From the NCBI GenBank assembly GCA_035532835.1, contig DATKQG010000095.1, positions 1 through 63,985 on the forward strand: a stretch of DNA of 63,985 nt, written 5' to 3'. A program made the translations under genes and the position numbers. This DNA comes from Candidatus Dormiibacterota bacterium. Lineage in GTDB: Bacteria > Vulcanimicrobiota > Vulcanimicrobiia > Vulcanimicrobiales > Vulcanimicrobiaceae. The notes below the pieces were generated by a model, which was not told the DNA's origin, searched no databases, and saw only the letters and a list, made by a program, of their open reading frames with translations. This document shows, in pieces, positions 1-63,985 of the stretch (position 1 is its first letter; each line of letters starts with the position of its first letter).

Positions 1-441
1 CCGTTGCAGATGGTGAACGTCGCATCGACGGTCATCAACGGCGGCACGCTCTACAAACCGGAGATCGTGCACGAGATTCGCAGCCCCGACGGCAAGATCA
101 TCAAAACGATCGACCCGCAGATCATTCGCCACGTGCCCGCAACGCAAGTAGCGCTGCGTTACGTGCGCCTAGGCATGGCGAAAGTGACGGATCCGGGCGG
201 CACGGCGTACGGTGAAGCGATACCGGGATTGCCGTACTCGGGTAAAACCGGCACCGCCGAAACCGGCGTGGGCGGCAGCGGCGCGAACACGACGTGGTTC
301 ATTGCCTGGGCGCCCACGAAGCATCCGAAAATCGCGATCGCCGTCTTCGTCGATCGCAGCGGCGGCTACGGCTCCGAAGTGGCCGCCCCGATCGCGCGCG
401 AAATCATGGTGAAATACTTCCGCGTAAAAAACGCGCACTAA
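1..441 (+). CDS. penicillin-binding protein, transpeptidase C-terminus (partial)
   Basis: This is the 3' end of a class B penicillin-binding protein, a D,D-transpeptidase that cross-links peptidoglycan in the periplasm. The reading frame is open from base 1, so the start lies outside the window. The fragment opens with PLQMVNVASTVINGG, matching the conserved stretch ahead of the active-site KTG box. The KTG box itself (SGKTGTAE) is at about bases 238-261. The following TTWFIAWAP segment resembles PBP2 (MrdA) more than FtsI, but the fragment is too short to be sure. It ends with TAA at 439-441. The SxxK and SxN motifs are outside the window. Confidence 0.9.
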   Translation, partial: PLQMVNVASTVINGGTLYKPEIVHEIRSPDGKIIKTIDPQIIRHVPATQVALRYVRLGMAKVTDPGGTAYGEAIPGLPYSGKTGTAETGVGGSGANTTWFIAWAPTKHPKIAIAVFVDRSGGYGSEVAAPIAREIMVKYFRVKNAH

Positions 442-534
442 GCCGCATGGGCTCATCCCCTCCGTACGGGCGACCTCAGCCTAGCCATGGGTGCCGGCAG
501 GGCGCACGCCAGGGAGTAAGAAGCTCGCCAATGC

Positions 535-771
535 ATGTTGGGAAGATTACTGTTGTTGCTCGCCGGCGAGATGGGAATTGATCCCTCGGAGATCGATGAG
601 GAATCGAACTTTGAGACGCTCGCGACGTGGGACTCCCAGCGCGAAATCGAACTGGCGTTCATGCTGGAGCGCGAATACGGGATCGCGATCGATAGCGATG
701 AAATGACGCGCTTGCGATCGGTTCACAGTATCCGGGAGCTCCTGCATTCGCGAGGCATAGCGGACCCCTAA
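535..771 (+). CDS. acyl carrier protein
   Basis: This 78-residue protein has the size and four-helix pattern of an acyl carrier protein. The phosphopantetheine site is Ser34 in TWDSQREIE, where the usual DSL has become DSQ. Such carriers hold an acyl chain as a thioester for a partner enzyme in the cytoplasm. ATG 535 is the first in-frame ATG after a stop at 517. A purine-rich AGGGAG lies at 511-516, rather far for a ribosome site. The stop overlaps the start of the next gene by one base (TAATG), so translation of the WcbI-family gene is probably coupled to it. A similar ACP-WcbI coupling recurs at 20.2-22.2 kb. Confidence 0.8.
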   Translation: MLGRLLLLLAGEMGIDPSEIDEESNFETLATWDSQREIELAFMLEREYGIAIDSDEMTRLRSVHSIRELLHSRGIADP

Positions 772-1637
772 TGGCGGATAATCGCCCCTGCGTTGTTATC
801 TACGGAAGTTGCCAGGCGCAGTTTTTATGTTTTTTACTGCGTCAGGTGCCCTCGCTCACGCGACGCTTCGATTTTCAGATTGCCACGATCGCGGCGCCCA
901 ACGGTACGCGCGATGCGGCCTTCGAAATGCCGGCGGATGTCGGACGAGCCGTGCTCCTGTGGGAACAGTACGATCAGCGCGCGGTCCTAGAACCGCGCGA
1001 CGCGGTTTTGCGCGCCGTCCCCGCCGGCTGCCGGGTTCTTCGTTTTCCCGCAGTTGCGATGAATGCATTATGGCCGTTTCGCATCAAAGACCGGCGCAAT
1101 CGCGCGGAGGCAGCATATCCGTGGGGACGCTATCCTCAGAGCGACTGGGTAGCATCCGCGGTTGCCGAACTCGGGCTACCTTCTGAGGAATCTTACAAGC
1201 GCTACATCGAGCGCTCGCGCGCGGCAATGCCCGACCTCGAGCGCTTGATCGATCGCGATCGTGCGACGATCGCGGCTCGCGATGCAGCCTGCGACGTAAT
1301 GATGGAGGATGCTGTATTCGATCATCTTTGCGATCGTTATCAGTTCTGGACGCACGGGCATCTTGCGACCGGTCTACTCGCGATATTGTTGCAACGGCTG
1401 CTTGCAGCGAGCCGTGAAATTATCGGCGAACTCGACGAAACCGTGCTCACCGAACTCGATGCCGCCTACGCCCTTTATCCGGGCCAGGGCGAGCAACAAT
1501 TACCGATTCATCCGCTGGTCATCGAACGGCTAGGGCTGCGGTTCGTGGACGAAGACACGCGCTATCGCTGGTATGGGAATAGCTGGACCTTCGCGGAATT
1601 CACTACACGCCTCATCGCCTTCGACACGAATTGGTGA
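771..1637 (+). CDS. WcbI-family polysaccharide acyltransferase-like protein
   Basis: This 288-residue protein belongs to the WcbI family, known from capsule clusters and proposed to acylate the sugar chain. The N-terminal strand-turn YGSCQAQ (residues 11-17) carries the family Cys14-Gln15 pair. Further conserved points are the FP...LWPF segment, the GRYP segment, and His in WTHGHLATGLL near residues 190-200. It shares this layout with the two proteins at 20516-21349 and 21346-22233. It starts one base inside the ACP stop codon and is followed 2 nt later by an SGNH-type gene. The reaction is inferred from family membership; the coupling to an ACP suggests an acyl-ACP donor. Confidence 0.75.
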   Translation: MADNRPCVVIYGSCQAQFLCFLLRQVPSLTRRFDFQIATIAAPNGTRDAAFEMPADVGRAVLLWEQYDQRAVLEPRDAVLRAVPAGCRVLRFPAVAMNALWPFRIKDRRNRAEAAYPWGRYPQSDWVASAVAELGLPSEESYKRYIERSRAAMPDLERLIDRDRATIAARDAACDVMMEDAVFDHLCDRYQFWTHGHLATGLLAILLQRLLAASREIIGELDETVLTELDAAYALYPGQGEQQLPIHPLVIERLGLRFVDEDTRYRWYGNSWTFAEFTTRLIAFDTNW

Positions 1638-1639
1638 CA

Positions 1640-2488
1640 ATGAGTGAACGAACGGGCGACTTCGTCCTGGCCGATCCGGCACCCGAGACGATCAACTTCA
1701 TCGGCGACAGCCAGCTGCGGCTACTCGGCGGCAGGCTCTTCGTGGATCCACTGAAGCCCGATCGGCGCATCATTACGCAAGCACGATGGCGCCCGTACTT
1801 TCGCGCGTCGACCTTTTTTTACGATGGACGCTTCGACGAACATATGACGCGCGTCTTTTGGGATCTCAAGTGTACCGTGCGTGCCCGCGACAACCTGACC
1901 GATCTCTTCACACCGCTTACCTTACGCATCTTCAACGATGCAACCGAAGAGCTGTACTTTCGCCCTAGCGAGACGATGCCATCAACGGTCATTTCGTGTG
2001 GTGGCGTGGACTCTTGGGATATCGAGCAAGAACTGTATCCCGATTTTTCGTTCGAGGTAGAGGATCCGCCGGCGTTGTTCGATGCGTTGCCCGCATACCA
2101 AGCGCCTACGCAACTAGGGTACGGCGAGGTGCGGGCACGTATCGAAGCCCGAATTGAGCCGCTCTTCACCGGGCTACGCGCGCTGCGCGATGCCGGATTT
2201 TCTCGCTTGTACGTGCTGGGCATGCCGCCCCCGAGCCTCGAGATGCGAGAGCATTGGAAGCCTGTGCGGATGCGCTATGCCACGCGGCTCACGCTCGAGC
2301 GCATCTATAAGCGGTTCTGCGCGACGGAAGGCATTGGTTTCATCCCGATCTGGGATCTACTTTCAACAAGCGACGGGCTGCGCGATCAATCACTCTTCCG
2401 AGATGCCGAGCACTTCGACCTCAAAGCCCTACCCAGACTAATAGGCCGCGTCGACACGATCGTACACGAGCGCGATCGGCACGCATAA
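1640..2488 (+). CDS. SGNH/GDSL-like hydrolase or O-acyltransferase
   Basis: This 282-residue protein shows the two ends of an SGNH fold: block I FIGDSQLRLLGG with Ser24, and a C-terminal DAEHF with Asp255 and His258, the usual Asp-x-x-His pair. Members are esterases or transfer acyl groups on and off carbohydrates. No signal peptide or membrane segment is visible. ATG 1640 is chosen because it follows the previous stop by 2 nt; a TTG at 1631 in frame is less likely. It closes the ACP-WcbI-SGNH operon. Just after the stop is a small GC hairpin (2492-2506, CGGCGC/GCGCCG) with no T-run. Confidence 0.6.
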   Translation: MSERTGDFVLADPAPETINFIGDSQLRLLGGRLFVDPLKPDRRIITQARWRPYFRASTFFYDGRFDEHMTRVFWDLKCTVRARDNLTDLFTPLTLRIFNDATEELYFRPSETMPSTVISCGGVDSWDIEQELYPDFSFEVEDPPALFDALPAYQAPTQLGYGEVRARIEARIEPLFTGLRALRDAGFSRLYVLGMPPPSLEMREHWKPVRMRYATRLTLERIYKRFCATEGIGFIPIWDLLSTSDGLRDQSLFRDAEHFDLKALPRLIGRVDTIVHERDRHA

Positions 2489-2641
2489 CGGCGGCGCCTT
2501 GCGCCGGTGCTCAATTTGGAGCTTCTGGATCATGTGACCAAGCGCTCTCCAAGCCCAGTACATCCGCGCTACGGAAGCCCACCGGCTCGGCCTCCGTCAA
2601 CATGAATGTGCCAAGGTTTTATTGTTTACGGACCGATCCGG

Positions 2642-3295
2642 CTACGGCGCGCCTCCCACCAGCTTCGCAACCTTTGGATTGCGAATAGTGACGATCGTGG
2701 TCTTGTTCGTGGCCTGCCCAGTCACCACGGCGATGACGAACTGCTTCAGAGGTGCCGGCGGATTATATGCAACCGCGAAGTGAAATGCGCCGATGCCATT
2801 AGCCGATGTCACACCAAAGACGGCCTGCGACTTGTTCGCGGAATCGATCATCATGATATTAACGCTGGCTGTTGGCGGTAGCGGGGAACCAGATATCTGA
2901 ATGATTCCACTAACTTCAAGGGCCTCAATTCTATTGCTATGAACGAACTGATAGAGCTCTTGCACGCCATTGCTGACGCCATTTAACGAAATCGCCGCCT
3001 CACCGCCATTTTGATTTGAAAAAGTAATGTTCATCGGTTGGTAGTTATGATAGGCGGTCCACTCATTTCCGTGCAGTCTGAACGACGGGTTGGCGAGGAG
3101 ATTGGGCCCGGCGCTCCTAAGCACCACCGCCTTCTGAGGTACGCTGACGGACGGCGTTTCGGCAACCGGTGTAGGGGGCCCAGCTAGACTATGCCACATC
3201 CACAAACCGAAGAGGATCACCGGCAGCAAGAGCAGCCAATATTGAGAACGGTACCAAGGACCAGCTTCGGCCGAACCGGATTCATTCTCACTCAT
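2642..3295 (-). CDS. membrane-anchored protein of unknown function
   Basis: I do not recognise this 217-residue protein as a named family. It has a short acidic N-terminus, one hydrophobic segment at about residues 19-38 (LLLLPVILFGLWMW), a Pro-rich linker, and a C-terminal domain of about 160 residues rich in beta-prone stretches. The domain opens with NLLANPSF, a start often seen in carbohydrate-binding jelly-roll modules. The likely topology is an N-terminal anchor with the domain outside the cytoplasm. It is transcribed alone, 167 bp upstream (in coordinates) of the acyltransferase operon on the same strand. A glycan-binding role is only a suggestion. Confidence 0.6.
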   Translation of the reverse strand: MSENESGSAEAGPWYRSQYWLLLLPVILFGLWMWHSLAGPPTPVAETPSVSVPQKAVVLRSAGPNLLANPSFRLHGNEWTAYHNYQPMNITFSNQNGGEAAISLNGVSNGVQELYQFVHSNRIEALEVSGIIQISGSPLPPTASVNIMMIDSANKSQAVFGVTSANGIGAFHFAVAYNPPAPLKQFVIAVVTGQATNKTTIVTIRNPKVAKLVGGAP

Positions 3296-3462
3296 AAGCG
3301 TCGTACCTCATTCCTTGCGAACCACGAGCGCCCACGCCCGGCGCCCCGGCGCGGCATAGGCGGCCCGGTACATACCTTTGCGCTGCGATCGTAGCGTGAA
3401 CTATTTTCAATGGCGCTTCCGCCTCGGCGCACTGGGCCCTTCCTTGGTCAGGCGCGTGAAAC

Positions 3463-4023
3463 TTATAGGGCATCGATACGCGAGCGGATCTTCCGCGCTG
3501 GAATACCGGCGTTTACGGAGTACTCCTCGGTATCTTTCGTTACTACGGCGTTCGCTCCGATCACCGTACCTTTTCGCAGCGTCACCCCGGGCATAATCAC
3601 CGCACCGGCTCCGATCCACACGTCGTCTTCAATCGCGATCGCCTTGGGGAGGGACTGTCGCGCAAAGACCGGCGGCTCCCGGCCTTCAATGGGATGCATT
3701 CCCGAAGAAATCGTAACGTTCGATCCCACAAGGACGTAATCGCCCATCGTTATGCCGCCGATGGCATTGATGTACGATCCGGAGTTGCAGCCAAAGTGCG
3801 ATCCCACTCTGAGACGATCCCCGTGCACGATGGTCACCCTTGGTTGGACCCAGCAAAAGCCGCTAAGCTCTTTGAAAAACACTTTGAACGCCGCATACCG
3901 GAAGGCAAACCCGATGGTGCCCGGGAGCCCTCCTACCAGCCACATAGCAATGGATTCGCACTCGAGAAAGACGATATACGCAGGATTAACACCCTGGAGC
4001 TTGCCGCGAAGAAAGCGCAGCAT
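3463..4023 (-). CDS. hexapeptide-repeat acyltransferase
   Basis: This 186-residue protein is a left-handed beta-helix acyltransferase of the maltose/galactoside acetyltransferase type. Hexapeptide turns run from about residue 70 to 180, including GDYVLVGSNVTI, DDVWIGAGAVIMPGV and KGTVIGANAVV, and it ends in the typical AGIPARKI. His113 in SSGMHPIEG is placed like the catalytic His of the family. Such enzymes move an acetyl group from CoA to a sugar hydroxyl in the cytoplasm. It is the last gene of a tight five-gene operon (7466 down to 3463), starting 2 nt after the GtrA stop. Confidence 0.85.
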   Translation of the reverse strand: MLRFLRGKLQGVNPAYIVFLECESIAMWLVGGLPGTIGFAFRYAAFKVFFKELSGFCWVQPRVTIVHGDRLRVGSHFGCNSGSYINAIGGITMGDYVLVGSNVTISSGMHPIEGREPPVFARQSLPKAIAIEDDVWIGAGAVIMPGVTLRKGTVIGANAVVTKDTEEYSVNAGIPARKIRSRIDAL

Positions 4024-4025
4024 TG

Positions 4026-4574
4026 TTAGTTGTTCTTCCCCGTTCGGCCGCGGCGTTTTTGCTTCATTCGCTCGAACCGTTCCAGACTTCGGAGAAGAAT
4101 CCCGGGGCCAAATGTGAGATAACGATTCCCTAGGTAGCCGATCGGTAAACAGATCGGAACGGTCAGGAGTAAGCCTAGGATCGGAGTGAGATGGAAGAGC
4201 CGGACGCTTACCTCTATGACCGCCACCGAAACGAGGTAGACCACACCGGTTATAATGACATATGTTCCGGCCTGCTGCACGATCGTTCGGTCGAAGGATC
4301 GGAAATTGCAGTATTTATTGAACACAAACTGCGCGGAGACCGCGACCGTATAGCTTATGGCCAGCGCGAGCAGCCGCTCCATACGCACTGCCAACAGCAG
4401 CCAAAATGCCGCAAACAATATGGCTTCGCCTACAATCCCGATCCATATATAATTAAGGAACAATCCTAGGCTGTGCGGCGAATTCACGAACGGCGCGAAC
4501 TTCATTCGCACGCCTTCGGGCAGCCGGCGCTCGTACGCCCCATATAGAGCCGATAACACCACTTCGTATTTCAT
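4026..4574 (-). CDS. GtrA-like membrane protein
   Basis: This 182-residue protein has four hydrophobic segments (about residues 42-62, 67-90, 105-125 and 130-150) and the FVFNKYCNFRSF loop typical of GtrA proteins, plus the closing GNRYLTFG. GtrA-type proteins are thought to move lipid-linked sugars across the inner membrane or to support sugar transfer on its outer side. The N-terminus carries an extra ~35 residues compared with minimal GtrA. It overlaps the epimerase gene by 4 bp (ATGA), indicating coupled translation within the operon. Confidence 0.8.
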   Translation of the reverse strand: MKYEVVLSALYGAYERRLPEGVRMKFAPFVNSPHSLGLFLNYIWIGIVGEAILFAAFWLLLAVRMERLLALAISYTVAVSAQFVFNKYCNFRSFDRTIVQQAGTYVIITGVVYLVSVAVIEVSVRLFHLTPILGLLLTVPICLPIGYLGNRYLTFGPGILLRSLERFERMKQKRRGRTGKNN

Positions 4575-5458
4575 GTAGTGCGGCTCGCCAGGGTCGCGAC
4601 GATGCTCTGCTCGGCGTCGAGGGGGCGTCCGTGCGGGGACGTGAGCCGCTCGATCGGCGTAGGTTTCATGCCGCGCAAACCTAGGAGGTTATCGCGATCG
4701 ATCGGTAACGGAACGTGCAGCATCTGCGCGACCGAAAGGCCCAGGTTTGCTATGAAAAACGGGACGGGTATAAATATCGGCTTTACGCCAAGATGTCGGG
4801 CTAATAAAAAACATAATCGACGATAGGCTATCGGCTGCTCCGCGGCGACGGCATACACGCCGTTCGGCAGTGGCTTTTGCAGCGCGTCAACGAGAATCTC
4901 GACACAGTCGTCAATATAGATGGTTTCGACCGATTGTCGGCCGCCGTCGATCAGCGGAACGTATGCGTGTTTTGCGAGATATGCGGCGAGTGCGTGAAAA
5001 AGTCCGCCGTTGCCGATAACCAGGCCGGGACGAACACAAAAAAAACCCCGCTCTAGAAACATGCGTTCGATCGCATATTTTTGCTGCCCGTACTGCGAGA
5101 GCGCATCTCCGTCTGCGGCCATGCTGGATATGAACAACGCCTCGGCTACGCCGTTACCGATAGCCGCGTCGAGGAGGTTCGCCGCCGCCCGCAGGTTGCT
5201 CGTGAAGGCTCCCGCAGCGGCGCCGGGGCGAAGCAGCGCCCCGTGAATAAGCACGTCGACATTCGTAAATAGGTCGGCGGGAAGATCGTCAGCGGCCAGG
5301 TCGAGCCGGCGCCATTCGAAGGCCGGGTCGTCGATCGGCGCGTTAGCTCGACCGACGCCGACCACGCGCCAACCGCGCGCCAGCATGGCACGCGCGAGCG
5401 CCACGCCGATAAACCCGCTCGCACCGGTCAACAGTATGGTCCGGCGATCGCCCTTCAC
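4571..5458 (-). CDS. NAD-dependent sugar epimerase/dehydratase (extended SDR)
   Basis: This 295-residue protein is an extended short-chain dehydrogenase. The nucleotide-binding TGASGFIG is at residues 11-18. The active-site YxxxK appears as YGQQK in DALSQYGQQKYAIE, with Ser in FISSM just before it. The family interconverts or dehydrates nucleotide sugars, but the specific substrate is not visible. It overlaps both neighbours by 4 bp: the GMC oxidoreductase upstream and GtrA downstream. The pairing with an oxidoreductase suggests a two-step oxidation/reduction of a lipid- or nucleotide-linked sugar (inference). Confidence 0.8.
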   Translation of the reverse strand: MKGDRRTILLTGASGFIGVALARAMLARGWRVVGVGRANAPIDDPAFEWRRLDLAADDLPADLFTNVDVLIHGALLRPGAAAGAFTSNLRAAANLLDAAIGNGVAEALFISSMAADGDALSQYGQQKYAIERMFLERGFFCVRPGLVIGNGGLFHALAAYLAKHAYVPLIDGGRQSVETIYIDDCVEILVDALQKPLPNGVYAVAAEQPIAYRRLCFLLARHLGVKPIFIPVPFFIANLGLSVAQMLHVPLPIDRDNLLGLRGMKPTPIERLTSPHGRPLDAEQSIVATLASRTT

Positions 5459-7074
5459 GCGCGCGCCTCCGCCGCTACCGCTTTCGCGACCCGATACGCA
5501 TTCGCCATCAATGAAAGCGTCAGACCTTTCGCCGGAAGAAACGTAAACCCCGATCCGTCTGCCACATAGACGTTTTGGAATGTGCTCAACCGCCCGGACG
5601 GCGAAAGCGTATAGGGCGCGCCGGTATCTGCGAACGGAAGCGTCCCCGCATAGTGGATGCTGGCACCGTTTGGCGGGTGGACTCGCTTGACGGGGTAGGC
5701 GCCGAGTTGCCGGAGCGCGCGCATAAAGAGTCGCTCCCGTATCTCGATACGTTCCGTTTCGTGCGCGGTCGTCTCCGAAATGATCGCTAGCCGATCGCCG
5801 GTGGGTGAAACTGCATCCGGTTCACGCCTAAGATACGTCGTATTTGAATAGCCCTGCGGGTGGTGGATGCCCGCAATTAACAACCCCGAGACCGCAAACT
5901 GCAATAATTGTCGCGCGTCGCGTGCATTGATTGGGAGTTCGCGCAGCAATCTGAACAGTAACAGCGAGCGATAGGTATACAACGACGCCTGGGCGATATC
6001 ACCGTGGTCCGAATCCGGGTCGTGCAGGAGGACGAGCTGTGCGAGCCCGGTGTTGCGGTCCAGCATAGGCCTACCTACACGGCTCGGGACGACGCACGGC
6101 ATATACGTGTAGGGATTGCACAGCAGTGGCAGCTTCGTGTCCGCGTCATCGCGCGAGCGGAGCACGATTCTCGCGGAGCCGAACACACCGGCGGCTAGGA
6201 CCAAGCGCCTACAGCGGTGCGTACGCTCCCCGAGGCCGCGGATGTCGAGTGTGGAAACCTCGATGAATCCATCGCGCTCGGTAAAGCGTGTAACGAGAAC
6301 GTTTCCTTCGTATGTGAAGCGCCGGTCTCGCATGAGTTCTTCGACCAGGATCCACGGGCGCCAAGCCGCCCGCTCTGCGTCCGAATAGAAATCCATGTCC
6401 CGCAGCGTCGTTGCGCAACGCCCGTCCTTCTTTTCGGTCAAGAGCGCCAAGGCAGGACGGCCTAAGCGAAACCCGCCGGCGTGTATTTGCGGCTTTCGGC
6501 GGCTGTACCGCGCAAGCAGCGCCTCGATGGTTGGATCGGCCGGAATCGATGGCTGAATGCGCTCGAGTCCTCCATGCGTGTAGGATGCGGCATCGTCGGC
6601 AGAGCCCGAGATTCCGATCAGGTCGGAGATGTTTTGGTATGCTTGGCGCATCTCCGCAATGGGTAGAGACGCTCGTTGTAACTCGGCCTCGGAGAAGACA
6701 TTGCACCCGAGCCCCCAACCGCTGCCCAACCCTCCTAATGCAAGGCTCTCAACGGGCGCAAAAGTATCCGACCGCGTCGGTAAAAATCGGCCGACCTCGG
6801 CGATGATCGACCGCCGCGGAGGAGTTAGATGCGCGTAGCTCTCGCCAGCGTGGGTTCTGAGGCTCTCGAACTCTCGTCCGAGAAAGTAGTCGCGCTGCTC
6901 CCGGTCGGAACGGCGCAACTCAACGAACGACTGCTCCGGGATCAGACCCTGATATGTATCGTCGCGCTGGCCGCCGTCGAGCATAAGAACGCTCAAACCG
7001 GAAGAGATCAGCGAGTGCGCGGCAATCGATCCGGTCGCACCCGATCCGACGACGATGCAGTCGGTAACGCTCAT
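5455..7074 (-). CDS. GMC-family FAD oxidoreductase
   Basis: This 539-residue protein has an N-terminal FAD-binding motif VVGSGATGSIAA (residues 8-19) and ends with the GMC signature NVYVADGSGFTF followed by a conserved LTLSLMANA helix. A His in SIHYAGTLPF matches the family active-site region. GMC enzymes oxidise alcohols, including sugars, using FAD. The family is normally 500-600 residues, so this copy is full length. It overlaps the gene before it (7071-7074) and the epimerase after it by 4 bp each. In this operon it most likely oxidises a sugar moiety; the substrate is unknown. Confidence 0.85.
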   Translation of the reverse strand: MSVTDCIVVGSGATGSIAAHSLISSGLSVLMLDGGQRDDTYQGLIPEQSFVELRRSDREQRDYFLGREFESLRTHAGESYAHLTPPRRSIIAEVGRFLPTRSDTFAPVESLALGGLGSGWGLGCNVFSEAELQRASLPIAEMRQAYQNISDLIGISGSADDAASYTHGGLERIQPSIPADPTIEALLARYSRRKPQIHAGGFRLGRPALALLTEKKDGRCATTLRDMDFYSDAERAAWRPWILVEELMRDRRFTYEGNVLVTRFTERDGFIEVSTLDIRGLGERTHRCRRLVLAAGVFGSARIVLRSRDDADTKLPLLCNPYTYMPCVVPSRVGRPMLDRNTGLAQLVLLHDPDSDHGDIAQASLYTYRSLLLFRLLRELPINARDARQLLQFAVSGLLIAGIHHPQGYSNTTYLRREPDAVSPTGDRLAIISETTAHETERIEIRERLFMRALRQLGAYPVKRVHPPNGASIHYAGTLPFADTGAPYTLSPSGRLSTFQNVYVADGSGFTFLPAKGLTLSLMANAYRVAKAVAAEARA

Positions 7075-7466
7075 ACGAAGTGGCGGAGGACAAGGGTGCC
7101 TAGCGCGGCGCTTGCTACCAATCTCGCCCCAGCCCCAAACGCAGCCAGGCCCGATCGCAGGCCGGCACGCGGCGCGAAGTCGGCATAGTATTCGGGAGAC
7201 GTTTCCAAAATTGCCGACATCGCCAAAATACGTGCTCGCAGCGGCGAATCTGAACGAACCATCGCAAGGCGGCCGTCGATCGCGCTTAAGAGCCAGGGGT
7301 GGCGCAACGCAAGACTCAGGAGCCGAGATGAGGAGTCGTCGAGTTCCTCCAGGTATGCCTCGGCTCGAACGTACACTTCCAGTATTCGTTCGTGCGGCTC
7401 CCCCCCAAGGAGGTAGCGCCCGAGGAGTCGAGCTTCAAGGCGGGGAGAGACAGAATCGCGCGACAT
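7071..7466 (-). CDS. hypothetical protein preceding a GMC oxidoreductase
   Basis: I do not recognise this protein. From ATG 7466 it has 131 residues; the frame stays open up to 7634, but that longer form would overlap the divergent lipoprotein gene, so the start is uncertain. It is rich in Arg, Ala and Leu, appears mostly helical, and has a hydrophobic C-terminal stretch (LVASAALGTLVLRHFV). Its stop overlaps the GMC start by 4 bp. Small helical partners often precede GMC dehydrogenases as accessory subunits, but I see no motif that proves this. Confidence 0.5.
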   Translation of the reverse strand: MSRDSVSPRLEARLLGRYLLGGEPHERILEVYVRAEAYLEELDDSSSRLLSLALRHPWLLSAIDGRLAMVRSDSPLRARILAMSAILETSPEYYADFAPRAGLRSGLAAFGAGARLVASAALGTLVLRHFV

Positions 7467-7553
7467 TCGGCGAGCATTCTGGCTACATGACAATCTCGCC
7501 CGCTCGACGAGGGACGGGACTCGCGGGTCGGCAATCTCATCCCCGAGATAGTA

Positions 7554-8096
7554 ATGCGCTATAAATCGATCTGTTTCGTCCTCGCAGTGACGTTGTCTCT
7601 CGGCATAACCTCCTGCACGGCCAAGCCGCAGCACGTCGTCGTGACTCCCGTGGCCCCAGGCGGAGTCGTCGTCCCGGCCGGTACGAAGCCGGGGGCTTTG
7701 TACCGCGGCCTGTATGTCGGGCGCTCAAGCGACCTCACGTGCTGCCTAACGGCACCGCTCGCTACCCTTACCGCAACAAAGCATCTACCAGCGGGAAATC
7801 TAGTGCTCGTGTTCTATCTTCCCGATTCGGACGCGGCAAGCACCGGATGGTTCAAAGCCCACGGGATAGCCCTAACGGTCGTCTTCAATGGCCAGCCGGC
7901 GCGCCGCGCCTGCTGCTTTCACGGAGGGATGAACAGCGCTACCATCGAGCTGCCGGCGAAACTCCGCGGCGTCGTAGGCCCGATAACCTTTCAGTTGCGA
8001 ACCCAACCGGCTTTCGTCCCACACAATATCGATCCCGCAGGCATGAAAGACACACGATCCCTGGGCGTCATCCTTCAGCGCCTATTTTTCTATTAA
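7554..8096 (+). CDS. lipoprotein with double-CC domain
   Basis: This 180-residue protein begins with a lipoprotein signal peptide (lipobox LGITSC, lipidated Cys21). The mature domain (about residues 48-180) holds two adjacent-cysteine pairs, Cys63-Cys64 and Cys120-Cys121 (RRACCFHG), and ends with a DTRSLGVIL strand. The same pattern appears in the N-terminal periplasmic part of the O-antigen ligase-like protein at 32989-34788, where the pairs are 51 residues apart instead of 57. I know no named family for it. It sits divergently from the GMC operon and converges with the membrane protein at 8093-10033, overlapping by 4 bp. Confidence 0.75.
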   Translation: MRYKSICFVLAVTLSLGITSCTAKPQHVVVTPVAPGGVVVPAGTKPGALYRGLYVGRSSDLTCCLTAPLATLTATKHLPAGNLVLVFYLPDSDAASTGWFKAHGIALTVVFNGQPARRACCFHGGMNSATIELPAKLRGVVGPITFQLRTQPAFVPHNIDPAGMKDTRSLGVILQRLFFY

Positions 8097-10033
8097 AGCT
8101 TCCGTTCGAACGCGATGAAATGCGCGTCGGATGTAGGCGCCTCCATGAAGCCTCCTTGCAGCAACTGGCGACGCAAAAATGTGATTTCGGTGGGCGCAAG
8201 TACGCCGCTATCAACGCCTACGACAACCGCGCCAATCTTGTTGGCATCCATATATTCCATTGCCCCGTCTCTATCGATGGCAGCTGCTAAAAGACGATAA
8301 CTCCCCGGCCCGAACCAATCGCCGAAGGCGTGGGCGCCGTGGAGCTCGACGTAGTAGTTTATCTCCGCTTGCACGAGCAGCACGGTGTTGTAGGCAGGCA
8401 GTTTCAAGGCCGGCGCGTTGAAGATTCCCTCGGCCTCCGAATATCCCGCAAGATCTCTATCGAGCAAAGCATTATCACTGGGCATGAACGCGCTTAGATT
8501 CATGTAATTGGCAACGTCGTAGTTGAGATAGAAGGTGTCGGCCGATGCAGATGGGATGATCGTCGCCACGGCGAAAAAGGGGATGACGATTAGGCCGAAG
8601 CGTATGCGCGGTGCGAAGTACAGCAGCAGCGAACCGGCGGCGGCAGCCATTGCAGGATAGAACAGCAGCGAATAGCGCGCGAGCGTCGACGAAGCAAAGA
8701 GATATGCAACGCCCAGCAGCGTCCATGTCAGAAGCCCCTCGATCGCCCACTCCTCTCTCGATCTCGACGACCTAAGGATGAAAAACAACCATCCCGCAGC
8801 GATGGCGTACAGCGAAAGGAAGACGGCGGTAACGCCATATTCGCGGAAATCCTTCGACAGTGGATCGGATAACACGCGCAGCGGATAGGACGCTACCGCA
8901 GCCGCTGAATGGTCGGTGTGGAGGTCTGCCGTTATCCCCGCCCATTCGGCCTTGGTGAACGATGGATCCTTACCTCGCAACATGAGATTAAATACCGGTG
9001 GAACCGGGTCTCCGTCTTGAATCAGATTCCTCACGTACCACGGCGAGGACAGGGCGCAAAGGAGCACGATCAAGCCCAGCAAACGACGCTTCGGGACCCG
9101 GCCTTTCAATCCGACGAGCATGAGAACGACCGCTGCTGGAACGAACACAAAGAACGATGGCTTCATTCCGGCGAGGAACGACGTGCAGAGTATCGCCGCG
9201 AGCACGTACCTCGGCTCATCCGTAAGTATCGCCGTGATCGCGGCTCCGATAGCTGCTAAGAAGAACATCCCGGTAGCGGTGTCTTCCATCGCCGTTCCGG
9301 TCCAACGCAAGAAGACCGCGCTCAGCACGACGCTCAGAGGAAGCGCGATATAGACGACGTTCGCGGCTCCCTGGCGTAGCGCCGTTCCGGCTCTCTGCGC
9401 CGCTTCGTCAATACTAGCGATCAGCGCAAATATGCCCAGGCATACGATCGTTCCGGCGAGCCAGTTCAGGAATGCGACATACCGGCCGAGGCGCGCGACA
9501 AACATCCAGGCGTACAATAGCTCATAGTTAAATGCGTAGTACGGAAACCGGAAGCGATAATCGGCATAAATACGACCTGCCCGAAACCACTCGTACGGAT
9601 AAGCTAGATGGATACGAACGCCATCGGAGCTGATGTCCGGGAGCGCGGCTTGCGTGCAAAGCACCAACATGACGGCGTATAACAGCAGCGCCGGCGCGTT
9701 GAACGCGATCCGGATAGTATTTCCGCGCGCGATCCAAAACGAGCGCTCGAGGACGCTGTTACGATGTACGAGGCTAACGGTAACGAGGTTTGCCGCCACC
9801 ATTATGGCCAGCCCGGGAACGGTTAGTAGGCCGACCATCCCTAGAACGAAGCCTTCAAAACCACAGATCGCGAAGCCGGCTGCGGTTGCAATAACGATTC
9901 GAAGCATCGCACGGCCAGCGCTGGTCGGAGCGGCGGCGTTGCGCGGTTCGACGCTCAGTCCGGTCACGAAAAAGAAGAGCCACGCAACATGCGCGACCAG
10001 AAGTCCAACGAGAACCTGTGATATTGCGTACAA
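8093..10033 (-). CDS. multi-spanning GT-C-like membrane protein
   Basis: This 646-residue protein has about twelve hydrophobic segments over its first 460 residues and a soluble C-terminal part of about 180 residues. An Asp-containing first large loop (LPDISSDGVRIHLAYPYEW) resembles the catalytic loop of GT-C enzymes, which use polyprenyl-phosphate sugars on the outer face of the inner membrane. The best in-frame start is TTG 10033. The assignment as a glycosyltransferase rests on topology and context only; a flippase or polymerase role cannot be excluded. Confidence 0.65.
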   Translation of the reverse strand: MYAISQVLVGLLVAHVAWLFFFVTGLSVEPRNAAAPTSAGRAMLRIVIATAAGFAICGFEGFVLGMVGLLTVPGLAIMVAANLVTVSLVHRNSVLERSFWIARGNTIRIAFNAPALLLYAVMLVLCTQAALPDISSDGVRIHLAYPYEWFRAGRIYADYRFRFPYYAFNYELLYAWMFVARLGRYVAFLNWLAGTIVCLGIFALIASIDEAAQRAGTALRQGAANVVYIALPLSVVLSAVFLRWTGTAMEDTATGMFFLAAIGAAITAILTDEPRYVLAAILCTSFLAGMKPSFFVFVPAAVVLMLVGLKGRVPKRRLLGLIVLLCALSSPWYVRNLIQDGDPVPPVFNLMLRGKDPSFTKAEWAGITADLHTDHSAAAVASYPLRVLSDPLSKDFREYGVTAVFLSLYAIAAGWLFFILRSSRSREEWAIEGLLTWTLLGVAYLFASSTLARYSLLFYPAMAAAAGSLLLYFAPRIRFGLIVIPFFAVATIIPSASADTFYLNYDVANYMNLSAFMPSDNALLDRDLAGYSEAEGIFNAPALKLPAYNTVLLVQAEINYYVELHGAHAFGDWFGPGSYRLLAAAIDRDGAMEYMDANKIGAVVVGVDSGVLAPTEITFLRRQLLQGGFMEAPTSDAHFIAFERKL

Positions 10034-10277
10034 GGCGCCCTCGACGGCCGATGATCTGGGGCTCTAAGAAGCCGCCAACAGCTTACGTGGCTTGTCGAGT
10101 ATTTTGGTTTAGTCCTTCCCACGCCTCATCTATCGCCGCGGCAGCACGGGGCCGCCGGTAGGATCGGCGGCGCGACGCGCTACGGACCGAAGCCGCGCTG
10201 TGATGCCCCGGGTTACGCGCGGATCAGGGATCGGCGTCGCCGCCGGGCTTGGTAGCGCTGCCGGAGCCGCTCGCGGT

Positions 10278-11111
10278 TCACCGGAGCACTGAATCGTATT
10301 TACACGGAGCGGGCGGCACAGGATGTTGAATCGCTGCAAGAAAATCGGCGGCGATGATCGCGTGCCCTTTGTCATTTGGATGAAGGTCGACAGGAGTCAA
10401 GTAGTTTTTGACGTCGTATAATCTGGAATCACAGTTAAGATCGACGACCGTGGCACCCTGAGCTTCAACTGCAGCGTTCATCCCATTTATGAGACGCGTG
10501 CGGCCCTGACGATAAACGCTGTATGGCGCACAATTTAGGTTTTCCAACCCGCCCTTGTCGGCCGAATTAATATTCGTCGCGATAACGATACGCGCATCAG
10601 GTGCCCGCGCTCGAACGGCGGCGACCAGCGCAGTCATATCTGAAGCAAACGTTCTGCGCACTTCGGAGAAAAGCGCTGGCATGCTTGTAATATCCGATAA
10701 ATTGGGCCGCAAATTCAACTGTCGACATCCAGATATCGTTCGTGCCAATGTATATTGTGACGATATTTGAATCTACAGGAACGCGCGACACCTCGTCTGC
10801 GAGTATGCCGTCCATTTTCGGATATGGGGCGCCGCTGGCAGAGTGCCCAGGAAAAAAGGAGTTGGGCTCCGGGATGAGGTTTCGCCGGAGATGCCGAGAT
10901 TGGTCCAGTTGGCACCAAGGTCCGCGGCGAAGATAGCTGCATACGACGTCTTCTTGGCATCCGACGCGCCGACGCCGAACGTGATTGAATCACCTAGCGT
11001 CGCCAGGACAGGTCGCCACGTAGTGCCCGGCCCAGGCGTTGAGGATGCGCCCGCTGGGGCAGGGGCAATGAGATTTTGGATGATCAGGAATACGGCGGCA
11101 GCAAGCACCAT
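10278..11111 (-). pseudogene. SGNH hydrolase gene with two apparent frameshifts
   Basis: All landmarks of a secreted SGNH esterase are present but lie in three frames. The first part (from ATG 11111) has a signal-like hydrophobic N-terminus, block I ATLGDSITFG and NLGISGE. The middle (about 10700-10860) carries VTIYIGTNDIW. The last (down to 10278) has ARIVIATN and DLHPNDKGHAIIAADF with the catalytic Asp/His. The first shift is near 10860-10885 and the second near 10700-10730. Either the gene is decaying or the sequence has two single-base errors. No other gene here looks frameshifted, which favours true decay. A Pro/Ala-rich stretch follows in another frame to about 10130. Confidence 0.7.
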
Positions 11112-11338
11112 AATATCGTTGGCATGTCCCGCTGCCGATCCTCTCAACGGCTTTCCGGCGCTAGCACCGTAATCTTTCCGGGTTTATGAAGGCGGACAGC
11201 GCTACTAAAGATGCTACCCCGCATGCTATACACATATCGAGGTTTGGGCCATTCGGCTCCGTGGTTCGGGGGCATCGGAGGGACCAACATTCCTCGTGAG
11301 CGGGGGAAAGTGGGGGCTCGCCCGCATAAGGGTGCTGC

Positions 11339-11941
11339 GTGAAAGCCACCGCTCTTCTCGAAAACCCTACCGTATACAACCTAACGCAATGGCTCCTGGG
11401 CGCTGAGAAGCCGCGCCGCTACTGCATCACGCATCACGCAAATGTTGTCACGGGGGAAAGAGTTCTGGACATCGGCTGTGGGCCAGGTCTCGCTGTAAGA
11501 TACCTTCCAAAAGTCGAGTACTTCGGCTTCGAACCTAACGCGGGATACGTGGCATCTGCGCGGCGGCGATTCGGAAACCGCGCACAATTCACATGTGGTT
11601 ATTTTGACAGTTTCGCAGCACAAACGCTCGCCCCGTACGATCTTGTGCTCCTTCTCGGCGTTGTTCACCATTGCGACGATGCCACGGCCGATAACCTCTT
11701 TGCCGATATTTGCAAAGGCCTTTCTCCCACTGGCCGTGTTATAACGCTCGATCCGTGCTTTACTCCGAAACAGTCGCGCCTTGCACGATACGTCGCCACG
11801 AAGGACCGGGGCGAGCATGTGCGATCGCCGCAGGGCTATCGGGACATTGGCGGAGCCCGCCTGCGCATTCTTGGGTCGGAAACACGTGATGGTCTACTAC
11901 TGATCCCCACGACTATACACATTGGCGTGTTCGGAAAGTAG
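11339..11941 (+). CDS. class I SAM-dependent methyltransferase
   Basis: This 200-residue protein is a Rossmann-type methyltransferase. Motif I is VLDIGCGPGLAV (about residues 43-54), followed by an acidic ribose-binding position in YFGFEPN, and motif IV/post-I DLVLLLGVVHH. Such enzymes methylate small molecules or sugars using S-adenosylmethionine. GTG 11339 is the first in-frame start; no strong ribosome site is visible. It stands alone between divergent and convergent genes in the polysaccharide region, so a sugar-modifying role is plausible but unproven. Confidence 0.8.
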   Translation: MKATALLENPTVYNLTQWLLGAEKPRRYCITHHANVVTGERVLDIGCGPGLAVRYLPKVEYFGFEPNAGYVASARRRFGNRAQFTCGYFDSFAAQTLAPYDLVLLLGVVHHCDDATADNLFADICKGLSPTGRVITLDPCFTPKQSRLARYVATKDRGEHVRSPQGYRDIGGARLRILGSETRDGLLLIPTTIHIGVFGK

Positions 11942-11949
11942 TCGCCTCG

Positions 11950-13530
11950 TCAGCGCTTCTTGCGCTTCACAATCGCTATCCCTAGGCCCGGAATGACGTG
12001 TGGGTGATTTAAATCATACCCATCCTTGCGCATTCGCTTGAGGATAACGTTGTTGACGCGACTCAGCTCAGCGGCACCAAGAAAACTCACCGCCCCGCCG
12101 TACGTGTAGCCATTGCCATTCGGCCAAACGGCAAGCACGGCGTAATCCGCAGTGTCGATATTCATTGGGAAGAAGTACACGCTCCGCTCGTGATACAAGA
12201 ATGGCATTCCCGCCTCCGGCGTTGTAACCGACGCTCCCTCCGGAACGGCGGCCGCAACCTCTTGCCCCAGGCGATATAGCGCAACTCCACGTGGACTCAC
12301 AAACGTTTGAACTTGCTCGATGACTGTTGGAACAAAGGTTTGCGCGAGCTGCGTAAGCGCGATCTCCGGAACACCCGCGAAGGGCACGATGGAGCCTATA
12401 AGCAGTAATGCAGCAACCGCCCCACAGTAGAATAGCCATTTTACCCTACGCTCGCAAGCCAGGTGGTAAGCTCGCACGAAACCCAGTAGGGCGGCCCACA
12501 CGAGGATTGGAAAGTAAAAGGAGTGGTAGTGCGTACTCCATCCGGTCTTCTCCGCGCCACCAATGTTCCCAAATACATTTGGCAGCATAACCACCAAGGC
12601 AACGAGCGCGGCGCGCCATTCAAAGAAAGCAATCGCAAACAGCGCTGCATTTACCAAGAGCAGCACGAGGATCCCATTGACAAAATGTGGTTGCTGCAGC
12701 TCCTTCAATAACGCGTGAAGGCTAGTAGGTAAAAACGTACTGTAAGCGCTGTTTACTACCACAACCTTGAGCATCAGTTCGCCGAAGACAACGAGCGCTA
12801 CCGATGTAACAAGCTTAAAGGTTCGATCGGGGACCGTCCGCCAATACAGTAATGTATACAGCAGCAGCGCCCCCCCAGCGGTGAGGGCTCCACGCTCGTT
12901 GATCGAAGCGCAGAGAAGCCCGACGGCAATAAACGCCCACCGCGGCGCACGTTCCCGCGACGCCAAAGCCATAAAAACAAACCCGGACAGGACGAAAATC
13001 CGATCCGGATAGAATTGCCCGAACAGAATGCTCTCGCCCCATGCGGGATGAGTCATCACCATCAGCCCAAATATGGCCGCGCCCCAGGCCGGAATCGACC
13101 GCCTTAATAACATCACAACAGCTAGGTATACGAGCCCGACAAATGAAAGCGCGAAGACGATCGGAAGCAGCCACTCTACAGGTATTATTTTTGCGAATAG
13201 CCCGATTGGGAATAAAACGAAATAGGAGTGCAGCCTAAGAATATTCTCATTGCCGCCTGGGGGCGTTAACAGGGGACTCGCGGCGATCGCTGACGCCGTC
13301 ATCTTGGGAAGATGACTTTGGACGAAGAACAACACATGCGTAAATAGACTGCTCGTCGGCGTCCCGTGCGCGGCGATGTTTCGCGCCGTTTGGAAATAGA
13401 TCGCCGAGTCCCCACGCAAAGCGTCGATATGAATGATCTTTAACGCAATCAGAGCCGCACAGAGTGGAAGCAAAATGCTAGCTGGGACAAAGTAGATCCA
13501 GAGCGCCGGCCTTTTTTTAATTAGTCGCAC
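11950..13530 (-). CDS. multi-spanning membrane protein (DUF2079/GT-C-like)
   Basis: This 526-residue protein has about ten to eleven hydrophobic segments. Its first periplasmic loop (IDALRGDSAIYFQTARN) and the central HYHSFYFPILVW recall DUF2079-type membrane proteins, which are suspected polyprenyl-sugar glycosyltransferases. A soluble C-terminal part of about 120 residues ends in Lys/Arg. It lies 65 bp after the epimerase-GT2 fusion gene on the same strand and is probably co-transcribed with it. Function is inferred from topology and neighbours. Confidence 0.6.
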   Translation of the reverse strand: MRLIKKRPALWIYFVPASILLPLCAALIALKIIHIDALRGDSAIYFQTARNIAAHGTPTSSLFTHVLFFVQSHLPKMTASAIAASPLLTPPGGNENILRLHSYFVLFPIGLFAKIIPVEWLLPIVFALSFVGLVYLAVVMLLRRSIPAWGAAIFGLMVMTHPAWGESILFGQFYPDRIFVLSGFVFMALASRERAPRWAFIAVGLLCASINERGALTAGGALLLYTLLYWRTVPDRTFKLVTSVALVVFGELMLKVVVVNSAYSTFLPTSLHALLKELQQPHFVNGILVLLLVNAALFAIAFFEWRAALVALVVMLPNVFGNIGGAEKTGWSTHYHSFYFPILVWAALLGFVRAYHLACERRVKWLFYCGAVAALLLIGSIVPFAGVPEIALTQLAQTFVPTVIEQVQTFVSPRGVALYRLGQEVAAAVPEGASVTTPEAGMPFLYHERSVYFFPMNIDTADYAVLAVWPNGNGYTYGGAVSFLGAAELSRVNNVILKRMRKDGYDLNHPHVIPGLGIAIVKRKKR

Positions 13531-13595
13531 GAGGCGAACCTACGCTGCTGCAGCCGCACAAGCCCTCTTGACATGTTCGTCGTTGGCCAGCATCG

Positions 13596-15560
13596 TCAGC
13601 GAACGCGACCGTCGGGCAAAAGGTCGGTGACTTCGCCATCGCGTATCAGTCCAGATCGAATTAGTCGAGGACGCCCTTTGACTTCCGTCATGATTTTTGC
13701 GACGTACTCACCCACCACACCCACGGCAAAGAGATTGAACGACCCGAAGAGGAGAATTGCGATCAAGACGGTCGTGATTCCCTTAGGGGCAATACCGGGC
13801 ACGAAGATGCGCAATAGTGCCTCGATGACGGCGATCAGCATCGATATGCCGAGTGCGGCCACACCAAGGGTCGTGAGCATCGCGAGCGGCGTGTTGCTAA
13901 AGGAAAAAATGCCCCGCTTCGCCCATTCGATATTCCTCAATATATTGTTCGTTGATCGCCCAAAAGCGCGCTCCGGGCGGACGTAGTCGATGCCGGTTTG
14001 TTTGAAGCCCACGTATGCTCGCAATCCTCGCACGAACAGATCGCGTTCCGTGCAGGCAAGGAGCCAGCCAACGACGCGACGATCCATCAGCGAGAAGTCG
14101 CCGGCATCAAGCGGAATCGGAACATAACTAAATGCGGAAAATACACGGTAGAAGGCTTTATAAAGCAGCTCCCACGCGAAAGGCATATCGCGCTTTACGC
14201 GGCGCCCGAAGACGACATCCGATCCCTGCTCCCAGCGTTCGTAAAAGGCCTCGATGAGTTCGGGTGGGTCCTGGAGATCGCCGTCTAACAGCACCACGGC
14301 ATCCTTAGTGGATAGCTCCATACCGCTGCGAAACGCCATTTGCGAGCCAAAGTTCCGGGAGTGAGAGATGCCCACCACGCGCGGATCGCGAGCCGTGATT
14401 TCGCGGATCGCCGCAGCGTCCCCGTCCGGGCTTGAATCGTCAACGAAGATGATTTCGTAGTCGATTCCAAGCTTACGAAATGTTGTGGTGAGCCGCTCGT
14501 GCATTAATGGAATTGCACGCTCGTCCTTGTAACATGCGACTATGGCGCTGACGCTGCGTTTGCGTTTCTGGGCTGACTTATCCGTAACGACCTTAAACTG
14601 CCGATCGTCGAGCCCTGCGACCCAAGAGGCGGTCTTTTTCAATCCGTCTTCAAGCGAAATGGACGCCGTCCAATCGAGCATGCGCTGCGCTTTCCCGGCA
14701 TCGGCATACCAATGTGCGAGATCCCAAGCGCGATTCGGCATCGAGCCGAATTCAGGCTCTCCGGGGAGGCCAAACACATCCTTCGCAAGCAGAGCCAATT
14801 CACCGACGGTCACGCATCTGCCGGTTCCAATATTAAGGCTCTCGCCGTAGAATGCGGGGTTCATTTTCGCAGCTGCAACGATGAAGGCTCTACACACATC
14901 GTCAACGTGTATAAAATCGCGTGAGACACGCGCGTCAACCAACGTCGGGTATTGCCCCTTCAGCGCAGATCGAAGCAGTTGAGGGATCAGACGCGAAGTG
15001 TCTTCGAGGGGCCCGTATACCGAATAGAGTCGCAAATTTAGGCATGGGAAGGCTTTTTGCTTTCCCAGGAAATGCAAGTGGTTTGCCGCCGCTAACTTAG
15101 AAACCGCGTAGTAGCTGTTCGGTTCGAACGGTCCTGACTCCGGCGGTGCGGTGCAGTTAGTACCGTATTCGGACGACGTACCGGCGTGCACATAGGCCGC
15201 GAATGGCACACGAGCCAGCATTTCGGTAATATTGACGAGCGCGGAAAAATTGGTGCGATAGATTTTATCGACGTCTTGTTCGAAAGAGTAAGCTCCGTAG
15301 GCTACGCAGTCGAACACCGTTTGTACGCCGGTGCTTTCGACGAGATTCTTGGTTGCCGCTTTGTCGGTCAGGTCAACGGTGAATACATGCTCGTCATTCA
15401 CGTCCGCAAGTCGCCAGCTTTTGGCGCGCTGTTCTACCGCGAAAACGTCTTTGCGGTGAGCGGCTATGGTTTTGAAAAGATTCGCACCGATGAATCCCGA
15501 CCCGCCGGTGACCAGAATCGGGCCGCGTAAGGCCCGAATATAGCGCTCGAGATCGATCAT
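13596..15560 (-). CDS. epimerase-GT2 glycosyltransferase fusion
   Basis: This 654-residue protein joins two enzymes. Residues about 14-320 form an extended SDR sugar epimerase/dehydratase with ILVTGGSGFIGANL and YAVSKLAAA (YxxxK). Residues about 335-570 form a GT2 domain with VSAIVACYKDE, IIFVDDSSPDG and VVLLDGDLQDPP, in the style of polyprenyl-phosphate sugar synthases. Two membrane segments follow (about 570-630). The GT-B side may load a sugar made by the epimerase half onto a lipid phosphate at the inner membrane. It overlaps the transketolase C-subunit gene by 4 bp. The fusion is intact, with no stop or shift at the junction. Confidence 0.85.
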   Translation of the reverse strand: MIDLERYIRALRGPILVTGGSGFIGANLFKTIAAHRKDVFAVEQRAKSWRLADVNDEHVFTVDLTDKAATKNLVESTGVQTVFDCVAYGAYSFEQDVDKIYRTNFSALVNITEMLARVPFAAYVHAGTSSEYGTNCTAPPESGPFEPNSYYAVSKLAAANHLHFLGKQKAFPCLNLRLYSVYGPLEDTSRLIPQLLRSALKGQYPTLVDARVSRDFIHVDDVCRAFIVAAAKMNPAFYGESLNIGTGRCVTVGELALLAKDVFGLPGEPEFGSMPNRAWDLAHWYADAGKAQRMLDWTASISLEDGLKKTASWVAGLDDRQFKVVTDKSAQKRKRSVSAIVACYKDERAIPLMHERLTTTFRKLGIDYEIIFVDDSSPDGDAAAIREITARDPRVVGISHSRNFGSQMAFRSGMELSTKDAVVLLDGDLQDPPELIEAFYERWEQGSDVVFGRRVKRDMPFAWELLYKAFYRVFSAFSYVPIPLDAGDFSLMDRRVVGWLLACTERDLFVRGLRAYVGFKQTGIDYVRPERAFGRSTNNILRNIEWAKRGIFSFSNTPLAMLTTLGVAALGISMLIAVIEALLRIFVPGIAPKGITTVLIAILLFGSFNLFAVGVVGEYVAKIMTEVKGRPRLIRSGLIRDGEVTDLLPDGRVR

Positions 15561-16462
15561 AGGGCGATCGCCTCAAGGACCGACTCCGGGTCGAGTCCCG
15601 AAGCCTTCCGTAGATATTGCTGCGACCCGTAACGCTCGTAGCGATGCGAACGCGCATGCAAGCTCGTGAAGCGCTTAGGGAAGAGCCCGCGTTCCATTAA
15701 ATCGGTCGCAAGCTGGCTCGCTAACCCGCCCTGGCGAACATGTTCTTCAATCACGCAGAGCCCAGGCCCATTCGCAATCGCGTCAAGCAAGGCCGGCGGC
15801 AAAGCATGGCGTTCCAGCGGAAGCTCCGTTAGTGCCCAGAGGTTCGGCCGTCGAGCCTGCGGCAGAGCCATGATCGGTTCGAGGTAGGTACCCACGAGCG
15901 GGCCCAGCACAACGACAGCCATCCCATCTCCGGCAACAAGTTGCCGCCACGGCGCATAATCAGGCACAGCGAAACTCGCGGGCGCCTCACCTCGGCCTAA
16001 ACGGAGGTACGCGGGGGAACGGACCTGCGCGGCCATGGCGACGACCGTCGCCACATCTTCGTCGAAGGCGGGCACGAACACGGCAATGTTCTGCAAGGTG
16101 AGGAGGACGCCATAGTCCTCGATCGCATGGTGGGTCGGGCCCATAACACCATAAGCATATCCGCCCCCATTTCCAACGAGCTTAACCGGAAGATCGTGAA
16201 ATGCTAGGTCGTTGCGGATTTGTTCGAAGGGGCGCGCATAACAAAAGGGCGCGATGCTGTAGGCCCACACGTCGAAATCTTGGGCAGCAAGCGCAGCGGC
16301 TACCGAAACCATGTTTTGTTCCGAGACTCCCGCGTTTATGAAGCGCTCACCCAAAGCCGATTTCAACGGTTCGAGCGCCATAAAGCCTAGGTCTCCCGTA
16401 AAGAAGACCATCCGCGGATCCGCCGCCCGCGCCACGAGAGCGTCACAGAAGGCCTTTCTCAC
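15557..16462 (-). CDS. transketolase, C-terminal subunit
   Basis: This 301-residue protein corresponds to the pyrimidine-binding and C-terminal domains of transketolase. The segment RFINAGVSEQNMVSVAAALA contains the Glu that activates the thiamine ring, and the GPTHHAIED loop is characteristic. With the partner encoded just upstream it would form a split transketolase that transfers two-carbon ketol units between sugars, requiring thiamine diphosphate. The genes overlap by 4 bp on both sides (transketolase N and the epimerase-GT fusion), so the three are one translational unit. Confidence 0.9.
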   Translation of the reverse strand: MRKAFCDALVARAADPRMVFFTGDLGFMALEPLKSALGERFINAGVSEQNMVSVAAALAAQDFDVWAYSIAPFCYARPFEQIRNDLAFHDLPVKLVGNGGGYAYGVMGPTHHAIEDYGVLLTLQNIAVFVPAFDEDVATVVAMAAQVRSPAYLRLGRGEAPASFAVPDYAPWRQLVAGDGMAVVVLGPLVGTYLEPIMALPQARRPNLWALTELPLERHALPPALLDAIANGPGLCVIEEHVRQGGLASQLATDLMERGLFPKRFTSLHARSHRYERYGSQQYLRKASGLDPESVLEAIAL

Positions 16463-17241
16463 ATGCGTCCAATCTCGCCTAGAGCCATATCATAGAGCTC
16501 GCGGGTTAACGGTAGGTAATGCCACTCCATTCGGCCTTCCATAAAGCTCACGCCGTGGCCCTTCGTTGTCGCGAGAATTATGCAGTGTGGGCGATCGGAC
16601 CGTTTGGCTATTGCGCTGCGCAGGGCCGCATGATCGTGTCCGTCCACAATATCGATATCAACGTCGAAACCGCGCAGTTTTTCCCATAACGGAGACATCG
16701 AAGCGACTTCAGCGGTGGTACCAAAACCTTGCAGTTGATTGTGATCTATTAAAATCGTCAGGTTCCCGAGGCGGTGATGGCTCGCAAAAATCAGGCCTTC
16801 CCATGTTGATCCCTCTTGCCATTCTCCGTCCGAGGTCAGGCAGAACGAACGAGCATCGATGCCCTTTAGGCGAAAGCCGAGCGCCGATCCGGCCGCGAGG
16901 GAAAGGCCGTGCCCAAGGCTGCCCGTAGCAAAGCGAATCTCCGGAATGGTGGCCGCCGGAGGGTGGCCGGGAAAGCGTGTGTTCTCGCCGTGGAATGTAT
17001 GGAGGTCTTCCTCGCTCACGCGGCCGATGCTCCACAGGGCGATGTAGAGTGCCCCTGCGGCATGACCTTTTGAAAGCACGAACATGTCGGGCCCGCGAAC
17101 ACATTCATGCATGAGAACGAGGAGTGCGTCTAGCGCGGAGAGGTTTCCGCCGATGTGGCCGACGCCGCTCTCGAAGTGCATTTTCAGTAAACGCGCCCGC
17201 GCCCGGTCTATATCAGCGCGGCTCAACCGGTCAACAGACAT
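16459..17241 (-). CDS. transketolase, N-terminal subunit
   Basis: This 260-residue protein is the thiamine-diphosphate-binding half of a split transketolase. It has GVGHIGGNLSA near residue 27, SKGHAAGALY, FATGSLGHGLS, and a cofactor/metal motif SDGEWQEGSTWE ending near the conserved N of LIDHNQLQ. The usual GDGE is SDGE here. Split transketolases inside sugar clusters often serve a dedicated sugar pathway rather than the pentose-phosphate pathway (inference). It is the first gene of the operon 17241-11950. Confidence 0.9.
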   Translation of the reverse strand: MSVDRLSRADIDRARARLLKMHFESGVGHIGGNLSALDALLVLMHECVRGPDMFVLSKGHAAGALYIALWSIGRVSEEDLHTFHGENTRFPGHPPAATIPEIRFATGSLGHGLSLAAGSALGFRLKGIDARSFCLTSDGEWQEGSTWEGLIFASHHRLGNLTILIDHNQLQGFGTTAEVASMSPLWEKLRGFDVDIDIVDGHDHAALRSAIAKRSDRPHCIILATTKGHGVSFMEGRMEWHYLPLTRELYDMALGEIGRM

Positions 17242-17460
17242 CGCCCACGCATTACACGCCTCCCGACTGCGGACCTTGCCGACGACTGCGTCTGGATTCG
17301 ACTAGGCAAGATTTCTCCACCGACGAAGCCGATTGCCACGACTCGCTCTAGCGTAGGCTCGCCGGCCGGGAGCTCCTGCCTGCGTTAGACCGGGGCGAAA
17401 CAAAAAAATGACGACGCATCCACCGGGAACTCCAACTGCCCCGTCTAAACCGCTCAAACT
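17242..17460. other. divergent intergenic region
   Basis: This 219-bp gap separates the divergent transketolase operon (minus) and the GT2 gene (plus) and must hold both promoters. A short open frame begins at ATG 17408 after an A-rich run but is out of frame with the GT2 gene and looks non-coding. I could not pick out a convincing promoter. Confidence 0.4.
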
Positions 17461-18507
17461 GTGGACACTATTTCCCGGACACTATCACCGTCTGAACAAG
17501 GGCTGCCGAGGAGCTCCGATGGCGAGGCCATTACGGTTTGCTGCGTCATTCCGGCTTATCGCGCCGCAGCATCAATTAAAAACGTGGTGCAGACTGCCCT
17601 TACTTATGCGCAAGCCGTAGTTGTGGTAGATGACGCATGCCCGCAAGGAAGCGGTGCAATTATAACCAGTGCCTACCGCAACGATCCTCGCGTGATCGTC
17701 ATCGCACATAGTGCCAACGGAGGCGTTGGCGCGGCTATGAAAACCGGTATTGCCGCAGCCTTAGAGTGCCATGCCGAGATCATCGTGAAGATCGATGCGG
17801 ACGGACAGATGGATCCGTCGTTTATTCCGGCGATTCAAGACGCGTTCGACCGGGATCCAGTCCTTGCGTACGTGAAAGGGAATCGTTTTTTTGATGCAAG
17901 CGTCGTTCGCCTCATGCCGAAAGTTCGTCTTTGGGGGAACGCGGTTCTGTCCCTGATGACGAAAGCGGCCTCGGGCTATTGGAATCTGCTCGACCCCACT
18001 AACGGCTATGTCGCCTTTCGATCCGATGCGCTACGCATGCTAGATTGGCGATCGTTTGCCGACAGCTATTTTTTTGAAATCTCGATACTTTGCGAGTTTG
18101 GCCTCAAGCGTTTCCCGATACTCGAACTCGAGATGCCGACGATTTACAATCTTGCACCCAGCTCGCTCTCCGTAAGACGCGTGATTTTTGAATTCCCTCA
18201 AAGACTAGCAAAACTCACCCTAAAAAGGTTTTTCGTTCAGTATCTCATTTTCGATGTGAACATTGGGACACTGTATTTTGTTATGGGTCTCTCCCTGACG
18301 CTCTTCGGATTCGTGTTCGGATTGGTCCAATGGATAAATGGATTTATAACGCACCTTCCAAAGCCCATCGGCACCGTGATGCTCGCGGTGCTCCCGTTTA
18401 TGATGGGTTTCCAATTGCTCCTAAGTTCGCTAATGTACGATGTTCAGATTTCGCCAAAAACACGGCATGAACTTTTAATGGTGCGACATAATCGCAAAGC
18501 TAAATAG
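17461..18507 (+). CDS. GT2 glycosyltransferase with C-terminal membrane segments
   Basis: This 348-residue protein is a GT2 enzyme: VCCVIPAYRAA at residues 23-33, VVVVDDACPQG (nucleotide-binding Asp pair), KIDADGQMDP (DxD-type metal site), and DPTNGYVAFR. Two hydrophobic segments follow at about 265-290 and 305-330. The layout matches polyprenyl-phosphate glycosyl synthases, which work at the cytoplasmic face. GTG 17461 is the only usable start because the frame has a stop (TAA) shortly before it. It lies 66 bp upstream of the acyl-AMP ligase operon and may be co-transcribed with it. Confidence 0.85.
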   Translation: MDTISRTLSPSEQGLPRSSDGEAITVCCVIPAYRAAASIKNVVQTALTYAQAVVVVDDACPQGSGAIITSAYRNDPRVIVIAHSANGGVGAAMKTGIAAALECHAEIIVKIDADGQMDPSFIPAIQDAFDRDPVLAYVKGNRFFDASVVRLMPKVRLWGNAVLSLMTKAASGYWNLLDPTNGYVAFRSDALRMLDWRSFADSYFFEISILCEFGLKRFPILELEMPTIYNLAPSSLSVRRVIFEFPQRLAKLTLKRFFVQYLIFDVNIGTLYFVMGLSLTLFGFVFGLVQWINGFITHLPKPIGTVMLAVLPFMMGFQLLLSSLMYDVQISPKTRHELLMVRHNRKAK

Positions 18508-18573
18508 CCACAGCCCGGCCCGGCGCGGTAAACCATTGCGGCGCGTGTGCCTCGCACCATTGGATATTGAGCG

Positions 18574-20256
18574 ATGAGCATCAACTTGTCTCAGCAAGTC
18601 AAATACCTGGCGCATCGAACGCCTGAAGCGGCATTCTGCACGTTTACGCTGGGGCCACACACCACTCGTATCACGTTCGCTGAGCTTTACGAACGTAGCT
18701 GCGCGTACGCGCGTTATTATCAGATGCGGGGCATTGGTCGTGGCGATGTCGTCTTGATTATTCTTCGTCATTCTCCGCATTTGTTTTACAGCTACCTTGG
18801 TGCGATATTGGCCGGCGCCGTCCCGTCATTTATGCCGTTCCCCTCGCCCAAGCAACGCCCGGCATTGTATTGGTCCGATCATGAAGCCCTATTCAGGCGC
18901 ATCGAACCGCGCCTCATCGTCACGTATGAAGAAAACGCGGCTACTGCCGAACGGCTCATCTCCACCCTTCCAATCGGCATATGCGTAGCTGACGATTCGA
19001 TCCTTGCTTCGCCGAATGATCCCCACGCTGATTTCATCGGCTTGCACGCGCAGCCGGGCGATATAGCATGCCTGCAGCACAGTTCCGGAACAACAGGCCT
19101 AAAAAAAGGCGTGATGCTCACGCATCGGATGTTGTTCGATCACCACAAGATGCATACGGAGGTGATCGGATTCGGGGATGGCGATTCTATAGCGTCGTGG
19201 CTACCGCTCTATCACGATATGGGTTTTATTGCCTGTTTCATGGGCTCGCTTTTGCAGGGCACGCATCTGGTCGCGCTCGATCCATTTGAATGGGTGATGC
19301 GCCCGCGCATGCTGCTCGATGCGATCGAGCAGTATCGCACGACGTTTTCTTGGCTCCCCAATTTTGCGTTTTCGCACCTCGTGAACGGCGCCCGCGGAGA
19401 GAGGGAATGGGATCTGTCGTCGATGCGCGCTTTTATTAATTGCTCCGAACCTTGCAAGCCGGCAACATTCGACCGATTCTTGGAGCGTTTTCACGCCAGC
19501 GGTGTCAGCCGAGAGAAGCTCCACGTTTGTTATGCGATGGCAGAGAACGTTTTTGCCGTAACGCAAACGCAGCTGGGGAAGAGCCCCACGGTGTTGCGCG
19601 CCGACGCTGCGGCGCTGTCGCTGGGGGTGTTCAGCGATGCACAAGACGAAAAACAGGAACAGCGACTCCTCTCCTGCGGAAGTGCGGCCAACAGTGTCGC
19701 GGTCTTAGTCCGGGATCATATCACGGGTGAAGAGGTTGCCGAGAACCAGATCGGCGAAATCCATGTTACTAGCAAGTTTCTTTTCGGTGGCTACTATCGG
19801 CTCCCGGAAAAGACGCGTGAACGCTTGGCTGACGGCTGGTATGCGACCGGCGATGTAGGCTTTTTGCATGATGGTGAATTATACGTTACGGGCCGTGTCG
19901 ATGACATGCTGATTGTGAATGGCCGGAACTACTACGCCCATGAAATCGAAGCGCTCCTGACAGATATTGAAGGCATCGTCCCGGGACGATGCGTCGCCAT
20001 CGCGGTTGAGGACGAACGGAGCGATGCGACGGTCGTGGTCGTGCTTGCCGAGTGCTCGGGAGATGGCGCGTCGGCGGCTACGACATCACGCGCAAAGCGG
20101 CATATCTTAGAGCGTGCGGGCTTGGCAATTCATGCCTTCGTTCCTGTGGCCGCAGGGGCGCTAGTAAAGACGACGAGTGGAAAAATCAGCCGTACCAAGA
20201 ATAAGGAGCTGTACCTGCGCGGCGAATTTGAGGCAAGAGAGCAACAAAACTCATGA
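18574..20256 (+). CDS. fatty acyl-AMP ligase-like adenylate-forming enzyme
   Basis: This 560-residue protein is an adenylate-forming enzyme. The ATP motif QHSSGTTGLKKG is at about residues 166-177, followed by WLPLYHDMGFIA, ATGDVGFLHDGELYVTGR, and the catalytic-Lys region KTTSGKISR near residue 538. Length and the YHDMG and RNYYAHEIE segments match fatty acyl-AMP ligases, which activate a fatty acid and pass it to an acyl carrier protein. It overlaps the ACP gene by 4 bp (ATGA), the expected partner. This is the first gene of the ligase-ACP-WcbI-WcbI operon. The chain length cannot be read from sequence. Confidence 0.85.
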   Translation: MSINLSQQVKYLAHRTPEAAFCTFTLGPHTTRITFAELYERSCAYARYYQMRGIGRGDVVLIILRHSPHLFYSYLGAILAGAVPSFMPFPSPKQRPALYWSDHEALFRRIEPRLIVTYEENAATAERLISTLPIGICVADDSILASPNDPHADFIGLHAQPGDIACLQHSSGTTGLKKGVMLTHRMLFDHHKMHTEVIGFGDGDSIASWLPLYHDMGFIACFMGSLLQGTHLVALDPFEWVMRPRMLLDAIEQYRTTFSWLPNFAFSHLVNGARGEREWDLSSMRAFINCSEPCKPATFDRFLERFHASGVSREKLHVCYAMAENVFAVTQTQLGKSPTVLRADAAALSLGVFSDAQDEKQEQRLLSCGSAANSVAVLVRDHITGEEVAENQIGEIHVTSKFLFGGYYRLPEKTRERLADGWYATGDVGFLHDGELYVTGRVDDMLIVNGRNYYAHEIEALLTDIEGIVPGRCVAIAVEDERSDATVVVVLAECSGDGASAATTSRAKRHILERAGLAIHAFVPVAAGALVKTTSGKISRTKNKELYLRGEFEAREQQNS

Positions 20257-20519
20257 GCGATACGAATGTCTTCCAAAAAGTGCGTGCCACCGTCGCGGCT
20301 ACCTTTCATGTGTCGCCTGAGGAAATCATCACGAGCGAGACCACTAGTACTGATGTGGACGGTTGGGATTCGCTCTCCCATTCCATCCTCCTCATGAACG
20401 TGGAAGAGGCATTCGGAATCGAGTTGCCCTTCGAGGCGGCCTACGAATTGGCGAACGTTGGGGAGCTTGGCGATTTAGTGATCGCGACGCTAGCCGAGAA
20501 AAAGCAGGCGGCCCCGTGA
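20253..20519 (+). CDS. acyl carrier protein
   Basis: This 88-residue acyl carrier protein has the canonical phosphopantetheine site GWDSLSH with Ser40, and helix III sequence EEAFGIELPFE. It would carry the acyl chain supplied by the adjacent acyl-AMP ligase. It overlaps the ligase stop by 4 bp, and its own TGA overlaps the GTG of the following WcbI-family gene, so all are translated as one coupled set. It is more canonical than the ACP at 535-771. Confidence 0.9.
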   Translation: MSDTNVFQKVRATVAATFHVSPEEIITSETTSTDVDGWDSLSHSILLMNVEEAFGIELPFEAAYELANVGELGDLVIATLAEKKQAAP

Positions 20520-21349
20520 GATCGATTGTCGTGTTCGGCGACGCACTCGCCGGCGCAATTGCCATCGTGCTCGATCGCATAGCGGGCATCAGCGGAAAAT
20601 ATGGTGTCGTCCATCTTGGCGCCGAGAATGTTGCCGCATCCACGCGGGCTCTCGCTGAATGCGCGTTGTTTTTGCACCAAGAGCCCTACGAAGCTGGCCA
20701 GCTTCTTACCGCAATTCCGGCTGGTTGTGAGCGGATCGCATTCCCCTCGCTTGAGCTGCGCTACCTATGGCCATTCACGTGCGTCAATCCCTTCAACCGA
20801 CCCGAGCCGCCTCGCTACCCAAACGGGCGTTTCCCCTACGGAGACAGTTTTATAATTAGTTGCCTACAACAGCATGTTAACCCAGATAAGATTGTCGAAT
20901 ATTATCTATCCGTCGAATGGGATGTTTCATGGCCTGACCTGCAGTCGCTCCACCAAACTGAATTAGAGCGCCTCGACTGGCTCGAGGCGCGCACGGATGT
21001 CAAAATGGTTCCCTATATTCAAGAGTATGCTTCACAAAGACGCCTATTTTGGGGCGCCGCGGGTCCAACAAACGCATTATTATGCGAGCTCATCATAAGG
21101 CTGTTAGATCGTATGTTTGCCTCGAAAGTGTTGATTACCCGTAGAGTTTTAACGGAACTACTCTATAGCTTTGGAGACCGCGATCTCTTTGGCCAAATAG
21201 CAGTTCCAATACACCCCCGTGTCGCGGAGTATTTTTCCCTTCAATGGTACAACCCGACGGCTGGTCACCAGCACTTCGACGAAATCCTCGGCTATCGTGA
21301 ATATTTTGAGCGCATGATAGAAGCATCTCTAGCGGCTACGCGGCTATGA
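20516..21349 (+). CDS. WcbI-family protein lacking the Cys-Gln and His motifs
   Basis: This 277-residue protein is clearly WcbI-like ([29 protein letters not shown]) and parallels the next gene along its length. However, the N-terminal G-N-C-Q position reads GDAL (residues 8-11), and the HPT motif reads GPT, so the presumed active-site Cys, Gln and His are all gone. It may be a catalytically dead partner or regulatory subunit of the neighbouring WcbI protein. GTG 20516 overlaps the ACP stop (GTGA) and is preferred over upstream in-frame starts lying inside the ACP gene. Its stop overlaps the next ATG. Confidence 0.75.
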   Translation: MRSIVVFGDALAGAIAIVLDRIAGISGKYGVVHLGAENVAASTRALAECALFLHQEPYEAGQLLTAIPAGCERIAFPSLELRYLWPFTCVNPFNRPEPPRYPNGRFPYGDSFIISCLQQHVNPDKIVEYYLSVEWDVSWPDLQSLHQTELERLDWLEARTDVKMVPYIQEYASQRRLFWGAAGPTNALLCELIIRLLDRMFASKVLITRRVLTELLYSFGDRDLFGQIAVPIHPRVAEYFSLQWYNPTAGHQHFDEILGYREYFERMIEASLAATRL

Positions 21350-22233
21350 GTAACCAGGAGACGATCCTCGTCTATGGCAACTGTCAGGCGGAAGTGGTTT
21401 CGTCAGTTTTTAGACTCGACGTAGGTATCACGGCACACTTCGACATCCGCTATATCCCAAGCTATCGAGATAGACGTTTTGACGAGCTTGTTCTAACGGA
21501 TGAAGACATTGCTAACTGCGCCTTTCTATGTGAACAACACGACTCAAACCAGTTTCCGCAACGCGACGCGCTACCAGAAACCTGCACAATCATCAAGTTT
21601 CCGTCGATTGATTGCAATCTTTTGTGGCCAATGACTGCAGTAAATCCATATAATCCAAGCGAGCCATCCTTCCCGTTCGGGCGCTTCCCGTACGGCGACC
21701 GCGTTATCTTATCGCAGATCGATGCGGGCAAATCGCCAGAGGAGATACTAGAATATTATCTGAACGCATGGGACGATTATAAGCCTGACCTAGATCGTCT
21801 CCTAAAACTTGAGTTGGCCAGATTTGCCGCCCGCGACGCGAAGTGCGATATCGGCATGGGACAAGTTTTTTTCGATTATTTTGCTGCGGAGCGCCCTCTA
21901 TGGACGGTTAATCATCCGACACGGCGTCTTCTTCAAGAGCTCGTGGAGCGAATCGCGGCAGCAGCACTCTTGGTAGATAAGCGCTTCGCAGAAGCAGATA
22001 TTGCGACAACCATGGAATCCCATTTCGCACTTTCGCCGCGGGGTCCACTGGGAGTCATCAGCGTGCCTATACATCCCGGCGTCGCTCGGCATTTCCAGCT
22101 TTCGTGGTATGACGAGAACGAGCATCACTTTCTCTGGGATGGGACCTCATTAGTATACCAAGACTACTTCAAAGAGCTTATCGACTGGTCGATTTTAGTA
22201 AAAGGCCAGCAAGCCAGCGTGGTAACCAACTAG
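21346..22233 (+). CDS. WcbI-family polysaccharide acyltransferase-like protein
   Basis: This 295-residue WcbI-family protein keeps the full motif set: VYGNCQAEV (Cys13, Gln14), [20 protein letters not shown] and [11 protein letters not shown]. The one characterised family member binds coenzyme A and sits in a capsule cluster, which suggests acyl transfer to sugar. Here the gene ends an operon with an acyl-AMP ligase and an ACP, so the donor may be acyl-ACP (inference). It has no signal peptide. Its 3' end overlaps the convergent GT2-GT4 gene by 4 bp. Confidence 0.8.
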
Positions 22234-24446
22234 GCCGTCGGTGTTGGATGCGCCTTTTCTAAAACGCTCGACAGCATTGAAAATAGAGTTGGCTTTACCG
22301 CATTTCGAGTGAATGGGGTTAGCACTTCAAATGATGCGCGCGCTATTTGGCCCCACAATTCTTCATCATCGTAGACCCTGCAGATTGCTCGCGCAAATGA
22401 TTGACTGTCGCCTGCAATGAGACAGTCCCGCCCATCTTTAAACCCGAATCCCTCCGCGGCGATGTCTGTCAAAACTACAGGCAGGCCATGTGATAAGGCT
22501 TGGCCGACCTTACCCTTTAGGCCGGCGCCGTATCGAAGCGGAGCGACAAAGACGCGAGCAGACCCGAAGTAGCTGCTCACATCGGGCACATATCCCGGAA
22601 CTCGCACCCGATCCGATTGAAGAGCGAGTACGCTTTCTGGTGGGTTGCTGCCCAGAAGCGTTAAACCGATCTCCGGATGTTCGAGCCATACGAGGGGCAT
22701 GATATCGCTACAAAGCCACCTTACCGCGTCAACATTGGGCGTGTGGTTATAACCCCCAATAAAGAGCAGCCCACTCCGTTCTAAGTAGCCCGGGCTCTCT
22801 ATTATCTCGGGATCGTGCAGGTTCGGGATGACAAAAACATGGTCAGCGCCGAGCGCCGATAGCAATTTACGCTCGTCTTCGGTAACTACGATTGTCGCGT
22901 CAGCTATCCGCGCGGCAGCGACTTCCTCGCGCTCGCTCGCTTGCCAATCGTCGGGCTCGCCACCGAAAAGTTCATATTCGCGGCGCTTGCGCACAAAATG
23001 CAGATCAATCGTGTCGTATAAAACCTTTGTTGCACGGTTACGTCGAATCATCGGCTCGTATTTCTTGAAGAGCTCGGGGCGGCAAATCCAGGCAAAATCC
23101 AAAAATGGAAGCACTTCCTCCAACGCTTGCTGTTGCGTTCGTCCGCCATCTGTGTGATGTAGCACCTCGACGCCTAGCTGATTGAGTTCCGTCGTATACG
23201 GCTGCATCTGCGCGAAGTTATCGGGAAGAAATATGACCTGGTAGCGCGCCTCGCATAGAAGTTTTATAATCTGCATTAAGCGAAGGGACCCCGATTCTCG
23301 ATCGTACAAGGGAACGTACGAGTCGACGATGAGGATCGTCGGGGCCGATTTGAGTCGGCGCGCCGCGCCCGCGACCGACGAAGGATGTGCCTCATAATGG
23401 CCGTCCAGGACATTAAACCACTTCTCATGGAACTTCGGGCGATTAATATCTTGATAGCGCTTCGAACCGCTCGTTATATCGATGCCGGAACTCACCCCTT
23501 CGTAGTGGACGACCTCTGAAAGTGGCTGGTAGACAACTCGCTGACCTAGCGCCCGAACAGAAAAGCAGAGGTCGGTATCTTCGTAATACGCAGGTGCAAA
23601 GAGCTCGCTAAATCCACCAATGCGTCGGAACAGATCACGGCGAATCATGAGGGCTGCCCCGGAACAGTAATCCACGTCGCGAACGTAGTTATACCGCGGG
23701 TCTGCGGGATTGCCGGTACGGCCGTAGTTCCAGCCCGACGCATCGCGGAACATAATGCCGCCGGCTTCTTGCAGCGTGCCATCCGGGTACACGAGCTTGG
23801 ATCCAACCGCGCCGATCGAAGGGTCCGACTCCGCAAGAATCACCAGGTGGTCAAGCCAGGCCTCGCGCACCTCAGTATCGTTGTTGAGAAAGCAAATGTA
23901 ACGGCCGCGCGCGAGTGCCGCACCGCGGTTGCACGAACGCACGAATCCCTGATTGCTCGCGTTACGAATGTAGTCGATGCCAGGTAGCTCGGCCAGAACG
24001 CCGGGCGTGCCGTCGATAGAGGCATCATCGACAACGATAAGCTGCACGGGTAATGTCGCTGGCCACATGTCGATGACGGATTGCAGGCAGCGCACCGTCA
24101 CGTCGCAATGGTTGTAGACCGGAATCACTACTGAAACCATCGGTTCGCCATCCGCTGCAGCGGGCCGATCCGACCAGGACCGTACCAATTGCCTCTCTGC
24201 GAGTGTGCGGGCTGCGGCATATGGCGCCTCTGCTGGACGGCCGAGGCTGAGCGCGAGGCCAGGCGACCACACCGCGAAGCGGTCCTCGCGGCCTAATCCG
24301 AGCACCGCCTTGAACGAAAACCACAACATCCGCAGGGCATGAAAGCGGCTGCGGGTGACGGTCTCGTAATCGTTTCGCAGACGCGCCAAGCGCCGTTGTT
24401 CGTCGATTAGATGCTTGGACGCGGACTCGATTTGGCTGGAATCCAA
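22230..24446 (-). CDS. GT2-GT4 bifunctional glycosyltransferase
   Basis: This 738-residue protein fuses two glycosyltransferases. Residues about 100-360 are a GT2 domain ([30 protein letters not shown], and [10 protein letters not shown], the catalytic-base region). Residues about 370-730 are GT4-like, with [22 protein letters not shown] and [14 protein letters not shown] near the donor site. It could add two sugars in sequence to one acceptor. The start is TTG 24446; the N-terminal ~90 residues look helical. Its closest relative in the window is 28273-30237, whose GT2 half is degenerate. Confidence 0.85.
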
Positions 24447-24556
24447 TGGGATTGCCTACTTTGGGTGCAGGGTTACGATGTGCCACCCTTTGAAACAGAC
24501 GCAGAGCATCCTTCTTTGCGGGCGCATCCGGCGTCCGCAGCCAACCTGGAGGCCCC

Positions 24557-26671
24557 GTGCACATCGAAACCACCGACCGATGGAAGGACTATCCCCAGCA
24601 AACCGAGTTTGCGCAGGGTACGCTCGATCCGAATTCGAGCCTAGCGATTCTGGTCGGTGCGGTGGGCGAGCGCAAGCGTGTTCTCGATGTAGGGTGCGCA
24701 ACCGGTTACCTAGCCAAGGTTTTGCAGAGTCGTCAGTGCGATACGGTCGGCATCGATATTAATCCGAAAGCCGCGGAAGAAGCCCGTAAGTACTGCTCGA
24801 GGGTCGTGGTTACAGATCTCGATAATGCCTCGATCGCCGAAGCTGTCGGTGACGATACGTTTGACATTATCGTCTTTGCCGACGTACTCGAGCACCTGCG
24901 CAACCCCCTACGCGTGCTCGACGAAGCACGTTCCCTGTTACGCGAGGGCGGCTTCGCACTCATTTCGTTGCCGAACATAGCGCATGGCGCGGTCCGGCTC
25001 GCCCTGCTACAGGGGAACTTCGATTACCAGGAGTTGGGCCTGCTCGACGATTCGCACCTACGTTTCTTTACCCGCAGGTCCGCCGAGGAGCTCTTTCTCG
25101 AAGCCGGCTACCACCTTGAAGAAGTCGGGCGGACGGTGCTGCCGCTCTTTAGCGAGAGCGACTTGGTGCCCGACGTTCGCGAAAGCGATTTTTCGGCCGA
25201 GGCAGTCGAGGCCGTTCGGCGCGACCCCGATTGCGATACGTTGCAGTTCATCCTGCGCGCATATCCGCTCAACAACGAAGCGCGATTTCGCAACCTTGCA
25301 AAACGCTTCTTGGCGACAAATACCGAGCTAGCGAATACGCGCACGCGTTCCGAACGCGAACGGGAACTACTCGCGCAGGCCTCGGCCCGGCTCGAGCAAC
25401 ACGAAGCTGAACTTGCGCAAACCCGTCAGTTCCTGGCGTCCGCAAATGCCGAAATGTTACGGGCGCAAGCGGACTACCAAGCCCTCGCCGCAGACGCTCG
25501 CGAGATCGAAGGGCTGCGCCTGCGCGTTCAGGATGCCGAGGCGCTCCAGGCTTCCGCGGCAAGCGCTACGGAACGTGCCCATGGTTTCGAAATCGACCTC
25601 GTCCGCGCACAAGAGCGGTTGGCAATCCAAACCGCACGCGCGGCCGAACTTGAGGCGCGCGTCATCGATCTAACGCATTCCCTCGGCGTTTTCCAGCAAG
25701 AGCAGCACCGGCTCGAAGCCGAGAGCGAAGCGAAGGACGACCGCGCGCGCGATCTGCTGGAAGCCATCGCTAGACTCGAAGACGCGGCACAGCACCCGGC
25801 CGAAAACGCAGTAGCGCAGCAGCGCATTCCAGAGCTGCTGGCAACCGTTGAGAGCCTCCGGGTTGAGATCGCAGAGAGCGAGAAGCTCTTTAAGCTGCAA
25901 GATGCCGAAGTCGCGGCGGCCCGCATGCAAACGAAAGACGCGGAGCAAGAACTCGCAACGCTGCAGCAAAAGGTCGCTGTTCTGGAACAGGATCTCACGC
26001 GTTCGGGCGCGATGTTATCGGCTGCGTACGCCGAGCGGGGCGTCCTACACGCGAAGCTCGGCGAGGCCGAGCGCGAGCTCTTCGATCGCGATGCACGCGT
26101 ACAAGGACTAGAACGCGATGCCGAATCGCTCCGCGCCGCCCAGGCCGAATCGCGCAAGACGATAGAAGATCTCTACGCGCAGTGGGAGGGCCTCGAGGCA
26201 GCCGCCGCCGAGTATCGAGCGCAAATCGAGACGCTGCAACGCGACGTCGAGCACGCTCGAGGCGCCTCGTCGGATCGCGAGCGCCGTATTACCTCGCTCG
26301 ATGCGAACATCCAGCGGCTCGAACTGCGTGCAACGGCCGACAAGGAGTCTATCGAACAACTCCACGCTGCGATAGGCCAATTCGAATCCGTCACTCGCGA
26401 ACTTGAGTTTACCAAATCCGCGTTAACGGCCGAGCGTGCGCGGTTGCAGTCCGACGTACAAGCGGCCGAATCCAGGTGCAATATCCTTGAGTCGCGCGCG
26501 ATCGAGCTCGAATCCGTGCTGCTGGAAAACACCGAATCGCTGGCCTCGCGCCTGCGAGCCGAATCGGCCCAACTCGCGACCCTTATCGATTTGATTCAAT
26601 CCGGATCGTTCTGGTCGCTCAAGCGCTTCTTCGGGAGAGTGGGCCGCATTTTCGGGCGACGCGTCTCCTAG
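24557..26671 (+). CDS. methyltransferase with long C-terminal coiled coil
   Basis: This 704-residue protein has a class I SAM methyltransferase domain at about residues 30-190 (VLDVGCATGYLAK, VGIDINP, IIVFADVLEHL). Then comes a near-continuous Glu/Ala/Leu/Arg coiled coil from about 240 to 665, and a basic aromatic tail (SFWSLKRFFGRVGRIFG) that could bind membrane or a partner. GTG 24557 follows CTGGAGG by 5 nt. The architecture recalls WbdD, whose coiled coil measures O-antigen length and whose methyltransferase caps the chain. The kinase domain of WbdD is absent. It converges on the ABC exporter genes (4-bp overlap). Confidence 0.8.
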   Translation: MHIETTDRWKDYPQQTEFAQGTLDPNSSLAILVGAVGERKRVLDVGCATGYLAKVLQSRQCDTVGIDINPKAAEEARKYCSRVVVTDLDNASIAEAVGDDTFDIIVFADVLEHLRNPLRVLDEARSLLREGGFALISLPNIAHGAVRLALLQGNFDYQELGLLDDSHLRFFTRRSAEELFLEAGYHLEEVGRTVLPLFSESDLVPDVRESDFSAEAVEAVRRDPDCDTLQFILRAYPLNNEARFRNLAKRFLATNTELANTRTRSERERELLAQASARLEQHEAELAQTRQFLASANAEMLRAQADYQALAADAREIEGLRLRVQDAEALQASAASATERAHGFEIDLVRAQERLAIQTARAAELEARVIDLTHSLGVFQQEQHRLEAESEAKDDRARDLLEAIARLEDAAQHPAENAVAQQRIPELLATVESLRVEIAESEKLFKLQDAEVAAARMQTKDAEQELATLQQKVAVLEQDLTRSGAMLSAAYAERGVLHAKLGEAERELFDRDARVQGLERDAESLRAAQAESRKTIEDLYAQWEGLEAAAAEYRAQIETLQRDVEHARGASSDRERRITSLDANIQRLELRATADKESIEQLHAAIGQFESVTRELEFTKSALTAERARLQSDVQAAESRCNILESRAIELESVLLENTESLASRLRAESAQLATLIDLIQSGSFWSLKRFFGRVGRIFGRRVS

Positions 26672-27423
26672 GCGAATCCTACCCCTGCATCGCTCTGCGC
26701 GTAGGCTTGCACTACTTCTTGCGGCGTTCCGAACATCTTGACGCGCCCGCGATCGAGCCACAACACCACGTCGCACCACCGCTCGATGATCCCGGTGTTG
26801 TGCGAAACCAGCACGATCGTCTTGCCGCGATCTTTGAAATCTTCGATGGACATCAGGCACTTCTGTGCGAAGAGTTCGTCGCCGACGGCCAGCACTTCAT
26901 CAAGCAGCAGGATATCCGGATCCACGCAGACGGCAACCGCGAACGCCAAGCGCATGAGCATGCCGGACGAATACGTCCGCACCGGCGCGTCCATGAAACT
27001 TCCCAATTCTGAGAACTCGACGATCGCATCCATTTTCGCTTCGGCTTGTTTGGGCGTAAACCCCAACACCAATAACTCTACGCGTGCGTTTTCCCGGCCG
27101 GTGAGATCGGGGTGAAAGCCGGCTCCCAGCGCAAGCAGCGGAGCGAGAGCGCCATCGATCGATATCGTCCCGGCGTCGGGTGGAAAAACTCCGGCCAGGA
27201 GCCGCATCAAGGTTGTTTTGCCGGAGCCGTTGCGCCCGATGATGCCGAGCATTTGCCCGTGCTCGATCTCGAAATCGATGTCGGCGAGCGCCTCGACGAT
27301 GCGCAGCCGATGGTCCTCGGCCGTGAAGAGCCGCTTCACCAAGGCATCTTTTAACGTCGCGCGCCCCAACGAGCGATAGCGAAACGATTTGGCGACGCCG
27401 GCTACGCTAATCGCGTTCTTCAT
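26668..27423 (-). CDS. polysaccharide ABC transporter, ATP-binding protein (Wzt/TagH type)
   Basis: This 251-residue ATPase has Walker A GRNGSGKTTLM (about residues 60-70), signature YSSGMLMRLAFA, Walker B DILLLDEVLAVGD and the switch SHN. It powers export of a complete polysaccharide across the inner membrane with the permease encoded just upstream (4-bp overlap). It lacks the C-terminal carbohydrate-binding domain of Wzt proteins that recognise capped O-antigens, so substrate selection must lie elsewhere. Confidence 0.92.
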   Translation of the reverse strand: MKNAISVAGVAKSFRYRSLGRATLKDALVKRLFTAEDHRLRIVEALADIDFEIEHGQMLGIIGRNGSGKTTLMRLLAGVFPPDAGTISIDGALAPLLALGAGFHPDLTGRENARVELLVLGFTPKQAEAKMDAIVEFSELGSFMDAPVRTYSSGMLMRLAFAVAVCVDPDILLLDEVLAVGDELFAQKCLMSIEDFKDRGKTIVLVSHNTGIIERWCDVVLWLDRGRVKMFGTPQEVVQAYAQSDAGVGFA

Positions 27424-28265
27424 AGATACTCGCCGAACGAATCTTTGTAGTGATTGTACGCCATTTGCGCGATCCCGAAGAGCACCAATGCCGTAAGCGC
27501 CAGGTATATCAGATCGCTCATTTTCGGAAACGTGTTATAGAAAAGGATCCGTTGATAACTCACGATGAGCGAGACTAACGGATTCGCCAGCGCGATCGGG
27601 CGAATCGCCTCGGGAATCGAGCTTGTCCTATAAAAAATCGGCGTCAGGTAGAAGCTCAGCATCACAAAATACGTTACCAGTTGCTGCACGTCGCGATAGA
27701 ACACGTTAAACGTGGCGAACAAGGTTAGCGTCGCGAATGTTATCACGCTTTGCAGCACGATGAGGACCGGCAAGGCGATCAGCGCGATTCCTAGATGTCC
27801 GTGCAGAATGATCGCCAAAACGACGAACACGGGCAACGAGAGCAGAAAGTTTATGAGATTCGAGAGCACCGGGACGATCAGCAGCGCCTCGGTCGGGAAG
27901 ACGGTCTTGCCCACGTACATTCGGCCGTCGACGATCGCGCTGGTGCCGAGCTGGAGCGCATTCGCGAACCAATTCCAGGCGAGCAACCCGCTCAAGAGAT
28001 AGAGCGGAAAATTCGGGATGCCCACCTTGAGGTAGACTCCGAACACCAGCGTGTACACCGCCATAAAGAGCAGCGGATTCAGGAGCGTCCAGGCAAAACC
28101 GAGCGCCGAGCCTCGATAGCGAAGCTTCAGATCGCGCACAACCAGCTCGTAAATGAGCCAGCGAAAATGATGGAGCCTTCTCGCGAGGGCTACCGGAGGA
28201 TGCGTTACGAGTTCTTGCGCCAAACCGAAGCTGAGGGTTCTTTTCGCAAGCGCCGAAGCCTCCAC
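27420..28265 (-). CDS. polysaccharide ABC-2 type permease (Wzm type)
   Basis: This 281-residue protein is an ABC-2 permease with about six hydrophobic segments. The N-terminal amphipathic helix LIYELVVRDLKLRYRGSALG and the following FAWTLLNPLLFM are typical for O-antigen/teichoic acid exporters. It pairs with the ATPase encoded after it. The start shown is GTG 28265, only 7 bp from the divergent GT gene start at 28273. That leaves no room for promoters between them, so either the true start is further in or promoters lie inside the coding regions. Confidence 0.92.
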   Translation of the reverse strand: MEASALAKRTLSFGLAQELVTHPPVALARRLHHFRWLIYELVVRDLKLRYRGSALGFAWTLLNPLLFMAVYTLVFGVYLKVGIPNFPLYLLSGLLAWNWFANALQLGTSAIVDGRMYVGKTVFPTEALLIVPVLSNLINFLLSLPVFVVLAIILHGHLGIALIALPVLIVLQSVITFATLTLFATFNVFYRDVQQLVTYFVMLSFYLTPIFYRTSSIPEAIRPIALANPLVSLIVSYQRILFYNTFPKMSDLIYLALTALVLFGIAQMAYNHYKDSFGEYL

Positions 28266-28272
28266 CTTACGA

Positions 28273-30237
28273 ATGCGAAGCGCGCTGCGGAAAACGCTCG
28301 ATATCCTCGAGCTTCACGGCTTTCGGGCCTTGGTCGTTCGCGGTACCCAAAAGCTGCGACGCATTACGGCGGCGCAATGGCGCTCCTTCCTGGAGCGACG
28401 ACGTTGGGAGCTTGAAGTCGTTCGCGATGCCGCGCCGGCTCCGGTTCGCGTATCGAACGGGGCCGATCCGCTCGTCACGATCGTCGTCATAGGCGAAACG
28501 CTTCGCGGAACCCGCAACACGCTTGGCGCGATTGCACGAACGGCGCAAGGAATCTCCTACGAGGTCCTACTCGTCGCGGATCCGACGGAGCAGGGGATTG
28601 TCGATTACGCGCGTGCCTGCGAAGGGCTACGGATCGTTGCCTGCGGCGGCTCGTATACCGAGCATTTGAATGCGGGCGCGGCGGCCGCTACTGGGACGTA
28701 CGTTGCGTTCGTTGCGTCCGGCGTCGTTCCGACCGGCGAATGGCTCGCGAACCTGCTCGCCCCGCTCCTCGCCGACGCACGCATCGTTGCCGGCGGCGCG
28801 CAGCTGCGTTCTCGCGATCGGCGGCTACTGCACGCAGGCGGCGCGTCGGACGGCAATGGAGCGCTCGTGGAAGTCGGCGTGGGCGACGAGCCGGGGCTTC
28901 ATCAGTACGCCTACCTTCGCGACGCGGAGTTCGTCACGCCGCGCTTCATGCTCGTGCGCGCTGACGCGTTGCGCGCGGCCGGCGGCTTCCCCGAACCGTT
29001 CGCGGACGAGCATCGCTCGGCAGCCGGCTTTGCCCGCTCCCTGCGCTCGATCGGCGAACGCGTCGTCTACCAACCGACGGCGATCGCTTACGACGGCGAC
29101 GCGATCGTTGCGGCAGCTCCCCACGCCGCCCAGAGTGATCTGGCTGCTCGCAGGCTGCAAGGAGAGCGACGCGTCTTAATCGTCGATACGCACGTGCCGT
29201 TCACGGACCGCGACGCGGGGTCGCGCCGCATCGCGGCGCTTGCGCGCCTGATGCGCGCATTGCAATACGACGTGCTTTTTCTGCCGGACGACGGGATAGC
29301 CCACGAGCCATACGCTGCGGGCCTGCGGGCGTGCGGTATCGACGTGCTCGAGAATCGCGACGGCGGCCGCGCCGCGCTCGCGGAACTCTCGCTCCCCATC
29401 GACGTCGCGTGGGTCTGTCGGCCCGAGCTCTACGAGCGTTACGCGGCCTTACTGCCCGCTAGCACGGGCTGTAAGCGCATCTACGATACCGTCGACTTGC
29501 ATCACCTGCGCGAGCAGCGCGAAACGGCCGTCACCGGCCGTACCACCGCCTGGGAGCGCACGCGGGATGCCGAAATTTCCTACGCACTTGAAGCGGATCG
29601 TACGATCGTGTGTACGCCGGAGGAGCAATCCACGCTGCGCGAATACGGCATCGAAGCGTTTGTCGTTCCGGTCGTCGAGGCGATCCGAACGACGGAGCCG
29701 CCGCCGTTTCAAGGACGTAGGAACGCGCTTTTTTTGGGCAACTACAAGCACCCTCCAAACGTCGACGCCGCGCGCTATCTCTGCGAAAGCGTAATGCCGC
29801 TGCTCTGGGTCGTCGACCCGAACATCGAACTCACGCTTGCCGGTTCGGAGCCGACGCCGGAGGTGCTGCAATTGCGCTCGCCTCGCATCCGCGTGACGGG
29901 CTATGTGGCCGACGTTACGCCGTTGTTCGATCGCGCGCGCGTCTTTCTCGCGCCGTTGCGCTACGGTGCCGGCATGAAAGGCAAGATCGTGCAAAGTCTT
30001 GCGATGGGGTTACCTACCGTAACCACAAGCACGGGTAACGAAGGAACCGGCTTTCGTGACGGCTACGATATTCTCGTTGCCGACGATGCCGCGGCGTTCT
30101 CCGAACGTGCGCTCGAGGCGTACCGCGACGAGTTCCTCTGGAACCGGCTCGCTACGGAAGGACGCGCGAGCGCGGCGCGTTTTTCGCCGGAGAGCGTGCT
30201 AACCGCGCTGTCCAATGCGCTCGCTTTTGACGCTTAG
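28273..30237 (+). CDS. GT4 glycosyltransferase with degenerate N-terminal GT2 domain
   Basis: This 654-residue protein has the same GT2-GT4 layout as 22230-24446. Its GT4 half is intact (FLGNYKHPPNVDAA, VRVTGYVADV-like [25 protein letters not shown]). In the GT2 half the strand that should carry NNDTE reads YVAFVASGVVP, and the ED catalytic region reads FADEHRSAAG, so metal and base residues are missing. The GT2 half may only bind substrate or partner. ATG 28273 is used. Its 3' end overlaps the convergent GT2 gene by 86 bp. Confidence 0.8.
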   Translation: MRSALRKTLDILELHGFRALVVRGTQKLRRITAAQWRSFLERRRWELEVVRDAAPAPVRVSNGADPLVTIVVIGETLRGTRNTLGAIARTAQGISYEVLLVADPTEQGIVDYARACEGLRIVACGGSYTEHLNAGAAAATGTYVAFVASGVVPTGEWLANLLAPLLADARIVAGGAQLRSRDRRLLHAGGASDGNGALVEVGVGDEPGLHQYAYLRDAEFVTPRFMLVRADALRAAGGFPEPFADEHRSAAGFARSLRSIGERVVYQPTAIAYDGDAIVAAAPHAAQSDLAARRLQGERRVLIVDTHVPFTDRDAGSRRIAALARLMRALQYDVLFLPDDGIAHEPYAAGLRACGIDVLENRDGGRAALAELSLPIDVAWVCRPELYERYAALLPASTGCKRIYDTVDLHHLREQRETAVTGRTTAWERTRDAEISYALEADRTIVCTPEEQSTLREYGIEAFVVPVVEAIRTTEPPPFQGRRNALFLGNYKHPPNVDAARYLCESVMPLLWVVDPNIELTLAGSEPTPEVLQLRSPRIRVTGYVADVTPLFDRARVFLAPLRYGAGMKGKIVQSLAMGLPTVTTSTGNEGTGFRDGYDILVADDAAAFSERALEAYRDEFLWNRLATEGRASAARFSPESVLTALSNALAFDA

Positions 30238-31357
30238 TCCGGGCGCGAACGGCCTCTTCTTCGGCGCGCAACGCCGCTTCCAAAAGTGGCCAACTGTGGG
30301 CAAACGCATCCGATTTTCCGTTGACGCCGCGGAAGAAATCACGAAATGCGCGAGCGACGCAGCCGATCCGACGAAACTGTAATCGCACCAGCTTTGGAAG
30401 CAGGGATCGAAAGAGCCAATATACGACCGCGAGCGGTACGGTTCGGGGGTAGTATTGCTGCATGAGGTACAGCATGTTGCGAACTGAGTAGTAGTCGTGC
30501 AACTCGCTTTTGAAGCCGACCGACCGGCCCTCTTTATGCCAAACCACCGCCTCCGGGCAGAAGACCAGCTTCCAACCGAGCCGGCGCAACTTGATGCACC
30601 AGTCCGTTTCCTCACGATATAGAAAGTACGATTCCTCAAGCAGGCCCGCGGAGCGAATCGCCTCCGTTCGCACAAACATGCTCGCACCAACTACGTGCTC
30701 GAGGGGCTTAGATAGAGCCGGCGATGCAACCACTTTCGTGCCGCGGCCGAACTGCGTGTCCACGCCGACCATCGGAATAATCGAACCGCCGCCGTATGCT
30801 TGAACGATATCCGGTTGCGCGTGGCGCAAGAGCGTCGCGCCGACGATAGCGATACGCCGGTCGCGCGAGGCGCAATCGACCATCCGGGTCAGCGCATGAG
30901 GGTCAACAATGGTGTCGTTATTCAGAATCCATACGTATCGCGCATCGGTGTGCGCCAGGGCGTAACGAATGCCGACATTATTGCCGCCCGCATATCCTAG
31001 GTTTGCGCCGGTTTGCACGAATATCAGCGGCGCATCGGTGCAGTCGGCCGGGGCATGCGCGTCGCACTCCGGATCGTAAACTACGGAACGCAGCGGCTTA
31101 AGGGCGGGGCGATAAGCCCACGTTCCGCCCGGGCCGTCTGCCGTCGTGTTCACGGTAAGCCGCCCGCTCGCCCATTCTTGCAAGCGCTCGAACGAACCGT
31201 CGACCGAGCTGTTATCGCACACGATAATGCGATAATTCGCATAATCGCTCCTCAGCAAACTCTCGAGGCATTCGACCGTATCGAGCCAGCCGTTCCAGTT
31301 CAGCACGACGATCGCTACCTGCGGCTCGGCCGCAGCGCCGAAGCGGAGCGCGTTCAC
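30152..31357 (-). CDS. GT2 glycosyltransferase (rhamnosyltransferase-like)
   Basis: This 401-residue GT2 enzyme has VAIVVLNWNGW near residue 12, VCDNSSVDGS, ANLGYAGGNN, WILNNDTIVD (metal site) and LYREETDWC (catalytic Glu/Asp). The pattern is that of WbbL/RfbF-type rhamnosyltransferases. GTG 31357 overlaps the TGA of the upstream sulfotransferase gene (GTGA), which fixes the start over the longer open frame to 31438. The basic C-terminal 40 residues run into the end of the convergent GT4 gene. Confidence 0.85.
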   Translation of the reverse strand: MNALRFGAAAEPQVAIVVLNWNGWLDTVECLESLLRSDYANYRIIVCDNSSVDGSFERLQEWASGRLTVNTTADGPGGTWAYRPALKPLRSVVYDPECDAHAPADCTDAPLIFVQTGANLGYAGGNNVGIRYALAHTDARYVWILNNDTIVDPHALTRMVDCASRDRRIAIVGATLLRHAQPDIVQAYGGGSIIPMVGVDTQFGRGTKVVASPALSKPLEHVVGASMFVRTEAIRSAGLLEESYFLYREETDWCIKLRRLGWKLVFCPEAVVWHKEGRSVGFKSELHDYYSVRNMLYLMQQYYPRTVPLAVVYWLFRSLLPKLVRLQFRRIGCVARAFRDFFRGVNGKSDAFAHSWPLLEAALRAEEEAVRARTKRQKRAHWTARLARSPAKNAPRSRVLP

Positions 31358-32994
31358 GAGATCTCCCCGATCAATCGTTCGAGGAGATCGTTTTGGCGCT
31401 CGTCTAATTCCGTTTGCGCGTCGGCATTTACACTCCACCCTAGCCTGCTCATGGTGGCGAACGTTTCGTAAAGCCGCAGCAGCCCTGCTTTATCGTTTAG
31501 GCGCGCTTCGAGCTGGGTGCGCGCCTCGGCGTACTCGCGAGGATCCACGCGAGAGGTATTAATGCGCTCCGAAAACGTCTGTGTCGATGCCGCATATTGG
31601 GGTTCACCGATAAACGAGAAAATGTCGCCGAGCGTGCGCGCCGGGTTGGCTTTGAGATCGTCGTACATCACGATTTTGACGACCTGCGGCCCATAAGCCT
31701 GCGCCGCAAGTAGCGCCCACGTCATGATGCCGGTCCACATGTGGATCGCCTCGTCGAGGCTTGTCTGCCGGCCGCCGGCGCGATCGAAATGCAGCATCGA
31801 TGCAATAACATCGTACGGGTGACGCACCATGCACACGAACTGCGCCAGCGGAAAGAGCTTTCGCAGCATCGCAACGTTGGCGGTGTTCTCGGGAGCTCCG
31901 TCCACCCAACGCCGTTTGGGCGCATAGGACATGCGGCGCAGTTGAAAACGCTCGTCGTGCCCTCCGAAGCGGCCCGGCTTATTTGCCATGCGTTCGAGGG
32001 CGACGTGCTCAGCGCGCCGTTCGCTGGCACGTTTCATAAACACATCGATGCCGGCGCCGATGCTCGCGAGATACTCGTCGCCGGAAATATCGTAGATTTG
32101 AAAAAAGTTACGCGCCGCAGACGTCGAGTGGCGGTAGCCCGCTAAGGCCCCGCTTCCGAGCAGCGTTAGAAAACCGGTCTCTTCGAGTGGCCAAATATTC
32201 GGATGTTGGCCGATCGCCCAGGTAAGTACGCTCGTAGCCGAACGGTACGAACCCAAGACGAAGACCGGGCGCGGCAGTTCGTCAACGAGCCGGACGCTAT
32301 GCTGCGAATAATGGTCGTCAACCGCCGTAAGCTGCGCCGCTGCTGCTCGCGGCGGTGCCGGCCGGCCCGTTCGCAGTCCCCAAAAAAGGAGCGAGAGTTC
32401 ACGCTCGTCGTCCGTGGCGTTCGGCACGGAGGCCAGTTCGGTGACGATGACGATCGTGCATGGGCGGCCGACCGGTAGGCGTAACGTCGCGACCGAGCGC
32501 TGATGCGGTTCGGAAAATTCGAGGATCGCCTCAAGCCGGCCATCGACGTAGACGAAGCTGGCGAATGGAAAGTACCGATAGATCGCATCGGGCCCCGAGC
32601 CGAGCTCTAATTCGGCTTCACGCCATCCGCCCTGGCCTGCGGCCTCGGCGATCGTGACGGTGAGTTCGGCGCGGCGCGGCAGCCATTCGAGGCAGTCGTC
32701 CCGGTAGTTGTCCGGGTAACCGCGCTCGATGGTGGTTGCGTTGCGCAGGGCGAGCACGTGGTGCAGCACGGCAGTCAGTCGCTCGATCTGCGAGCGGCGG
32801 GGCACGCGGTCATCGCGCGGCGCTGAAGCGGCGTCGCGGTCCGTGGGAACCGTTACGAGGGCGGAAATCTTCCTCAAACAACTCCATCCATGGTTCCACC
32901 CGGCTCCTACAAGGCCATATTCGAACCCAAAGCACGAACACCCCGCCGCCCCAACGGGTGGCCCGGGGCCGATGTGAAAGTAGGCCCCATGCAT
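31354..32994 (-). CDS. sulfotransferase with N-terminal extension
   Basis: The C-terminal ~310 residues of this protein (up to 546) form a PAPS-dependent sulfotransferase. The 5'-phosphosulfate loop is VLGSYRSATSVLTWAIG, and the 3'-phosphate region is VCMVRHPYDVIASM. The preceding ~200 residues are of unknown fold. The start is uncertain. ATG 32994 is the longest option, but it forms an ATGCAT palindrome with the divergent ATG 32989. TTG 32877 (507 residues) would leave a 110-bp promoter gap and may be the true start. Probable role: sulfating the exported sugar chain. It is coupled to the downstream GT2 gene. Confidence 0.8.
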   Translation of the reverse strand: MHGAYFHIGPGPPVGAAGCSCFGFEYGLVGAGWNHGWSCLRKISALVTVPTDRDAASAPRDDRVPRRSQIERLTAVLHHVLALRNATTIERGYPDNYRDDCLEWLPRRAELTVTIAEAAGQGGWREAELELGSGPDAIYRYFPFASFVYVDGRLEAILEFSEPHQRSVATLRLPVGRPCTIVIVTELASVPNATDDERELSLLFWGLRTGRPAPPRAAAAQLTAVDDHYSQHSVRLVDELPRPVFVLGSYRSATSVLTWAIGQHPNIWPLEETGFLTLLGSGALAGYRHSTSAARNFFQIYDISGDEYLASIGAGIDVFMKRASERRAEHVALERMANKPGRFGGHDERFQLRRMSYAPKRRWVDGAPENTANVAMLRKLFPLAQFVCMVRHPYDVIASMLHFDRAGGRQTSLDEAIHMWTGIMTWALLAAQAYGPQVVKIVMYDDLKANPARTLGDIFSFIGEPQYAASTQTFSERINTSRVDPREYAEARTQLEARLNDKAGLLRLYETFATMSRLGWSVNADAQTELDERQNDLLERLIGEIS

Positions 32995-34788
32995 CGCTTC
33001 CGGCGCACCGCGATTCTGGCCGCCCTTTTAGGATTCGTCGGCCTTTGTGCTGCAGGGCCGTCCCTTGCCGATGCCGCGACAACCTACCCGCAGGGCATCG
33101 CACCAAGAAACATTCTCGGGGGAATCGCACCGGGAAGCGATACCGGCTCTTGCTGCTGGGTCGGTAGCCGGGCCGCCTTCACCGTGACGCCGCCCCCTGG
33201 CGCGGACACGATCCTGATCGACCTTTTCATCCCGGTGTACGCGGCCGGCGATCGTCCTCAATCGTTTGTCGTAACGCTCGCACATGCTCCGGCGCAAACC
33301 CGCTGTTGCTTCGGCGCGGGCTCACATCGGCTCGCGCTCGCGATTCCTCCGGCGCTGCGATCGCAACCGCTGCGTATCACGCTGAGCCCGGCGTATACCT
33401 TCGTGCCGGCGCAGGTGGGGATGGGCAGCGATACACGACACCTGAGCGTGCTCTTGCGCGGCGTCGGGTATTTGAACATGGCGACCGGCGAGCGCTACGA
33501 CGGAGATTCGTTACTGACCGATTCGCCCGCCGGGACACGGCTTAGCCTCGCGCTCGCGCTGCTGGGAGGGCTCCTCGCACTCGTCCTCGCCCGGCGGCGC
33601 GCGGCCTATGGATTCGTGGCGCTCGTGGCCGCAGCGCCGTTCGCGCTCTACTACTCCACGCACGGCACCACCGTCACGCTTTCAAAAACGGTGTTGATTG
33701 GGGTTGCGGTGGGATTGGTTTTGCGCGGAATGAGCGCCTTTCCTAAACCCGGCCGCACGTTTTGGTGGCTGTTCGCAGCCCAAGGGCTGCTCGTAGGCTC
33801 GATGATCCTCTCTGCTCTGCATGCGATGAACGTGCATGCGGCGGTGCGCGAAACGCTCAAGGACATAGAATTTCTCGCGACGCTTGCGGTTGCGTACTTC
33901 GCGTATCGCGCCGATCCCGACGAACGGCTGGTGCGCTTCACCTTAGCAACGATCACGTGCTTGGTCGCGGTGCTCGCGCTTCTGCAAGAAGTTGCCGGCG
34001 CACCCGAGAGCCTATCGTTGCTCGGCCACTCCATCGCCCGCATTGCCGGGCCGCTCGAAGGGCCCAATCAACTCGGCGCGTACCTCGGGATCGTGGTGCC
34101 GAGTATCGCGGCGTTCGTCGCGCTGCGTCCCGCGGTTGGAATCGAACGCATCGCCCTCATACTTGGGACGATCGCGACGCTGCTAACCTTCTCGCGCGGC
34201 GGGATTGCCGGCCTAGCAGTAGCGTTCGCGATCGTTTTGCTGCTGCGGGCCCATCGCGAACGCGCGCGCGGTGTTGCCCTTGCTGCGGGCCTCGGGTTCG
34301 TCGTGCTCTTTGGCATCGCGTGTGCCGCGATGGCCGGCCACGCGCCGGGTGCTTCGCGCATCTTCGGCGCGAGCGCGGACGCCTACAACGGCGGCCTCGG
34401 AACGCGCGCCGAACTTTGGAGCGGTGCGTACACGCTTTGGCGCGAGCATCCGCTGCTCGGCGTCGGGCCGGGCAACTTCGAACTGGAGATCTCGCGCTTT
34501 GCGCCCGGCGTGCGCACGCACGCCAACAGCGAATACTTTCAGGTGCTATCGGAACAAGGGCTACTCGGCGAAGCCGCGCTGCTGGGGCTCGTGGCGTTAT
34601 CGGTAGCGGCGTTCATGCGAAACTGTAGCGAGCCGTTACCGCTGGCAGGCTTTACGGTTGCGATCGTCCTCGCATTCCACCAGATCGTCGACACGCTCTG
34701 GATCTACCCAAAAGTCGGCATCATGTGGTGGGTGCTCATCGCCATCGCGGCCGCCGCGAACGATCTCCTGCGGGAGCGCGCGCAATGA
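32989..34788 (+). CDS. O-antigen ligase/polymerase with N-terminal double-CC domain
   Basis: This protein has 599 residues from ATG 32989. A signal peptide (residues 1-29) precedes a domain of about 125 residues with Cys55-Cys56 and Cys106-Cys107, homologous to the lipoprotein at 7554-8096. About ten membrane segments follow. The family loop near residues 500-530 reads ANSEYFQVLSEQGLLGE, the Wzy_C/WaaL hallmark. Such proteins join or polymerise undecaprenyl-linked glycans in the periplasm. The upstream in-frame ATG 32890 is rejected because the signal peptide begins at 32989. The next gene overlaps by 4 bp. Confidence 0.85.
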   Translation: MHRFRRTAILAALLGFVGLCAAGPSLADAATTYPQGIAPRNILGGIAPGSDTGSCCWVGSRAAFTVTPPPGADTILIDLFIPVYAAGDRPQSFVVTLAHAPAQTRCCFGAGSHRLALAIPPALRSQPLRITLSPAYTFVPAQVGMGSDTRHLSVLLRGVGYLNMATGERYDGDSLLTDSPAGTRLSLALALLGGLLALVLARRRAAYGFVALVAAAPFALYYSTHGTTVTLSKTVLIGVAVGLVLRGMSAFPKPGRTFWWLFAAQGLLVGSMILSALHAMNVHAAVRETLKDIEFLATLAVAYFAYRADPDERLVRFTLATITCLVAVLALLQEVAGAPESLSLLGHSIARIAGPLEGPNQLGAYLGIVVPSIAAFVALRPAVGIERIALILGTIATLLTFSRGGIAGLAVAFAIVLLLRAHRERARGVALAAGLGFVVLFGIACAAMAGHAPGASRIFGASADAYNGGLGTRAELWSGAYTLWREHPLLGVGPGNFELEISRFAPGVRTHANSEYFQVLSEQGLLGEAALLGLVALSVAAFMRNCSEPLPLAGFTVAIVLAFHQIVDTLWIYPKVGIMWWVLIAIAAAANDLLRERAQ

Positions 34789-35486
34789 AGAGTCAGCTTT
34801 GGCCGATGCAAGGTTTCGCGGAGCGCGGTATCGCAGGCCCATTTCGCGCGTTATCGGTAGATGCTGCAGAGCGTCTGAGTTCGGACATCCAAGAGCACGT
34901 CCTGAATACTCCGCCGCCACTGGGGCACAATTCCAATCAATCGCGACACCTCGATTCGCCGCTCGTTATGAGCGCCTGCACGACGCCGCAGATACTGGCG
35001 CACATCGCTTCGGTGTTGGGGCGCGACATCGTACTTTGGAGATCGAACTTTTTTACCAAACCGCCCGGTTCGCCCGAGTTGGGTTGGCATCGTGACAGCG
35101 ACCACTGGGGAGACATCCTGCGGCCACGACGCAACGTGTCGGCTTGGTTGGCGCTCGATCGCGCCACCGTCGAAAACGGCTGCATCCGAGCGATCCCGCG
35201 CTTGCCGGGATTCTCGGCTGAGCCGTCGGCAGATCCAAAATTCGTCGTATGCGACGACGGCTTGCTCGCAACGGCAATCGATGTCGAACTGGAGGCGGGC
35301 GAGTACATTCTGTTCGACGAGAGCCTCGTCCACGGATCGCATCCGAACACCACCGAGCAAGCGCGCCTTGGCCTGGCCATACGCTTCACCACGCCGGACG
35401 TTGAGGTCGATAGCGACAGCATTTTTTCCGGCCACCGCTGCATTTTGCTGCACGTCGATGGTATGGATGATTTCTCACCAGCATAA
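34785..35486 (+). CDS. phytanoyl-CoA dioxygenase-like 2-oxoglutarate oxygenase
   Basis: This 233-residue protein is a PhyH-type Fe(II)/2-oxoglutarate oxygenase. The metal ligands are His102-x-Asp104 in GWHRDSDHWG and a distal His in ESLVHGSHPN, with Arg in GLAIRF for 2-oxoglutarate. Members hydroxylate lipids or small molecules. ATG 34785 overlaps the ligase stop (ATGA) and is chosen over the open frame upstream. Its 3' end overlaps the next sulfotransferase gene by about 20 bp. It probably tailors a sugar or lipid part of the glycan. Confidence 0.8.
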   Translation: MKSQLWPMQGFAERGIAGPFRALSVDAAERLSSDIQEHVLNTPPPLGHNSNQSRHLDSPLVMSACTTPQILAHIASVLGRDIVLWRSNFFTKPPGSPELGWHRDSDHWGDILRPRRNVSAWLALDRATVENGCIRAIPRLPGFSAEPSADPKFVVCDDGLLATAIDVELEAGEYILFDESLVHGSHPNTTEQARLGLAIRFTTPDVEVDSDSIFSGHRCILLHVDGMDDFSPA

Positions 35487-36090
35487 GTGCATCTTCGTAC
35501 ACATTCCAAAGTGCGGGGGTACGAGCATCGAAGACCTCATCTGGCCGGGAGAGCGTACCGAAGCGGATTTATGGATGGGGTTTACCGATTCGCTCGGCAA
35601 CAGGTATCAAACCGGGGCTCTGCAACATTTGCTCGCGCGTCACATCCGAGCCGAAGTCGGTAAGGCTGCGTTTTTCGCGTACTTCAAGTTTACAATTGTA
35701 AGAAATCCGTGGGACAAGGCGCTCTCGCAGTACGCCTTCATGCGGCGCCGGGACGACCTTCGGGCCTATATCGGAATGGAGCGCGACGATGAGTTCAAGC
35801 GCTACCTCGAACTGATCGGCAAGCGCACACACGTTCAATGGATGCCCCAACACGCATTTATCCACGACGATGATGGAGCGCAAATGGTCGACTACATCGG
35901 TCGATTCGAACGCCTTGCCCATGACGTCGAACTGATCTTGCAACGCGTCGGCGTGCAGGGGTCTCTGCCACACCGCAAGGCCGCGACGCACCGGCTCGCT
36001 ATTGCCGATCTCGACGACGAGGCGATCGATATGGTTGCTGCATTGTACGCGGAGGACATACGCATCTTCGGATACGAACGGCCGGAATGA
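35467..36090 (+). CDS. sulfotransferase (Sulfotransfer_2 type)
   Basis: This 207-residue protein has the PAPS-binding loop VHIPKCGGTSIED near the N-terminus and the 3'-phosphate motif TIVRNPWDKALSQY, placing it with carbohydrate sulfotransferases of the HNK-1/chondroitin type. It would transfer sulfate to a sugar hydroxyl. ATG 35467 is used; ATG 35458 in frame adds three residues. It overlaps the oxygenase gene and forms an operon ligase-oxygenase-sulfotransferase-GT4. Confidence 0.85.
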   Translation: MISHQHKCIFVHIPKCGGTSIEDLIWPGERTEADLWMGFTDSLGNRYQTGALQHLLARHIRAEVGKAAFFAYFKFTIVRNPWDKALSQYAFMRRRDDLRAYIGMERDDEFKRYLELIGKRTHVQWMPQHAFIHDDDGAQMVDYIGRFERLAHDVELILQRVGVQGSLPHRKAATHRLAIADLDDEAIDMVAALYAEDIRIFGYERPE

Positions 36091-36164
36091 CGATAACCGA
36101 GGCAACGACCTGCAGCTCCGGTCTTGTCGCGCAGGCGGCCCTACGCGCGCCAACGTAATTTCCT

Positions 36165-36172
36165 GGAGGAGG
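36165..36172 (+). promoter_or_regulatory. strong Shine-Dalgarno without a nearby AUG
   Basis: GGAGGAGG is one of the strongest ribosome-binding matches in the window, yet the first in-frame ATG of the following GT4 gene is 31 nt downstream (36204). In frame after a stop at 36156-36158, ACG 36180 lies 7 nt downstream, the ideal distance. ATT 36189 is a second option. This suggests non-AUG initiation. Confidence 0.5.
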
Positions 36173-36179
36173 AACAGCT

Positions 36180-37094
36180 ACGCTCTTTATTCGTCGTTCC
36201 GGCATGTTTAATGGTGGCCAGCTCAAGGTCCTCGACTACGCTCGGCACGTTGGCGCTTCGGGCTACTTTCAACCGCGGCTATATACAACGACCGGTATCG
36301 ACACGTCGTACGATCCCGCGCTTTGCGCAGACGATATCCCGCGAACGGATTCGCTTGATGGAAGCGACGCATTTTTTCTAGCCGGCCTGGATTGGAGCGT
36401 GCTCGACAATGCAGGCGTCGATATAGGCGGGCGCCCGGTCGTCAATCTCATTCAAGGCTTCAGCCACACCACTCCCGGCGATCCTCGCTACGAATACCTT
36501 TCACGGCCTGCGTTACGCATCTGCGTCAGCCCGCAGCTAGCGACGGCGCTGGCCGACACCGGCCGAGTCAACGGCCCAATCGTCACTATAGAGAATGGCT
36601 TGGACCTCGACGCGCTTCGTGCAGCACGTACGAACGCACATTTTGCCGTCGCAATCGCCGGTTTGAAGAATGCGCCCCTCGCCCTGGAGATTGAAGCCCG
36701 CCTGCAAGAGTGCGGCATCGAAACGATCGCACAGACGCAGGGGCTGCCGCACGATGCGTTCCTTGCGCTTCTGGCGTCCGCATCGGTCGCCGTCGTGCTG
36801 CCTCATGAAACCGAAGGCTTCTTTCTCCCCGCGCTCGAGGCCATGGTCCTGGGTTGCGCGGTCGTCGCTCCGGACTGCATCGGCAACCGCTCGTTCTGTG
36901 TCGACCACCGAACCGCGCTGGTGCCCGAATACTCGGCAGACGCAATAGTCCAGGCGATCAGCCTTTTGCTTTCGGATGCTCTCGTCACCAGGCGCATTCT
37001 CGCCGGTGCCGCCGCAATTGTCGAACGCTACAGCCTCAGCGGCGAGCGCGATAAATTTTACCGCGCCTTAGACATTTTTCTCGATGCGCCGTAG
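36180..37094 (+). CDS. GT4 glycosyltransferase
   Basis: This is a GT4-type enzyme. A shortened N-terminal Rossmann half starts LFIRRSGMFNGGQLK, the usual first strand and Gly-rich loop, and a C-terminal half carries HETEGFFLPALEAM, the E-x7-E donor-phosphate region. The first strand lies upstream of ATG 36204, so initiation at ACG 36180 (304 residues) fits the fold and the ribosome site better. From ATG 36204 it would be 296 residues. At about 300 residues it is shorter than typical GT4 proteins (350-400). Confidence 0.75.
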   Translation, partial: TLFIRRSGMFNGGQLKVLDYARHVGASGYFQPRLYTTTGIDTSYDPALCADDIPRTDSLDGSDAFFLAGLDWSVLDNAGVDIGGRPVVNLIQGFSHTTPGDPRYEYLSRPALRICVSPQLATALADTGRVNGPIVTIENGLDLDALRAARTNAHFAVAIAGLKNAPLALEIEARLQECGIETIAQTQGLPHDAFLALLASASVAVVLPHETEGFFLPALEAMVLGCAVVAPDCIGNRSFCVDHRTALVPEYSADAIVQAISLLLSDALVTRRILAGAAAIVERYSLSGERDKFYRALDIFLDAP

Positions 37095-37121
37095 CCGGCA
37101 CTCTACCATCACCAGGAAGAT

Positions 37122-37168
37122 GGAACGAGGAGACCGTACCATCATCGGCCTGTAGGGTTGCTCGTTCC
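37122..37168. repeat. inverted repeat in intergenic gap
   Basis: The arms GGAACGAG (37122-37129) and CTCGTTCC (37161-37168) are perfectly complementary and separated by 31 bp. They lie between the GT4 gene and the oxygenase gene. This could be an mRNA structure or binding site; there is no T-run for a terminator. Confidence 0.35.
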
Positions 37169-37187
37169 TCAAGAATAGCCGCAAGCA

Positions 37188-38465
37188 TTGTACGATCACG
37201 TTGTCAGTCCCGCCGTTATTCAATCCACAGAAGCTCTTCTGCAAGGCTTCCGTACCGCGTCGCCGTTCAAGCATATTTGCATCGATGGATTTTTCTCTGA
37301 GGATGTCGCAAGGGACGTCGCGGCTCAGTTCCCTACGTCCGAAAGTGGCGCACCCAACCTCTATGGGGCCGCAGGCGGAAAATCAGTTCACGAAGATTTG
37401 ACGTCGCTGAGCCCCGTGTTTAGAACGCTGCATAAATACTTTGGTTCGACCGCTTTTCTAAATTGGTTGTCCACGCTCACCGGTATCGAAGGGCTGGAAT
37501 ACGACCCTTCAAACTACGGTGGTGGAACTCACGAAAATTTCGACGGGCGCGATTTGCGGCCACATGTCGATTTTAATTTCCACCCCGTGAGCAAACTTCA
37601 TCGACGCATCAATCTCATCGTGTATTTCAACGAAGACTGGGACCCCGCTTGGGGTGGATCAATCTCACTGTATAGCGATGCTCGCGACCCGTTAGCGCAC
37701 GTCGTAACGTACCAAGCCGGCTATAATCGCTGCGTGATCTTCGAAACGAGCGAACGCTCGTGGCACGGCTTCGATTGCATCGATCTGCCGTCGGACCAAA
37801 AAGGTCGCTCGCGAAAATCGCTTTCAATCTACTTATATACTCGCGAACGCCCCGACGAGGAGGTTCATGCGGACCACACAACCTTCTTCGTACCGCGCCT
37901 ACTCCCGAATCGCTTTATGCCGGGCTATACCCTTACGCAGAAAGATGCCCGCGAGCTTGGGGAATTGCTCGGCCATAGAGATCGATTGATCGCACTTTAC
38001 CAGCGGAAGCAAGGCGAGCGTGTGCCGGATTCCGTCCAGGCGGCGCGCTTACGGATCCTCGTTGCGCAGCTTGCAGCCCAGTTGTCGATTCCGACCGCCG
38101 GCTATGTGTCGCAAGAAGGCAACGCGACGGGCAGATACCCCGACGGTTGGTGCGGCAGTGAGGCACGCTTTGCGATTTTAGCCCAACGTGCGATTGGATT
38201 CGTGAGCGTTGCCGCGCGCATTCCGCAGGGCATGCCTCCCGGGACGCTTTTCGACGTCACTATCGATGGGAAAACAGTCGCTCAGGCAGAGGCCGTTTTC
38301 GGCGAGCTGGAAATCGGCTCGGAAGTACGATTCGCGCCCGGTTCGATCCACGAATTGCTCATCACCACGTCCAACGTCGTAAACTATCACAAATTAGGGT
38401 TGAGCCCCGACGAACGCGATCTTGGATTCTTCCTAGAGCGCGTGCTTTTCGAACACATTCCTTAG
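37188..38465 (+). CDS. 2-oxoglutarate/Fe(II) oxygenase (prolyl-4-hydroxylase-like)
   Basis: This 425-residue protein carries a 2OG-Fe(II) oxygenase domain in its first ~230 residues. The metal ligands are His-x-Asp in RPHVDFNFHP and a distal His in SERSWHGFD, and the 2-oxoglutarate Arg is in GRSRKSLSIY. The C-terminal ~190 residues form a separate, unrecognised domain with beta-rich character. The start TTG 37188 is the longest; no strong ribosome site is visible. It converges with the sulfotransferase gene at 38462 by 4 bp. Likely a tailoring hydroxylase for a glycan component. Confidence 0.75.
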   Translation: MYDHVVSPAVIQSTEALLQGFRTASPFKHICIDGFFSEDVARDVAAQFPTSESGAPNLYGAAGGKSVHEDLTSLSPVFRTLHKYFGSTAFLNWLSTLTGIEGLEYDPSNYGGGTHENFDGRDLRPHVDFNFHPVSKLHRRINLIVYFNEDWDPAWGGSISLYSDARDPLAHVVTYQAGYNRCVIFETSERSWHGFDCIDLPSDQKGRSRKSLSIYLYTRERPDEEVHADHTTFFVPRLLPNRFMPGYTLTQKDARELGELLGHRDRLIALYQRKQGERVPDSVQAARLRILVAQLAAQLSIPTAGYVSQEGNATGRYPDGWCGSEARFAILAQRAIGFVSVAARIPQGMPPGTLFDVTIDGKTVAQAEAVFGELEIGSEVRFAPGSIHELLITTSNVVNYHKLGLSPDERDLGFFLERVLFEHIP

Positions 38466-39154
38466 AATTGGTAGCCGAATCTATCGATGTCTCGCGCAAA
38501 ATGTCGGGCCACGATTGCCCTCGTTCTTTTATTGTAATAGTGCCGATAGCCGGCATGCAATGATGCGTTATCGTGCGGAAGCTGCGCGGTCACCCCAATA
38601 CGACGGCATATTTCCGTAAAATCGCTGTCGATCGATTCGTAGCGCCCCACGTAACTCATGATGTCTCGGTCGCGCTCGTCGACGATCATCGCGGTCATAT
38701 CGGCCCGCGCGACGACATAGAGCTCGACAAAATCAGAAAAACGTTGGCTTCGCGCGACGATTTCCGCGAGGTCGGGATCCATCTCGCGGTGGATGCCCTC
38801 CCTTTGATATTGCTGCTGGAAAAAATAGGTCGAAACGACCACATCCCACGGGTTGCGAACGAACGTGAAGCTAAAAAGCTTCTCCCAGCGTTCCTCTCCG
38901 AGGAATCTGCGCAGCGCCGCTGCAGGCAAATGCTGTTGTGGAAACTCTCGCAACGTTGCTATCCGGAAACTTCGACGAATATCCACAACGATCGCTTCGC
39001 GTTCGGGATGAAGCATCAATGCATCCCATAGCCCGAACGCACCGAATTCAATCGTATCCTTCGTGGCGTCGAGAGCCTGGAGAATCGAAGTGCCGGCGGT
39101 TTTTGGAATATGGACGAAGGCACACGCATGCTCGGTGAACACGGGCATGTTCAT
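38462..39154 (-). CDS. sulfotransferase (Sulfotransfer_2 type)
   Basis: This 230-residue protein has FVHIPKTAGTSILQ (PAPS loop) and FTFVRNPWDVVVSTY (3'-phosphate site). It is related to 35467-36090 but not a recent copy. It is one of three sulfotransferases in 8 kb, which argues for a multiply sulfated product. ATG 39154 or the ATG two codons later (39148) may start translation; no clear ribosome site was seen. Confidence 0.85.
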   Translation of the reverse strand: MNMPVFTEHACAFVHIPKTAGTSILQALDATKDTIEFGAFGLWDALMLHPEREAIVVDIRRSFRIATLREFPQQHLPAAALRRFLGEERWEKLFSFTFVRNPWDVVVSTYFFQQQYQREGIHREMDPDLAEIVARSQRFSDFVELYVVARADMTAMIVDERDRDIMSYVGRYESIDSDFTEICRRIGVTAQLPHDNASLHAGYRHYYNKRTRAIVARHFARDIDRFGYQF

Positions 39155-39235
39155 CGCTTAGCCGCGGGCTCACGTCTCCCCTGGAAACCCCACCCCTAGA
39201 GGCCGCGTTAAGGTCGCATTCGTATTATGGATTCA

Positions 39236-40102
39236 ATGCCTCAACTCGCTGTTTCTTTCTGCAATGCGTCGCACACAGCCGGCCGCGTTCTCGGGCTGTT
39301 CGATACGGCAACGACGGAATTGGTTTGCCCGGATTTGGGGCGAGCCGATCTCACGTCGGCGTGCGGGCTTGCAGCGGATACCGATTGGCTGTACTGCGCT
39401 TCAACGGGCCCGGATGCCTCATACGTCAGCCTTCTCGACTATCGCGATTTTCGGTTCCAGCGCGTCGTCGAGCTGCCGGAAGTTCGCGACGTCCATTCGA
39501 TCGCGCTCGACGGTAACGCCTTGATAGCCGTCTCGACAGGCACGGATTCCGTCCTACGGATCGATATGGAAACGATGCGCCACGAGGTCGTGTGGCGAAT
39601 TGGTGCCGGCGAGACCGATACCCACCATCTCAATGCCGTCACCTGGTTTGGCGACCATCTCTTGTGTTCCGGATTCGGCCCAAAAAGCACGGATCGCTGG
39701 AGTAGCGCGATCGACGGCTATATTTACGACATTACCGCCAACTCGTATGTCGCAACCGGCCTCTACCATCCGCACTCTTTGGCATCGTTCGGTGAAGTGC
39801 TCTACGTCTGCGAGTCGTCCTACTCGCGCGTGCGCACGATCGATATGCCGGTCGCCGCGCTTTCGCTTTCGGGCTACGTGCGCGGGCTCGCATTCACTCA
39901 GGACGGCGCCTTCGCGGTTGGAAGCAGCGTGGGAAGACACGACGCATCCCTGGGAGACGTGGTTCTTAATTCCGCCGACGACGGAGAGCCGAGAGGCCGT
40001 TGCGCCATCCGCATGAGCGATAGCATCGCTACGCAGGATGGCGCGCAGACCTTCGATCTCTCGAGTTACGCGAACGAAATCTACGACATTTTTATTGTGT
40101 AG
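39236..40102 (+). CDS. beta-propeller-like protein of unknown function
   Basis: This 288-residue protein has repeated short strands consistent with a beta-propeller, and a GLYHPHSLA motif recalling the DUF4915/TIGR03032 group, which often sits near sulfotransferases; that assignment is tentative. There is no signal peptide. ATG 39227 lies within a TATTAT that would be the -10 box; ATG 39236, 7 nt further on, fits a leaderless start. It is isolated between two convergent genes. Confidence 0.55.
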   Translation: MPQLAVSFCNASHTAGRVLGLFDTATTELVCPDLGRADLTSACGLAADTDWLYCASTGPDASYVSLLDYRDFRFQRVVELPEVRDVHSIALDGNALIAVSTGTDSVLRIDMETMRHEVVWRIGAGETDTHHLNAVTWFGDHLLCSGFGPKSTDRWSSAIDGYIYDITANSYVATGLYHPHSLASFGEVLYVCESSYSRVRTIDMPVAALSLSGYVRGLAFTQDGAFAVGSSVGRHDASLGDVVLNSADDGEPRGRCAIRMSDSIATQDGAQTFDLSSYANEIYDIFIV

Positions 40103-40117
40103 TTGGTCGCCGGCGCA

Positions 40118-40639
40118 CTAGCCGCGTGGCGGGTACACGCCGACGAGCGCGATGATAAAATTCATCGCCAGGTAGGGCTGTTGGACCGAGAACGGCAGGC
40201 CGCTGCCCATCGTTGAAACCGACACCGGATTGAGGTTATCGTTCGGCGGGTTTGCCGAATACGGCGTACCCGTCGCCGATGCACCTAGGACGTGGTTGGG
40301 GCCGGGAAAGGCTTTTCCACCGGTCGTCCCGTCGGTCCGGATGACATGGTTATGGGCGGGCATATTACTCACACCGAGCGTTGCGGATTCGTCGCCGCCC
40401 AACTCGCCTAAGACGTAATTCGAGAGCCCTGGCCCTTGGCCGGCATGAATCGGAACGCGGCCGCGCAGGTCGGGAAGAGCAAAAGTCCGGACGCCGTCCC
40501 CTCCAAAGTACGTTCCTAGAATGGAAAAAAGAGCGGTATTGGAGGCAATGGACAGCAGCTGTCCGTTGCAGAGCGCCCAGCCACTGGGCGCGAAATTACC
40601 GCAAAACAGAACGATCGATCCGATAAATGGTTCAAGCAA
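40118..40639 (-). CDS. phage tail collar/microcystin-dependent-type protein
   Basis: This 173-residue protein matches the tail-collar family: EPFIGSIVLFCGNFAPSGWALCNGQLL-type start (residues 3 onward), ALPDLRGRVPIH, GGDESATL and MPAHNH, then a C-terminal NFIIALVGVYP. Phage versions form the tail-fibre collar; bacterial copies are often orphan genes of unknown use. TTG 40639 is the best start because GGAGGG lies 8-9 nt upstream and the product then begins right at the domain; the longer frame to 40708 is not needed. No other phage genes are nearby. Confidence 0.8.
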   Translation of the reverse strand: MLEPFIGSIVLFCGNFAPSGWALCNGQLLSIASNTALFSILGTYFGGDGVRTFALPDLRGRVPIHAGQGPGLSNYVLGELGGDESATLGVSNMPAHNHVIRTDGTTGGKAFPGPNHVLGASATGTPYSANPPNDNLNPVSVSTMGSGLPFSVQQPYLAMNFIIALVGVYPPRG

Positions 40640-40749
40640 CGATTTCACCCTCCAAAACGTGCCATACCACAGCGGCAGGCAGATCATGCTCTCCCACATA
40701 GCGTCCACAAAATCATTCTACGCGGGAAAAAAGGCCCAGCCGCGGCGTA

Positions 40750-41118
40750 TTAGCGTAACGCCCGCAGTGCCCGACCAGCCGCATCGCGTACCGGCGCATC
40801 GTCGTCGGTTTCCGCGGCGGCTTTGATTGCGGCGATACACCACGGTTCCCCGACGAGTGCGAGGCGTTCGATCATGTCGGTGCGCGTCGCGCTATCGAGA
40901 GCGTCGTCGGTGCCGGTTACAAGGCTGGTCCACGATACGGCCCGTGCCGTCGACGGCGCCGAAGCGCCGGTACCGGCTGCGGAGCCTGCCTCCGCTTGCG
41001 CCCCCGGCTCGATTGGCGCTTCGCTATTCGCCGAACGCACGAGCAGCGTTCCTAGGCCATACAGCGCGGCACCGGCCACGAGCAACAACGCTAAAATCAG
41101 GTACGGCGATCCCGCCAT
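40750..41118 (-). CDS. small membrane-anchored HEAT-like protein
   Basis: This 122-residue protein has an N-terminal membrane segment (about residues 5-26), an Ala/Gly/Pro-rich linker and a C-terminal pair of helices (ERLALVGEPWCIAAIKAAAE, then VRDAAGRALRALR) resembling a HEAT repeat. Its start lies 9 bp after the stop of the giant repeat protein. The pair is duplicated at 45172-48799. The two small proteins share layout more than sequence, and a role as membrane partner of the large protein is inferred. Confidence 0.6.
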   Translation of the reverse strand: MAGSPYLILALLLVAGAALYGLGTLLVRSANSEAPIEPGAQAEAGSAAGTGASAPSTARAVSWTSLVTGTDDALDSATRTDMIERLALVGEPWCIAAIKAAAETDDDAPVRDAAGRALRALR

Positions 41119-41127
41119 CGGCGGGTG

Positions 41128-44100
41128 CTATTCGCTTGCGACGTGCGCGGCGTTGCGCAACGCGTCGAGCACGCCGACGAATGCGTCGTCGAGCGAGCGA
41201 TTGACGCTGGTGGTGAGCACGCGATGGAACTCTTCCATCGGCAGTTCCGAAAGCACGCTGAGTACGCTTTGTATTTCGTCGCGATAGGGCACGAGCGCGT
41301 CGGAGCGGATGCCGTCGTGATAGATCGTTCCGCCGAGCATGTGCGCGTTTGCAAGCCACGGTGCAACGGCACCAAGCGGCGCGTTTTCCAAATCGGGCAC
41401 CAGCGCGCGCACGAGATCGGCATCGACGGGGCCTTCAACCCGCACGACGCCATCCGGCGGCGCGAGCAAACGCCCCGTCGGCGCCGAGGCGAGCGCGTCC
41501 ACGATGGTCCGCATCGCAACGCGGCTATCGCGGTCTTCCAAATCTTTGCCCGTCACCGCGAGGCGCGGCATGCGCAAGCGCACGAACAGGCGTTCCATAG
41601 GCGCGCGCAGCGCACGGCTGGCGCTACTGAACGTGGCGCCGAGTTGCGGCGAACCGCCGATCACGTTCTCGGGAAAGAGCATGCGTAGTGCGAAGAGATG
41701 CTGCACGAGCCCGCCCACGTCGCTGCGTTCGAGCATCTTGATGGTATGCACCAGCCGCTCGGCGGTGAAATCAACATACAAGACTGGCGAAATGCGTTGC
41801 GGTTCCTGGGCGGTGATCGCCGCCGGCGCTGCTACATGCTCGGCAACGGGCTCCGCCGCAACCGTCGGCAAGGCTTGGCGCTCGATCACTTCCGCGAGCG
41901 CGCGCGGCGGCGCCTCCGCGGTAACGGCAACGGGCGGCGTGTAGGGCTTGGGCGCTTCGGGCAACGGCGGCGGCTCGTATGCGGGCGCGTCGCTTGGAAA
42001 AGTACGCGCGATCGAGATCGCGTTACCCGCCGTCGATTCGCCCAAGGCCGGCTGCGCTTGCACGCGCATCGTCGGCGCGGCCAGCGCTAGCGTGTGGCCA
42101 TCGCTCCACTCCAAAACGGCGCGCGTATCCAGCTGAGTGCCGGAGGCGAGCGGATACATCACCACCATCTCCCAGCGAATGCGCAGTTCCACGCCGGGAT
42201 TCACGTCGGCCAGCACCATGCCGCGTTGCGACCACAGCTGCGACATGCCGCCGTCGTCGGGCACGGGCATGCCGTTGATTGCCGTGCTCGACGGCACGTA
42301 CACCGCGAGGTTGGTCGGCACCACGCGCACCAACAGCCGATCGGCCGGCCCGTCGCCGTCGTTGCGCAAGCGTATATCGTAGTAGAGACGCTCGCCCGCG
42401 TTCACGCTCTCGGTCGGCGCGGAAACGAGCTGCGCGTCGCGCTCGAACTCCGGTTGCGCGAACGTCGGAATATCGAGTACCGGAAACTGTACCGGGCTAA
42501 TGCCCCGGCCGTGCAGCCATCCATCGAGCAACAGCGCGCGATTGCCGGGGACCGGGCGCAGCAAACGTAGCGTTAGGCGCGCTTCGTGCGTGGTCTCGGG
42601 CGCGACGTCGCCGAACACCAATCCATCGCGATCGCGGCGCGCGTCGACGGCGCGTTCCACCGCAAGGTCCGGCGGCATCGTCAGCACGAGCCGCGCGTCG
42701 CGCAGCACGTCGGATCCGCCGTTGGTGAAGCGCAGCACCACATCGACCGTGCGATGCGGGCGTAACACGTCGTTGGTTGCCAACTCCCAGGCAACGGCCC
42801 CGCGCGCGACGTGCGGGCGCGAACGCACCACGACGCTGGCCGAGCCGAGATCGATCGCGCCGCCGTCGTGTTCGAGCACGACGCCGAGCGAAACGTTCGA
42901 GCGGTCCGGCACCTTCGAACCGATGCGCGCGGTGACGGCGAACGTGCGCTCCTGGTGCGGATTGACGATGCCCAGCGCGATCGGTTCGTGATAGGTGGAT
43001 GCGGGGTCGTCGAACGATTCCGCGATGCGCACGTCTTCCACATGCACGCCCGGAATGAGGCGCAGGCGTACGTTCCGTTCGGGCGCGGTGCCGTCGTTGA
43101 AGACGTGAATCGTGAAGCGCACGTCTTCGCGCGCTTGCGCGATGCCGCGGTCGGCTTCGACGTAATTGCGCGCGCGATTGAAACGCGGCGCAACGCGGAC
43201 GGTGAGCTTGCGCGTAAACCCACGCTCGCCGCCCTTCCAGCGCAGCGTCGCGGAAATCGGCAGCGCCGGTTCGCCGCCGTTCGGCACGGCAACCGTCCCC
43301 GCGAGGCCGACTTCGACGATGCGGCCGGCCGCCAGCGCACCGACGTGCACGTGCAATCCCGCAATCTCGCCGTCGCTCACCGGCTGGCCGTCGACGTGGG
43401 CGGAGCCCGGCGAGTAAACCAAGCCCGGCGGTAATTCAAACGCGATCGAGAGGTTTTGCGCGGTTCCCGTGCCCGCATTGACGGCGCGCAGCACCATGGG
43501 CACGCGCATACCGGGCGTCACCGCATCGTCGCACAGCAAGGTGAACGAGGTTTCCTCACCGGCGAAATCGACCGGCGAATCCACCACGACGTCGGCCGAC
43601 GCGATCGCGATCTCGGCGCTCTCGCGCGAACCGACGCTGCCGGTCGCTTTGATGCGCGTCGCGTCCGGCAACGGCGAATCGATCGTGGCTTGATATTCGG
43701 CCGTCACCGATTGCCCGGGGCCCAAACGTTCGCTCACGATCGTTGCCGCATCGTAATCGAACGCTTCGCCTTCGAGGCCGGCGATCACGCGTCCGTCGAT
43801 ACGCGCGCTGCGCGCGACGTAGGTGGTGTGTTCGGGCGAGGGCAGCATCAGCACGACGTCGTGCGCGCTCGACGAGCCCGTATTCACGATGGTAGTGCGA
43901 ATCGTCAGCGTCGCGCCGGGTTTGGGCGCATCGGGTGCGGAGATCGTTACCAGCGTCGACGCGTTCTGTAATTGCGGATAACTGCGTACGACGATGCGTT
44001 CGATGTTCGACGCCACCATCGGCGTTTGGTCGGTCACCAGCGCCGCTTGGAAAACCAGCTCGGTGCCGTCTTCGATCGTGTCGTTGACGCGGAAGCTGCA

Positions 44101-44415
44101 ACTCACCGTACGCTGCGCGTTCGGTTCTAAATTGCCGACGTTCGCTCCGGTGGTATCGATGAACCGTTCGCCCGGCTCGAGCGGCCGTTCGTCGAGCATG
44201 TCGCCGTCGGCCACGTGCACGACGCCTTGCGGATGCGCGAAGCGCACGCGCACGCCGCTCGCTGCGGCTCCGCCTAAATTCGAGAAGGAGAATTCGGCTC
44301 GAATCACCTCGCCCGGCGCAACCGCGCGTTTGGGTTCGATAACGAGCGTTCGCAGGCTCTCCACCAACGCGGGAGAGCCGGGAGCAAAGATTCCGGTCAG
44401 TGAGGTGGCGGCCAC
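41128..44415 (-). CDS. giant CARDB/DUF11-type repeat protein, copy A
   Basis: This is a protein of about 1,095 residues (GTG 44415; TTG 44442 in frame). It consists of about six to eight immunoglobulin-like repeats of ~120 residues, with phrases such as LRNDGDGPA, VNPGVELRI and YVPSSTAING, like conserved-repeat domain 11/CARDB. Then come a Pro-rich linker (near residues 840-900) and a helical C-terminal domain of ~200 residues (FTAERLVHTIKMLERSDVGG). No signal peptide or membrane span is visible, unusual for such repeats. It is paralogous to 45575-48799; the block SSAHDVV...PEHTTYV...SAR is shared. Confidence 0.8.
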   Translation of the reverse strand: MAATSLTGIFAPGSPALVESLRTLVIEPKRAVAPGEVIRAEFSFSNLGGAAASGVRVRFAHPQGVVHVADGDMLDERPLEPGERFIDTTGANVGNLEPNAQRTVSCSFRVNDTIEDGTELVFQAALVTDQTPMVASNIERIVVRSYPQLQNASTLVTISAPDAPKPGATLTIRTTIVNTGSSSAHDVVLMLPSPEHTTYVARSARIDGRVIAGLEGEAFDYDAATIVSERLGPGQSVTAEYQATIDSPLPDATRIKATGSVGSRESAEIAIASADVVVDSPVDFAGEETSFTLLCDDAVTPGMRVPMVLRAVNAGTGTAQNLSIAFELPPGLVYSPGSAHVDGQPVSDGEIAGLHVHVGALAAGRIVEVGLAGTVAVPNGGEPALPISATLRWKGGERGFTRKLTVRVAPRFNRARNYVEADRGIAQAREDVRFTIHVFNDGTAPERNVRLRLIPGVHVEDVRIAESFDDPASTYHEPIALGIVNPHQERTFAVTARIGSKVPDRSNVSLGVVLEHDGGAIDLGSASVVVRSRPHVARGAVAWELATNDVLRPHRTVDVVLRFTNGGSDVLRDARLVLTMPPDLAVERAVDARRDRDGLVFGDVAPETTHEARLTLRLLRPVPGNRALLLDGWLHGRGISPVQFPVLDIPTFAQPEFERDAQLVSAPTESVNAGERLYYDIRLRNDGDGPADRLLVRVVPTNLAVYVPSSTAINGMPVPDDGGMSQLWSQRGMVLADVNPGVELRIRWEMVVMYPLASGTQLDTRAVLEWSDGHTLALAAPTMRVQAQPALGESTAGNAISIARTFPSDAPAYEPPPLPEAPKPYTPPVAVTAEAPPRALAEVIERQALPTVAAEPVAEHVAAPAAITAQEPQRISPVLYVDFTAERLVHTIKMLERSDVGGLVQHLFALRMLFPENVIGGSPQLGATFSSASRALRAPMERLFVRLRMPRLAVTGKDLEDRDSRVAMRTIVDALASAPTGRLLAPPDGVVRVEGPVDADLVRALVPDLENAPLGAVAPWLANAHMLGGTIYHDGIRSDALVPYRDEIQSVLSVLSELPMEEFHRVLTTSVNRSLDDAFVGVLDALRNAAHVASE

Positions 44416-44477
44416 GAGCCTCTCATTCCCCCTCGCGAGCAACCCAACCTATCGCGTCGCGAGCGGCCGGGCCTGAA

Positions 44478-44888
44478 TCAACCTTCATCTTGGCCGACCG
44501 CGAGATGCTCCGCCCTTGCGGCACGCACCAACGCGTTGTCGCGGGTATAGAGTACGGTACGGTGGCGCTTCGCCAACGCCAAATACATCGCATCGTATAT
44601 TGTCAGCCCATGACGCTGCGCCAAGTCCATCTCGTCCGCCAATGTGAGACCGGTTGAGGCAACCCGAATCGGCAGCTCTGCAATGCGATCGAGCGCACCA
44701 CGCACGTCGCTCTCGGCCACGCGTGCTTTCCTAGCCGCAAAGAGTAGCGCATTGGCGACCTCGGCGGGAAAGATGGCCGGGACGAGCGCCGTCTCCCGCA
44801 TCACGCGCTCCGCAGACTGCGTCGCAAAATCGTCGAGCTCGTCTTCAAAAAGCCACGATAGCGGGACGGATGCGTCGATAACGATCAA
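44478..44888 (-). CDS. VapC-type PIN-domain toxin
   Basis: This 136-residue PIN-domain protein has acidic residues in the expected places: Asp5 (IDASVPLSW), Glu in FPAEVANAL, Asp in TIYDAMYLALA and Asp in YTRDN. VapC toxins cleave tRNA or rRNA. TTG 44888 overlaps the antitoxin stop (TTGA) and starts the protein right at the first strand; the open frame continues upstream but inside the antitoxin gene. It lies between the two copies of the giant repeat cassette. Confidence 0.85.
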   Translation of the reverse strand: MIVIDASVPLSWLFEDELDDFATQSAERVMRETALVPAIFPAEVANALLFAARKARVAESDVRGALDRIAELPIRVASTGLTLADEMDLAQRHGLTIYDAMYLALAKRHRTVLYTRDNALVRAARAEHLAVGQDEG

Positions 44889-45118
44889 TGCCGGCGTCCC
44901 GCATTCACAAGCTCCTTTGTTGACGAGCCGTGCAGCTTCCAGCGGCGTGCGAGAAGCCATTGCATCGCCGCCCGGGCCTCATCGCCTTGGGCAGCGATCG
45001 GCACGAGTTCCGCGACGGGGCGGCCATTACGCGTGAGCATGATGCTTTCGCCCCGCTCAACCTCGGCGACGAGCTCGGAGAGCTTGTTCTTGGCCTCAAA
45101 GATCCCGACGGTCTTCAT
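44885..45118 (-). CDS. Phd/YefM-type antitoxin
   Basis: This 77-residue protein begins MKTVGIFEAKNKLSELV and has RGESIMLTRNGRPVAELVP, the DNA-binding fold of Phd/YefM antitoxins. It should repress its own operon and neutralise the downstream PIN toxin. ATG 45118 is chosen over an upstream in-frame ATG at 45136 because a -10 box ends 6 nt before it. Confidence 0.85.
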   Translation of the reverse strand: MKTVGIFEAKNKLSELVAEVERGESIMLTRNGRPVAELVPIAAQGDEARAAMQWLLARRWKLHGSSTKELVNAGRRH

Positions 45119-45158
45119 GCGGACAGTATAGCGCAAATCAAGCTAGCTAGTCTAGCTA
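45119..45158 (-). promoter_or_regulatory. vapBC promoter and operator
   Basis: On the minus strand TATACT (45130-45125) lies 6 nt before the antitoxin ATG, so the transcript would start at or next to the start codon. Upstream lies a perfect palindrome, TAGCTAG-T-CTAGCTA (45144-45158), over the -35 area, a likely binding site for the antitoxin. The -35 itself is poor. Confidence 0.6.
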
Positions 45159-45171
45159 ATATACCCCGGCG

Positions 45172-45570
45172 CTATTCGAGGAGTGCGATGACGTCGGCGA
45201 TGCGGTCGGCGCGTTCGCCGGCGTGAGCGGCCAGATAGCGATCGACCGTGGCGATGCGGCCGCTCGAAGCCAGGGCGTGGGCGGCCGCGGTGGCGACGGC
45301 TTCGGACGGGTCGTCGAGCGCGTGTTCGAGGAGCCGGCTGGAGCGTTCGTCGTCGAAGGTCCCGACGGCGAAGATCAAATCGCAGCGCGCGCTTTCGGAG
45401 AGGCCGGCGAATTCGTCGCCCGCTTCGCTGGTCCAGCCCGTGGCGGCGTTCAATCGCTCGCGCTCGACCGCCGCGGCGACCGGCTCGGGCGCGCGGCGCG
45501 GCGCTTTCCACGCATAGAGGCCGAGCGCGATACCCGCGACCAAGATTACGATCAATACCGTAGCGAGCAT
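45172..45570 (-). CDS. small membrane-anchored HEAT-like protein
   Basis: This 132-residue protein has an N-terminal membrane segment (VLIVILVAGIALGLYAW) and two to three helix pairs of HEAT character (LLEHALDDPSEAVATAAAHALASSG). ATG 45570 follows the stop of the giant repeat protein by 4 bp. It mirrors 40750-41118 in position and layout and forms the second half of the duplicated cassette. Confidence 0.6.
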   Translation of the reverse strand: MLATVLIVILVAGIALGLYAWKAPRRAPEPVAAAVERERLNAATGWTSEAGDEFAGLSESARCDLIFAVGTFDDERSSRLLEHALDDPSEAVATAAAHALASSGRIATVDRYLAAHAGERADRIADVIALLE

Positions 45571-45574
45571 GCGT

Positions 45575-48500
45575 TTACGCCGGGTTCCCGACGCGCAGCG
45601 AAGCGCGCACAACGTCGAGCGCGGCGTCGAGCGTTACGTCGCGTTGTCGCTGCAGGGCATCGATGAAATCGCTTGCCTCGCTATCGGCAAGCGCATCGAG
45701 CCGCTCGATCAGCATGCCCCGATAGTGCGCGAGCTGCGCCGTGGAATCCGGCAGCAGCCGCGCCAAGATCGCCCACGTGAGCCCGGTCGCGAGCTCGGCC
45801 TCATCGAGCCGCTCCGATAGGTCTTGCAACTCGTTGGGATCGAACGAGCCGCGCAGCACCAGCGTCGCGCCCGGCGCTTCGCTGGGGACGCCGCGCGCAC
45901 CGGCAACGTCGTGCAGCAGGCGCTCCACCGTCGAGCGCAGCGACGGCGTTTCGATATCGCGAGCCGCGATCGTATAATTCGGCAGCCGCAGTTTGATGAA
46001 GAGCCGATCGAGTTCTTCGCGCAACAGGTCGCGCAGCGAACCGATCGAGCCGGTGTGCGCGTCGCCGATCGCATCCGGCAAGAGCGCGCGAATCGCAAAG
46101 AGGTGCGAGATCGCTCCACCGAATCGCGCTTCGTCGAGAAAGCGCAGCGTGCGTGAGAGACGGTCGGGCGTAAAAGCGGACGCGGTCCCAACCCGGTCGC
46201 CCACGATCGACGCATCGAGCGCGCTTTCGAGCGCCGGATACTGCATGCCGGAGAGCTCTCCCACCAGGCCGCTGCTCTCGCCGTTGACGGGTGTTGCGGG
46301 CGGCAATTCGAGATAGCGTTCTTCGGTGAGCGCGCGCTGCGCGCCCGAGCCGAACGCGGGGCCTACCATGCCGTCCAAACCGAACGGCAAGCCGGGTATC
46401 GCGTTCGCGAACATCGGCGTCGCGCGCACTTTGAGCTCGTTGGAGGCAAGCTCGTCGGTGCGATCGCCGTCGTACACGACGAACGCGGCCCGCACGATCG
46501 CTTCGCCCGCGGGTAACCCGTTGTGGACGACGTCGCGGAAGCAGATCGTCGCTTCGACGCCCGGATCGACGTCGTTGAGCACGATGCCGCGCTCGGCCGC
46601 CAATGCCGACTGCGCGCCGACGTCTCGAATCGGTACGCCGTTGACGCTCGTCGAGTTGGGTACGTAGATTAGCGAATCGGGTTGCGCCATGCGCACTTGC
46701 ACCCGGCGCGCGGGCCCGTCGCCGCCGTTGCGCACGTGCAGCGTCCACTCGATGGTTTCGCCGACGTCCACCACGTCGACCGGTTCGCTGCGCAGCGTTC
46801 CGATCGAGAAATCCGGCGCGGCGCTCGTCGCAATCGTCAAGCGTTCCAGCGGCACCGGCAACATCGCGTCGGCCGTGAGCACGGCGTCCAGCGTGACGGG
46901 ATATTCGCGCGCGAGGCTGCGCAGCAAGCGCAGGCCCAGCCGCGCTTGCTGCGTCGCCCCCGGTGCGATCTCGCCGAAGACCAACTTGGATTTTTCGCGC
47001 GTCGCACCGTCGACGGTTTCGAGCCGCGCCTCGGGCGATACGTACAGCCGCACGCGCACGTTATGCGCTACGTCCGTGCCGGCATTGCGCAGGCTTACGA
47101 TAACGTCCGCGAGTTGATTCGGGCGCAGCACCGCATCGCTTGCGAGTTCCAGCGTCGAACTCTCCGGCGCGAACGCGGGGTGCGAATCGACGCTCCAGGT
47201 CGCTTCGCCGAGGGTCGTTTCGCCGAGTTCGCGCGTGTGCACGCTCGCTCCGATGCGCAGTTCGCTGCGGTCCGCATACGGCGCGCGCACGCGAGCGCGC
47301 AGAGTAAACTTGCGCTGTGCGTAGGGTTCGATCGTGCCGATCTCAGCGGTATCGCCGTCGAGCGTCACGCGCGTCGTCTTTTCGAAAAGACGTACGTCGT
47401 CGAAGGCCGGATCGAGGCGCAGGCGCAGCACCACGTCGCTCGCGGCGGCGCTCCCGTCGTTCGCAAGCAGCAGGTGCGCTTCCACTTCTTGCCCCGGATG
47501 CACGTGGCCGCCGCCGACCCGCACGATCGCATTGCGGCGCGAGGGCAGCGCGGGCTCGGAATGAATCACGATCACGCGCTCGAGCCGGCGCGAGGGCGCG
47601 CCCTCGTGCGCGGGCTCCCACGCGAGCACGGCCGCAACGTCCAGTTCGGTTCCATCCGCCAGCGGCGCGACCACGACCGTCTCGCAGACCAGGTCCACCC
47701 GTTCGCCGGCGTCGATCCGGCCGAGATCGAATGCGAGCGTATCTTTTTTACCGAGCCGAACGGGGCGCCCGTCGACGCGCGCTCCCCCGCGTACCGGAAT
47801 CAGGCTCTCGGGCAGCGCGATCGTCGCGATGACACTCTCCGCGGCCGCGGTCCCCGCGTTGAAGGCGCTCAAGGCCAGATTGACGCGGCCGCCGGGCCGC
47901 ACGTCGTGCGAGGGATCGGCGACGAAGGTCGTGCGATCGTCCTCGAAGTCGGGTACCGCGCGGACGACCAGCGCGGCCGGCTCCGGCATGAAGGCGGCGG
48001 TCTCTTGCGAGGCCACCTGCGCGCTTGCGGTAATCGAGGTGCCGTCCGGCAGCGGGGCATCGATCCGAACCCGGTACACCAGGGTCGTGCTGGCGCTCGC
48101 CGACAGGCTCGCCGCCACGATCGGCGCGTAGAGGCGGTCGAACGCGCTCCCGAGCTCCCGCTCGATCTCGCGGCCGTTCACGCGGGCCGAGCCCGGGACG
48201 TACGTGGTGTGCTCCGGCACCGGGGCTACCACGACCACGTCGTGGGCGCTCGATTCGCCGGCGTTGTGCACGCGCACGCTCACTTGAGCCTCGGCTCCGG
48301 GCACCGGCTCCTGGCGAGCCTCGATCGAGACCCCGGTGAGGGCGTTCTCGAGCTGGGGCCGGCTGCGCGCGATCAGCCGCACCACGTTCGAGCCGACCGG
48401 CGCCAGTTCGAAGGAAGCGACCGCTGCCTGCAGTTCGATCGTGGTGCCGTTCTCGATAGCTCCGGCTACGCTATAGGCGATATCGATCCGGCGCTCTTCG

Positions 48501-48799
48501 CCCGGGGCCACGTCGCCGATGTGCGCTCCGCCGCGCGCTAGCAGCGGCGAGTTGCCCTGCTCGTCATCCTGGTTCGCGCCGTCGAGTTGGCCGGTTCCGA
48601 CCAGGTATACCAACCCATCGGGGATGTTGAAGCGCACGCGGACGCCGGTCGCTTCGGCCCCGCCCTGGTTGCGAAACGTAAACGTCGCGCGCACCGTCAT
48701 TCCAGGTTCCAACTCGCGGTCGGGCGAAACCACAAGAGTTCGAAGGCCCTCGGGCAGCGTCGGTGCTCCGGGCGCAAAAACTTCCGACAAGGTGCGCAT
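45575..48799 (-). CDS. giant CARDB/DUF11-type repeat protein, copy B
   Basis: This 1,074-residue paralogue of 41128-44415 has the same plan: Ig-like repeats over about residues 1-840 (FRNQGGAEATGVRVRF, VHNAGESSAHDVV, VRNGGDGPARRV) and a helical C-terminal domain (FTPDRLSRTLRFLDEARFGG). It also lacks a signal peptide: MRTLSEVFAPG leads directly into the first repeat. The very long antisense open frame across it is a composition effect. ATG 48799 diverges from the aminotransferase gene. Confidence 0.8.
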   Translation of the reverse strand: MRTLSEVFAPGAPTLPEGLRTLVVSPDRELEPGMTVRATFTFRNQGGAEATGVRVRFNIPDGLVYLVGTGQLDGANQDDEQGNSPLLARGGAHIGDVAPGEERRIDIAYSVAGAIENGTTIELQAAVASFELAPVGSNVVRLIARSRPQLENALTGVSIEARQEPVPGAEAQVSVRVHNAGESSAHDVVVVAPVPEHTTYVPGSARVNGREIERELGSAFDRLYAPIVAASLSASASTTLVYRVRIDAPLPDGTSITASAQVASQETAAFMPEPAALVVRAVPDFEDDRTTFVADPSHDVRPGGRVNLALSAFNAGTAAAESVIATIALPESLIPVRGGARVDGRPVRLGKKDTLAFDLGRIDAGERVDLVCETVVVAPLADGTELDVAAVLAWEPAHEGAPSRRLERVIVIHSEPALPSRRNAIVRVGGGHVHPGQEVEAHLLLANDGSAAASDVVLRLRLDPAFDDVRLFEKTTRVTLDGDTAEIGTIEPYAQRKFTLRARVRAPYADRSELRIGASVHTRELGETTLGEATWSVDSHPAFAPESSTLELASDAVLRPNQLADVIVSLRNAGTDVAHNVRVRLYVSPEARLETVDGATREKSKLVFGEIAPGATQQARLGLRLLRSLAREYPVTLDAVLTADAMLPVPLERLTIATSAAPDFSIGTLRSEPVDVVDVGETIEWTLHVRNGGDGPARRVQVRMAQPDSLIYVPNSTSVNGVPIRDVGAQSALAAERGIVLNDVDPGVEATICFRDVVHNGLPAGEAIVRAAFVVYDGDRTDELASNELKVRATPMFANAIPGLPFGLDGMVGPAFGSGAQRALTEERYLELPPATPVNGESSGLVGELSGMQYPALESALDASIVGDRVGTASAFTPDRLSRTLRFLDEARFGGAISHLFAIRALLPDAIGDAHTGSIGSLRDLLREELDRLFIKLRLPNYTIAARDIETPSLRSTVERLLHDVAGARGVPSEAPGATLVLRGSFDPNELQDLSERLDEAELATGLTWAILARLLPDSTAQLAHYRGMLIERLDALADSEASDFIDALQRQRDVTLDAALDVVRASLRVGNPA

Positions 48800-48883
48800 G
48801 ACGCGGCACGTTCGCCGCCGGAGGGTCGCACCCTACACTCAAAAAACTTCAATTCGCCGCCGTACAAAAGGGGTCTCTGTAGG

Positions 48884-50080
48884 ATGCTCGCCGTTCATAA
48901 AGATCGCATCGCCAACGCCGTCTCGCGTTTAGTTTCCGAAAACGCATTTCAAGTGCTCGCGCGCGCTCGTGAAATCGAAGCGACGGGACGTCGCGTCGTG
49001 CACATGGAGGTCGGCGAACCCGATTTCGATACGCCGATGCACATCAAGCAAGCGGCGGTCGATTCGCTGATGGCGCACGACACGCACTACAGCCCTTCGG
49101 CCGGCATGCTCGACCTGCGCGCCGTGGTCGCGGATTACGCAACGCGCTTCCGCAAACTCTCCACGCCCTACACGGCCGAGAACGTCACCATCTCGCCCGG
49201 CGCGAAGCCGATCATCTGGAATATCCTCTCGACCATCCTCAACCCGGGCGACGATTTCATCTACTTCGACCCGGCCTACCCGGCGTACGCGTCGGCCTCG
49301 AAGTACCTGCAGGCCAACGTGCAAGCGATTCCGCTGCTCGAATCGCGCAACTGGCGTTTCGATCTCGACGAACTCGAGCGCCGCGTTTCGGATAAAACCA
49401 AAGCCGTGGTGATTAATTCGCCGCACAACCCGACCGGCGGCGTGCTGCTCAAGAGCGATCTCGAGCGCATCGCGGAACTCGCGCAGAAGCACGATTTCTT
49501 GGTCATCGCCGATGAAATATACAGCCGCAACTTCTATCTGGATGCGGAATACGTCTCGATCGCCTCGTTGCCGGGCATGCAAGAGCGCACCATTATCGTC
49601 GACGGCTTTTCGAAAGCCTACGCGATGACGGGCTGGCGCCTGGGCTACGCGATCATGCCCGCGGAACTGTGCAAGAACGTCACGCTCTTCAACAACAACA
49701 CGTTTAGCTGCGTCACGAGCTTCGTGCAAAAGGCCGGCATCGCCGCGCTTACCGGCCCCGACGAACCGGTGCAAGAGATGAACGCCACATTCCGCAAGCG
49801 CCGCGATCGATTGGTCGAAGGCCTCAACAAGATCCCCGGCATGACGTGCACGCTACCCGAGGGCGCGTTCTACGCGTTCCCCAACGTGCAGCAGATCACG
49901 CACGACGATAAAGCGCTCGCGAGTTTCTTACTCGAAGAGGGCGGCGTCGCGTGCGGCGGCGGGTCGTCGTTCGGAGCCGCAGGCAAAGGCTATCTGCGCT
50001 TCTCGTACGCCGCCTCGCTCGACGACATCGATTACGCCCTGCAGCAGATCGCCGCAGTGCTGCCCGCGTTCAAAGCCTAG
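48884..50080 (+). CDS. PLP-dependent aminotransferase (class I/II)
   Basis: This 398-residue fold-type I aminotransferase has NSPHNPTGG (substrate/PLP contact), DEIYSRNF (PLP-ring Asp) and SKAYAMTGWRLGY with the Schiff-base Lys, and ends with GYLRFSYAAS (carboxylate Arg). It is close in type to aspartate/aromatic aminotransferases. ATG 48884 is chosen; open frame further upstream overlaps the divergent giant gene. It is transcribed alone and converges with the NTF2-like gene by 4 bp. Confidence 0.9.
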   Translation: MLAVHKDRIANAVSRLVSENAFQVLARAREIEATGRRVVHMEVGEPDFDTPMHIKQAAVDSLMAHDTHYSPSAGMLDLRAVVADYATRFRKLSTPYTAENVTISPGAKPIIWNILSTILNPGDDFIYFDPAYPAYASASKYLQANVQAIPLLESRNWRFDLDELERRVSDKTKAVVINSPHNPTGGVLLKSDLERIAELAQKHDFLVIADEIYSRNFYLDAEYVSIASLPGMQERTIIVDGFSKAYAMTGWRLGYAIMPAELCKNVTLFNNNTFSCVTSFVQKAGIAALTGPDEPVQEMNATFRKRRDRLVEGLNKIPGMTCTLPEGAFYAFPNVQQITHDDKALASFLLEEGGVACGGGSSFGAAGKGYLRFSYAASLDDIDYALQQIAAVLPAFKA

Positions 50081-50814
50081 CCCACCAGGGGCGCGGACAC
50101 GTCGTCGTAGACGTGTGCCGCTGTGATAAGGCCGTCGGGGCCACGCACGTAGATCGCGACGCCGGCTTGCGGCGGCAGATCGTGCGAGCCCCAACGATCG
50201 CACACGTACTCTACCGCGCACGTCTTCGCATCTTCGGTGACGGTGCAATGCCGTAGCGGAATGCCGCCGCCCGCGCTAAACATAAACCGGTAAAACGGCA
50301 ACAATACGTCGCGTCCGCGGTGCACGTATCGCGCGCCGCTGGGTTCGCGAAAGTATCCATCGAGTTCGTAGCACTCCACCACGCGCTCGGCGTCGCCCGA
50401 GGCCAACGCGTTGAAGTATTCGTCGACGACGCCCGACGGGTTCGCGCGCACGTCGGGCTGCACGATCGGCGGCCGCACCGCATGCGTGCCGAGCAGCGGA
50501 TATTGGCTGTGGTAGATCCGCACGTCGAGCAGATCGCGCCCCTTATCCACCACCACCGCAACCGGCAGATCGAAGGCTTCGCCGTCGCGTTCGAAATCGA
50601 CGACGTACTCCGCGACGATGCGCGATTTGCCCAGCAGCGTCGCCACGCTCCGCGAACGGGCTCGATGCGCGATAAACCAGGCTTTGCTCTCTCGCGCAAG
50701 CGTGCTGAAGGCCGAGCCGCGCACGTCGCCGGCTTGGGGGTCGTGCACGTTGGCCATCATCGCGACGTCGCCGTCGGTCATATCGAGCAGCGCGCCGATC
50801 TCCGGAAACCACAT
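50077..50814 (-). CDS. tandem NTF2/SnoaL-like protein
   Basis: This 245-residue protein seems to hold two NTF2-like cone-shaped domains. The second (about residues 125-245) is clear: VVDEYFNALASGDAERVVECY, then GRDVLLPFYRFMF and VYDD. The first is weaker. Such domains are ketosteroid-isomerase-like binding or enzyme folds; no function can be named. TATTAC ends 5 nt before ATG 50814, suggesting a leaderless mRNA. Confidence 0.65.
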   Translation of the reverse strand: MWFPEIGALLDMTDGDVAMMANVHDPQAGDVRGSAFSTLARESKAWFIAHRARSRSVATLLGKSRIVAEYVVDFERDGEAFDLPVAVVVDKGRDLLDVRIYHSQYPLLGTHAVRPPIVQPDVRANPSGVVDEYFNALASGDAERVVECYELDGYFREPSGARYVHRGRDVLLPFYRFMFSAGGGIPLRHCTVTEDAKTCAVEYVCDRWGSHDLPPQAGVAIYVRGPDGLITAAHVYDDVSAPLVG

Positions 50815-51145
50815 AGCGCGTAATACGACGCCCTCATCGGCTTTTCATATGCCGGGGCCGCCGAATGAGCGCGGGCTTAAAATCGTGCCGTTCTCCACGC
50901 CTCCTCAGCATCTACTAATGTTGCGCTCGCCGCTTGGCATTACGCTCTGGCAACAACCGCACTGATTTGCTACACGAATGAGGGACAATCACATGCGCAC
51001 TCCACTCCTTTTGGCACTTGCCGCAACGCTGGTCTTTGCCGGCTGCGGCGGCGGCGCCGGATCTTTGAGCAGCCCAACCTCGCTGACGCCCGGCGCCGGC
51101 GCCGCCGGGACGAGCTCTTCACAAACGCAATTCGAAGTCTGCGCC

Positions 51146-51186
51146 CTCACGCTGCATCGTGCAGCGTGAGCCGAGGTCTACTCGGC
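51146..51186 (-). ncRNA. 3'-end hairpins of the TnpB guide RNA (omega RNA)
   Basis: On the tnpB strand two hairpins end the element: a 6-bp stem at 51170-51186 and a perfect 11-bp stem with a 3-nt loop at 51146-51170 (CTCACGCTGCA/TGCAGCGTGAG). In known systems the guide RNA scaffold ends here and the guide is the next ~16-20 nt of flanking DNA, here about 51126-51145. The 5' limit of the RNA inside tnpB is not visible. Confidence 0.55.
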
Positions 51187-52376
51187 GACAGCATAGTTCT
51201 TGGGTCGTTGCCGTCCGCCACTGCGGCGCGGCTCGCCAAAGGCCCCTTCTGGGCCCGCTGAAGAATCACTTTCGCAGCATTCACATCCGCGTGGTCGGCG
51301 TGTAAACACGCCACGCACACAAACTGTAGCCCAGAGCGATTCTCCTTCGCAATATGCCCGCACGCGGCGCACGTTTGCGAGGTGTACTTCGGATCCACGT
51401 AAATGATGCTGCGGGCGGCGCTTTCAGCCTTCTCCGCAATCAACTGCGCGATCATGCCAAAACCCGCATCGAGCAGCGCCCGATTGAGCCCGGCTTTTGC
51501 CGCAACCTTGCGGCCGGGTTCTTCGAAACTCCCCTTTGCGCTGCGCGTCATATTGCGCAAGCGCAAGTCTTCCAGCACGAGCACATCGCTCGCGTCAACA
51601 AGCGCGCGAGAGACCTTATGCGCGTAGTCACGGCGCTGACGGGCGACTTTCTCGTGCAGGCGCGCGAGCGTATCGATCGCCTTACGCCGGTTCTTCCCGC
51701 GCCGCTTGCGCTTGGCAACCACGCGCTGCGCCCGCTCGACCTGTAGCCGCGCCTTCCCAACATGCCTTGGGTTGGCGATGAGGTCGCCATCGCTCGTGGC
51801 GAGTAGCACGTTCACGCCGCAATCTAAACCGACGGCGTGCCCGGTTTCCGGGAGCGGCTCGATTGCGCGCTCGCACTCAAACTGCGCGTACCAGCGGCCG
51901 AGCTTGCAGACCAGCCACGCACGGCCATGCGGCGGCACGACGCGCCCCTTGCGCAGCTTCACGCTACCAATACCGGGAATCCGGACGCGGTGCTGCGTGG
52001 CATCAAACTTCAGCGCACGATCGCCATGCGGGTACGTGATCTGACGCCACCGGCGGGCGGCCTTGAAGCGCGGGAAGCCCGGCGTTTCGCCCTGCTTGCA
52101 GCGCCGAAAGAACGCCTGCATGGCGAGATCCAAGCGGCGCAGCGCCGCATCCTCAATCTCGCGATAGACCCCGGCGAGATGCGCGGATTCTTTGCGCAGC
52201 GCCGTCACCTCTGCGTACTGCATCTTCATCGAGACGCTCACGCCGCGCAACCTGTAGGCGTCTTTACGCTGCTGGAGCGCAGCGTTGTAGAGATGGCGCG
52301 TGACGTGGAGCGCGTGGTGAAGCGCCGCGTCTTGAGAGGCGGTTGGGTAGAGTCGCACGGTTTCAATGCGCTTCAC
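51147..52376 (-). CDS. tnpB: TnpB RNA-guided nuclease
   Basis: This 409-residue protein is an intact TnpB. The RuvC-type triad is Asp185 (GLDCGVN), Glu269 (VLEDLRLRN) and Asp364 (DHADVNAAK), with a zinc ribbon of Cys336, Cys339, Cys354 and Cys357. TnpB uses an RNA from the element's 3' end to cut DNA beside a short motif and helps the element persist. Its C-terminal codons form part of the terminal hairpin. All catalytic residues remain, so it may be active. Confidence 0.92.
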   Translation of the reverse strand: MKRIETVRLYPTASQDAALHHALHVTRHLYNAALQQRKDAYRLRGVSVSMKMQYAEVTALRKESAHLAGVYREIEDAALRRLDLAMQAFFRRCKQGETPGFPRFKAARRWRQITYPHGDRALKFDATQHRVRIPGIGSVKLRKGRVVPPHGRAWLVCKLGRWYAQFECERAIEPLPETGHAVGLDCGVNVLLATSDGDLIANPRHVGKARLQVERAQRVVAKRKRRGKNRRKAIDTLARLHEKVARQRRDYAHKVSRALVDASDVLVLEDLRLRNMTRSAKGSFEEPGRKVAAKAGLNRALLDAGFGMIAQLIAEKAESAARSIIYVDPKYTSQTCAACGHIAKENRSGLQFVCVACLHADHADVNAAKVILQRAQKGPLASRAAVADGNDPRTMLSPSRPRLTLHDAA

Positions 52377-53591
52377 CCTATGATTATCGCAGGCGGAGTG
52401 CCACCTGTATGGCCGAGTGGAGGCGCAGGGCGGGGAGAAAAGGCCGTTGTGCGTGGCTTAACGGCTGGACGCCTTGCCACCAACGCGGCGAAATACCGTC
52501 GCCGCTTGCAACGGGGTCGTTCGCATCCTACTCACTACCGCGGAGAATGCCATCGAAACGGCCAACGCGTTCGGGTCGCCCGTAAACTCCATCAGCAGCT
52601 TTAACGGCGCGGTCTCTTCGGCGCAGGCCGTCAACGGGCGCGCGATGCCCCAGAGCGCGAGCGGCACCTGTAACAACGGCGTGGAGTTCTTCGCACCGGA
52701 TAAGAACGGCGATCCTAATTCCACCGAGAAGCAAGATTTCTACGATAACGCGTGCACGCAACTCGCACGCGACACCGTCCGCATCTACACGATGAACGGA
52801 TCGTCGGAGAGCGACAACCGCACCGTAAAGATCTACGCGATCAACAACACGACGCCGAGCGCCGTGCGCACCGATAGCGTGAATATCAGCAATGCCACGT
52901 TCGACCAATACGGCTTTCCCCTGGCCGCCGCGGGCTTCGATCGTTCCAGCATGCGCGAGCTCGATATCGCGGGCTCGAAGACGATCGCCTCGGGTGACGA
53001 ACTCGTGATGCTGCCGGGCAGCAACGGCGTCAATTCGTTCTGCGGCGATTCGGCCGGCTACAACGCAACCGGTATCGCTTCGCTCAACGAAACGTTCGGC
53101 TGGGAAGGCGGCGTCCTGAGCGGCGGCACCCGTACGGTCAACAGCGACGGTTCCGTAACCTGGGCGGCCACGCACACCGGCAGCGCGTTCAAAGGCGCGA
53201 TCGGCTCGCTCTCGCTCGCCATCGCTCCCGCCAATACGGCCTGTCCGATCGCAACGCCGGAGTATAGCCTTAGCGGCGGGACGCAGGGCGGCGCGCTCTC
53301 GATCCCGGTCACGGTGACGTACCTGCACGGTATCCTCACCAACCTCACCGTCACCAACGCCGTGCTCGCCGACGGCAACACGCTCAACGTCACCACCAAC
53401 GCCGGCGTCGCGCCGGCGAGCAGCACCTTCATCACCGGGATCGTCGGCAATAACGGCGCGCAGATCGCCACCTTCAGCGTCGATGCCTTCGGCGACGGGA
53501 CGCTCACCGTCACTTCGAGCGGCGCGCAATACGTCATCAACGACTGGCACGTCGTCAAATAATCCGCCGCCTCGCCCGCGCGAACCGAAGT

Positions 53592-53627
53592 GGCCCCGCC
53601 TGTATTCAGCGGGGCCGCCTTTGTTTT
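53592..53627 (+). terminator. intrinsic terminator
   Basis: GGCCCCGC (53592-53599) pairs perfectly with GCGGGGCC (53609-53616) across a 9-nt loop, followed by a T-rich tail (TTGTTTTT). It ends the split lipoprotein gene and may also serve the convergent toxin operon. Confidence 0.85.
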
Positions 53628-53635
53628 TCTCGGGT

Positions 53636-53983
53636 CTATCGCTCTACTAACCGCGCGATTTGATCGCGCACCGCTTTAAGTTGGGCGGTGGTGACGCGGG
53701 CTTCTGTAGCCCGAACCCGTCGTTTTGGCACCGTCTGCACGTTCCACGACAACGCATAGCAGCGTTTTGAGCAATGGTTCTCCTTCGTCGGGGCAATCTC
53801 AACCGATGCTTCGGTAACGCGCATCGCGGCGTCGCCCGTCAACGGGACGACTAAGAGATAGCCAAAATCGCCATGAAAAAGGTCGTCACGCCCAACGACA
53901 ACGGCTGGGCGTTGTTTACTAGGTTCCCCGGATTCGGCCAGGGCATCGCGCCAATCGACCACGACGATACTCCCGGGAGTCAT
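53636..53983 (-). CDS. PemK/MazF-type toxin
   Basis: This 115-residue protein has the PemK/MazF layout: GSIVVVDWRDA, then KQRPAVVVGRDDL, VVPLTGD and C-terminal QLKAVRDQIARLV. Such toxins are mRNA interferases. The conserved Arg in KQRP and a Thr in PLT correspond to the active-site area. It overlaps the antitoxin by 4 bp (ATGA). Confidence 0.85.
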   Translation of the reverse strand: MTPGSIVVVDWRDALAESGEPSKQRPAVVVGRDDLFHGDFGYLLVVPLTGDAAMRVTEASVEIAPTKENHCSKRCYALSWNVQTVPKRRVRATEARVTTAQLKAVRDQIARLVER

Positions 53984-54201
53984 CCTTGAAAGAACTCCGC
54001 CGGATCATCGTTCCACTCGGGATATGTTTTGAGGTGCTCCATGACACGGCGCGTATCGGCGGCGATCTTCGCCGCGTTCGCGCCGCCGTAGGCCGTAATG
54101 GCTCGCCGGATCACATCTGTTTCCGAGGTGTTCCCCTCGCGTGCAAGGCGCTTTACAATTTCTTCTTGCGCGGGTTCCAAATACACCATTTTTTTCACCA
54201 T
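53980..54201 (-). CDS. ribbon-helix-helix antitoxin
   Basis: This 73-residue protein starts MVKKMVYLEPAQEEIVKRLA and has ETDVIRRAITAYG, a CopG-like ribbon-helix-helix with a C-terminal toxin-binding tail. ATG 54201 is favoured over ATG 54225, since the latter lies inside the promoter spacer and the former coincides with the predicted transcript start. Confidence 0.85.
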   Translation of the reverse strand: MVKKMVYLEPAQEEIVKRLAREGNTSETDVIRRAITAYGGANAAKIAADTRRVMEHLKTYPEWNDDPAEFFQG

Positions 54202-54236
54202 GCTGACAGCATACCTCCGTGACATAGTGCTGTCAA
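54202..54236 (-). promoter_or_regulatory. toxin-antitoxin promoter with operator
   Basis: On the minus strand TTGACA (54236-54231) and TATGCT (54213-54208) are separated by exactly 17 bp, and the antitoxin ATG follows the -10 box after 6 nt, giving a leaderless mRNA. An inverted repeat, TGACAGCA (54204-54211) and TGCTGTCA (54228-54235), covers both boxes and is a likely antitoxin operator. Confidence 0.85.
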
Positions 54237-54308
54237 TGTGGCAAGTAAGGGCGTACGCTATAGCAGCGCTTCATTTGCCTAGGGTCCAGAGAAGCGGCAG
54301 CCTTTCGA

Positions 54309-55310
54309 TTAGAACTTCATCGCGCGTTTCACGTCGCCGAGGACGTCGGCCGCGATCTCGCGGGTGCGGCGCGTGCCTTCGTCGATGATGCGCTCGACTT
54401 CGCCGGGGTCTTGCATGTACGTGCGGTAGCGTTCGCGCACCGGCCGCAAGTATGCATTGAGCTGTTCGGCAAAATCGCCTTTGTCGGCGACGCATCCGAG
54501 GGCGCCGGAGCGGCACTCGGCGGCAATGCCGTCGAGCTTGAGCGGATTGACGAATCTCCACAGCGAGAACACCGGGCAGACTTCCGGGCGGCCCGGATCG
54601 CCGCGACGCAGTTTGAGCGGATCGGTCACCATCGAGCGCACGCGCTTGGTGGTGGTCTCCTCGTCGTCGCTGATGAGGATCGCGTTGTCGTACGATTTCG
54701 ACATCTTGCGCCCGTCGGTACCCGGAACTTCGGGAAACTCCGAGAGCGTCGGCTGCGGTTCGACGAGCACTTCGTCGCCGTTGCCGTAGAGATGGTTGAA
54801 GCGGCGCACCACTTCGCGCCCCAGTTCCAAATGCGCGACTTGGTCGCGACCGACCGGCACGCGTTCGCCGCGCACGATCGCGATGTCGCAGAGTTGGAGC
54901 AACGGATAGCCGAGGAACCCATAGGTCGCGATATCCTGGCCCAGCGCTTCGATTTGGCCTTTATAGGTTGGGACGCGCTCCAGCCACGACACCGGCGTAA
55001 TCATCGAAAGCAGTACCTGCAATTCGCTGATCTGCGGAACGGCCGACTGCAAGAAGATCGTCGATTTTTGCGGATCGACGCCGGCGGCCAGCCATACGGC
55101 AACCATCTCGATACGCGCGTCGCGAATGAGCTGCGGGTCGGCAAAACCGGTGGTGTACGCGTGAAGATCGGCGATCTCAAAATACGCGTCGGCGGTGTCG
55201 CAATAGTTCGCCCACTGCGTGAGCACGCCGACGAGATGGCCCAAGTGCAGGCCGCCCGTCGGGCGCATCCCCGACATCACTCGCGGTTTGTTTCCCATGC
55301 TTACCGTCAT
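54309..55310 (-). CDS. trpS: tryptophan--tRNA ligase
   Basis: This 333-residue class I tRNA synthetase charges tRNA-Trp. The HIGH motif is GGLHLGHLVG near residues 19-28, and the KMSKS motif appears as GRKMSKSYDN in the second half. VPVGRDQVAHLEL matches the tryptophan/ATP site. ATG 55310 is used; 55334 and 55298 are in-frame alternatives. It lies downstream of thiD-thiE, separated by a terminator-like hairpin. Confidence 0.93.
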   Translation of the reverse strand: MTVSMGNKPRVMSGMRPTGGLHLGHLVGVLTQWANYCDTADAYFEIADLHAYTTGFADPQLIRDARIEMVAVWLAAGVDPQKSTIFLQSAVPQISELQVLLSMITPVSWLERVPTYKGQIEALGQDIATYGFLGYPLLQLCDIAIVRGERVPVGRDQVAHLELGREVVRRFNHLYGNGDEVLVEPQPTLSEFPEVPGTDGRKMSKSYDNAILISDDEETTTKRVRSMVTDPLKLRRGDPGRPEVCPVFSLWRFVNPLKLDGIAAECRSGALGCVADKGDFAEQLNAYLRPVRERYRTYMQDPGEVERIIDEGTRRTREIAADVLGDVKRAMKF

Positions 55311-55385
55311 AACCTCACCGTCATTCGATTCCAAAAGCAGCGCTCATGCCAACCGTGCTATACTCGAATTACCGCCTGCGAAAGC

Positions 55386-55398
55386 AGCTCATTGAGCT
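55386..55398. promoter_or_regulatory. perfect palindrome upstream of trpS
   Basis: AGCTCA-T-TGAGCT is a perfect palindrome about 75 bp before the trpS start. A TATAGC that could serve as a -10 lies at 55372-55367 on the minus strand, so a repressor here could control trpS. The sequence superficially resembles a tRNA D-arm, but no tRNA fold is possible. Confidence 0.3.
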
Positions 55399-55401
55399 AC
55401 C

Positions 55402-55430
55402 AAAGGGGTCGATTGAAGATCGGCCCCTTT
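55402..55430 (-). terminator. hairpin after thiD
   Basis: AAAGGGGTCGAT (55402-55413) pairs with ATCGGCCCCTTT (55419-55430) through a 5-nt loop, with one G-T wobble. It stands 20 bp beyond the thiD stop. The A/T ends of the stem act in place of a free T-run, and it may work in both directions. Confidence 0.6.
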
Positions 55431-55449
55431 GCTATTCCAGCGCCTCGCT

Positions 55450-56214
55450 TCAATACGCGGTCTGCAAGCCTTCAAAGCGATGGTTCCCGGCAATCTTCGC
55501 CCTCACGAACCCGCGAGCGGCAGCTACCGCATCCAGAAGTGGAACGCCGCGCGCGATTTCGCACGCGAGCGACATCGCGAGGGTACAACCGGTCGCGCGC
55601 ATCTCACCCGCAATCCGCGCACCGGCGAAGATCGCGGTGCCGCCGCCGTGAGCGAGGATATCGGCCGGTTCGCCGGAGAGATGGCCGCCTTTGAGCATCA
55701 CGGCAAAAGCGCCGCGGGCACGCAATTGCTCGGCGGTTCGTTCCATATCGTCGCGCTCGATGCGCTCGAGGCCGACGAGGCGCGCCGCTTCCGAAAGATT
55801 CGGGGTAAGGATGACGTTCGGCAACGTCGCAAGCCGATCGCGGAGCGCTTCGATGGCCGCATCGTCGGAGAGCGCGCCGCCGAGCGAGGCGCTCCACACC
55901 GGATCGACAACCGCGAGGATCTGCGGGTGCGCGGCGAGCGCTTCGGCGACGGCAAATACCGCATCGGCCGACGCGAGCGCACCGACGCGCACCGCGCCGA
56001 TGCAATCCCACGGCACCGCTTCCATCTGCGCGCGAACGATTGCCGTAGGCTGCGGTTGCAGCGCGTGGACGCCGCGCGCGTCCTGCGCGCTCACGGCCGC
56101 GACGACGGTAAGCGCGCGCACGCCGTACTCTTGCGCGATTCGGAGATCGAGCCCGACGCCGGCAACGTTCCACGGATGCGTCGTGCCGATCGAGAGGACT
56201 ACGGGCCCGCTCAT
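55450..56214 (-). CDS. ThiD-like hydroxymethylpyrimidine (phosphate) kinase
   Basis: This 254-residue protein has the ribokinase-like fold of ThiD, which phosphorylates the pyrimidine precursor of thiamine. VVDPVWSASLGG, LTPNLSEAARLVG, VMLKGGH and the ATGCTLA anion hole are present. The N-terminal pyrimidine-binding loop, usually GSDSGGGAGIQAD, reads GTTHPWNVAGVGLD, so substrate binding may differ. ATG 56214 follows the thiE stop by 4 bp, so the pair is one operon. If thiamine-specific, it acts just before ThiE. Confidence 0.75.
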   Translation of the reverse strand: MSGPVVLSIGTTHPWNVAGVGLDLRIAQEYGVRALTVVAAVSAQDARGVHALQPQPTAIVRAQMEAVPWDCIGAVRVGALASADAVFAVAEALAAHPQILAVVDPVWSASLGGALSDDAAIEALRDRLATLPNVILTPNLSEAARLVGLERIERDDMERTAEQLRARGAFAVMLKGGHLSGEPADILAHGGGTAIFAGARIAGEMRATGCTLAMSLACEIARGVPLLDAVAAARGFVRAKIAGNHRFEGLQTAY

Positions 56215-56218
56215 CGCG

Positions 56219-56854
56219 CTACGCTTCGGCGTTCCAGGCGGCGACGAGCTCGCGCGCCGCAATGGCGGGGTCGGCCGCCCCGGTAATCGCCGCGATCAGC
56301 GCGGCCATGGCCACACCGGAGCCTCGCACCAACGGCAGGTTCTGCACGGTGATGCCGCCGATCGCGGCGACGGGGAGGCGCGTCGCGTTCGCCACCTGCA
56401 GCAGCCCATCGATGCCGATCGGTGCGCCCGCATCGGCTTTTGACGCCGTCGCGAACACCGCGCCGACGCCGAGGTAATCGATATCCATCGCGTCCGCTCG
56501 TTCGGCTTCCGCACGCGTACCACACGAGAGCCCGATCAGCCGTTCGCGCAGCAATGCGCGCACCGGCGCTGCGTCGAGAAACCCGGTGTCGTCCGGCCCC
56601 AAGTGCACGCCGTCGCAATCGAGAGCGACCGCAGCTTGCCAATCGTCGTTCATGATGAGGAGCGCCTCGTGTTTTTCCGCGAGCTTGCGTATGGCGCGGA
56701 CGTTTTCGTGGATGATGCCGGCCTTGGCGCGATACTGCACCACGCGAACGCCGTTTTCGTAGGCCGCCTGCGCGATGGCAACGACGTTGCGTTCGCCTTC
56801 GTTGACGATCGCGTAAATGCCGCGCAAACGTGCGGCTCGCTGCGCACGCGTCAC
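56219..56854 (-). CDS. thiE: thiamine-phosphate synthase
   Basis: This 211-residue TIM-barrel enzyme joins the pyrimidine and thiazole phosphates into thiamine phosphate. QYRAK (phosphate contact), LIMNDDWQAAVALDCDGVHLG, GAVFATASKADAG (family YxGPVFxTxTKxxA region) and AIGGIT are all present. It overlaps the small membrane gene by 4 bp (ATGA) and precedes the ThiD-like gene. Confidence 0.92.
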   Translation of the reverse strand: MTRAQRAARLRGIYAIVNEGERNVVAIAQAAYENGVRVVQYRAKAGIIHENVRAIRKLAEKHEALLIMNDDWQAAVALDCDGVHLGPDDTGFLDAAPVRALLRERLIGLSCGTRAEAERADAMDIDYLGVGAVFATASKADAGAPIGIDGLLQVANATRLPVAAIGGITVQNLPLVRGSGVAMAALIAAITGAADPAIAARELVAAWNAEA

Positions 56855-57033
56855 GCGCGTTTTCTCATGCGCAAGTAGAGCACGACGTTTGCCACCAAAT
56901 AGCCGGCGAACACCACCGCAACGAAGGCCGCGAGCAGCGGGTTGTGGCGGCGCAACGCGAGCGGAATGATCACGCCGAAGCAGAGGACGCCCGACATCGC
57001 AACCGCGACGATTCGCGTGAAAGGAATGAGCAT
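56851..57033 (-). CDS. small two-span membrane protein
   Basis: This 60-residue protein has two hydrophobic segments (about residues 7-27 and 35-54) joined by a short RRHNP loop and ends RMRKRA, so both termini are probably cytoplasmic. It lies 8 bp after parB and overlaps thiE by 4 bp, inside the parA-parB-thiE run. No family is recognised. Confidence 0.6.
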   Translation of the reverse strand: MLIPFTRIVAVAMSGVLCFGVIIPLALRRHNPLLAAFVAVVFAGYLVANVVLYLRMRKRA

Positions 57034-57041
57034 CGCCGCGG

Positions 57042-57926
57042 TTACTCCCGGTCGGCGAGGAGCAGATCGCCTAAGCGCATCAGCTCGCCTTCGTTACCGA
57101 AACGAATCTCGATGCGGCCGCCTTTACCGTTGCGAACCAGCGCGACGTGCGCGCTGAGGCGTTCGCGCAATCGCGATTCGAAATCGTGCTCTTCGGGTGA
57201 AAGATCGCGCAACTTCGGCGCGGCTTTGGCGGCGAGCGGCGTGGTGACGGCGCCGGCGAGCCGCTCGAGCGTTCTCACCGAAAGGCCTTCGTTAGCCGAG
57301 CGCTGCGCCAGGGCGAGCCGTTGCGATTCGGGCGCGGCGAGCAGCGCGCGCGCGTGGCCCGCGGTGATTCTGCCGTCGACCAGCATCGCTTTGATCGCAT
57401 CGGGAAGCGCGAGCAACCGCAACGCGTTCGCGATTGCGGGGCGGCTCTTGCCCAAGCGCTTCGCCACGTCTTCTTGCGTGAACGCGTACTCTTCGATTAA
57501 GTGCGCGAAGCCCGCCGCTTCTTCTAGCGGGTTGAGATTTTCGCGCTGCAAATTCTCGACGATGGCGACTTCCAGCGAGTCGCGATCGTCGCTCTCGCGC
57601 AGAATCGCCGGGACGGTCGCCTTGCGTAGCGCGGCGCACGCGCGCCAGCGGCGCTCGCCGGCAATCAGTTCGTAGGTGTCGCCGCGCCTGCGTACCAAAA
57701 TCGGCACGAGCACGCCGTACTCGCCGATCGATGCTTGGAGATCCGCGAGCGCTTGCGCGTCGAACGTTTTGCGCGGCTGAAACGGGTTGGGCTTGATGTG
57801 CGCGACGGGAATTTCGCGGACGGCATTGTGCGCTTCGGTGGGCGTCGCCGTCGTCGGAACCGGAGCGTCTCCGAGCAGTGCGCCCAGGCCACGCCCGAGG
57901 CCGCGTTTTTGCGGTTGTGCGCTCAT
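57042..57926 (-). CDS. parB: chromosome-partitioning protein ParB
   Basis: This 294-residue protein is a chromosomal ParB. It has an N-terminal ParA-stimulating KRGLGRGLGALLG, the CTP-binding domain with NPFQPRK and GERRWRA, a helix-turn-helix (TQEDVAKRLGKSRPAIANALRLL) and a C-terminal dimer domain. It loads on parS sites, four of which lie within 3.5 kb. It overlaps parA by 4 bp. Confidence 0.95.
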   Translation of the reverse strand: MSAQPQKRGLGRGLGALLGDAPVPTTATPTEAHNAVREIPVAHIKPNPFQPRKTFDAQALADLQASIGEYGVLVPILVRRRGDTYELIAGERRWRACAALRKATVPAILRESDDRDSLEVAIVENLQRENLNPLEEAAGFAHLIEEYAFTQEDVAKRLGKSRPAIANALRLLALPDAIKAMLVDGRITAGHARALLAAPESQRLALAQRSANEGLSVRTLERLAGAVTTPLAAKAAPKLRDLSPEEHDFESRLRERLSAHVALVRNGKGGRIEIRFGNEGELMRLGDLLLADRE

Positions 57927-58696
57927 GCGTGCGCTCCGACCGATTCCGCCAGTTCCTTCGCAAGCGAAAGATACGCCTGCGCGCCGCGACTCTTCACGTC
58001 GAACAAGATCACGGGTTTGCCGAACGACGGCGCTTCGGAGAGCCGAATGTTGCGCGGAATTTGGGTTTTAAACATCTGCTGCGGGAAGTAGCGCTCGAGT
58101 TCGTCGAGCACTTCCATCGCCAAGCGCGTGCGCCCGTCGAACATCGTCACCAGAACGCCGCTCACGTGCAACGTCGGGTTGAGCGCTTCGCGCACGCGGT
58201 GCACCACCTTGGTTAGTTGCGAGAGGCCTTCGAGCGCGTAGAATTCAGCCTGCACCGGAATGACGATTTCTTCGGCGGCCGTCAACGCGTTCACGGTAAG
58301 CAATCCTAGCGACGGCGGGCAATCGATCAAGACGAAATCGTATCGCGAGGCAACCGGCAGCAGCGCCTGACGCAGACGCGTCTCGCGCGAAAGAGCCGAC
58401 ACCAATTCGATCTCCGCGCCGGCGAGATTGATCGTTGCGGGGACGAGCATCAGGCGATCGATTTCGGTACGCAGCATCACGTCGTCGATCGACGCCTCTT
58501 GCATGAGCACGTCGTAAATATCGAGTTTGACCGAAGGTTTGTCGATCCCAAATCCGGTGGTGGTGTTACCTTGCGGGTCGCAATCGACAACCAAAACGCG
58601 CTGCCCTTGAACGGCGAGCGCGGCGCCAAGATTCACGGCCGTCGTGCTCTTGCCGACGCCGCCTTTCTGATTGACCAGGGCGATAATGCGACTCAA
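57923..58696 (-). CDS. parA: chromosome-partitioning ATPase ParA (Soj)
   Basis: This 257-residue deviant Walker ATPase has NQKGGVGKST (about residues 9-18), DCDPQGN and LIDCPPSLG. It works with ParB in chromosome segregation. TTG 58696 gives the normal family length and starts directly at the first strand; the open frame to 58906 would run through a parS site and the end of cca. parS lies 13 bp upstream, so ParB binding may influence this operon. Confidence 0.93.
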   Translation of the reverse strand: MSRIIALVNQKGGVGKSTTAVNLGAALAVQGQRVLVVDCDPQGNTTTGFGIDKPSVKLDIYDVLMQEASIDDVMLRTEIDRLMLVPATINLAGAEIELVSALSRETRLRQALLPVASRYDFVLIDCPPSLGLLTVNALTAAEEIVIPVQAEFYALEGLSQLTKVVHRVREALNPTLHVSGVLVTMFDGRTRLAMEVLDELERYFPQQMFKTQIPRNIRLSEAPSFGKPVILFDVKSRGAQAYLSLAKELAESVGAHA

Positions 58697-58708
58697 AGAA
58701 AAACCCGC

Positions 58709-58724
58709 TGTTTCACGTGAAACA
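58709..58724. promoter_or_regulatory. parS site 1
   Basis: TGTTTCACGTGAAACA is a fully symmetric 16-bp match to the ParB-binding consensus. It lies between cca and parA. Confidence 0.95.
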
Positions 58725-58730
58725 AACTCC

Positions 58731-60122
58731 TTAGCTGCTCGTCGTTCCCGAGCGGGCCACGTGTTGATCGAGCAACGCCAGGAGGGTCTGGCGGTCGTTA
58801 CGCTCCGGTTCGTCCGTGACCTGCTCAAAAAGCCAGCGCAGAATTTCGCCGACGCGAGCGTCGCCGCGATAGGCAGCACCGACGACCCCGGCACGCTGCA
58901 GAGCATCTATCACGTCCTGGCCGCCTACCCGCAAGTCCGCAATCGAAAATGCGGGTTTGCGCCGCACTTCGGCCCAGACCCGCGCTTCGAACCGTTCGTT
59001 GCTATCGTCGCGTTTGGGCAAGCCCGATCCCACGATGTCGGCGTGGCGGAGCGCGAACTGGCGCGCTAGATGCGTGACGCCGATCCGGCGGATAAAGCGC
59101 CGTATGGCAGCATCGGTAAGCGTCGGGTCCTGCCCGTACATGTGCTGCCGCACCAAATGCTCGACGGTCTGCACCGTCTCATTGGGAAAACGGAGCCGCA
59201 GGAGCATCCCGCGCGCCAAATCCGCCCCCACCTGCTCGTGCCGGTAAAAGTGCGGTCCATCTTTAGTACGGGGTTTGCCGACGTCGTGAAGCAGCGCCGC
59301 TAGACGCAAGAGGGCGTCGCCCGGCGGGGTAGCATCGAGCGATGCCATGCCGTGGAACCACACGTCGTACGCGTGCCACTCGTTCTGCTCGATGCCGACG
59401 CCCTCCAGCAGCTCTGGCCATACGTGCGCCAGAACGCCGGTCCGGCGGAGGATTTCGAAGCCGGTCGATGGTTTGGGAGCCAACGAGAGCAGCTTGTTCA
59501 GCTCGTCGGCAACTCGTTCGGCGGAGATCGTCGCCGCCAGCGGCGCGGCATGGCGCATGGCTTCATTCGCCGATTCGCTGAGCGCGTATGAAAACCGGGC
59601 CGCGAATTGAGCCGCCCGCAGCATGCGCAGGGGGTCTTCTTCGAACGTTCGCGGCGTGAGGATGTCGATGCGGTGCGCCCGGGTATCGTCGGTGCCGCCG
59701 AACGGATCGATGATTTCCCCGCTTGGCAGAGACCGCGCGATCATATTCATACGGAAGTCCCGCCGCGCAAGATCGTCTTCGAGCGGGACGTCGGGGCCGC
59801 CCTGGACGTCGAAATCCCGGTGGCTATGGCCCGTAGAGCGTTCGCGGCGCGGCAGGGCCACGTCGACCGTCATGCCGTCGCGGGTCAGCTTGAGCACGGA
59901 AAAGAGCGCGCCGACCAGATCGACCCGCCCGATTGAGGCGAGGCGCTCGCGAAGCTCCTCTTGCGTTATTCCGGTGACGACGTAATCGAGGTCTTTGACC
60001 GTACGTTCGATCCCGTCGATTTCCGCCCGCAGCTCGTCGCGCACGCGTCCACCGACGGCATAGAGCGATCCCGGCGGCAAAATGGTGGAAAGCTGAAGAT
60101 CCATCGGGAGGGGCTGAAACAT
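58731..60122 (-). CDS. cca: CCA tRNA nucleotidyltransferase / poly(A) polymerase-type enzyme with HD domain
   Basis: This 463-residue class II nucleotidyltransferase repairs or adds the tRNA CCA end. YAVGGRVRDEL and the metal motif VKDLDYVV form the head; RRDFRMNMIA and EEDPLRMLRAAQFAARF follow; an HD domain (LLHDVGKPRT) occupies the C-terminal half. ATG 60122 is chosen because GAGAGGGG lies just upstream and the longer frame would run through a parS site. Confidence 0.9.
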   Translation of the reverse strand: MFQPLPMDLQLSTILPPGSLYAVGGRVRDELRAEIDGIERTVKDLDYVVTGITQEELRERLASIGRVDLVGALFSVLKLTRDGMTVDVALPRRERSTGHSHRDFDVQGGPDVPLEDDLARRDFRMNMIARSLPSGEIIDPFGGTDDTRAHRIDILTPRTFEEDPLRMLRAAQFAARFSYALSESANEAMRHAAPLAATISAERVADELNKLLSLAPKPSTGFEILRRTGVLAHVWPELLEGVGIEQNEWHAYDVWFHGMASLDATPPGDALLRLAALLHDVGKPRTKDGPHFYRHEQVGADLARGMLLRLRFPNETVQTVEHLVRQHMYGQDPTLTDAAIRRFIRRIGVTHLARQFALRHADIVGSGLPKRDDSNERFEARVWAEVRRKPAFSIADLRVGGQDVIDALQRAGVVGAAYRGDARVGEILRWLFEQVTDEPERNDRQTLLALLDQHVARSGTTSS

Positions 60123-60163
60123 CACCCCTCTCTTTCCCCGTGAAGCTGCGGCCCCCCGGCTAT

Positions 60164-60179
60164 CGTTCCACGTGAAACG
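60164..60179. promoter_or_regulatory. parS site 2
   Basis: CGTTCCACGTGAAACG matches the parS consensus core GTTCCACGTGAAAC exactly. It lies 42 bp upstream of the cca start. Confidence 0.93.
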
Positions 60180-60217
60180 ACAAACCAAAGGGAAGAAAGA
60201 TTCAGAGCAATTGCATT

Positions 60218-60233
60218 CGTTCCACGTGAAACT
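60218..60233. promoter_or_regulatory. parS site 3
   Basis: CGTTCCACGTGAAACT carries the same 14-bp parS core, 54 bp from site 2. Confidence 0.93.
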
Positions 60234-60433
60234 CAGCCTCTCCAGCGCACGCAGGCATCGGACTCGACCGCCAACCGTCAGCTAGCCAGTCCAAGACGTA
60301 CCACCGGCGCCCGTGGGTGAGTTTTCTTTTTGCATGGGGTAAGCCCATACATCAAAAGCGGTCCGCTCTAGTAAAGGTAACGCTTTAGCATGAAGCTCGA
60401 TACTGGGTGCCCCCTGCGCCTCAGGCGGAATCA

Positions 60434-60449
60434 GGTTCCACGTGAAACG
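60434..60449. promoter_or_regulatory. parS site 4
   Basis: GGTTCCACGTGAAACG carries the 14-bp parS core, 216 bp from site 3. Confidence 0.93.
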
Positions 60450-60661
60450 ATCCCCTGGCTCCTGGAGCGATTGAACCGCCGGTCTCCGCCCGCTCCGAGT
60501 CTTGGCTTTCACAGTGCCTGTCGGGCCCAGACCAAGCGACCCCTAAGCCCCAGCCTCGATGGCCCTTCCGCCGCAAGTCAAAATCAGACTAGAGTATGAG
60601 CGTGGCCGCGATCACTTTAGCAAAACGAGGGCCCTTTCTAAGGCCGCAGAAGGGAGCAAGG

Positions 60662-61357
60662 ATGCGGATTGGCCTGAGTTTCGATCAGGGTACGCCGAAG
60701 TATCGCCTCTATCTAGGGGCGCTGCTTGCTGCTGCCGAGCAAGCCGGCCTCGAAATCGTCCCGCTCTGGATGGCCAGCGCCGAGAAGCCGCTCGAGCCCT
60801 ATTTTTTGGAGACCCTCGACGGCATCATTTTTACCGGCGGAGCAGATGTTGAGCCCCAACGGTACGGCTTTGGCGACCCCGAAGGACTTTGCAAGACGTT
60901 CCCCGGCCGTGACGAGCAAGAGCTCGTCATGCTGGAGAGCGCCTTTCAGCGGCGGCTGCCCATCTTAGCCATCTGCCGCGGCATGCAGCTCCTCAACGTC
61001 TATCGCGGCGGCATGCTGGTCCCGCATTTGAAGACGGCCGCCGACCATCTTCTGCGCGACGACGAGCGGCACATGGTTCAGGTCGAGGCCACGAGCGCAC
61101 TCGGGCGCCTCGCCCGCACGAGCGAGGCTGCGGTAACCTCGTCGCACCATCAGGCCGTCAATAAGGTCGGGACCGGCCTCAAAGCGATCGCCTGGCATCA
61201 GGACCGAACGATCGAAGCGCTCACTTGGAGCGCTCCCCTGCGCAAGCCATGGATGATGGCCGTCCAATGGCACCCCGAGCGCATGTCGCTCTCCGAGCCG
61301 CTGGCTGGCTCGCTCTACGAAGGCTTTTTACAGGCGGTCAAAGGGCGAAGCTCGTAG
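60662..61357 (+). CDS. class I glutamine amidotransferase-like hydrolase (peptidase C26)
   Basis: This 231-residue protein resembles gamma-glutamyl-gamma-aminobutyrate hydrolase (PuuD). The nucleophile Cys is in LAICRGMQLLNV, with the oxyanion-loop IIFTGGADVEP and catalytic His-Glu in AVQWHPERM. It hydrolyses gamma-glutamyl bonds; the true substrate is unknown. ATG 60662 follows AGGGAGCAAGG, a good ribosome site, and is preferred over 60596. Confidence 0.85.
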   Translation: MRIGLSFDQGTPKYRLYLGALLAAAEQAGLEIVPLWMASAEKPLEPYFLETLDGIIFTGGADVEPQRYGFGDPEGLCKTFPGRDEQELVMLESAFQRRLPILAICRGMQLLNVYRGGMLVPHLKTAADHLLRDDERHMVQVEATSALGRLARTSEAAVTSSHHQAVNKVGTGLKAIAWHQDRTIEALTWSAPLRKPWMMAVQWHPERMSLSEPLAGSLYEGFLQAVKGRSS

Positions 61358-61371
61358 CCCGGCCCCTCGCC

Positions 61372-62052
61372 CTACAGGCAGAGCGGGCGTTTCTCCGGGA
61401 TGCCGACCCTGCGCGGGAAACGGATCTGCGTCTGGCTCTCTTTTCGAACGAGTACGATTCTGCAGCCGCCTTCGAGCGGGATCACGCGTTCCTGGCGGGC
61501 GCCCAGCATGAGGGCCGCGTCCGCCAACGCATTGGCCTCGCGCTCGTCCGCCGGCCCGCGCTGCAGTACCGCTACGCCGCCCGGCGCAAGGAACGGCAGC
61601 AATAATTCCGCCACGGTCGGCGCCGAGGAAACGGCTCGAGCCGTCCCGCTCTCAAATCGGCCGCGCAGCCGCGGATCGTGGGCGGCAACTTCCGCGCGGA
61701 CGGCGACCACCTCTCCCTCAAGATCGAACGCGGCGAGCATCTCTTCGAGGAAGCGCGCTTTCTTCAGCGTGGTCTCCACCAAAGTGACCGGAATTCCCGT
61801 AGCGATCGCGGCCGGAATCGCCGGCAGGCCGGCTCCCGACCCGATATCCACCAGCGATCCGCGCAGGTACGGCACGACCGTCAGGCTATCGATCACGTGT
61901 GGAGCGAAATCCACCGCCGTCTTTGCGCCGGTGAGGTTGAAGCGACGGTTGGCCTCGAGAACCATGGCGGCATACCGCGCCAGGCGCGCCACGAGGGCGG
62001 CGGGGACGCCGCCGGCCAAGAGCAAGCTCTCAAGCTCGGCCTGCTCGCTCAT
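61372..62052 (-). CDS. rsmG: 16S rRNA (guanine-N7) methyltransferase RsmG
   Basis: This 226-residue protein methylates N7 of G527 in 16S r[25 protein letters not shown] (motif I) and [21 protein letters not shown] are family landmarks. The C-terminus is slightly longer than usual. It overlaps mnmG by 4 bp in the common mnmG-rsmG order. Confidence 0.93.
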
Positions 62053-63914
62053 GCCGATGCAGCCTCCTGTTCGCGCCGGACATAGAGGCTCAAGATCGCG
62101 ACGTCGGCCGGCGTCACGCCCGGTATTCTCGACGCGCCTCCCAGCGTGCGCGGCCGCTGCGCCGTCAGCTTTTCGCGGGCTTCCCGCGAGAGTGCCGAGA
62201 TTGTGGCATATTCGAAGGCCTCGGGGATCGCGATGCGCTCCGATTTTGCGGCCTTTTCAATCGCGACTTCCTCGCGCCGCACGTAGCCGGCGACCTTGAT
62301 TTCGATCGTCATGCGCTCGCCGGTTTCAGCGTCGAGCGGCGGCTCGAAGCGCTCGCTGATATCACCAAACTTCAACGTCGGCCGGCGCAGAGCGTCCGCG
62401 ATCGTCGCCCCGGCCTCAAATTGCTCCGCCCCAATCTGCCCGGCGACCAGCCGCACCCGCTCCGCCGTACGGATCGCGCCCTTGAGCTTCCCCTGCCGCT
62501 CCTCGAACGCGGCCCACGCGCCATCGCTCACCAATCCTACCGCTCGGCCGATAGGGGTGAGGCGCGTATCCGCGTTATCGTGGCGCAGGATCACCCGATG
62601 CTCGGCCCGCGAGGTGAGCATCCGGTACGGCTCGTCGACCCCTTTGCTCACCAAGTCGTCGATCATCACGCCGATGTATGCATCGCTGCGCGAGAGCCGG
62701 AGCGGCTCGCGCCCGAGCGCGGCGAGCCCGGCGTTGGCGCCCGCGATGAGCCCCTGCGCAGCCGCCTCCTCGTAGCCCGACGTGCCGTTGAGCTGGCCGC
62801 AGTGGTAGAGCCCGGCGATCCGCCGCGTTTCGAGGGTTTCAAGCAGCTCGGTCGGCGGCACCATGTCGTACTCCACGGCGTAGCCGGCACGCAGCATCTC
62901 GCACGAACGCAGGCCCGGCAGCGTCCGCAACATCGCAAGCTGCACCTCCGCCGGCAACGAGGTGGAGAAACCGCCCACGTAGAGCGTCGGCTCGTCCCAG
63001 CCTTCGGGTTCGATGAAAATTTGGTGGCTGGGATTGTGCGCGAATTTGATGACCTTGTCTTCAATCGAAGGACAGTAGCGCGGCCCGATGCCCTCGATCA
63101 GATCGAGGCCATAGAGCGGCGAGCGATGCAGATTCTCGCGGACCAGCGCATGCGTGCGCTCGCCGGTTTCGGTGAGGTAGCACGGGAGCTGTGGCCCCGC
63201 GAAGCGCGGCTCGCTCGCATACGAGAACAGCAGCGGCTCTTCGCTCGGCTCCTGGCGATGCATGTCGCCAAGATCGACCGTCGCGCGGTCGACGCGCGGC
63301 GGCGTCCCGGTTTTGAGGCGCCGGGTTGGAAAGCCCAGGCGTCGCAGCGCCAGCGCCAGCCCGGTCGCGGGAGCTTCGCCGAAGCGGCCCTCCGCCTGCA
63401 CCACTTCGCCCCGAAAAGTTTTGCCGCCCAGGAACGTCCCGGTGGCGAGGACGACGCGCCGCGCATAATAGCGCGAACCGTCGGTACACACGACCCCTCG
63501 CACGGCTCCGTTCTCGACGATCAGGTCTTCGACCAACCCCGCCACGATGCGCAGCCCCGGCTGCGCCCGCAGTAACTCCATCGCCTGCTGCGCGTAGCGC
63601 GGTTTGTCCATGATCTGCCGCAGCGCCCGCACCGACGGGCCTTTGCTCTCGTTCAGAAACCGCGCGTGGAGGCTGGAGCGGTCGGCCAGGCCCCCCATTG
63701 CGCCGCCCAGGGCGTCGATCTCACGTACCAGCTGCCCCTTGGCGCTCCCGCCGATCGAGGGATTGCAGGGGAGGGTGCAGATCTTCTCCGGCGTCCCGGT
63801 CACGAGCAGGGTCGGCACCCCGAGGCGCGCGCAGGCGAGCGCTGCCTCTACGCCCGCATGGCCCCCGCCTACGACGATCGCGCCCGCGTCGTCAGTCGCT
63901 TTGAAATCGTTCAC
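62049..63914 (-). CDS. mnmG: tRNA uridine-5-carboxymethylaminomethyl modification enzyme MnmG
   Basis: This 621-residue FAD protein works with MnmE to modify the wobble uridine of tRNAs. [14 protein letters not shown] (FAD), [22 protein letters not shown]-type loop (about residues 50-71), TGTFLGG and the C-terminal SREAREKL region are typical. The start is GTG 63914, with an extended -10 box (TGCTAGACT) 8 nt upstream. Confidence 0.95.
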
Positions 63915-63934
63915 GATCTGTTAGTCTAGCAGAT
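63915..63934. promoter_or_regulatory. overlapping divergent -10 boxes
   Basis: TAGTCT (63922-63927, plus) preceded by TGT, and TAGACT (63928-63923, minus) preceded by TGC, overlap by five bases and form two extended -10 boxes. They end 7 nt before ATG 63935 and 8 nt before GTG 63914. Both transcripts would be leaderless. The -35 regions are weak. Confidence 0.55.
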
Positions 63935-63985
63935 ATGCAGACCCGTACGCTTACCACCCTGGCAGTATTCGCGCTGGCCGTCCTC
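63935..63985 (+). CDS. N-terminus of a secreted or membrane protein (partial)
   Basis: Seventeen residues are visible: a basic MQTR start followed by a hydrophobic run (LAVFALAVL), consistent with a signal peptide. The rest lies outside the window, so nothing more can be said. Confidence 0.5.
   Translation, partial: MQTRTLTTLAVFALAVL

Follow-up and report, generated by a model that had tools for sequence, protein, structure and literature searches.

The operon at positions 18574-22233 of the window (the whole stretch of 63,985 nucleotides that was analysed) encodes, in our reading, a system for the carrier-protein-dependent acylation of sugars: An enzyme from one branch of the WcbI family would move an acyl group from an acyl carrier protein (ACP) to a glycan or a lipid-linked sugar, together with a non-catalytic paralogue as its partner. 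We assign a probability of roughly 60% to this reading. The structure of WcbI has been solved, CoA binding has been described and the protein is needed for the capsule; no activity and no partner have been found (PMC4104973). The comparative evidence presented here names candidates for such partners, namely an ACP as donor, the enzyme that loads it, and a catalytically dead copy of WcbI, and makes the decade-old question of WcbI function directly testable in bacteria that are harmless. If the reading is true, the carrier-protein chemistry of lipids and natural products extends to the decoration of surface sugars in several phyla. In the literature collection that was searched, no paper connects WcbI proteins to an ACP.

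Gene content of the operon and the surrounding glycan cluster

Open reading frames and Pfam matches confirmed the predicted operon of four genes, all of which are located on the forward strand. These are a FAAL-like acyl-AMP ligase, the proposed ACP loader (18574..20256; AMP-binding, 3e-58); an ACP with Ser40 in the motif GWDSLSH (20253..20519; PF00550, 7e-7, above the gathering score); WcbIa, the proposed non-catalytic partner (20516..21349, with a GTG start at 20516; PF18588, 2e-20); and WcbIb, an intact WcbI and the proposed acyltransferase (21346..22233; PF18588, 1e-25). Successive genes overlap by ATGA, GTGA, and ATGA. Overlaps of 4 bp are ordinary in operons; the gene content, unlike the overlaps, exceeds chance, because PP-binding matches are rare in the host genome (five in 2.89 Mb, as determined by a whole-genome search) and two of the five adjoin WcbI genes. 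The second of these ACPs is divergent (WDSQRE; 535..771, forward strand; PF00550, 28.7 bits, above the cut-off in the whole-genome search) and is located directly upstream of a third WcbI with the motifs GSCQ and HGHL (771..1637, forward strand; PF18588, 1e-15), which it overlaps by 1 bp. A chance adjacency of ACP and WcbI was ruled out by this genome-wide ACP count and by the ACP-poor remainder of the WcbI tree, which serves as a within-family control.

The best NCBIfam match of the ligase is the fatty acyl-AMP ligase (FAAL) PRK09192 (6e-85); as the score of 285.8 bits is below the curated cut-off of 600, we name the protein FAAL-like. Its top PDB matches are 3kxw and other FAALs, i.e. the nearest adenylating enzymes are FAALs. 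As regards the FAAL insertion, which is located between subdomains B and C, the window ligase possesses a long stretch from YAMAEN to SCG; this stretch is clearly shorter in the relatives L029, L030, and L033. The ACP of the operon has both the PP-binding profile match and the DSL serine.

The operon is embedded in a large glycan cluster comprising glycosyltransferases, epimerases, a hexapeptide acetyltransferase, and a Wzm/Wzt-like ABC exporter, as well as a Wzy_C ligase-like protein and a sulfotransferase. A GT2 glycosyltransferase with two C-terminal TM segments, which resembles polyprenyl-phosphate sugar synthases (17461..18507, forward strand; Glycos_transf_2, 1e-17), ends 66 bp before the ligase starts and is probably a member of the same operon. 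The hexapeptide protein (3463-4023) is likely a further glycan acyltransferase; a GtrA-like protein follows at 4026-4574. On the reverse strand, a membrane protein of 646 residues with 11 predicted TM segments (8093..10033) is likely a GT-C glycosyltransferase, as judged from the TM count, the AlphaFold2 model (pLDDT 67), and Foldseek. The exporter, also on the reverse strand, consists of a Wzt/TagH-like ATPase (26668..27423; PRK13545, 2e-61, and Wzt, 1e-60, both below the curated cut-offs) and a Wzm-like permease (27420..28265; NCBIfam galactan permease, 3e-15, below the curated cut-off).

The link between WcbI, carrier proteins and their loaders

PF18588 proteins were surveyed in 98 relatives, in 337 class and 249 family genomes of an Acetobacteraceae match, in 196 class genomes of a Clostridia match, and in the family of the window itself, which belongs to Candidatus Eremiobacterota / WPS-2 and for which all 99 available genomes were covered. 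The profile used for scanning contigs was built from seven closer WcbI sequences; 13 diverse ones gave too divergent an alignment. ACP, ligase, and FkbH genes were called with purpose-built profiles in about 80 WcbI neighbourhoods, which are the best matches per genome and not a random sample. Note that many genomes are metagenome-assembled and consist of short contigs; the absence of an ACP is partly missing data.

An ACP was found at a distance of at most 3.6 kb from WcbI in 36 loci of Eremiobacterota, Acetobacteraceae, Azospirillaceae, and Clostridia, which represent three phyla. Among the ACP-linked WcbI domains, 44 of 49 are encoded on the same strand as the ACP, and 22 are at most 100 bp apart from it. 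A plasmid search returned three WcbI records only; the locus on the plasmid NZ_CP025615 of Niveispirillum cyanobacteriorum (Azospirillaceae) is annotated as "HAD-IIIC family phosphatase", "acyl carrier protein", and "WcbI family". For the ACP-linked WcbI branch of the Eremiobacterota family, an ACP is near in 20 of 23 loci. In a maximum-likelihood tree that comprises 117 WcbI domains, an ACP is nearby for 46 of 76 members of one branch versus 3 of 41 outside (Fisher test, 1e-8, relatedness ignored); it is missing for the other 30 branch members and for 38 of the 41 domains outside, some of which are on short contigs. The ACP label changes 16 times on the tree versus about 37.5 times in shuffles and is thus clustered; this pattern implies several separate gains or losses of the link. 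Within the 99 family genomes, WcbI and the ligase (E<1e-40) are present in 18 each and occur together in 15 (p=3e-12, relatedness ignored).

The adjacency of WcbI and ACP, whose confinement to this genome would have spoken against the original prediction, holds in three phyla and with two kinds of loader. A FAAL-type ligase accompanies the ACP in most Eremiobacterota loci and in a few of the Acetobacteraceae; the counts of FAALs near an ACP include three loci of Acetobacteraceae or other origin (L103, L128, L129) with genes that are not co-directional, which makes the link doubtful there. An FkbH domain (TIGR01686, E 1e-74 to 1e-91) is found beside ACP and WcbI in Niveispirillum, Acetobacteraceae, and Clostridia, and also in a single locus of Eremiobacterota. 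FkbH-like proteins have been described as producing glyceryl-ACP (PMC7489565). That two unrelated loaders sit beside one downstream enzyme is otherwise hard to explain and argues for a WcbI that uses the loaded ACP. The idea of a glycan acylation by an ACP-fed WcbI is partly supported and in large part right; a fatty acid as the acyl group and an exported polysaccharide as the acceptor, both of which were part of the claim, are not established. For a long-chain fatty acid, this is because the window ligase scores below the curated FAAL cut-offs of NCBIfam, and because other loci have loaders of the glyceryl-ACP type.

Gene fusions connect the same components. FAAL and ACP form a single protein that adjoins WcbI (L086), WcbIa and WcbIb form a single protein (L079), and an ATPase resembling those of ABC exporters is joined to WcbI in one protein (L027); the surveyed loci contain no fusion of ACP with WcbI. 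In family genomes that possess the ligase and lack WcbI, FAAL-ACP pairs occur in other contexts (L156, L158). One of these genomes, G038, has at locus L158 a FAAL-ACP pair followed by an AlgX-type SGNH acetyltransferase (PF16822, 3e-14), which is a single case. The assumption that the ligase does not cluster elsewhere with unrelated synthases is valid for its close relatives, which adjoin ACP and WcbI, and fails for one distant ligase (L159, 34% identity): It is fused to a carrier domain and flanked by very large proteins, which looks like a PKS/NRPS locus.

Active-site residues and tandem WcbI copies

Both WcbI proteins of the operon belong to PF18588, with 73.6 bits (WcbIa) and 90.7 bits (WcbIb) versus a gathering score of 29.2. 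WcbIb contains the motifs GNCQ and VNHP with Cys13, Gln14, and His190. The predicted motif loss in the first copy was found, as WcbIa has GDAL instead of GNCQ; in addition, AAGP takes the place of the His190 motif, so that the equivalents of both Cys13 and His190, the two predicted catalytic residues, are lost. In the alignment with the crystal structure 4bqn, Cys13 and His190 (NHP motif) of WcbIb match Cys14 and His201. In the crystal, CoA is disulfide-bonded to Cys14 near His201, and these two residues hold CoA at its thiol and acetyl end; Arg167 stacks on the CoA adenine (PMC4104973). R163 is the conserved equivalent of Arg167 in the window WcbI; the loop containing Asn172 is absent from the alignment.

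The AlphaFold2 model of WcbIb (pLDDT 90) was compared with the PDB by means of Foldseek. The match to 4bqn has an E-value of 2e-12 and a TM-score of 0.72 at about 16% identity, and no other significant fold was found in the PDB. A classification of WcbI as an SGNH hydrolase was dropped, as the Foldseek matches to PatB are weak only (E 0.23).

The loss of both residues is not specific to the window. In 16 of 16 tandem WcbI pairs, the upstream copy lacks Cys13 as well as His190; the downstream copies have kept the cysteine in 15 and the histidine in 14 cases. The upstream copies constitute separate clades of the tree in Eremiobacterota and Acetobacteraceae, which indicates that the arrangement with a dead copy arose at least two times; the placement of the L079 pair has weak support. 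The upstream copy, for which the original prediction gave no explanation, looks like a conserved non-catalytic partner. This agrees with the proposal by Vivoli and colleagues that WcbI requires a partner; yet lone WcbI proteins without such a copy are common.

Proposed route and alternative explanations

In the proposed route, the ligase would activate a carboxylic acid with ATP and load it onto the phosphopantetheine at Ser40 of the ACP. WcbIb would take over the acyl group, most likely as a thioester of Cys13 with His190 assisting, and pass it to a sugar hydroxyl (or amine) in the cytoplasm. The acylated sugar may belong to a glycan that the Wzm/Wzt-like transporter exports later; alternatively, it may be a polyprenyl-phosphate sugar supplied by the neighbouring GT2. 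WcbIa, as a catalytically dead paralogue, may form or complete a complex with WcbIb. To our knowledge, no acyl group or glycan structure has been described for this lineage. We count in favour of sugar acylation the three fusions, the AlgX-type replacement and FkbH as an independent loader, together with the co-occurrence in the 99 genomes, the contrast between the branches of the tree, the paired residue loss in all 16 tandems, and the alignment of Cys and His to the CoA-holding residues. The CoA contact R163, whose conservation is compatible with CoA binding, and the many WcbI proteins having no ACP nearby count against this reading, as does the report that WcbI itself binds CoA and showed no acyltransferase activity (PMC4104973). 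In a more general form, which we give about even odds, this WcbI branch is a class of ACP-dependent sugar acyltransferases with a fold of its own, a Cys-His centre, an interchangeable loader (FAAL or FkbH), and frequent pairing of an active copy with a dead one, which evolved at least twice.

The CoA-bound crystal structure (PMC4104973) and the frequency of ACP-free WcbI domains outside the branch would also fit an ordinary acetyl-CoA-dependent sugar acetyltransferase, next to which ligase and ACP are mere neighbours serving a different product. This is unlikely, as the link exists in three phyla with two types of loader, often between direct neighbours, and as ligase and WcbI co-occur in the family genomes. 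Alternatively, WcbIb might be an acyl-ACP:CoA transacylase or a thioesterase handing the acyl group to CoA (or water) and thus feeding another acyltransferase. Such an activity is compatible with CoA bound in the same cleft of WcbI (PMC4104973), with the conservation of R163, and with the hexapeptide protein as another likely glycan acyltransferase of the cluster; it is rather improbable given that WcbI is present in glycan loci without an ACP, too, and that the fusion to an exporter-like ATPase and the AlgX-type replacement point to a glycan as the end point. The ACP could even be a structural subunit of the GT-C glycosyltransferase, like AcpM of the mycobacterial EmbA-EmbB, and no acyl donor for WcbI. 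EmbB and the EmbA-EmbB-AcpM2 complex are indeed among the weak Foldseek matches of the neighbouring membrane protein, but FAAL or FkbH loaders adjoin the ACP and are in one case fused to it; a purely structural ACP would need none, which makes this role very improbable.

If WcbI acylates sugars, the acceptor may be either the polymer, a nucleotide sugar or a polyprenyl-phosphate sugar. The last variant, which we regard as a tentative possibility with somewhat less than even chances, assumes that WcbI acylates a polyprenyl-phosphate monosaccharide made by the adjoining GT2 and that a GT-C enzyme afterwards transfers this monosaccharide outside the membrane; the polymer would not be the direct acceptor. 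The nearest NCBIfam families of the GT2 are AglJ and PpgS, both below cut-off, and a PDB match is dolichol-P-mannose synthase (3e-4); homologues exist in seven loci. The 11-TM protein is conserved near the operon in eight loci and its best Foldseek matches are STT3, PglB, ALG12, and EmbB, none of which has E<=0.001. The two proteins thus resemble polyprenyl-phosphate sugar synthases and GT-C enzymes only weakly. The GtrA-like protein fits this acceptor as well; the family scores below the curated cut-offs, the low pLDDT of the GT-C model, and several ACP-WcbI loci that lack the GT2 or GT-C genes speak against it.

The sugar acylation system proposed here shares parts with several known systems. 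WcbI from the capsule cluster of Burkholderia pseudomallei (4bqn/4bqo, PF18588) has the same family, fold, and Cys and His in the cleft, and is also encoded in a polysaccharide cluster; CoA is its sole reported ligand and no partner was identified (PMC4104973), whereas the window operon adds an ACP, a loader, and a dead paralogue. In the Dlt system for D-alanylation of teichoic acids (ligase DltA, carrier DltC, MBOAT protein DltB, SGNH protein DltD), a small carrier protein likewise bears the acyl group as a thioester, and the group is finally attached to a polymer of the envelope (PMC12148441). WcbI, however, is no SGNH protein of the DltD type and has no predicted TM segment, and no MBOAT (DltB) or DltD profile matched the window proteins that were scanned. 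The FAAL-ACP pairs of lipopeptide and mycolate synthesis (for example FadD32-Pks13) also consist of an acyl-AMP ligase and a carrier domain dedicated to it (PMC4667280), but the window operon has no condensing enzyme or peptide synthase, and its ACP is followed by WcbI. The related loci have FkbH and ACP in common with the FkbH/glyceryl-ACP pairs known from tetronate and methoxymalonyl pathways; in the window operon, a ligase takes the place of FkbH, and the FkbH-type loci place WcbI beside the ACP.

A possible alternative to WcbI, and fused forms

In the neighbourhood L158 (6308-9868), a fatty acyl-AMP ligase gene is followed by an ACP gene, a gene for an AlgX-type SGNH acetyltransferase and a methyltransferase gene; the genome concerned (G038) is devoid of WcbI, which the acetyltransferase apparently replaces. 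Within the window, the gene at 1631-2488 (+), whose start overlaps the 3' end of the third WcbI gene, gave as its sole match a weak one (0.0048) to GDSL lipase/acylhydrolase; its product could be an SGNH acyltransferase partner.

WcbI also occurs in fusions: an ABC exporter-like ATPase carries it as its C-terminal domain (L027, 7573-9237), and both Eremiobacterota and Acetobacteraceae have proteins in which it is joined with tetratricopeptide repeats (L039, L041, L111, L117). In an Eremiobacterota genome, a 1202-residue protein with 11 predicted transmembrane segments and no Pfam match is encoded 3' of an ACP gene (L157, 10722-14330).

Further genes of the window

The sugar cluster contains a transketolase split into two genes (15557-17241, -), as also found near L034, a sulfotransferase (31354-32994, -) and a Wzy_C-type ligase-like protein (32890-34788, +); the polymer is possibly sulfated. 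An FAD-dependent oxidoreductase-like protein (5455-7074, -) is conserved near the operon at eight loci.

An IS605 OrfB/TnpB-type transposase with a Cas12f1-like TNB domain lies at 51147-52376 (-). Two large DUF11 repeat proteins, likely located at the surface, are encoded close to one another (41128-44442 and 45575-48799, both -).
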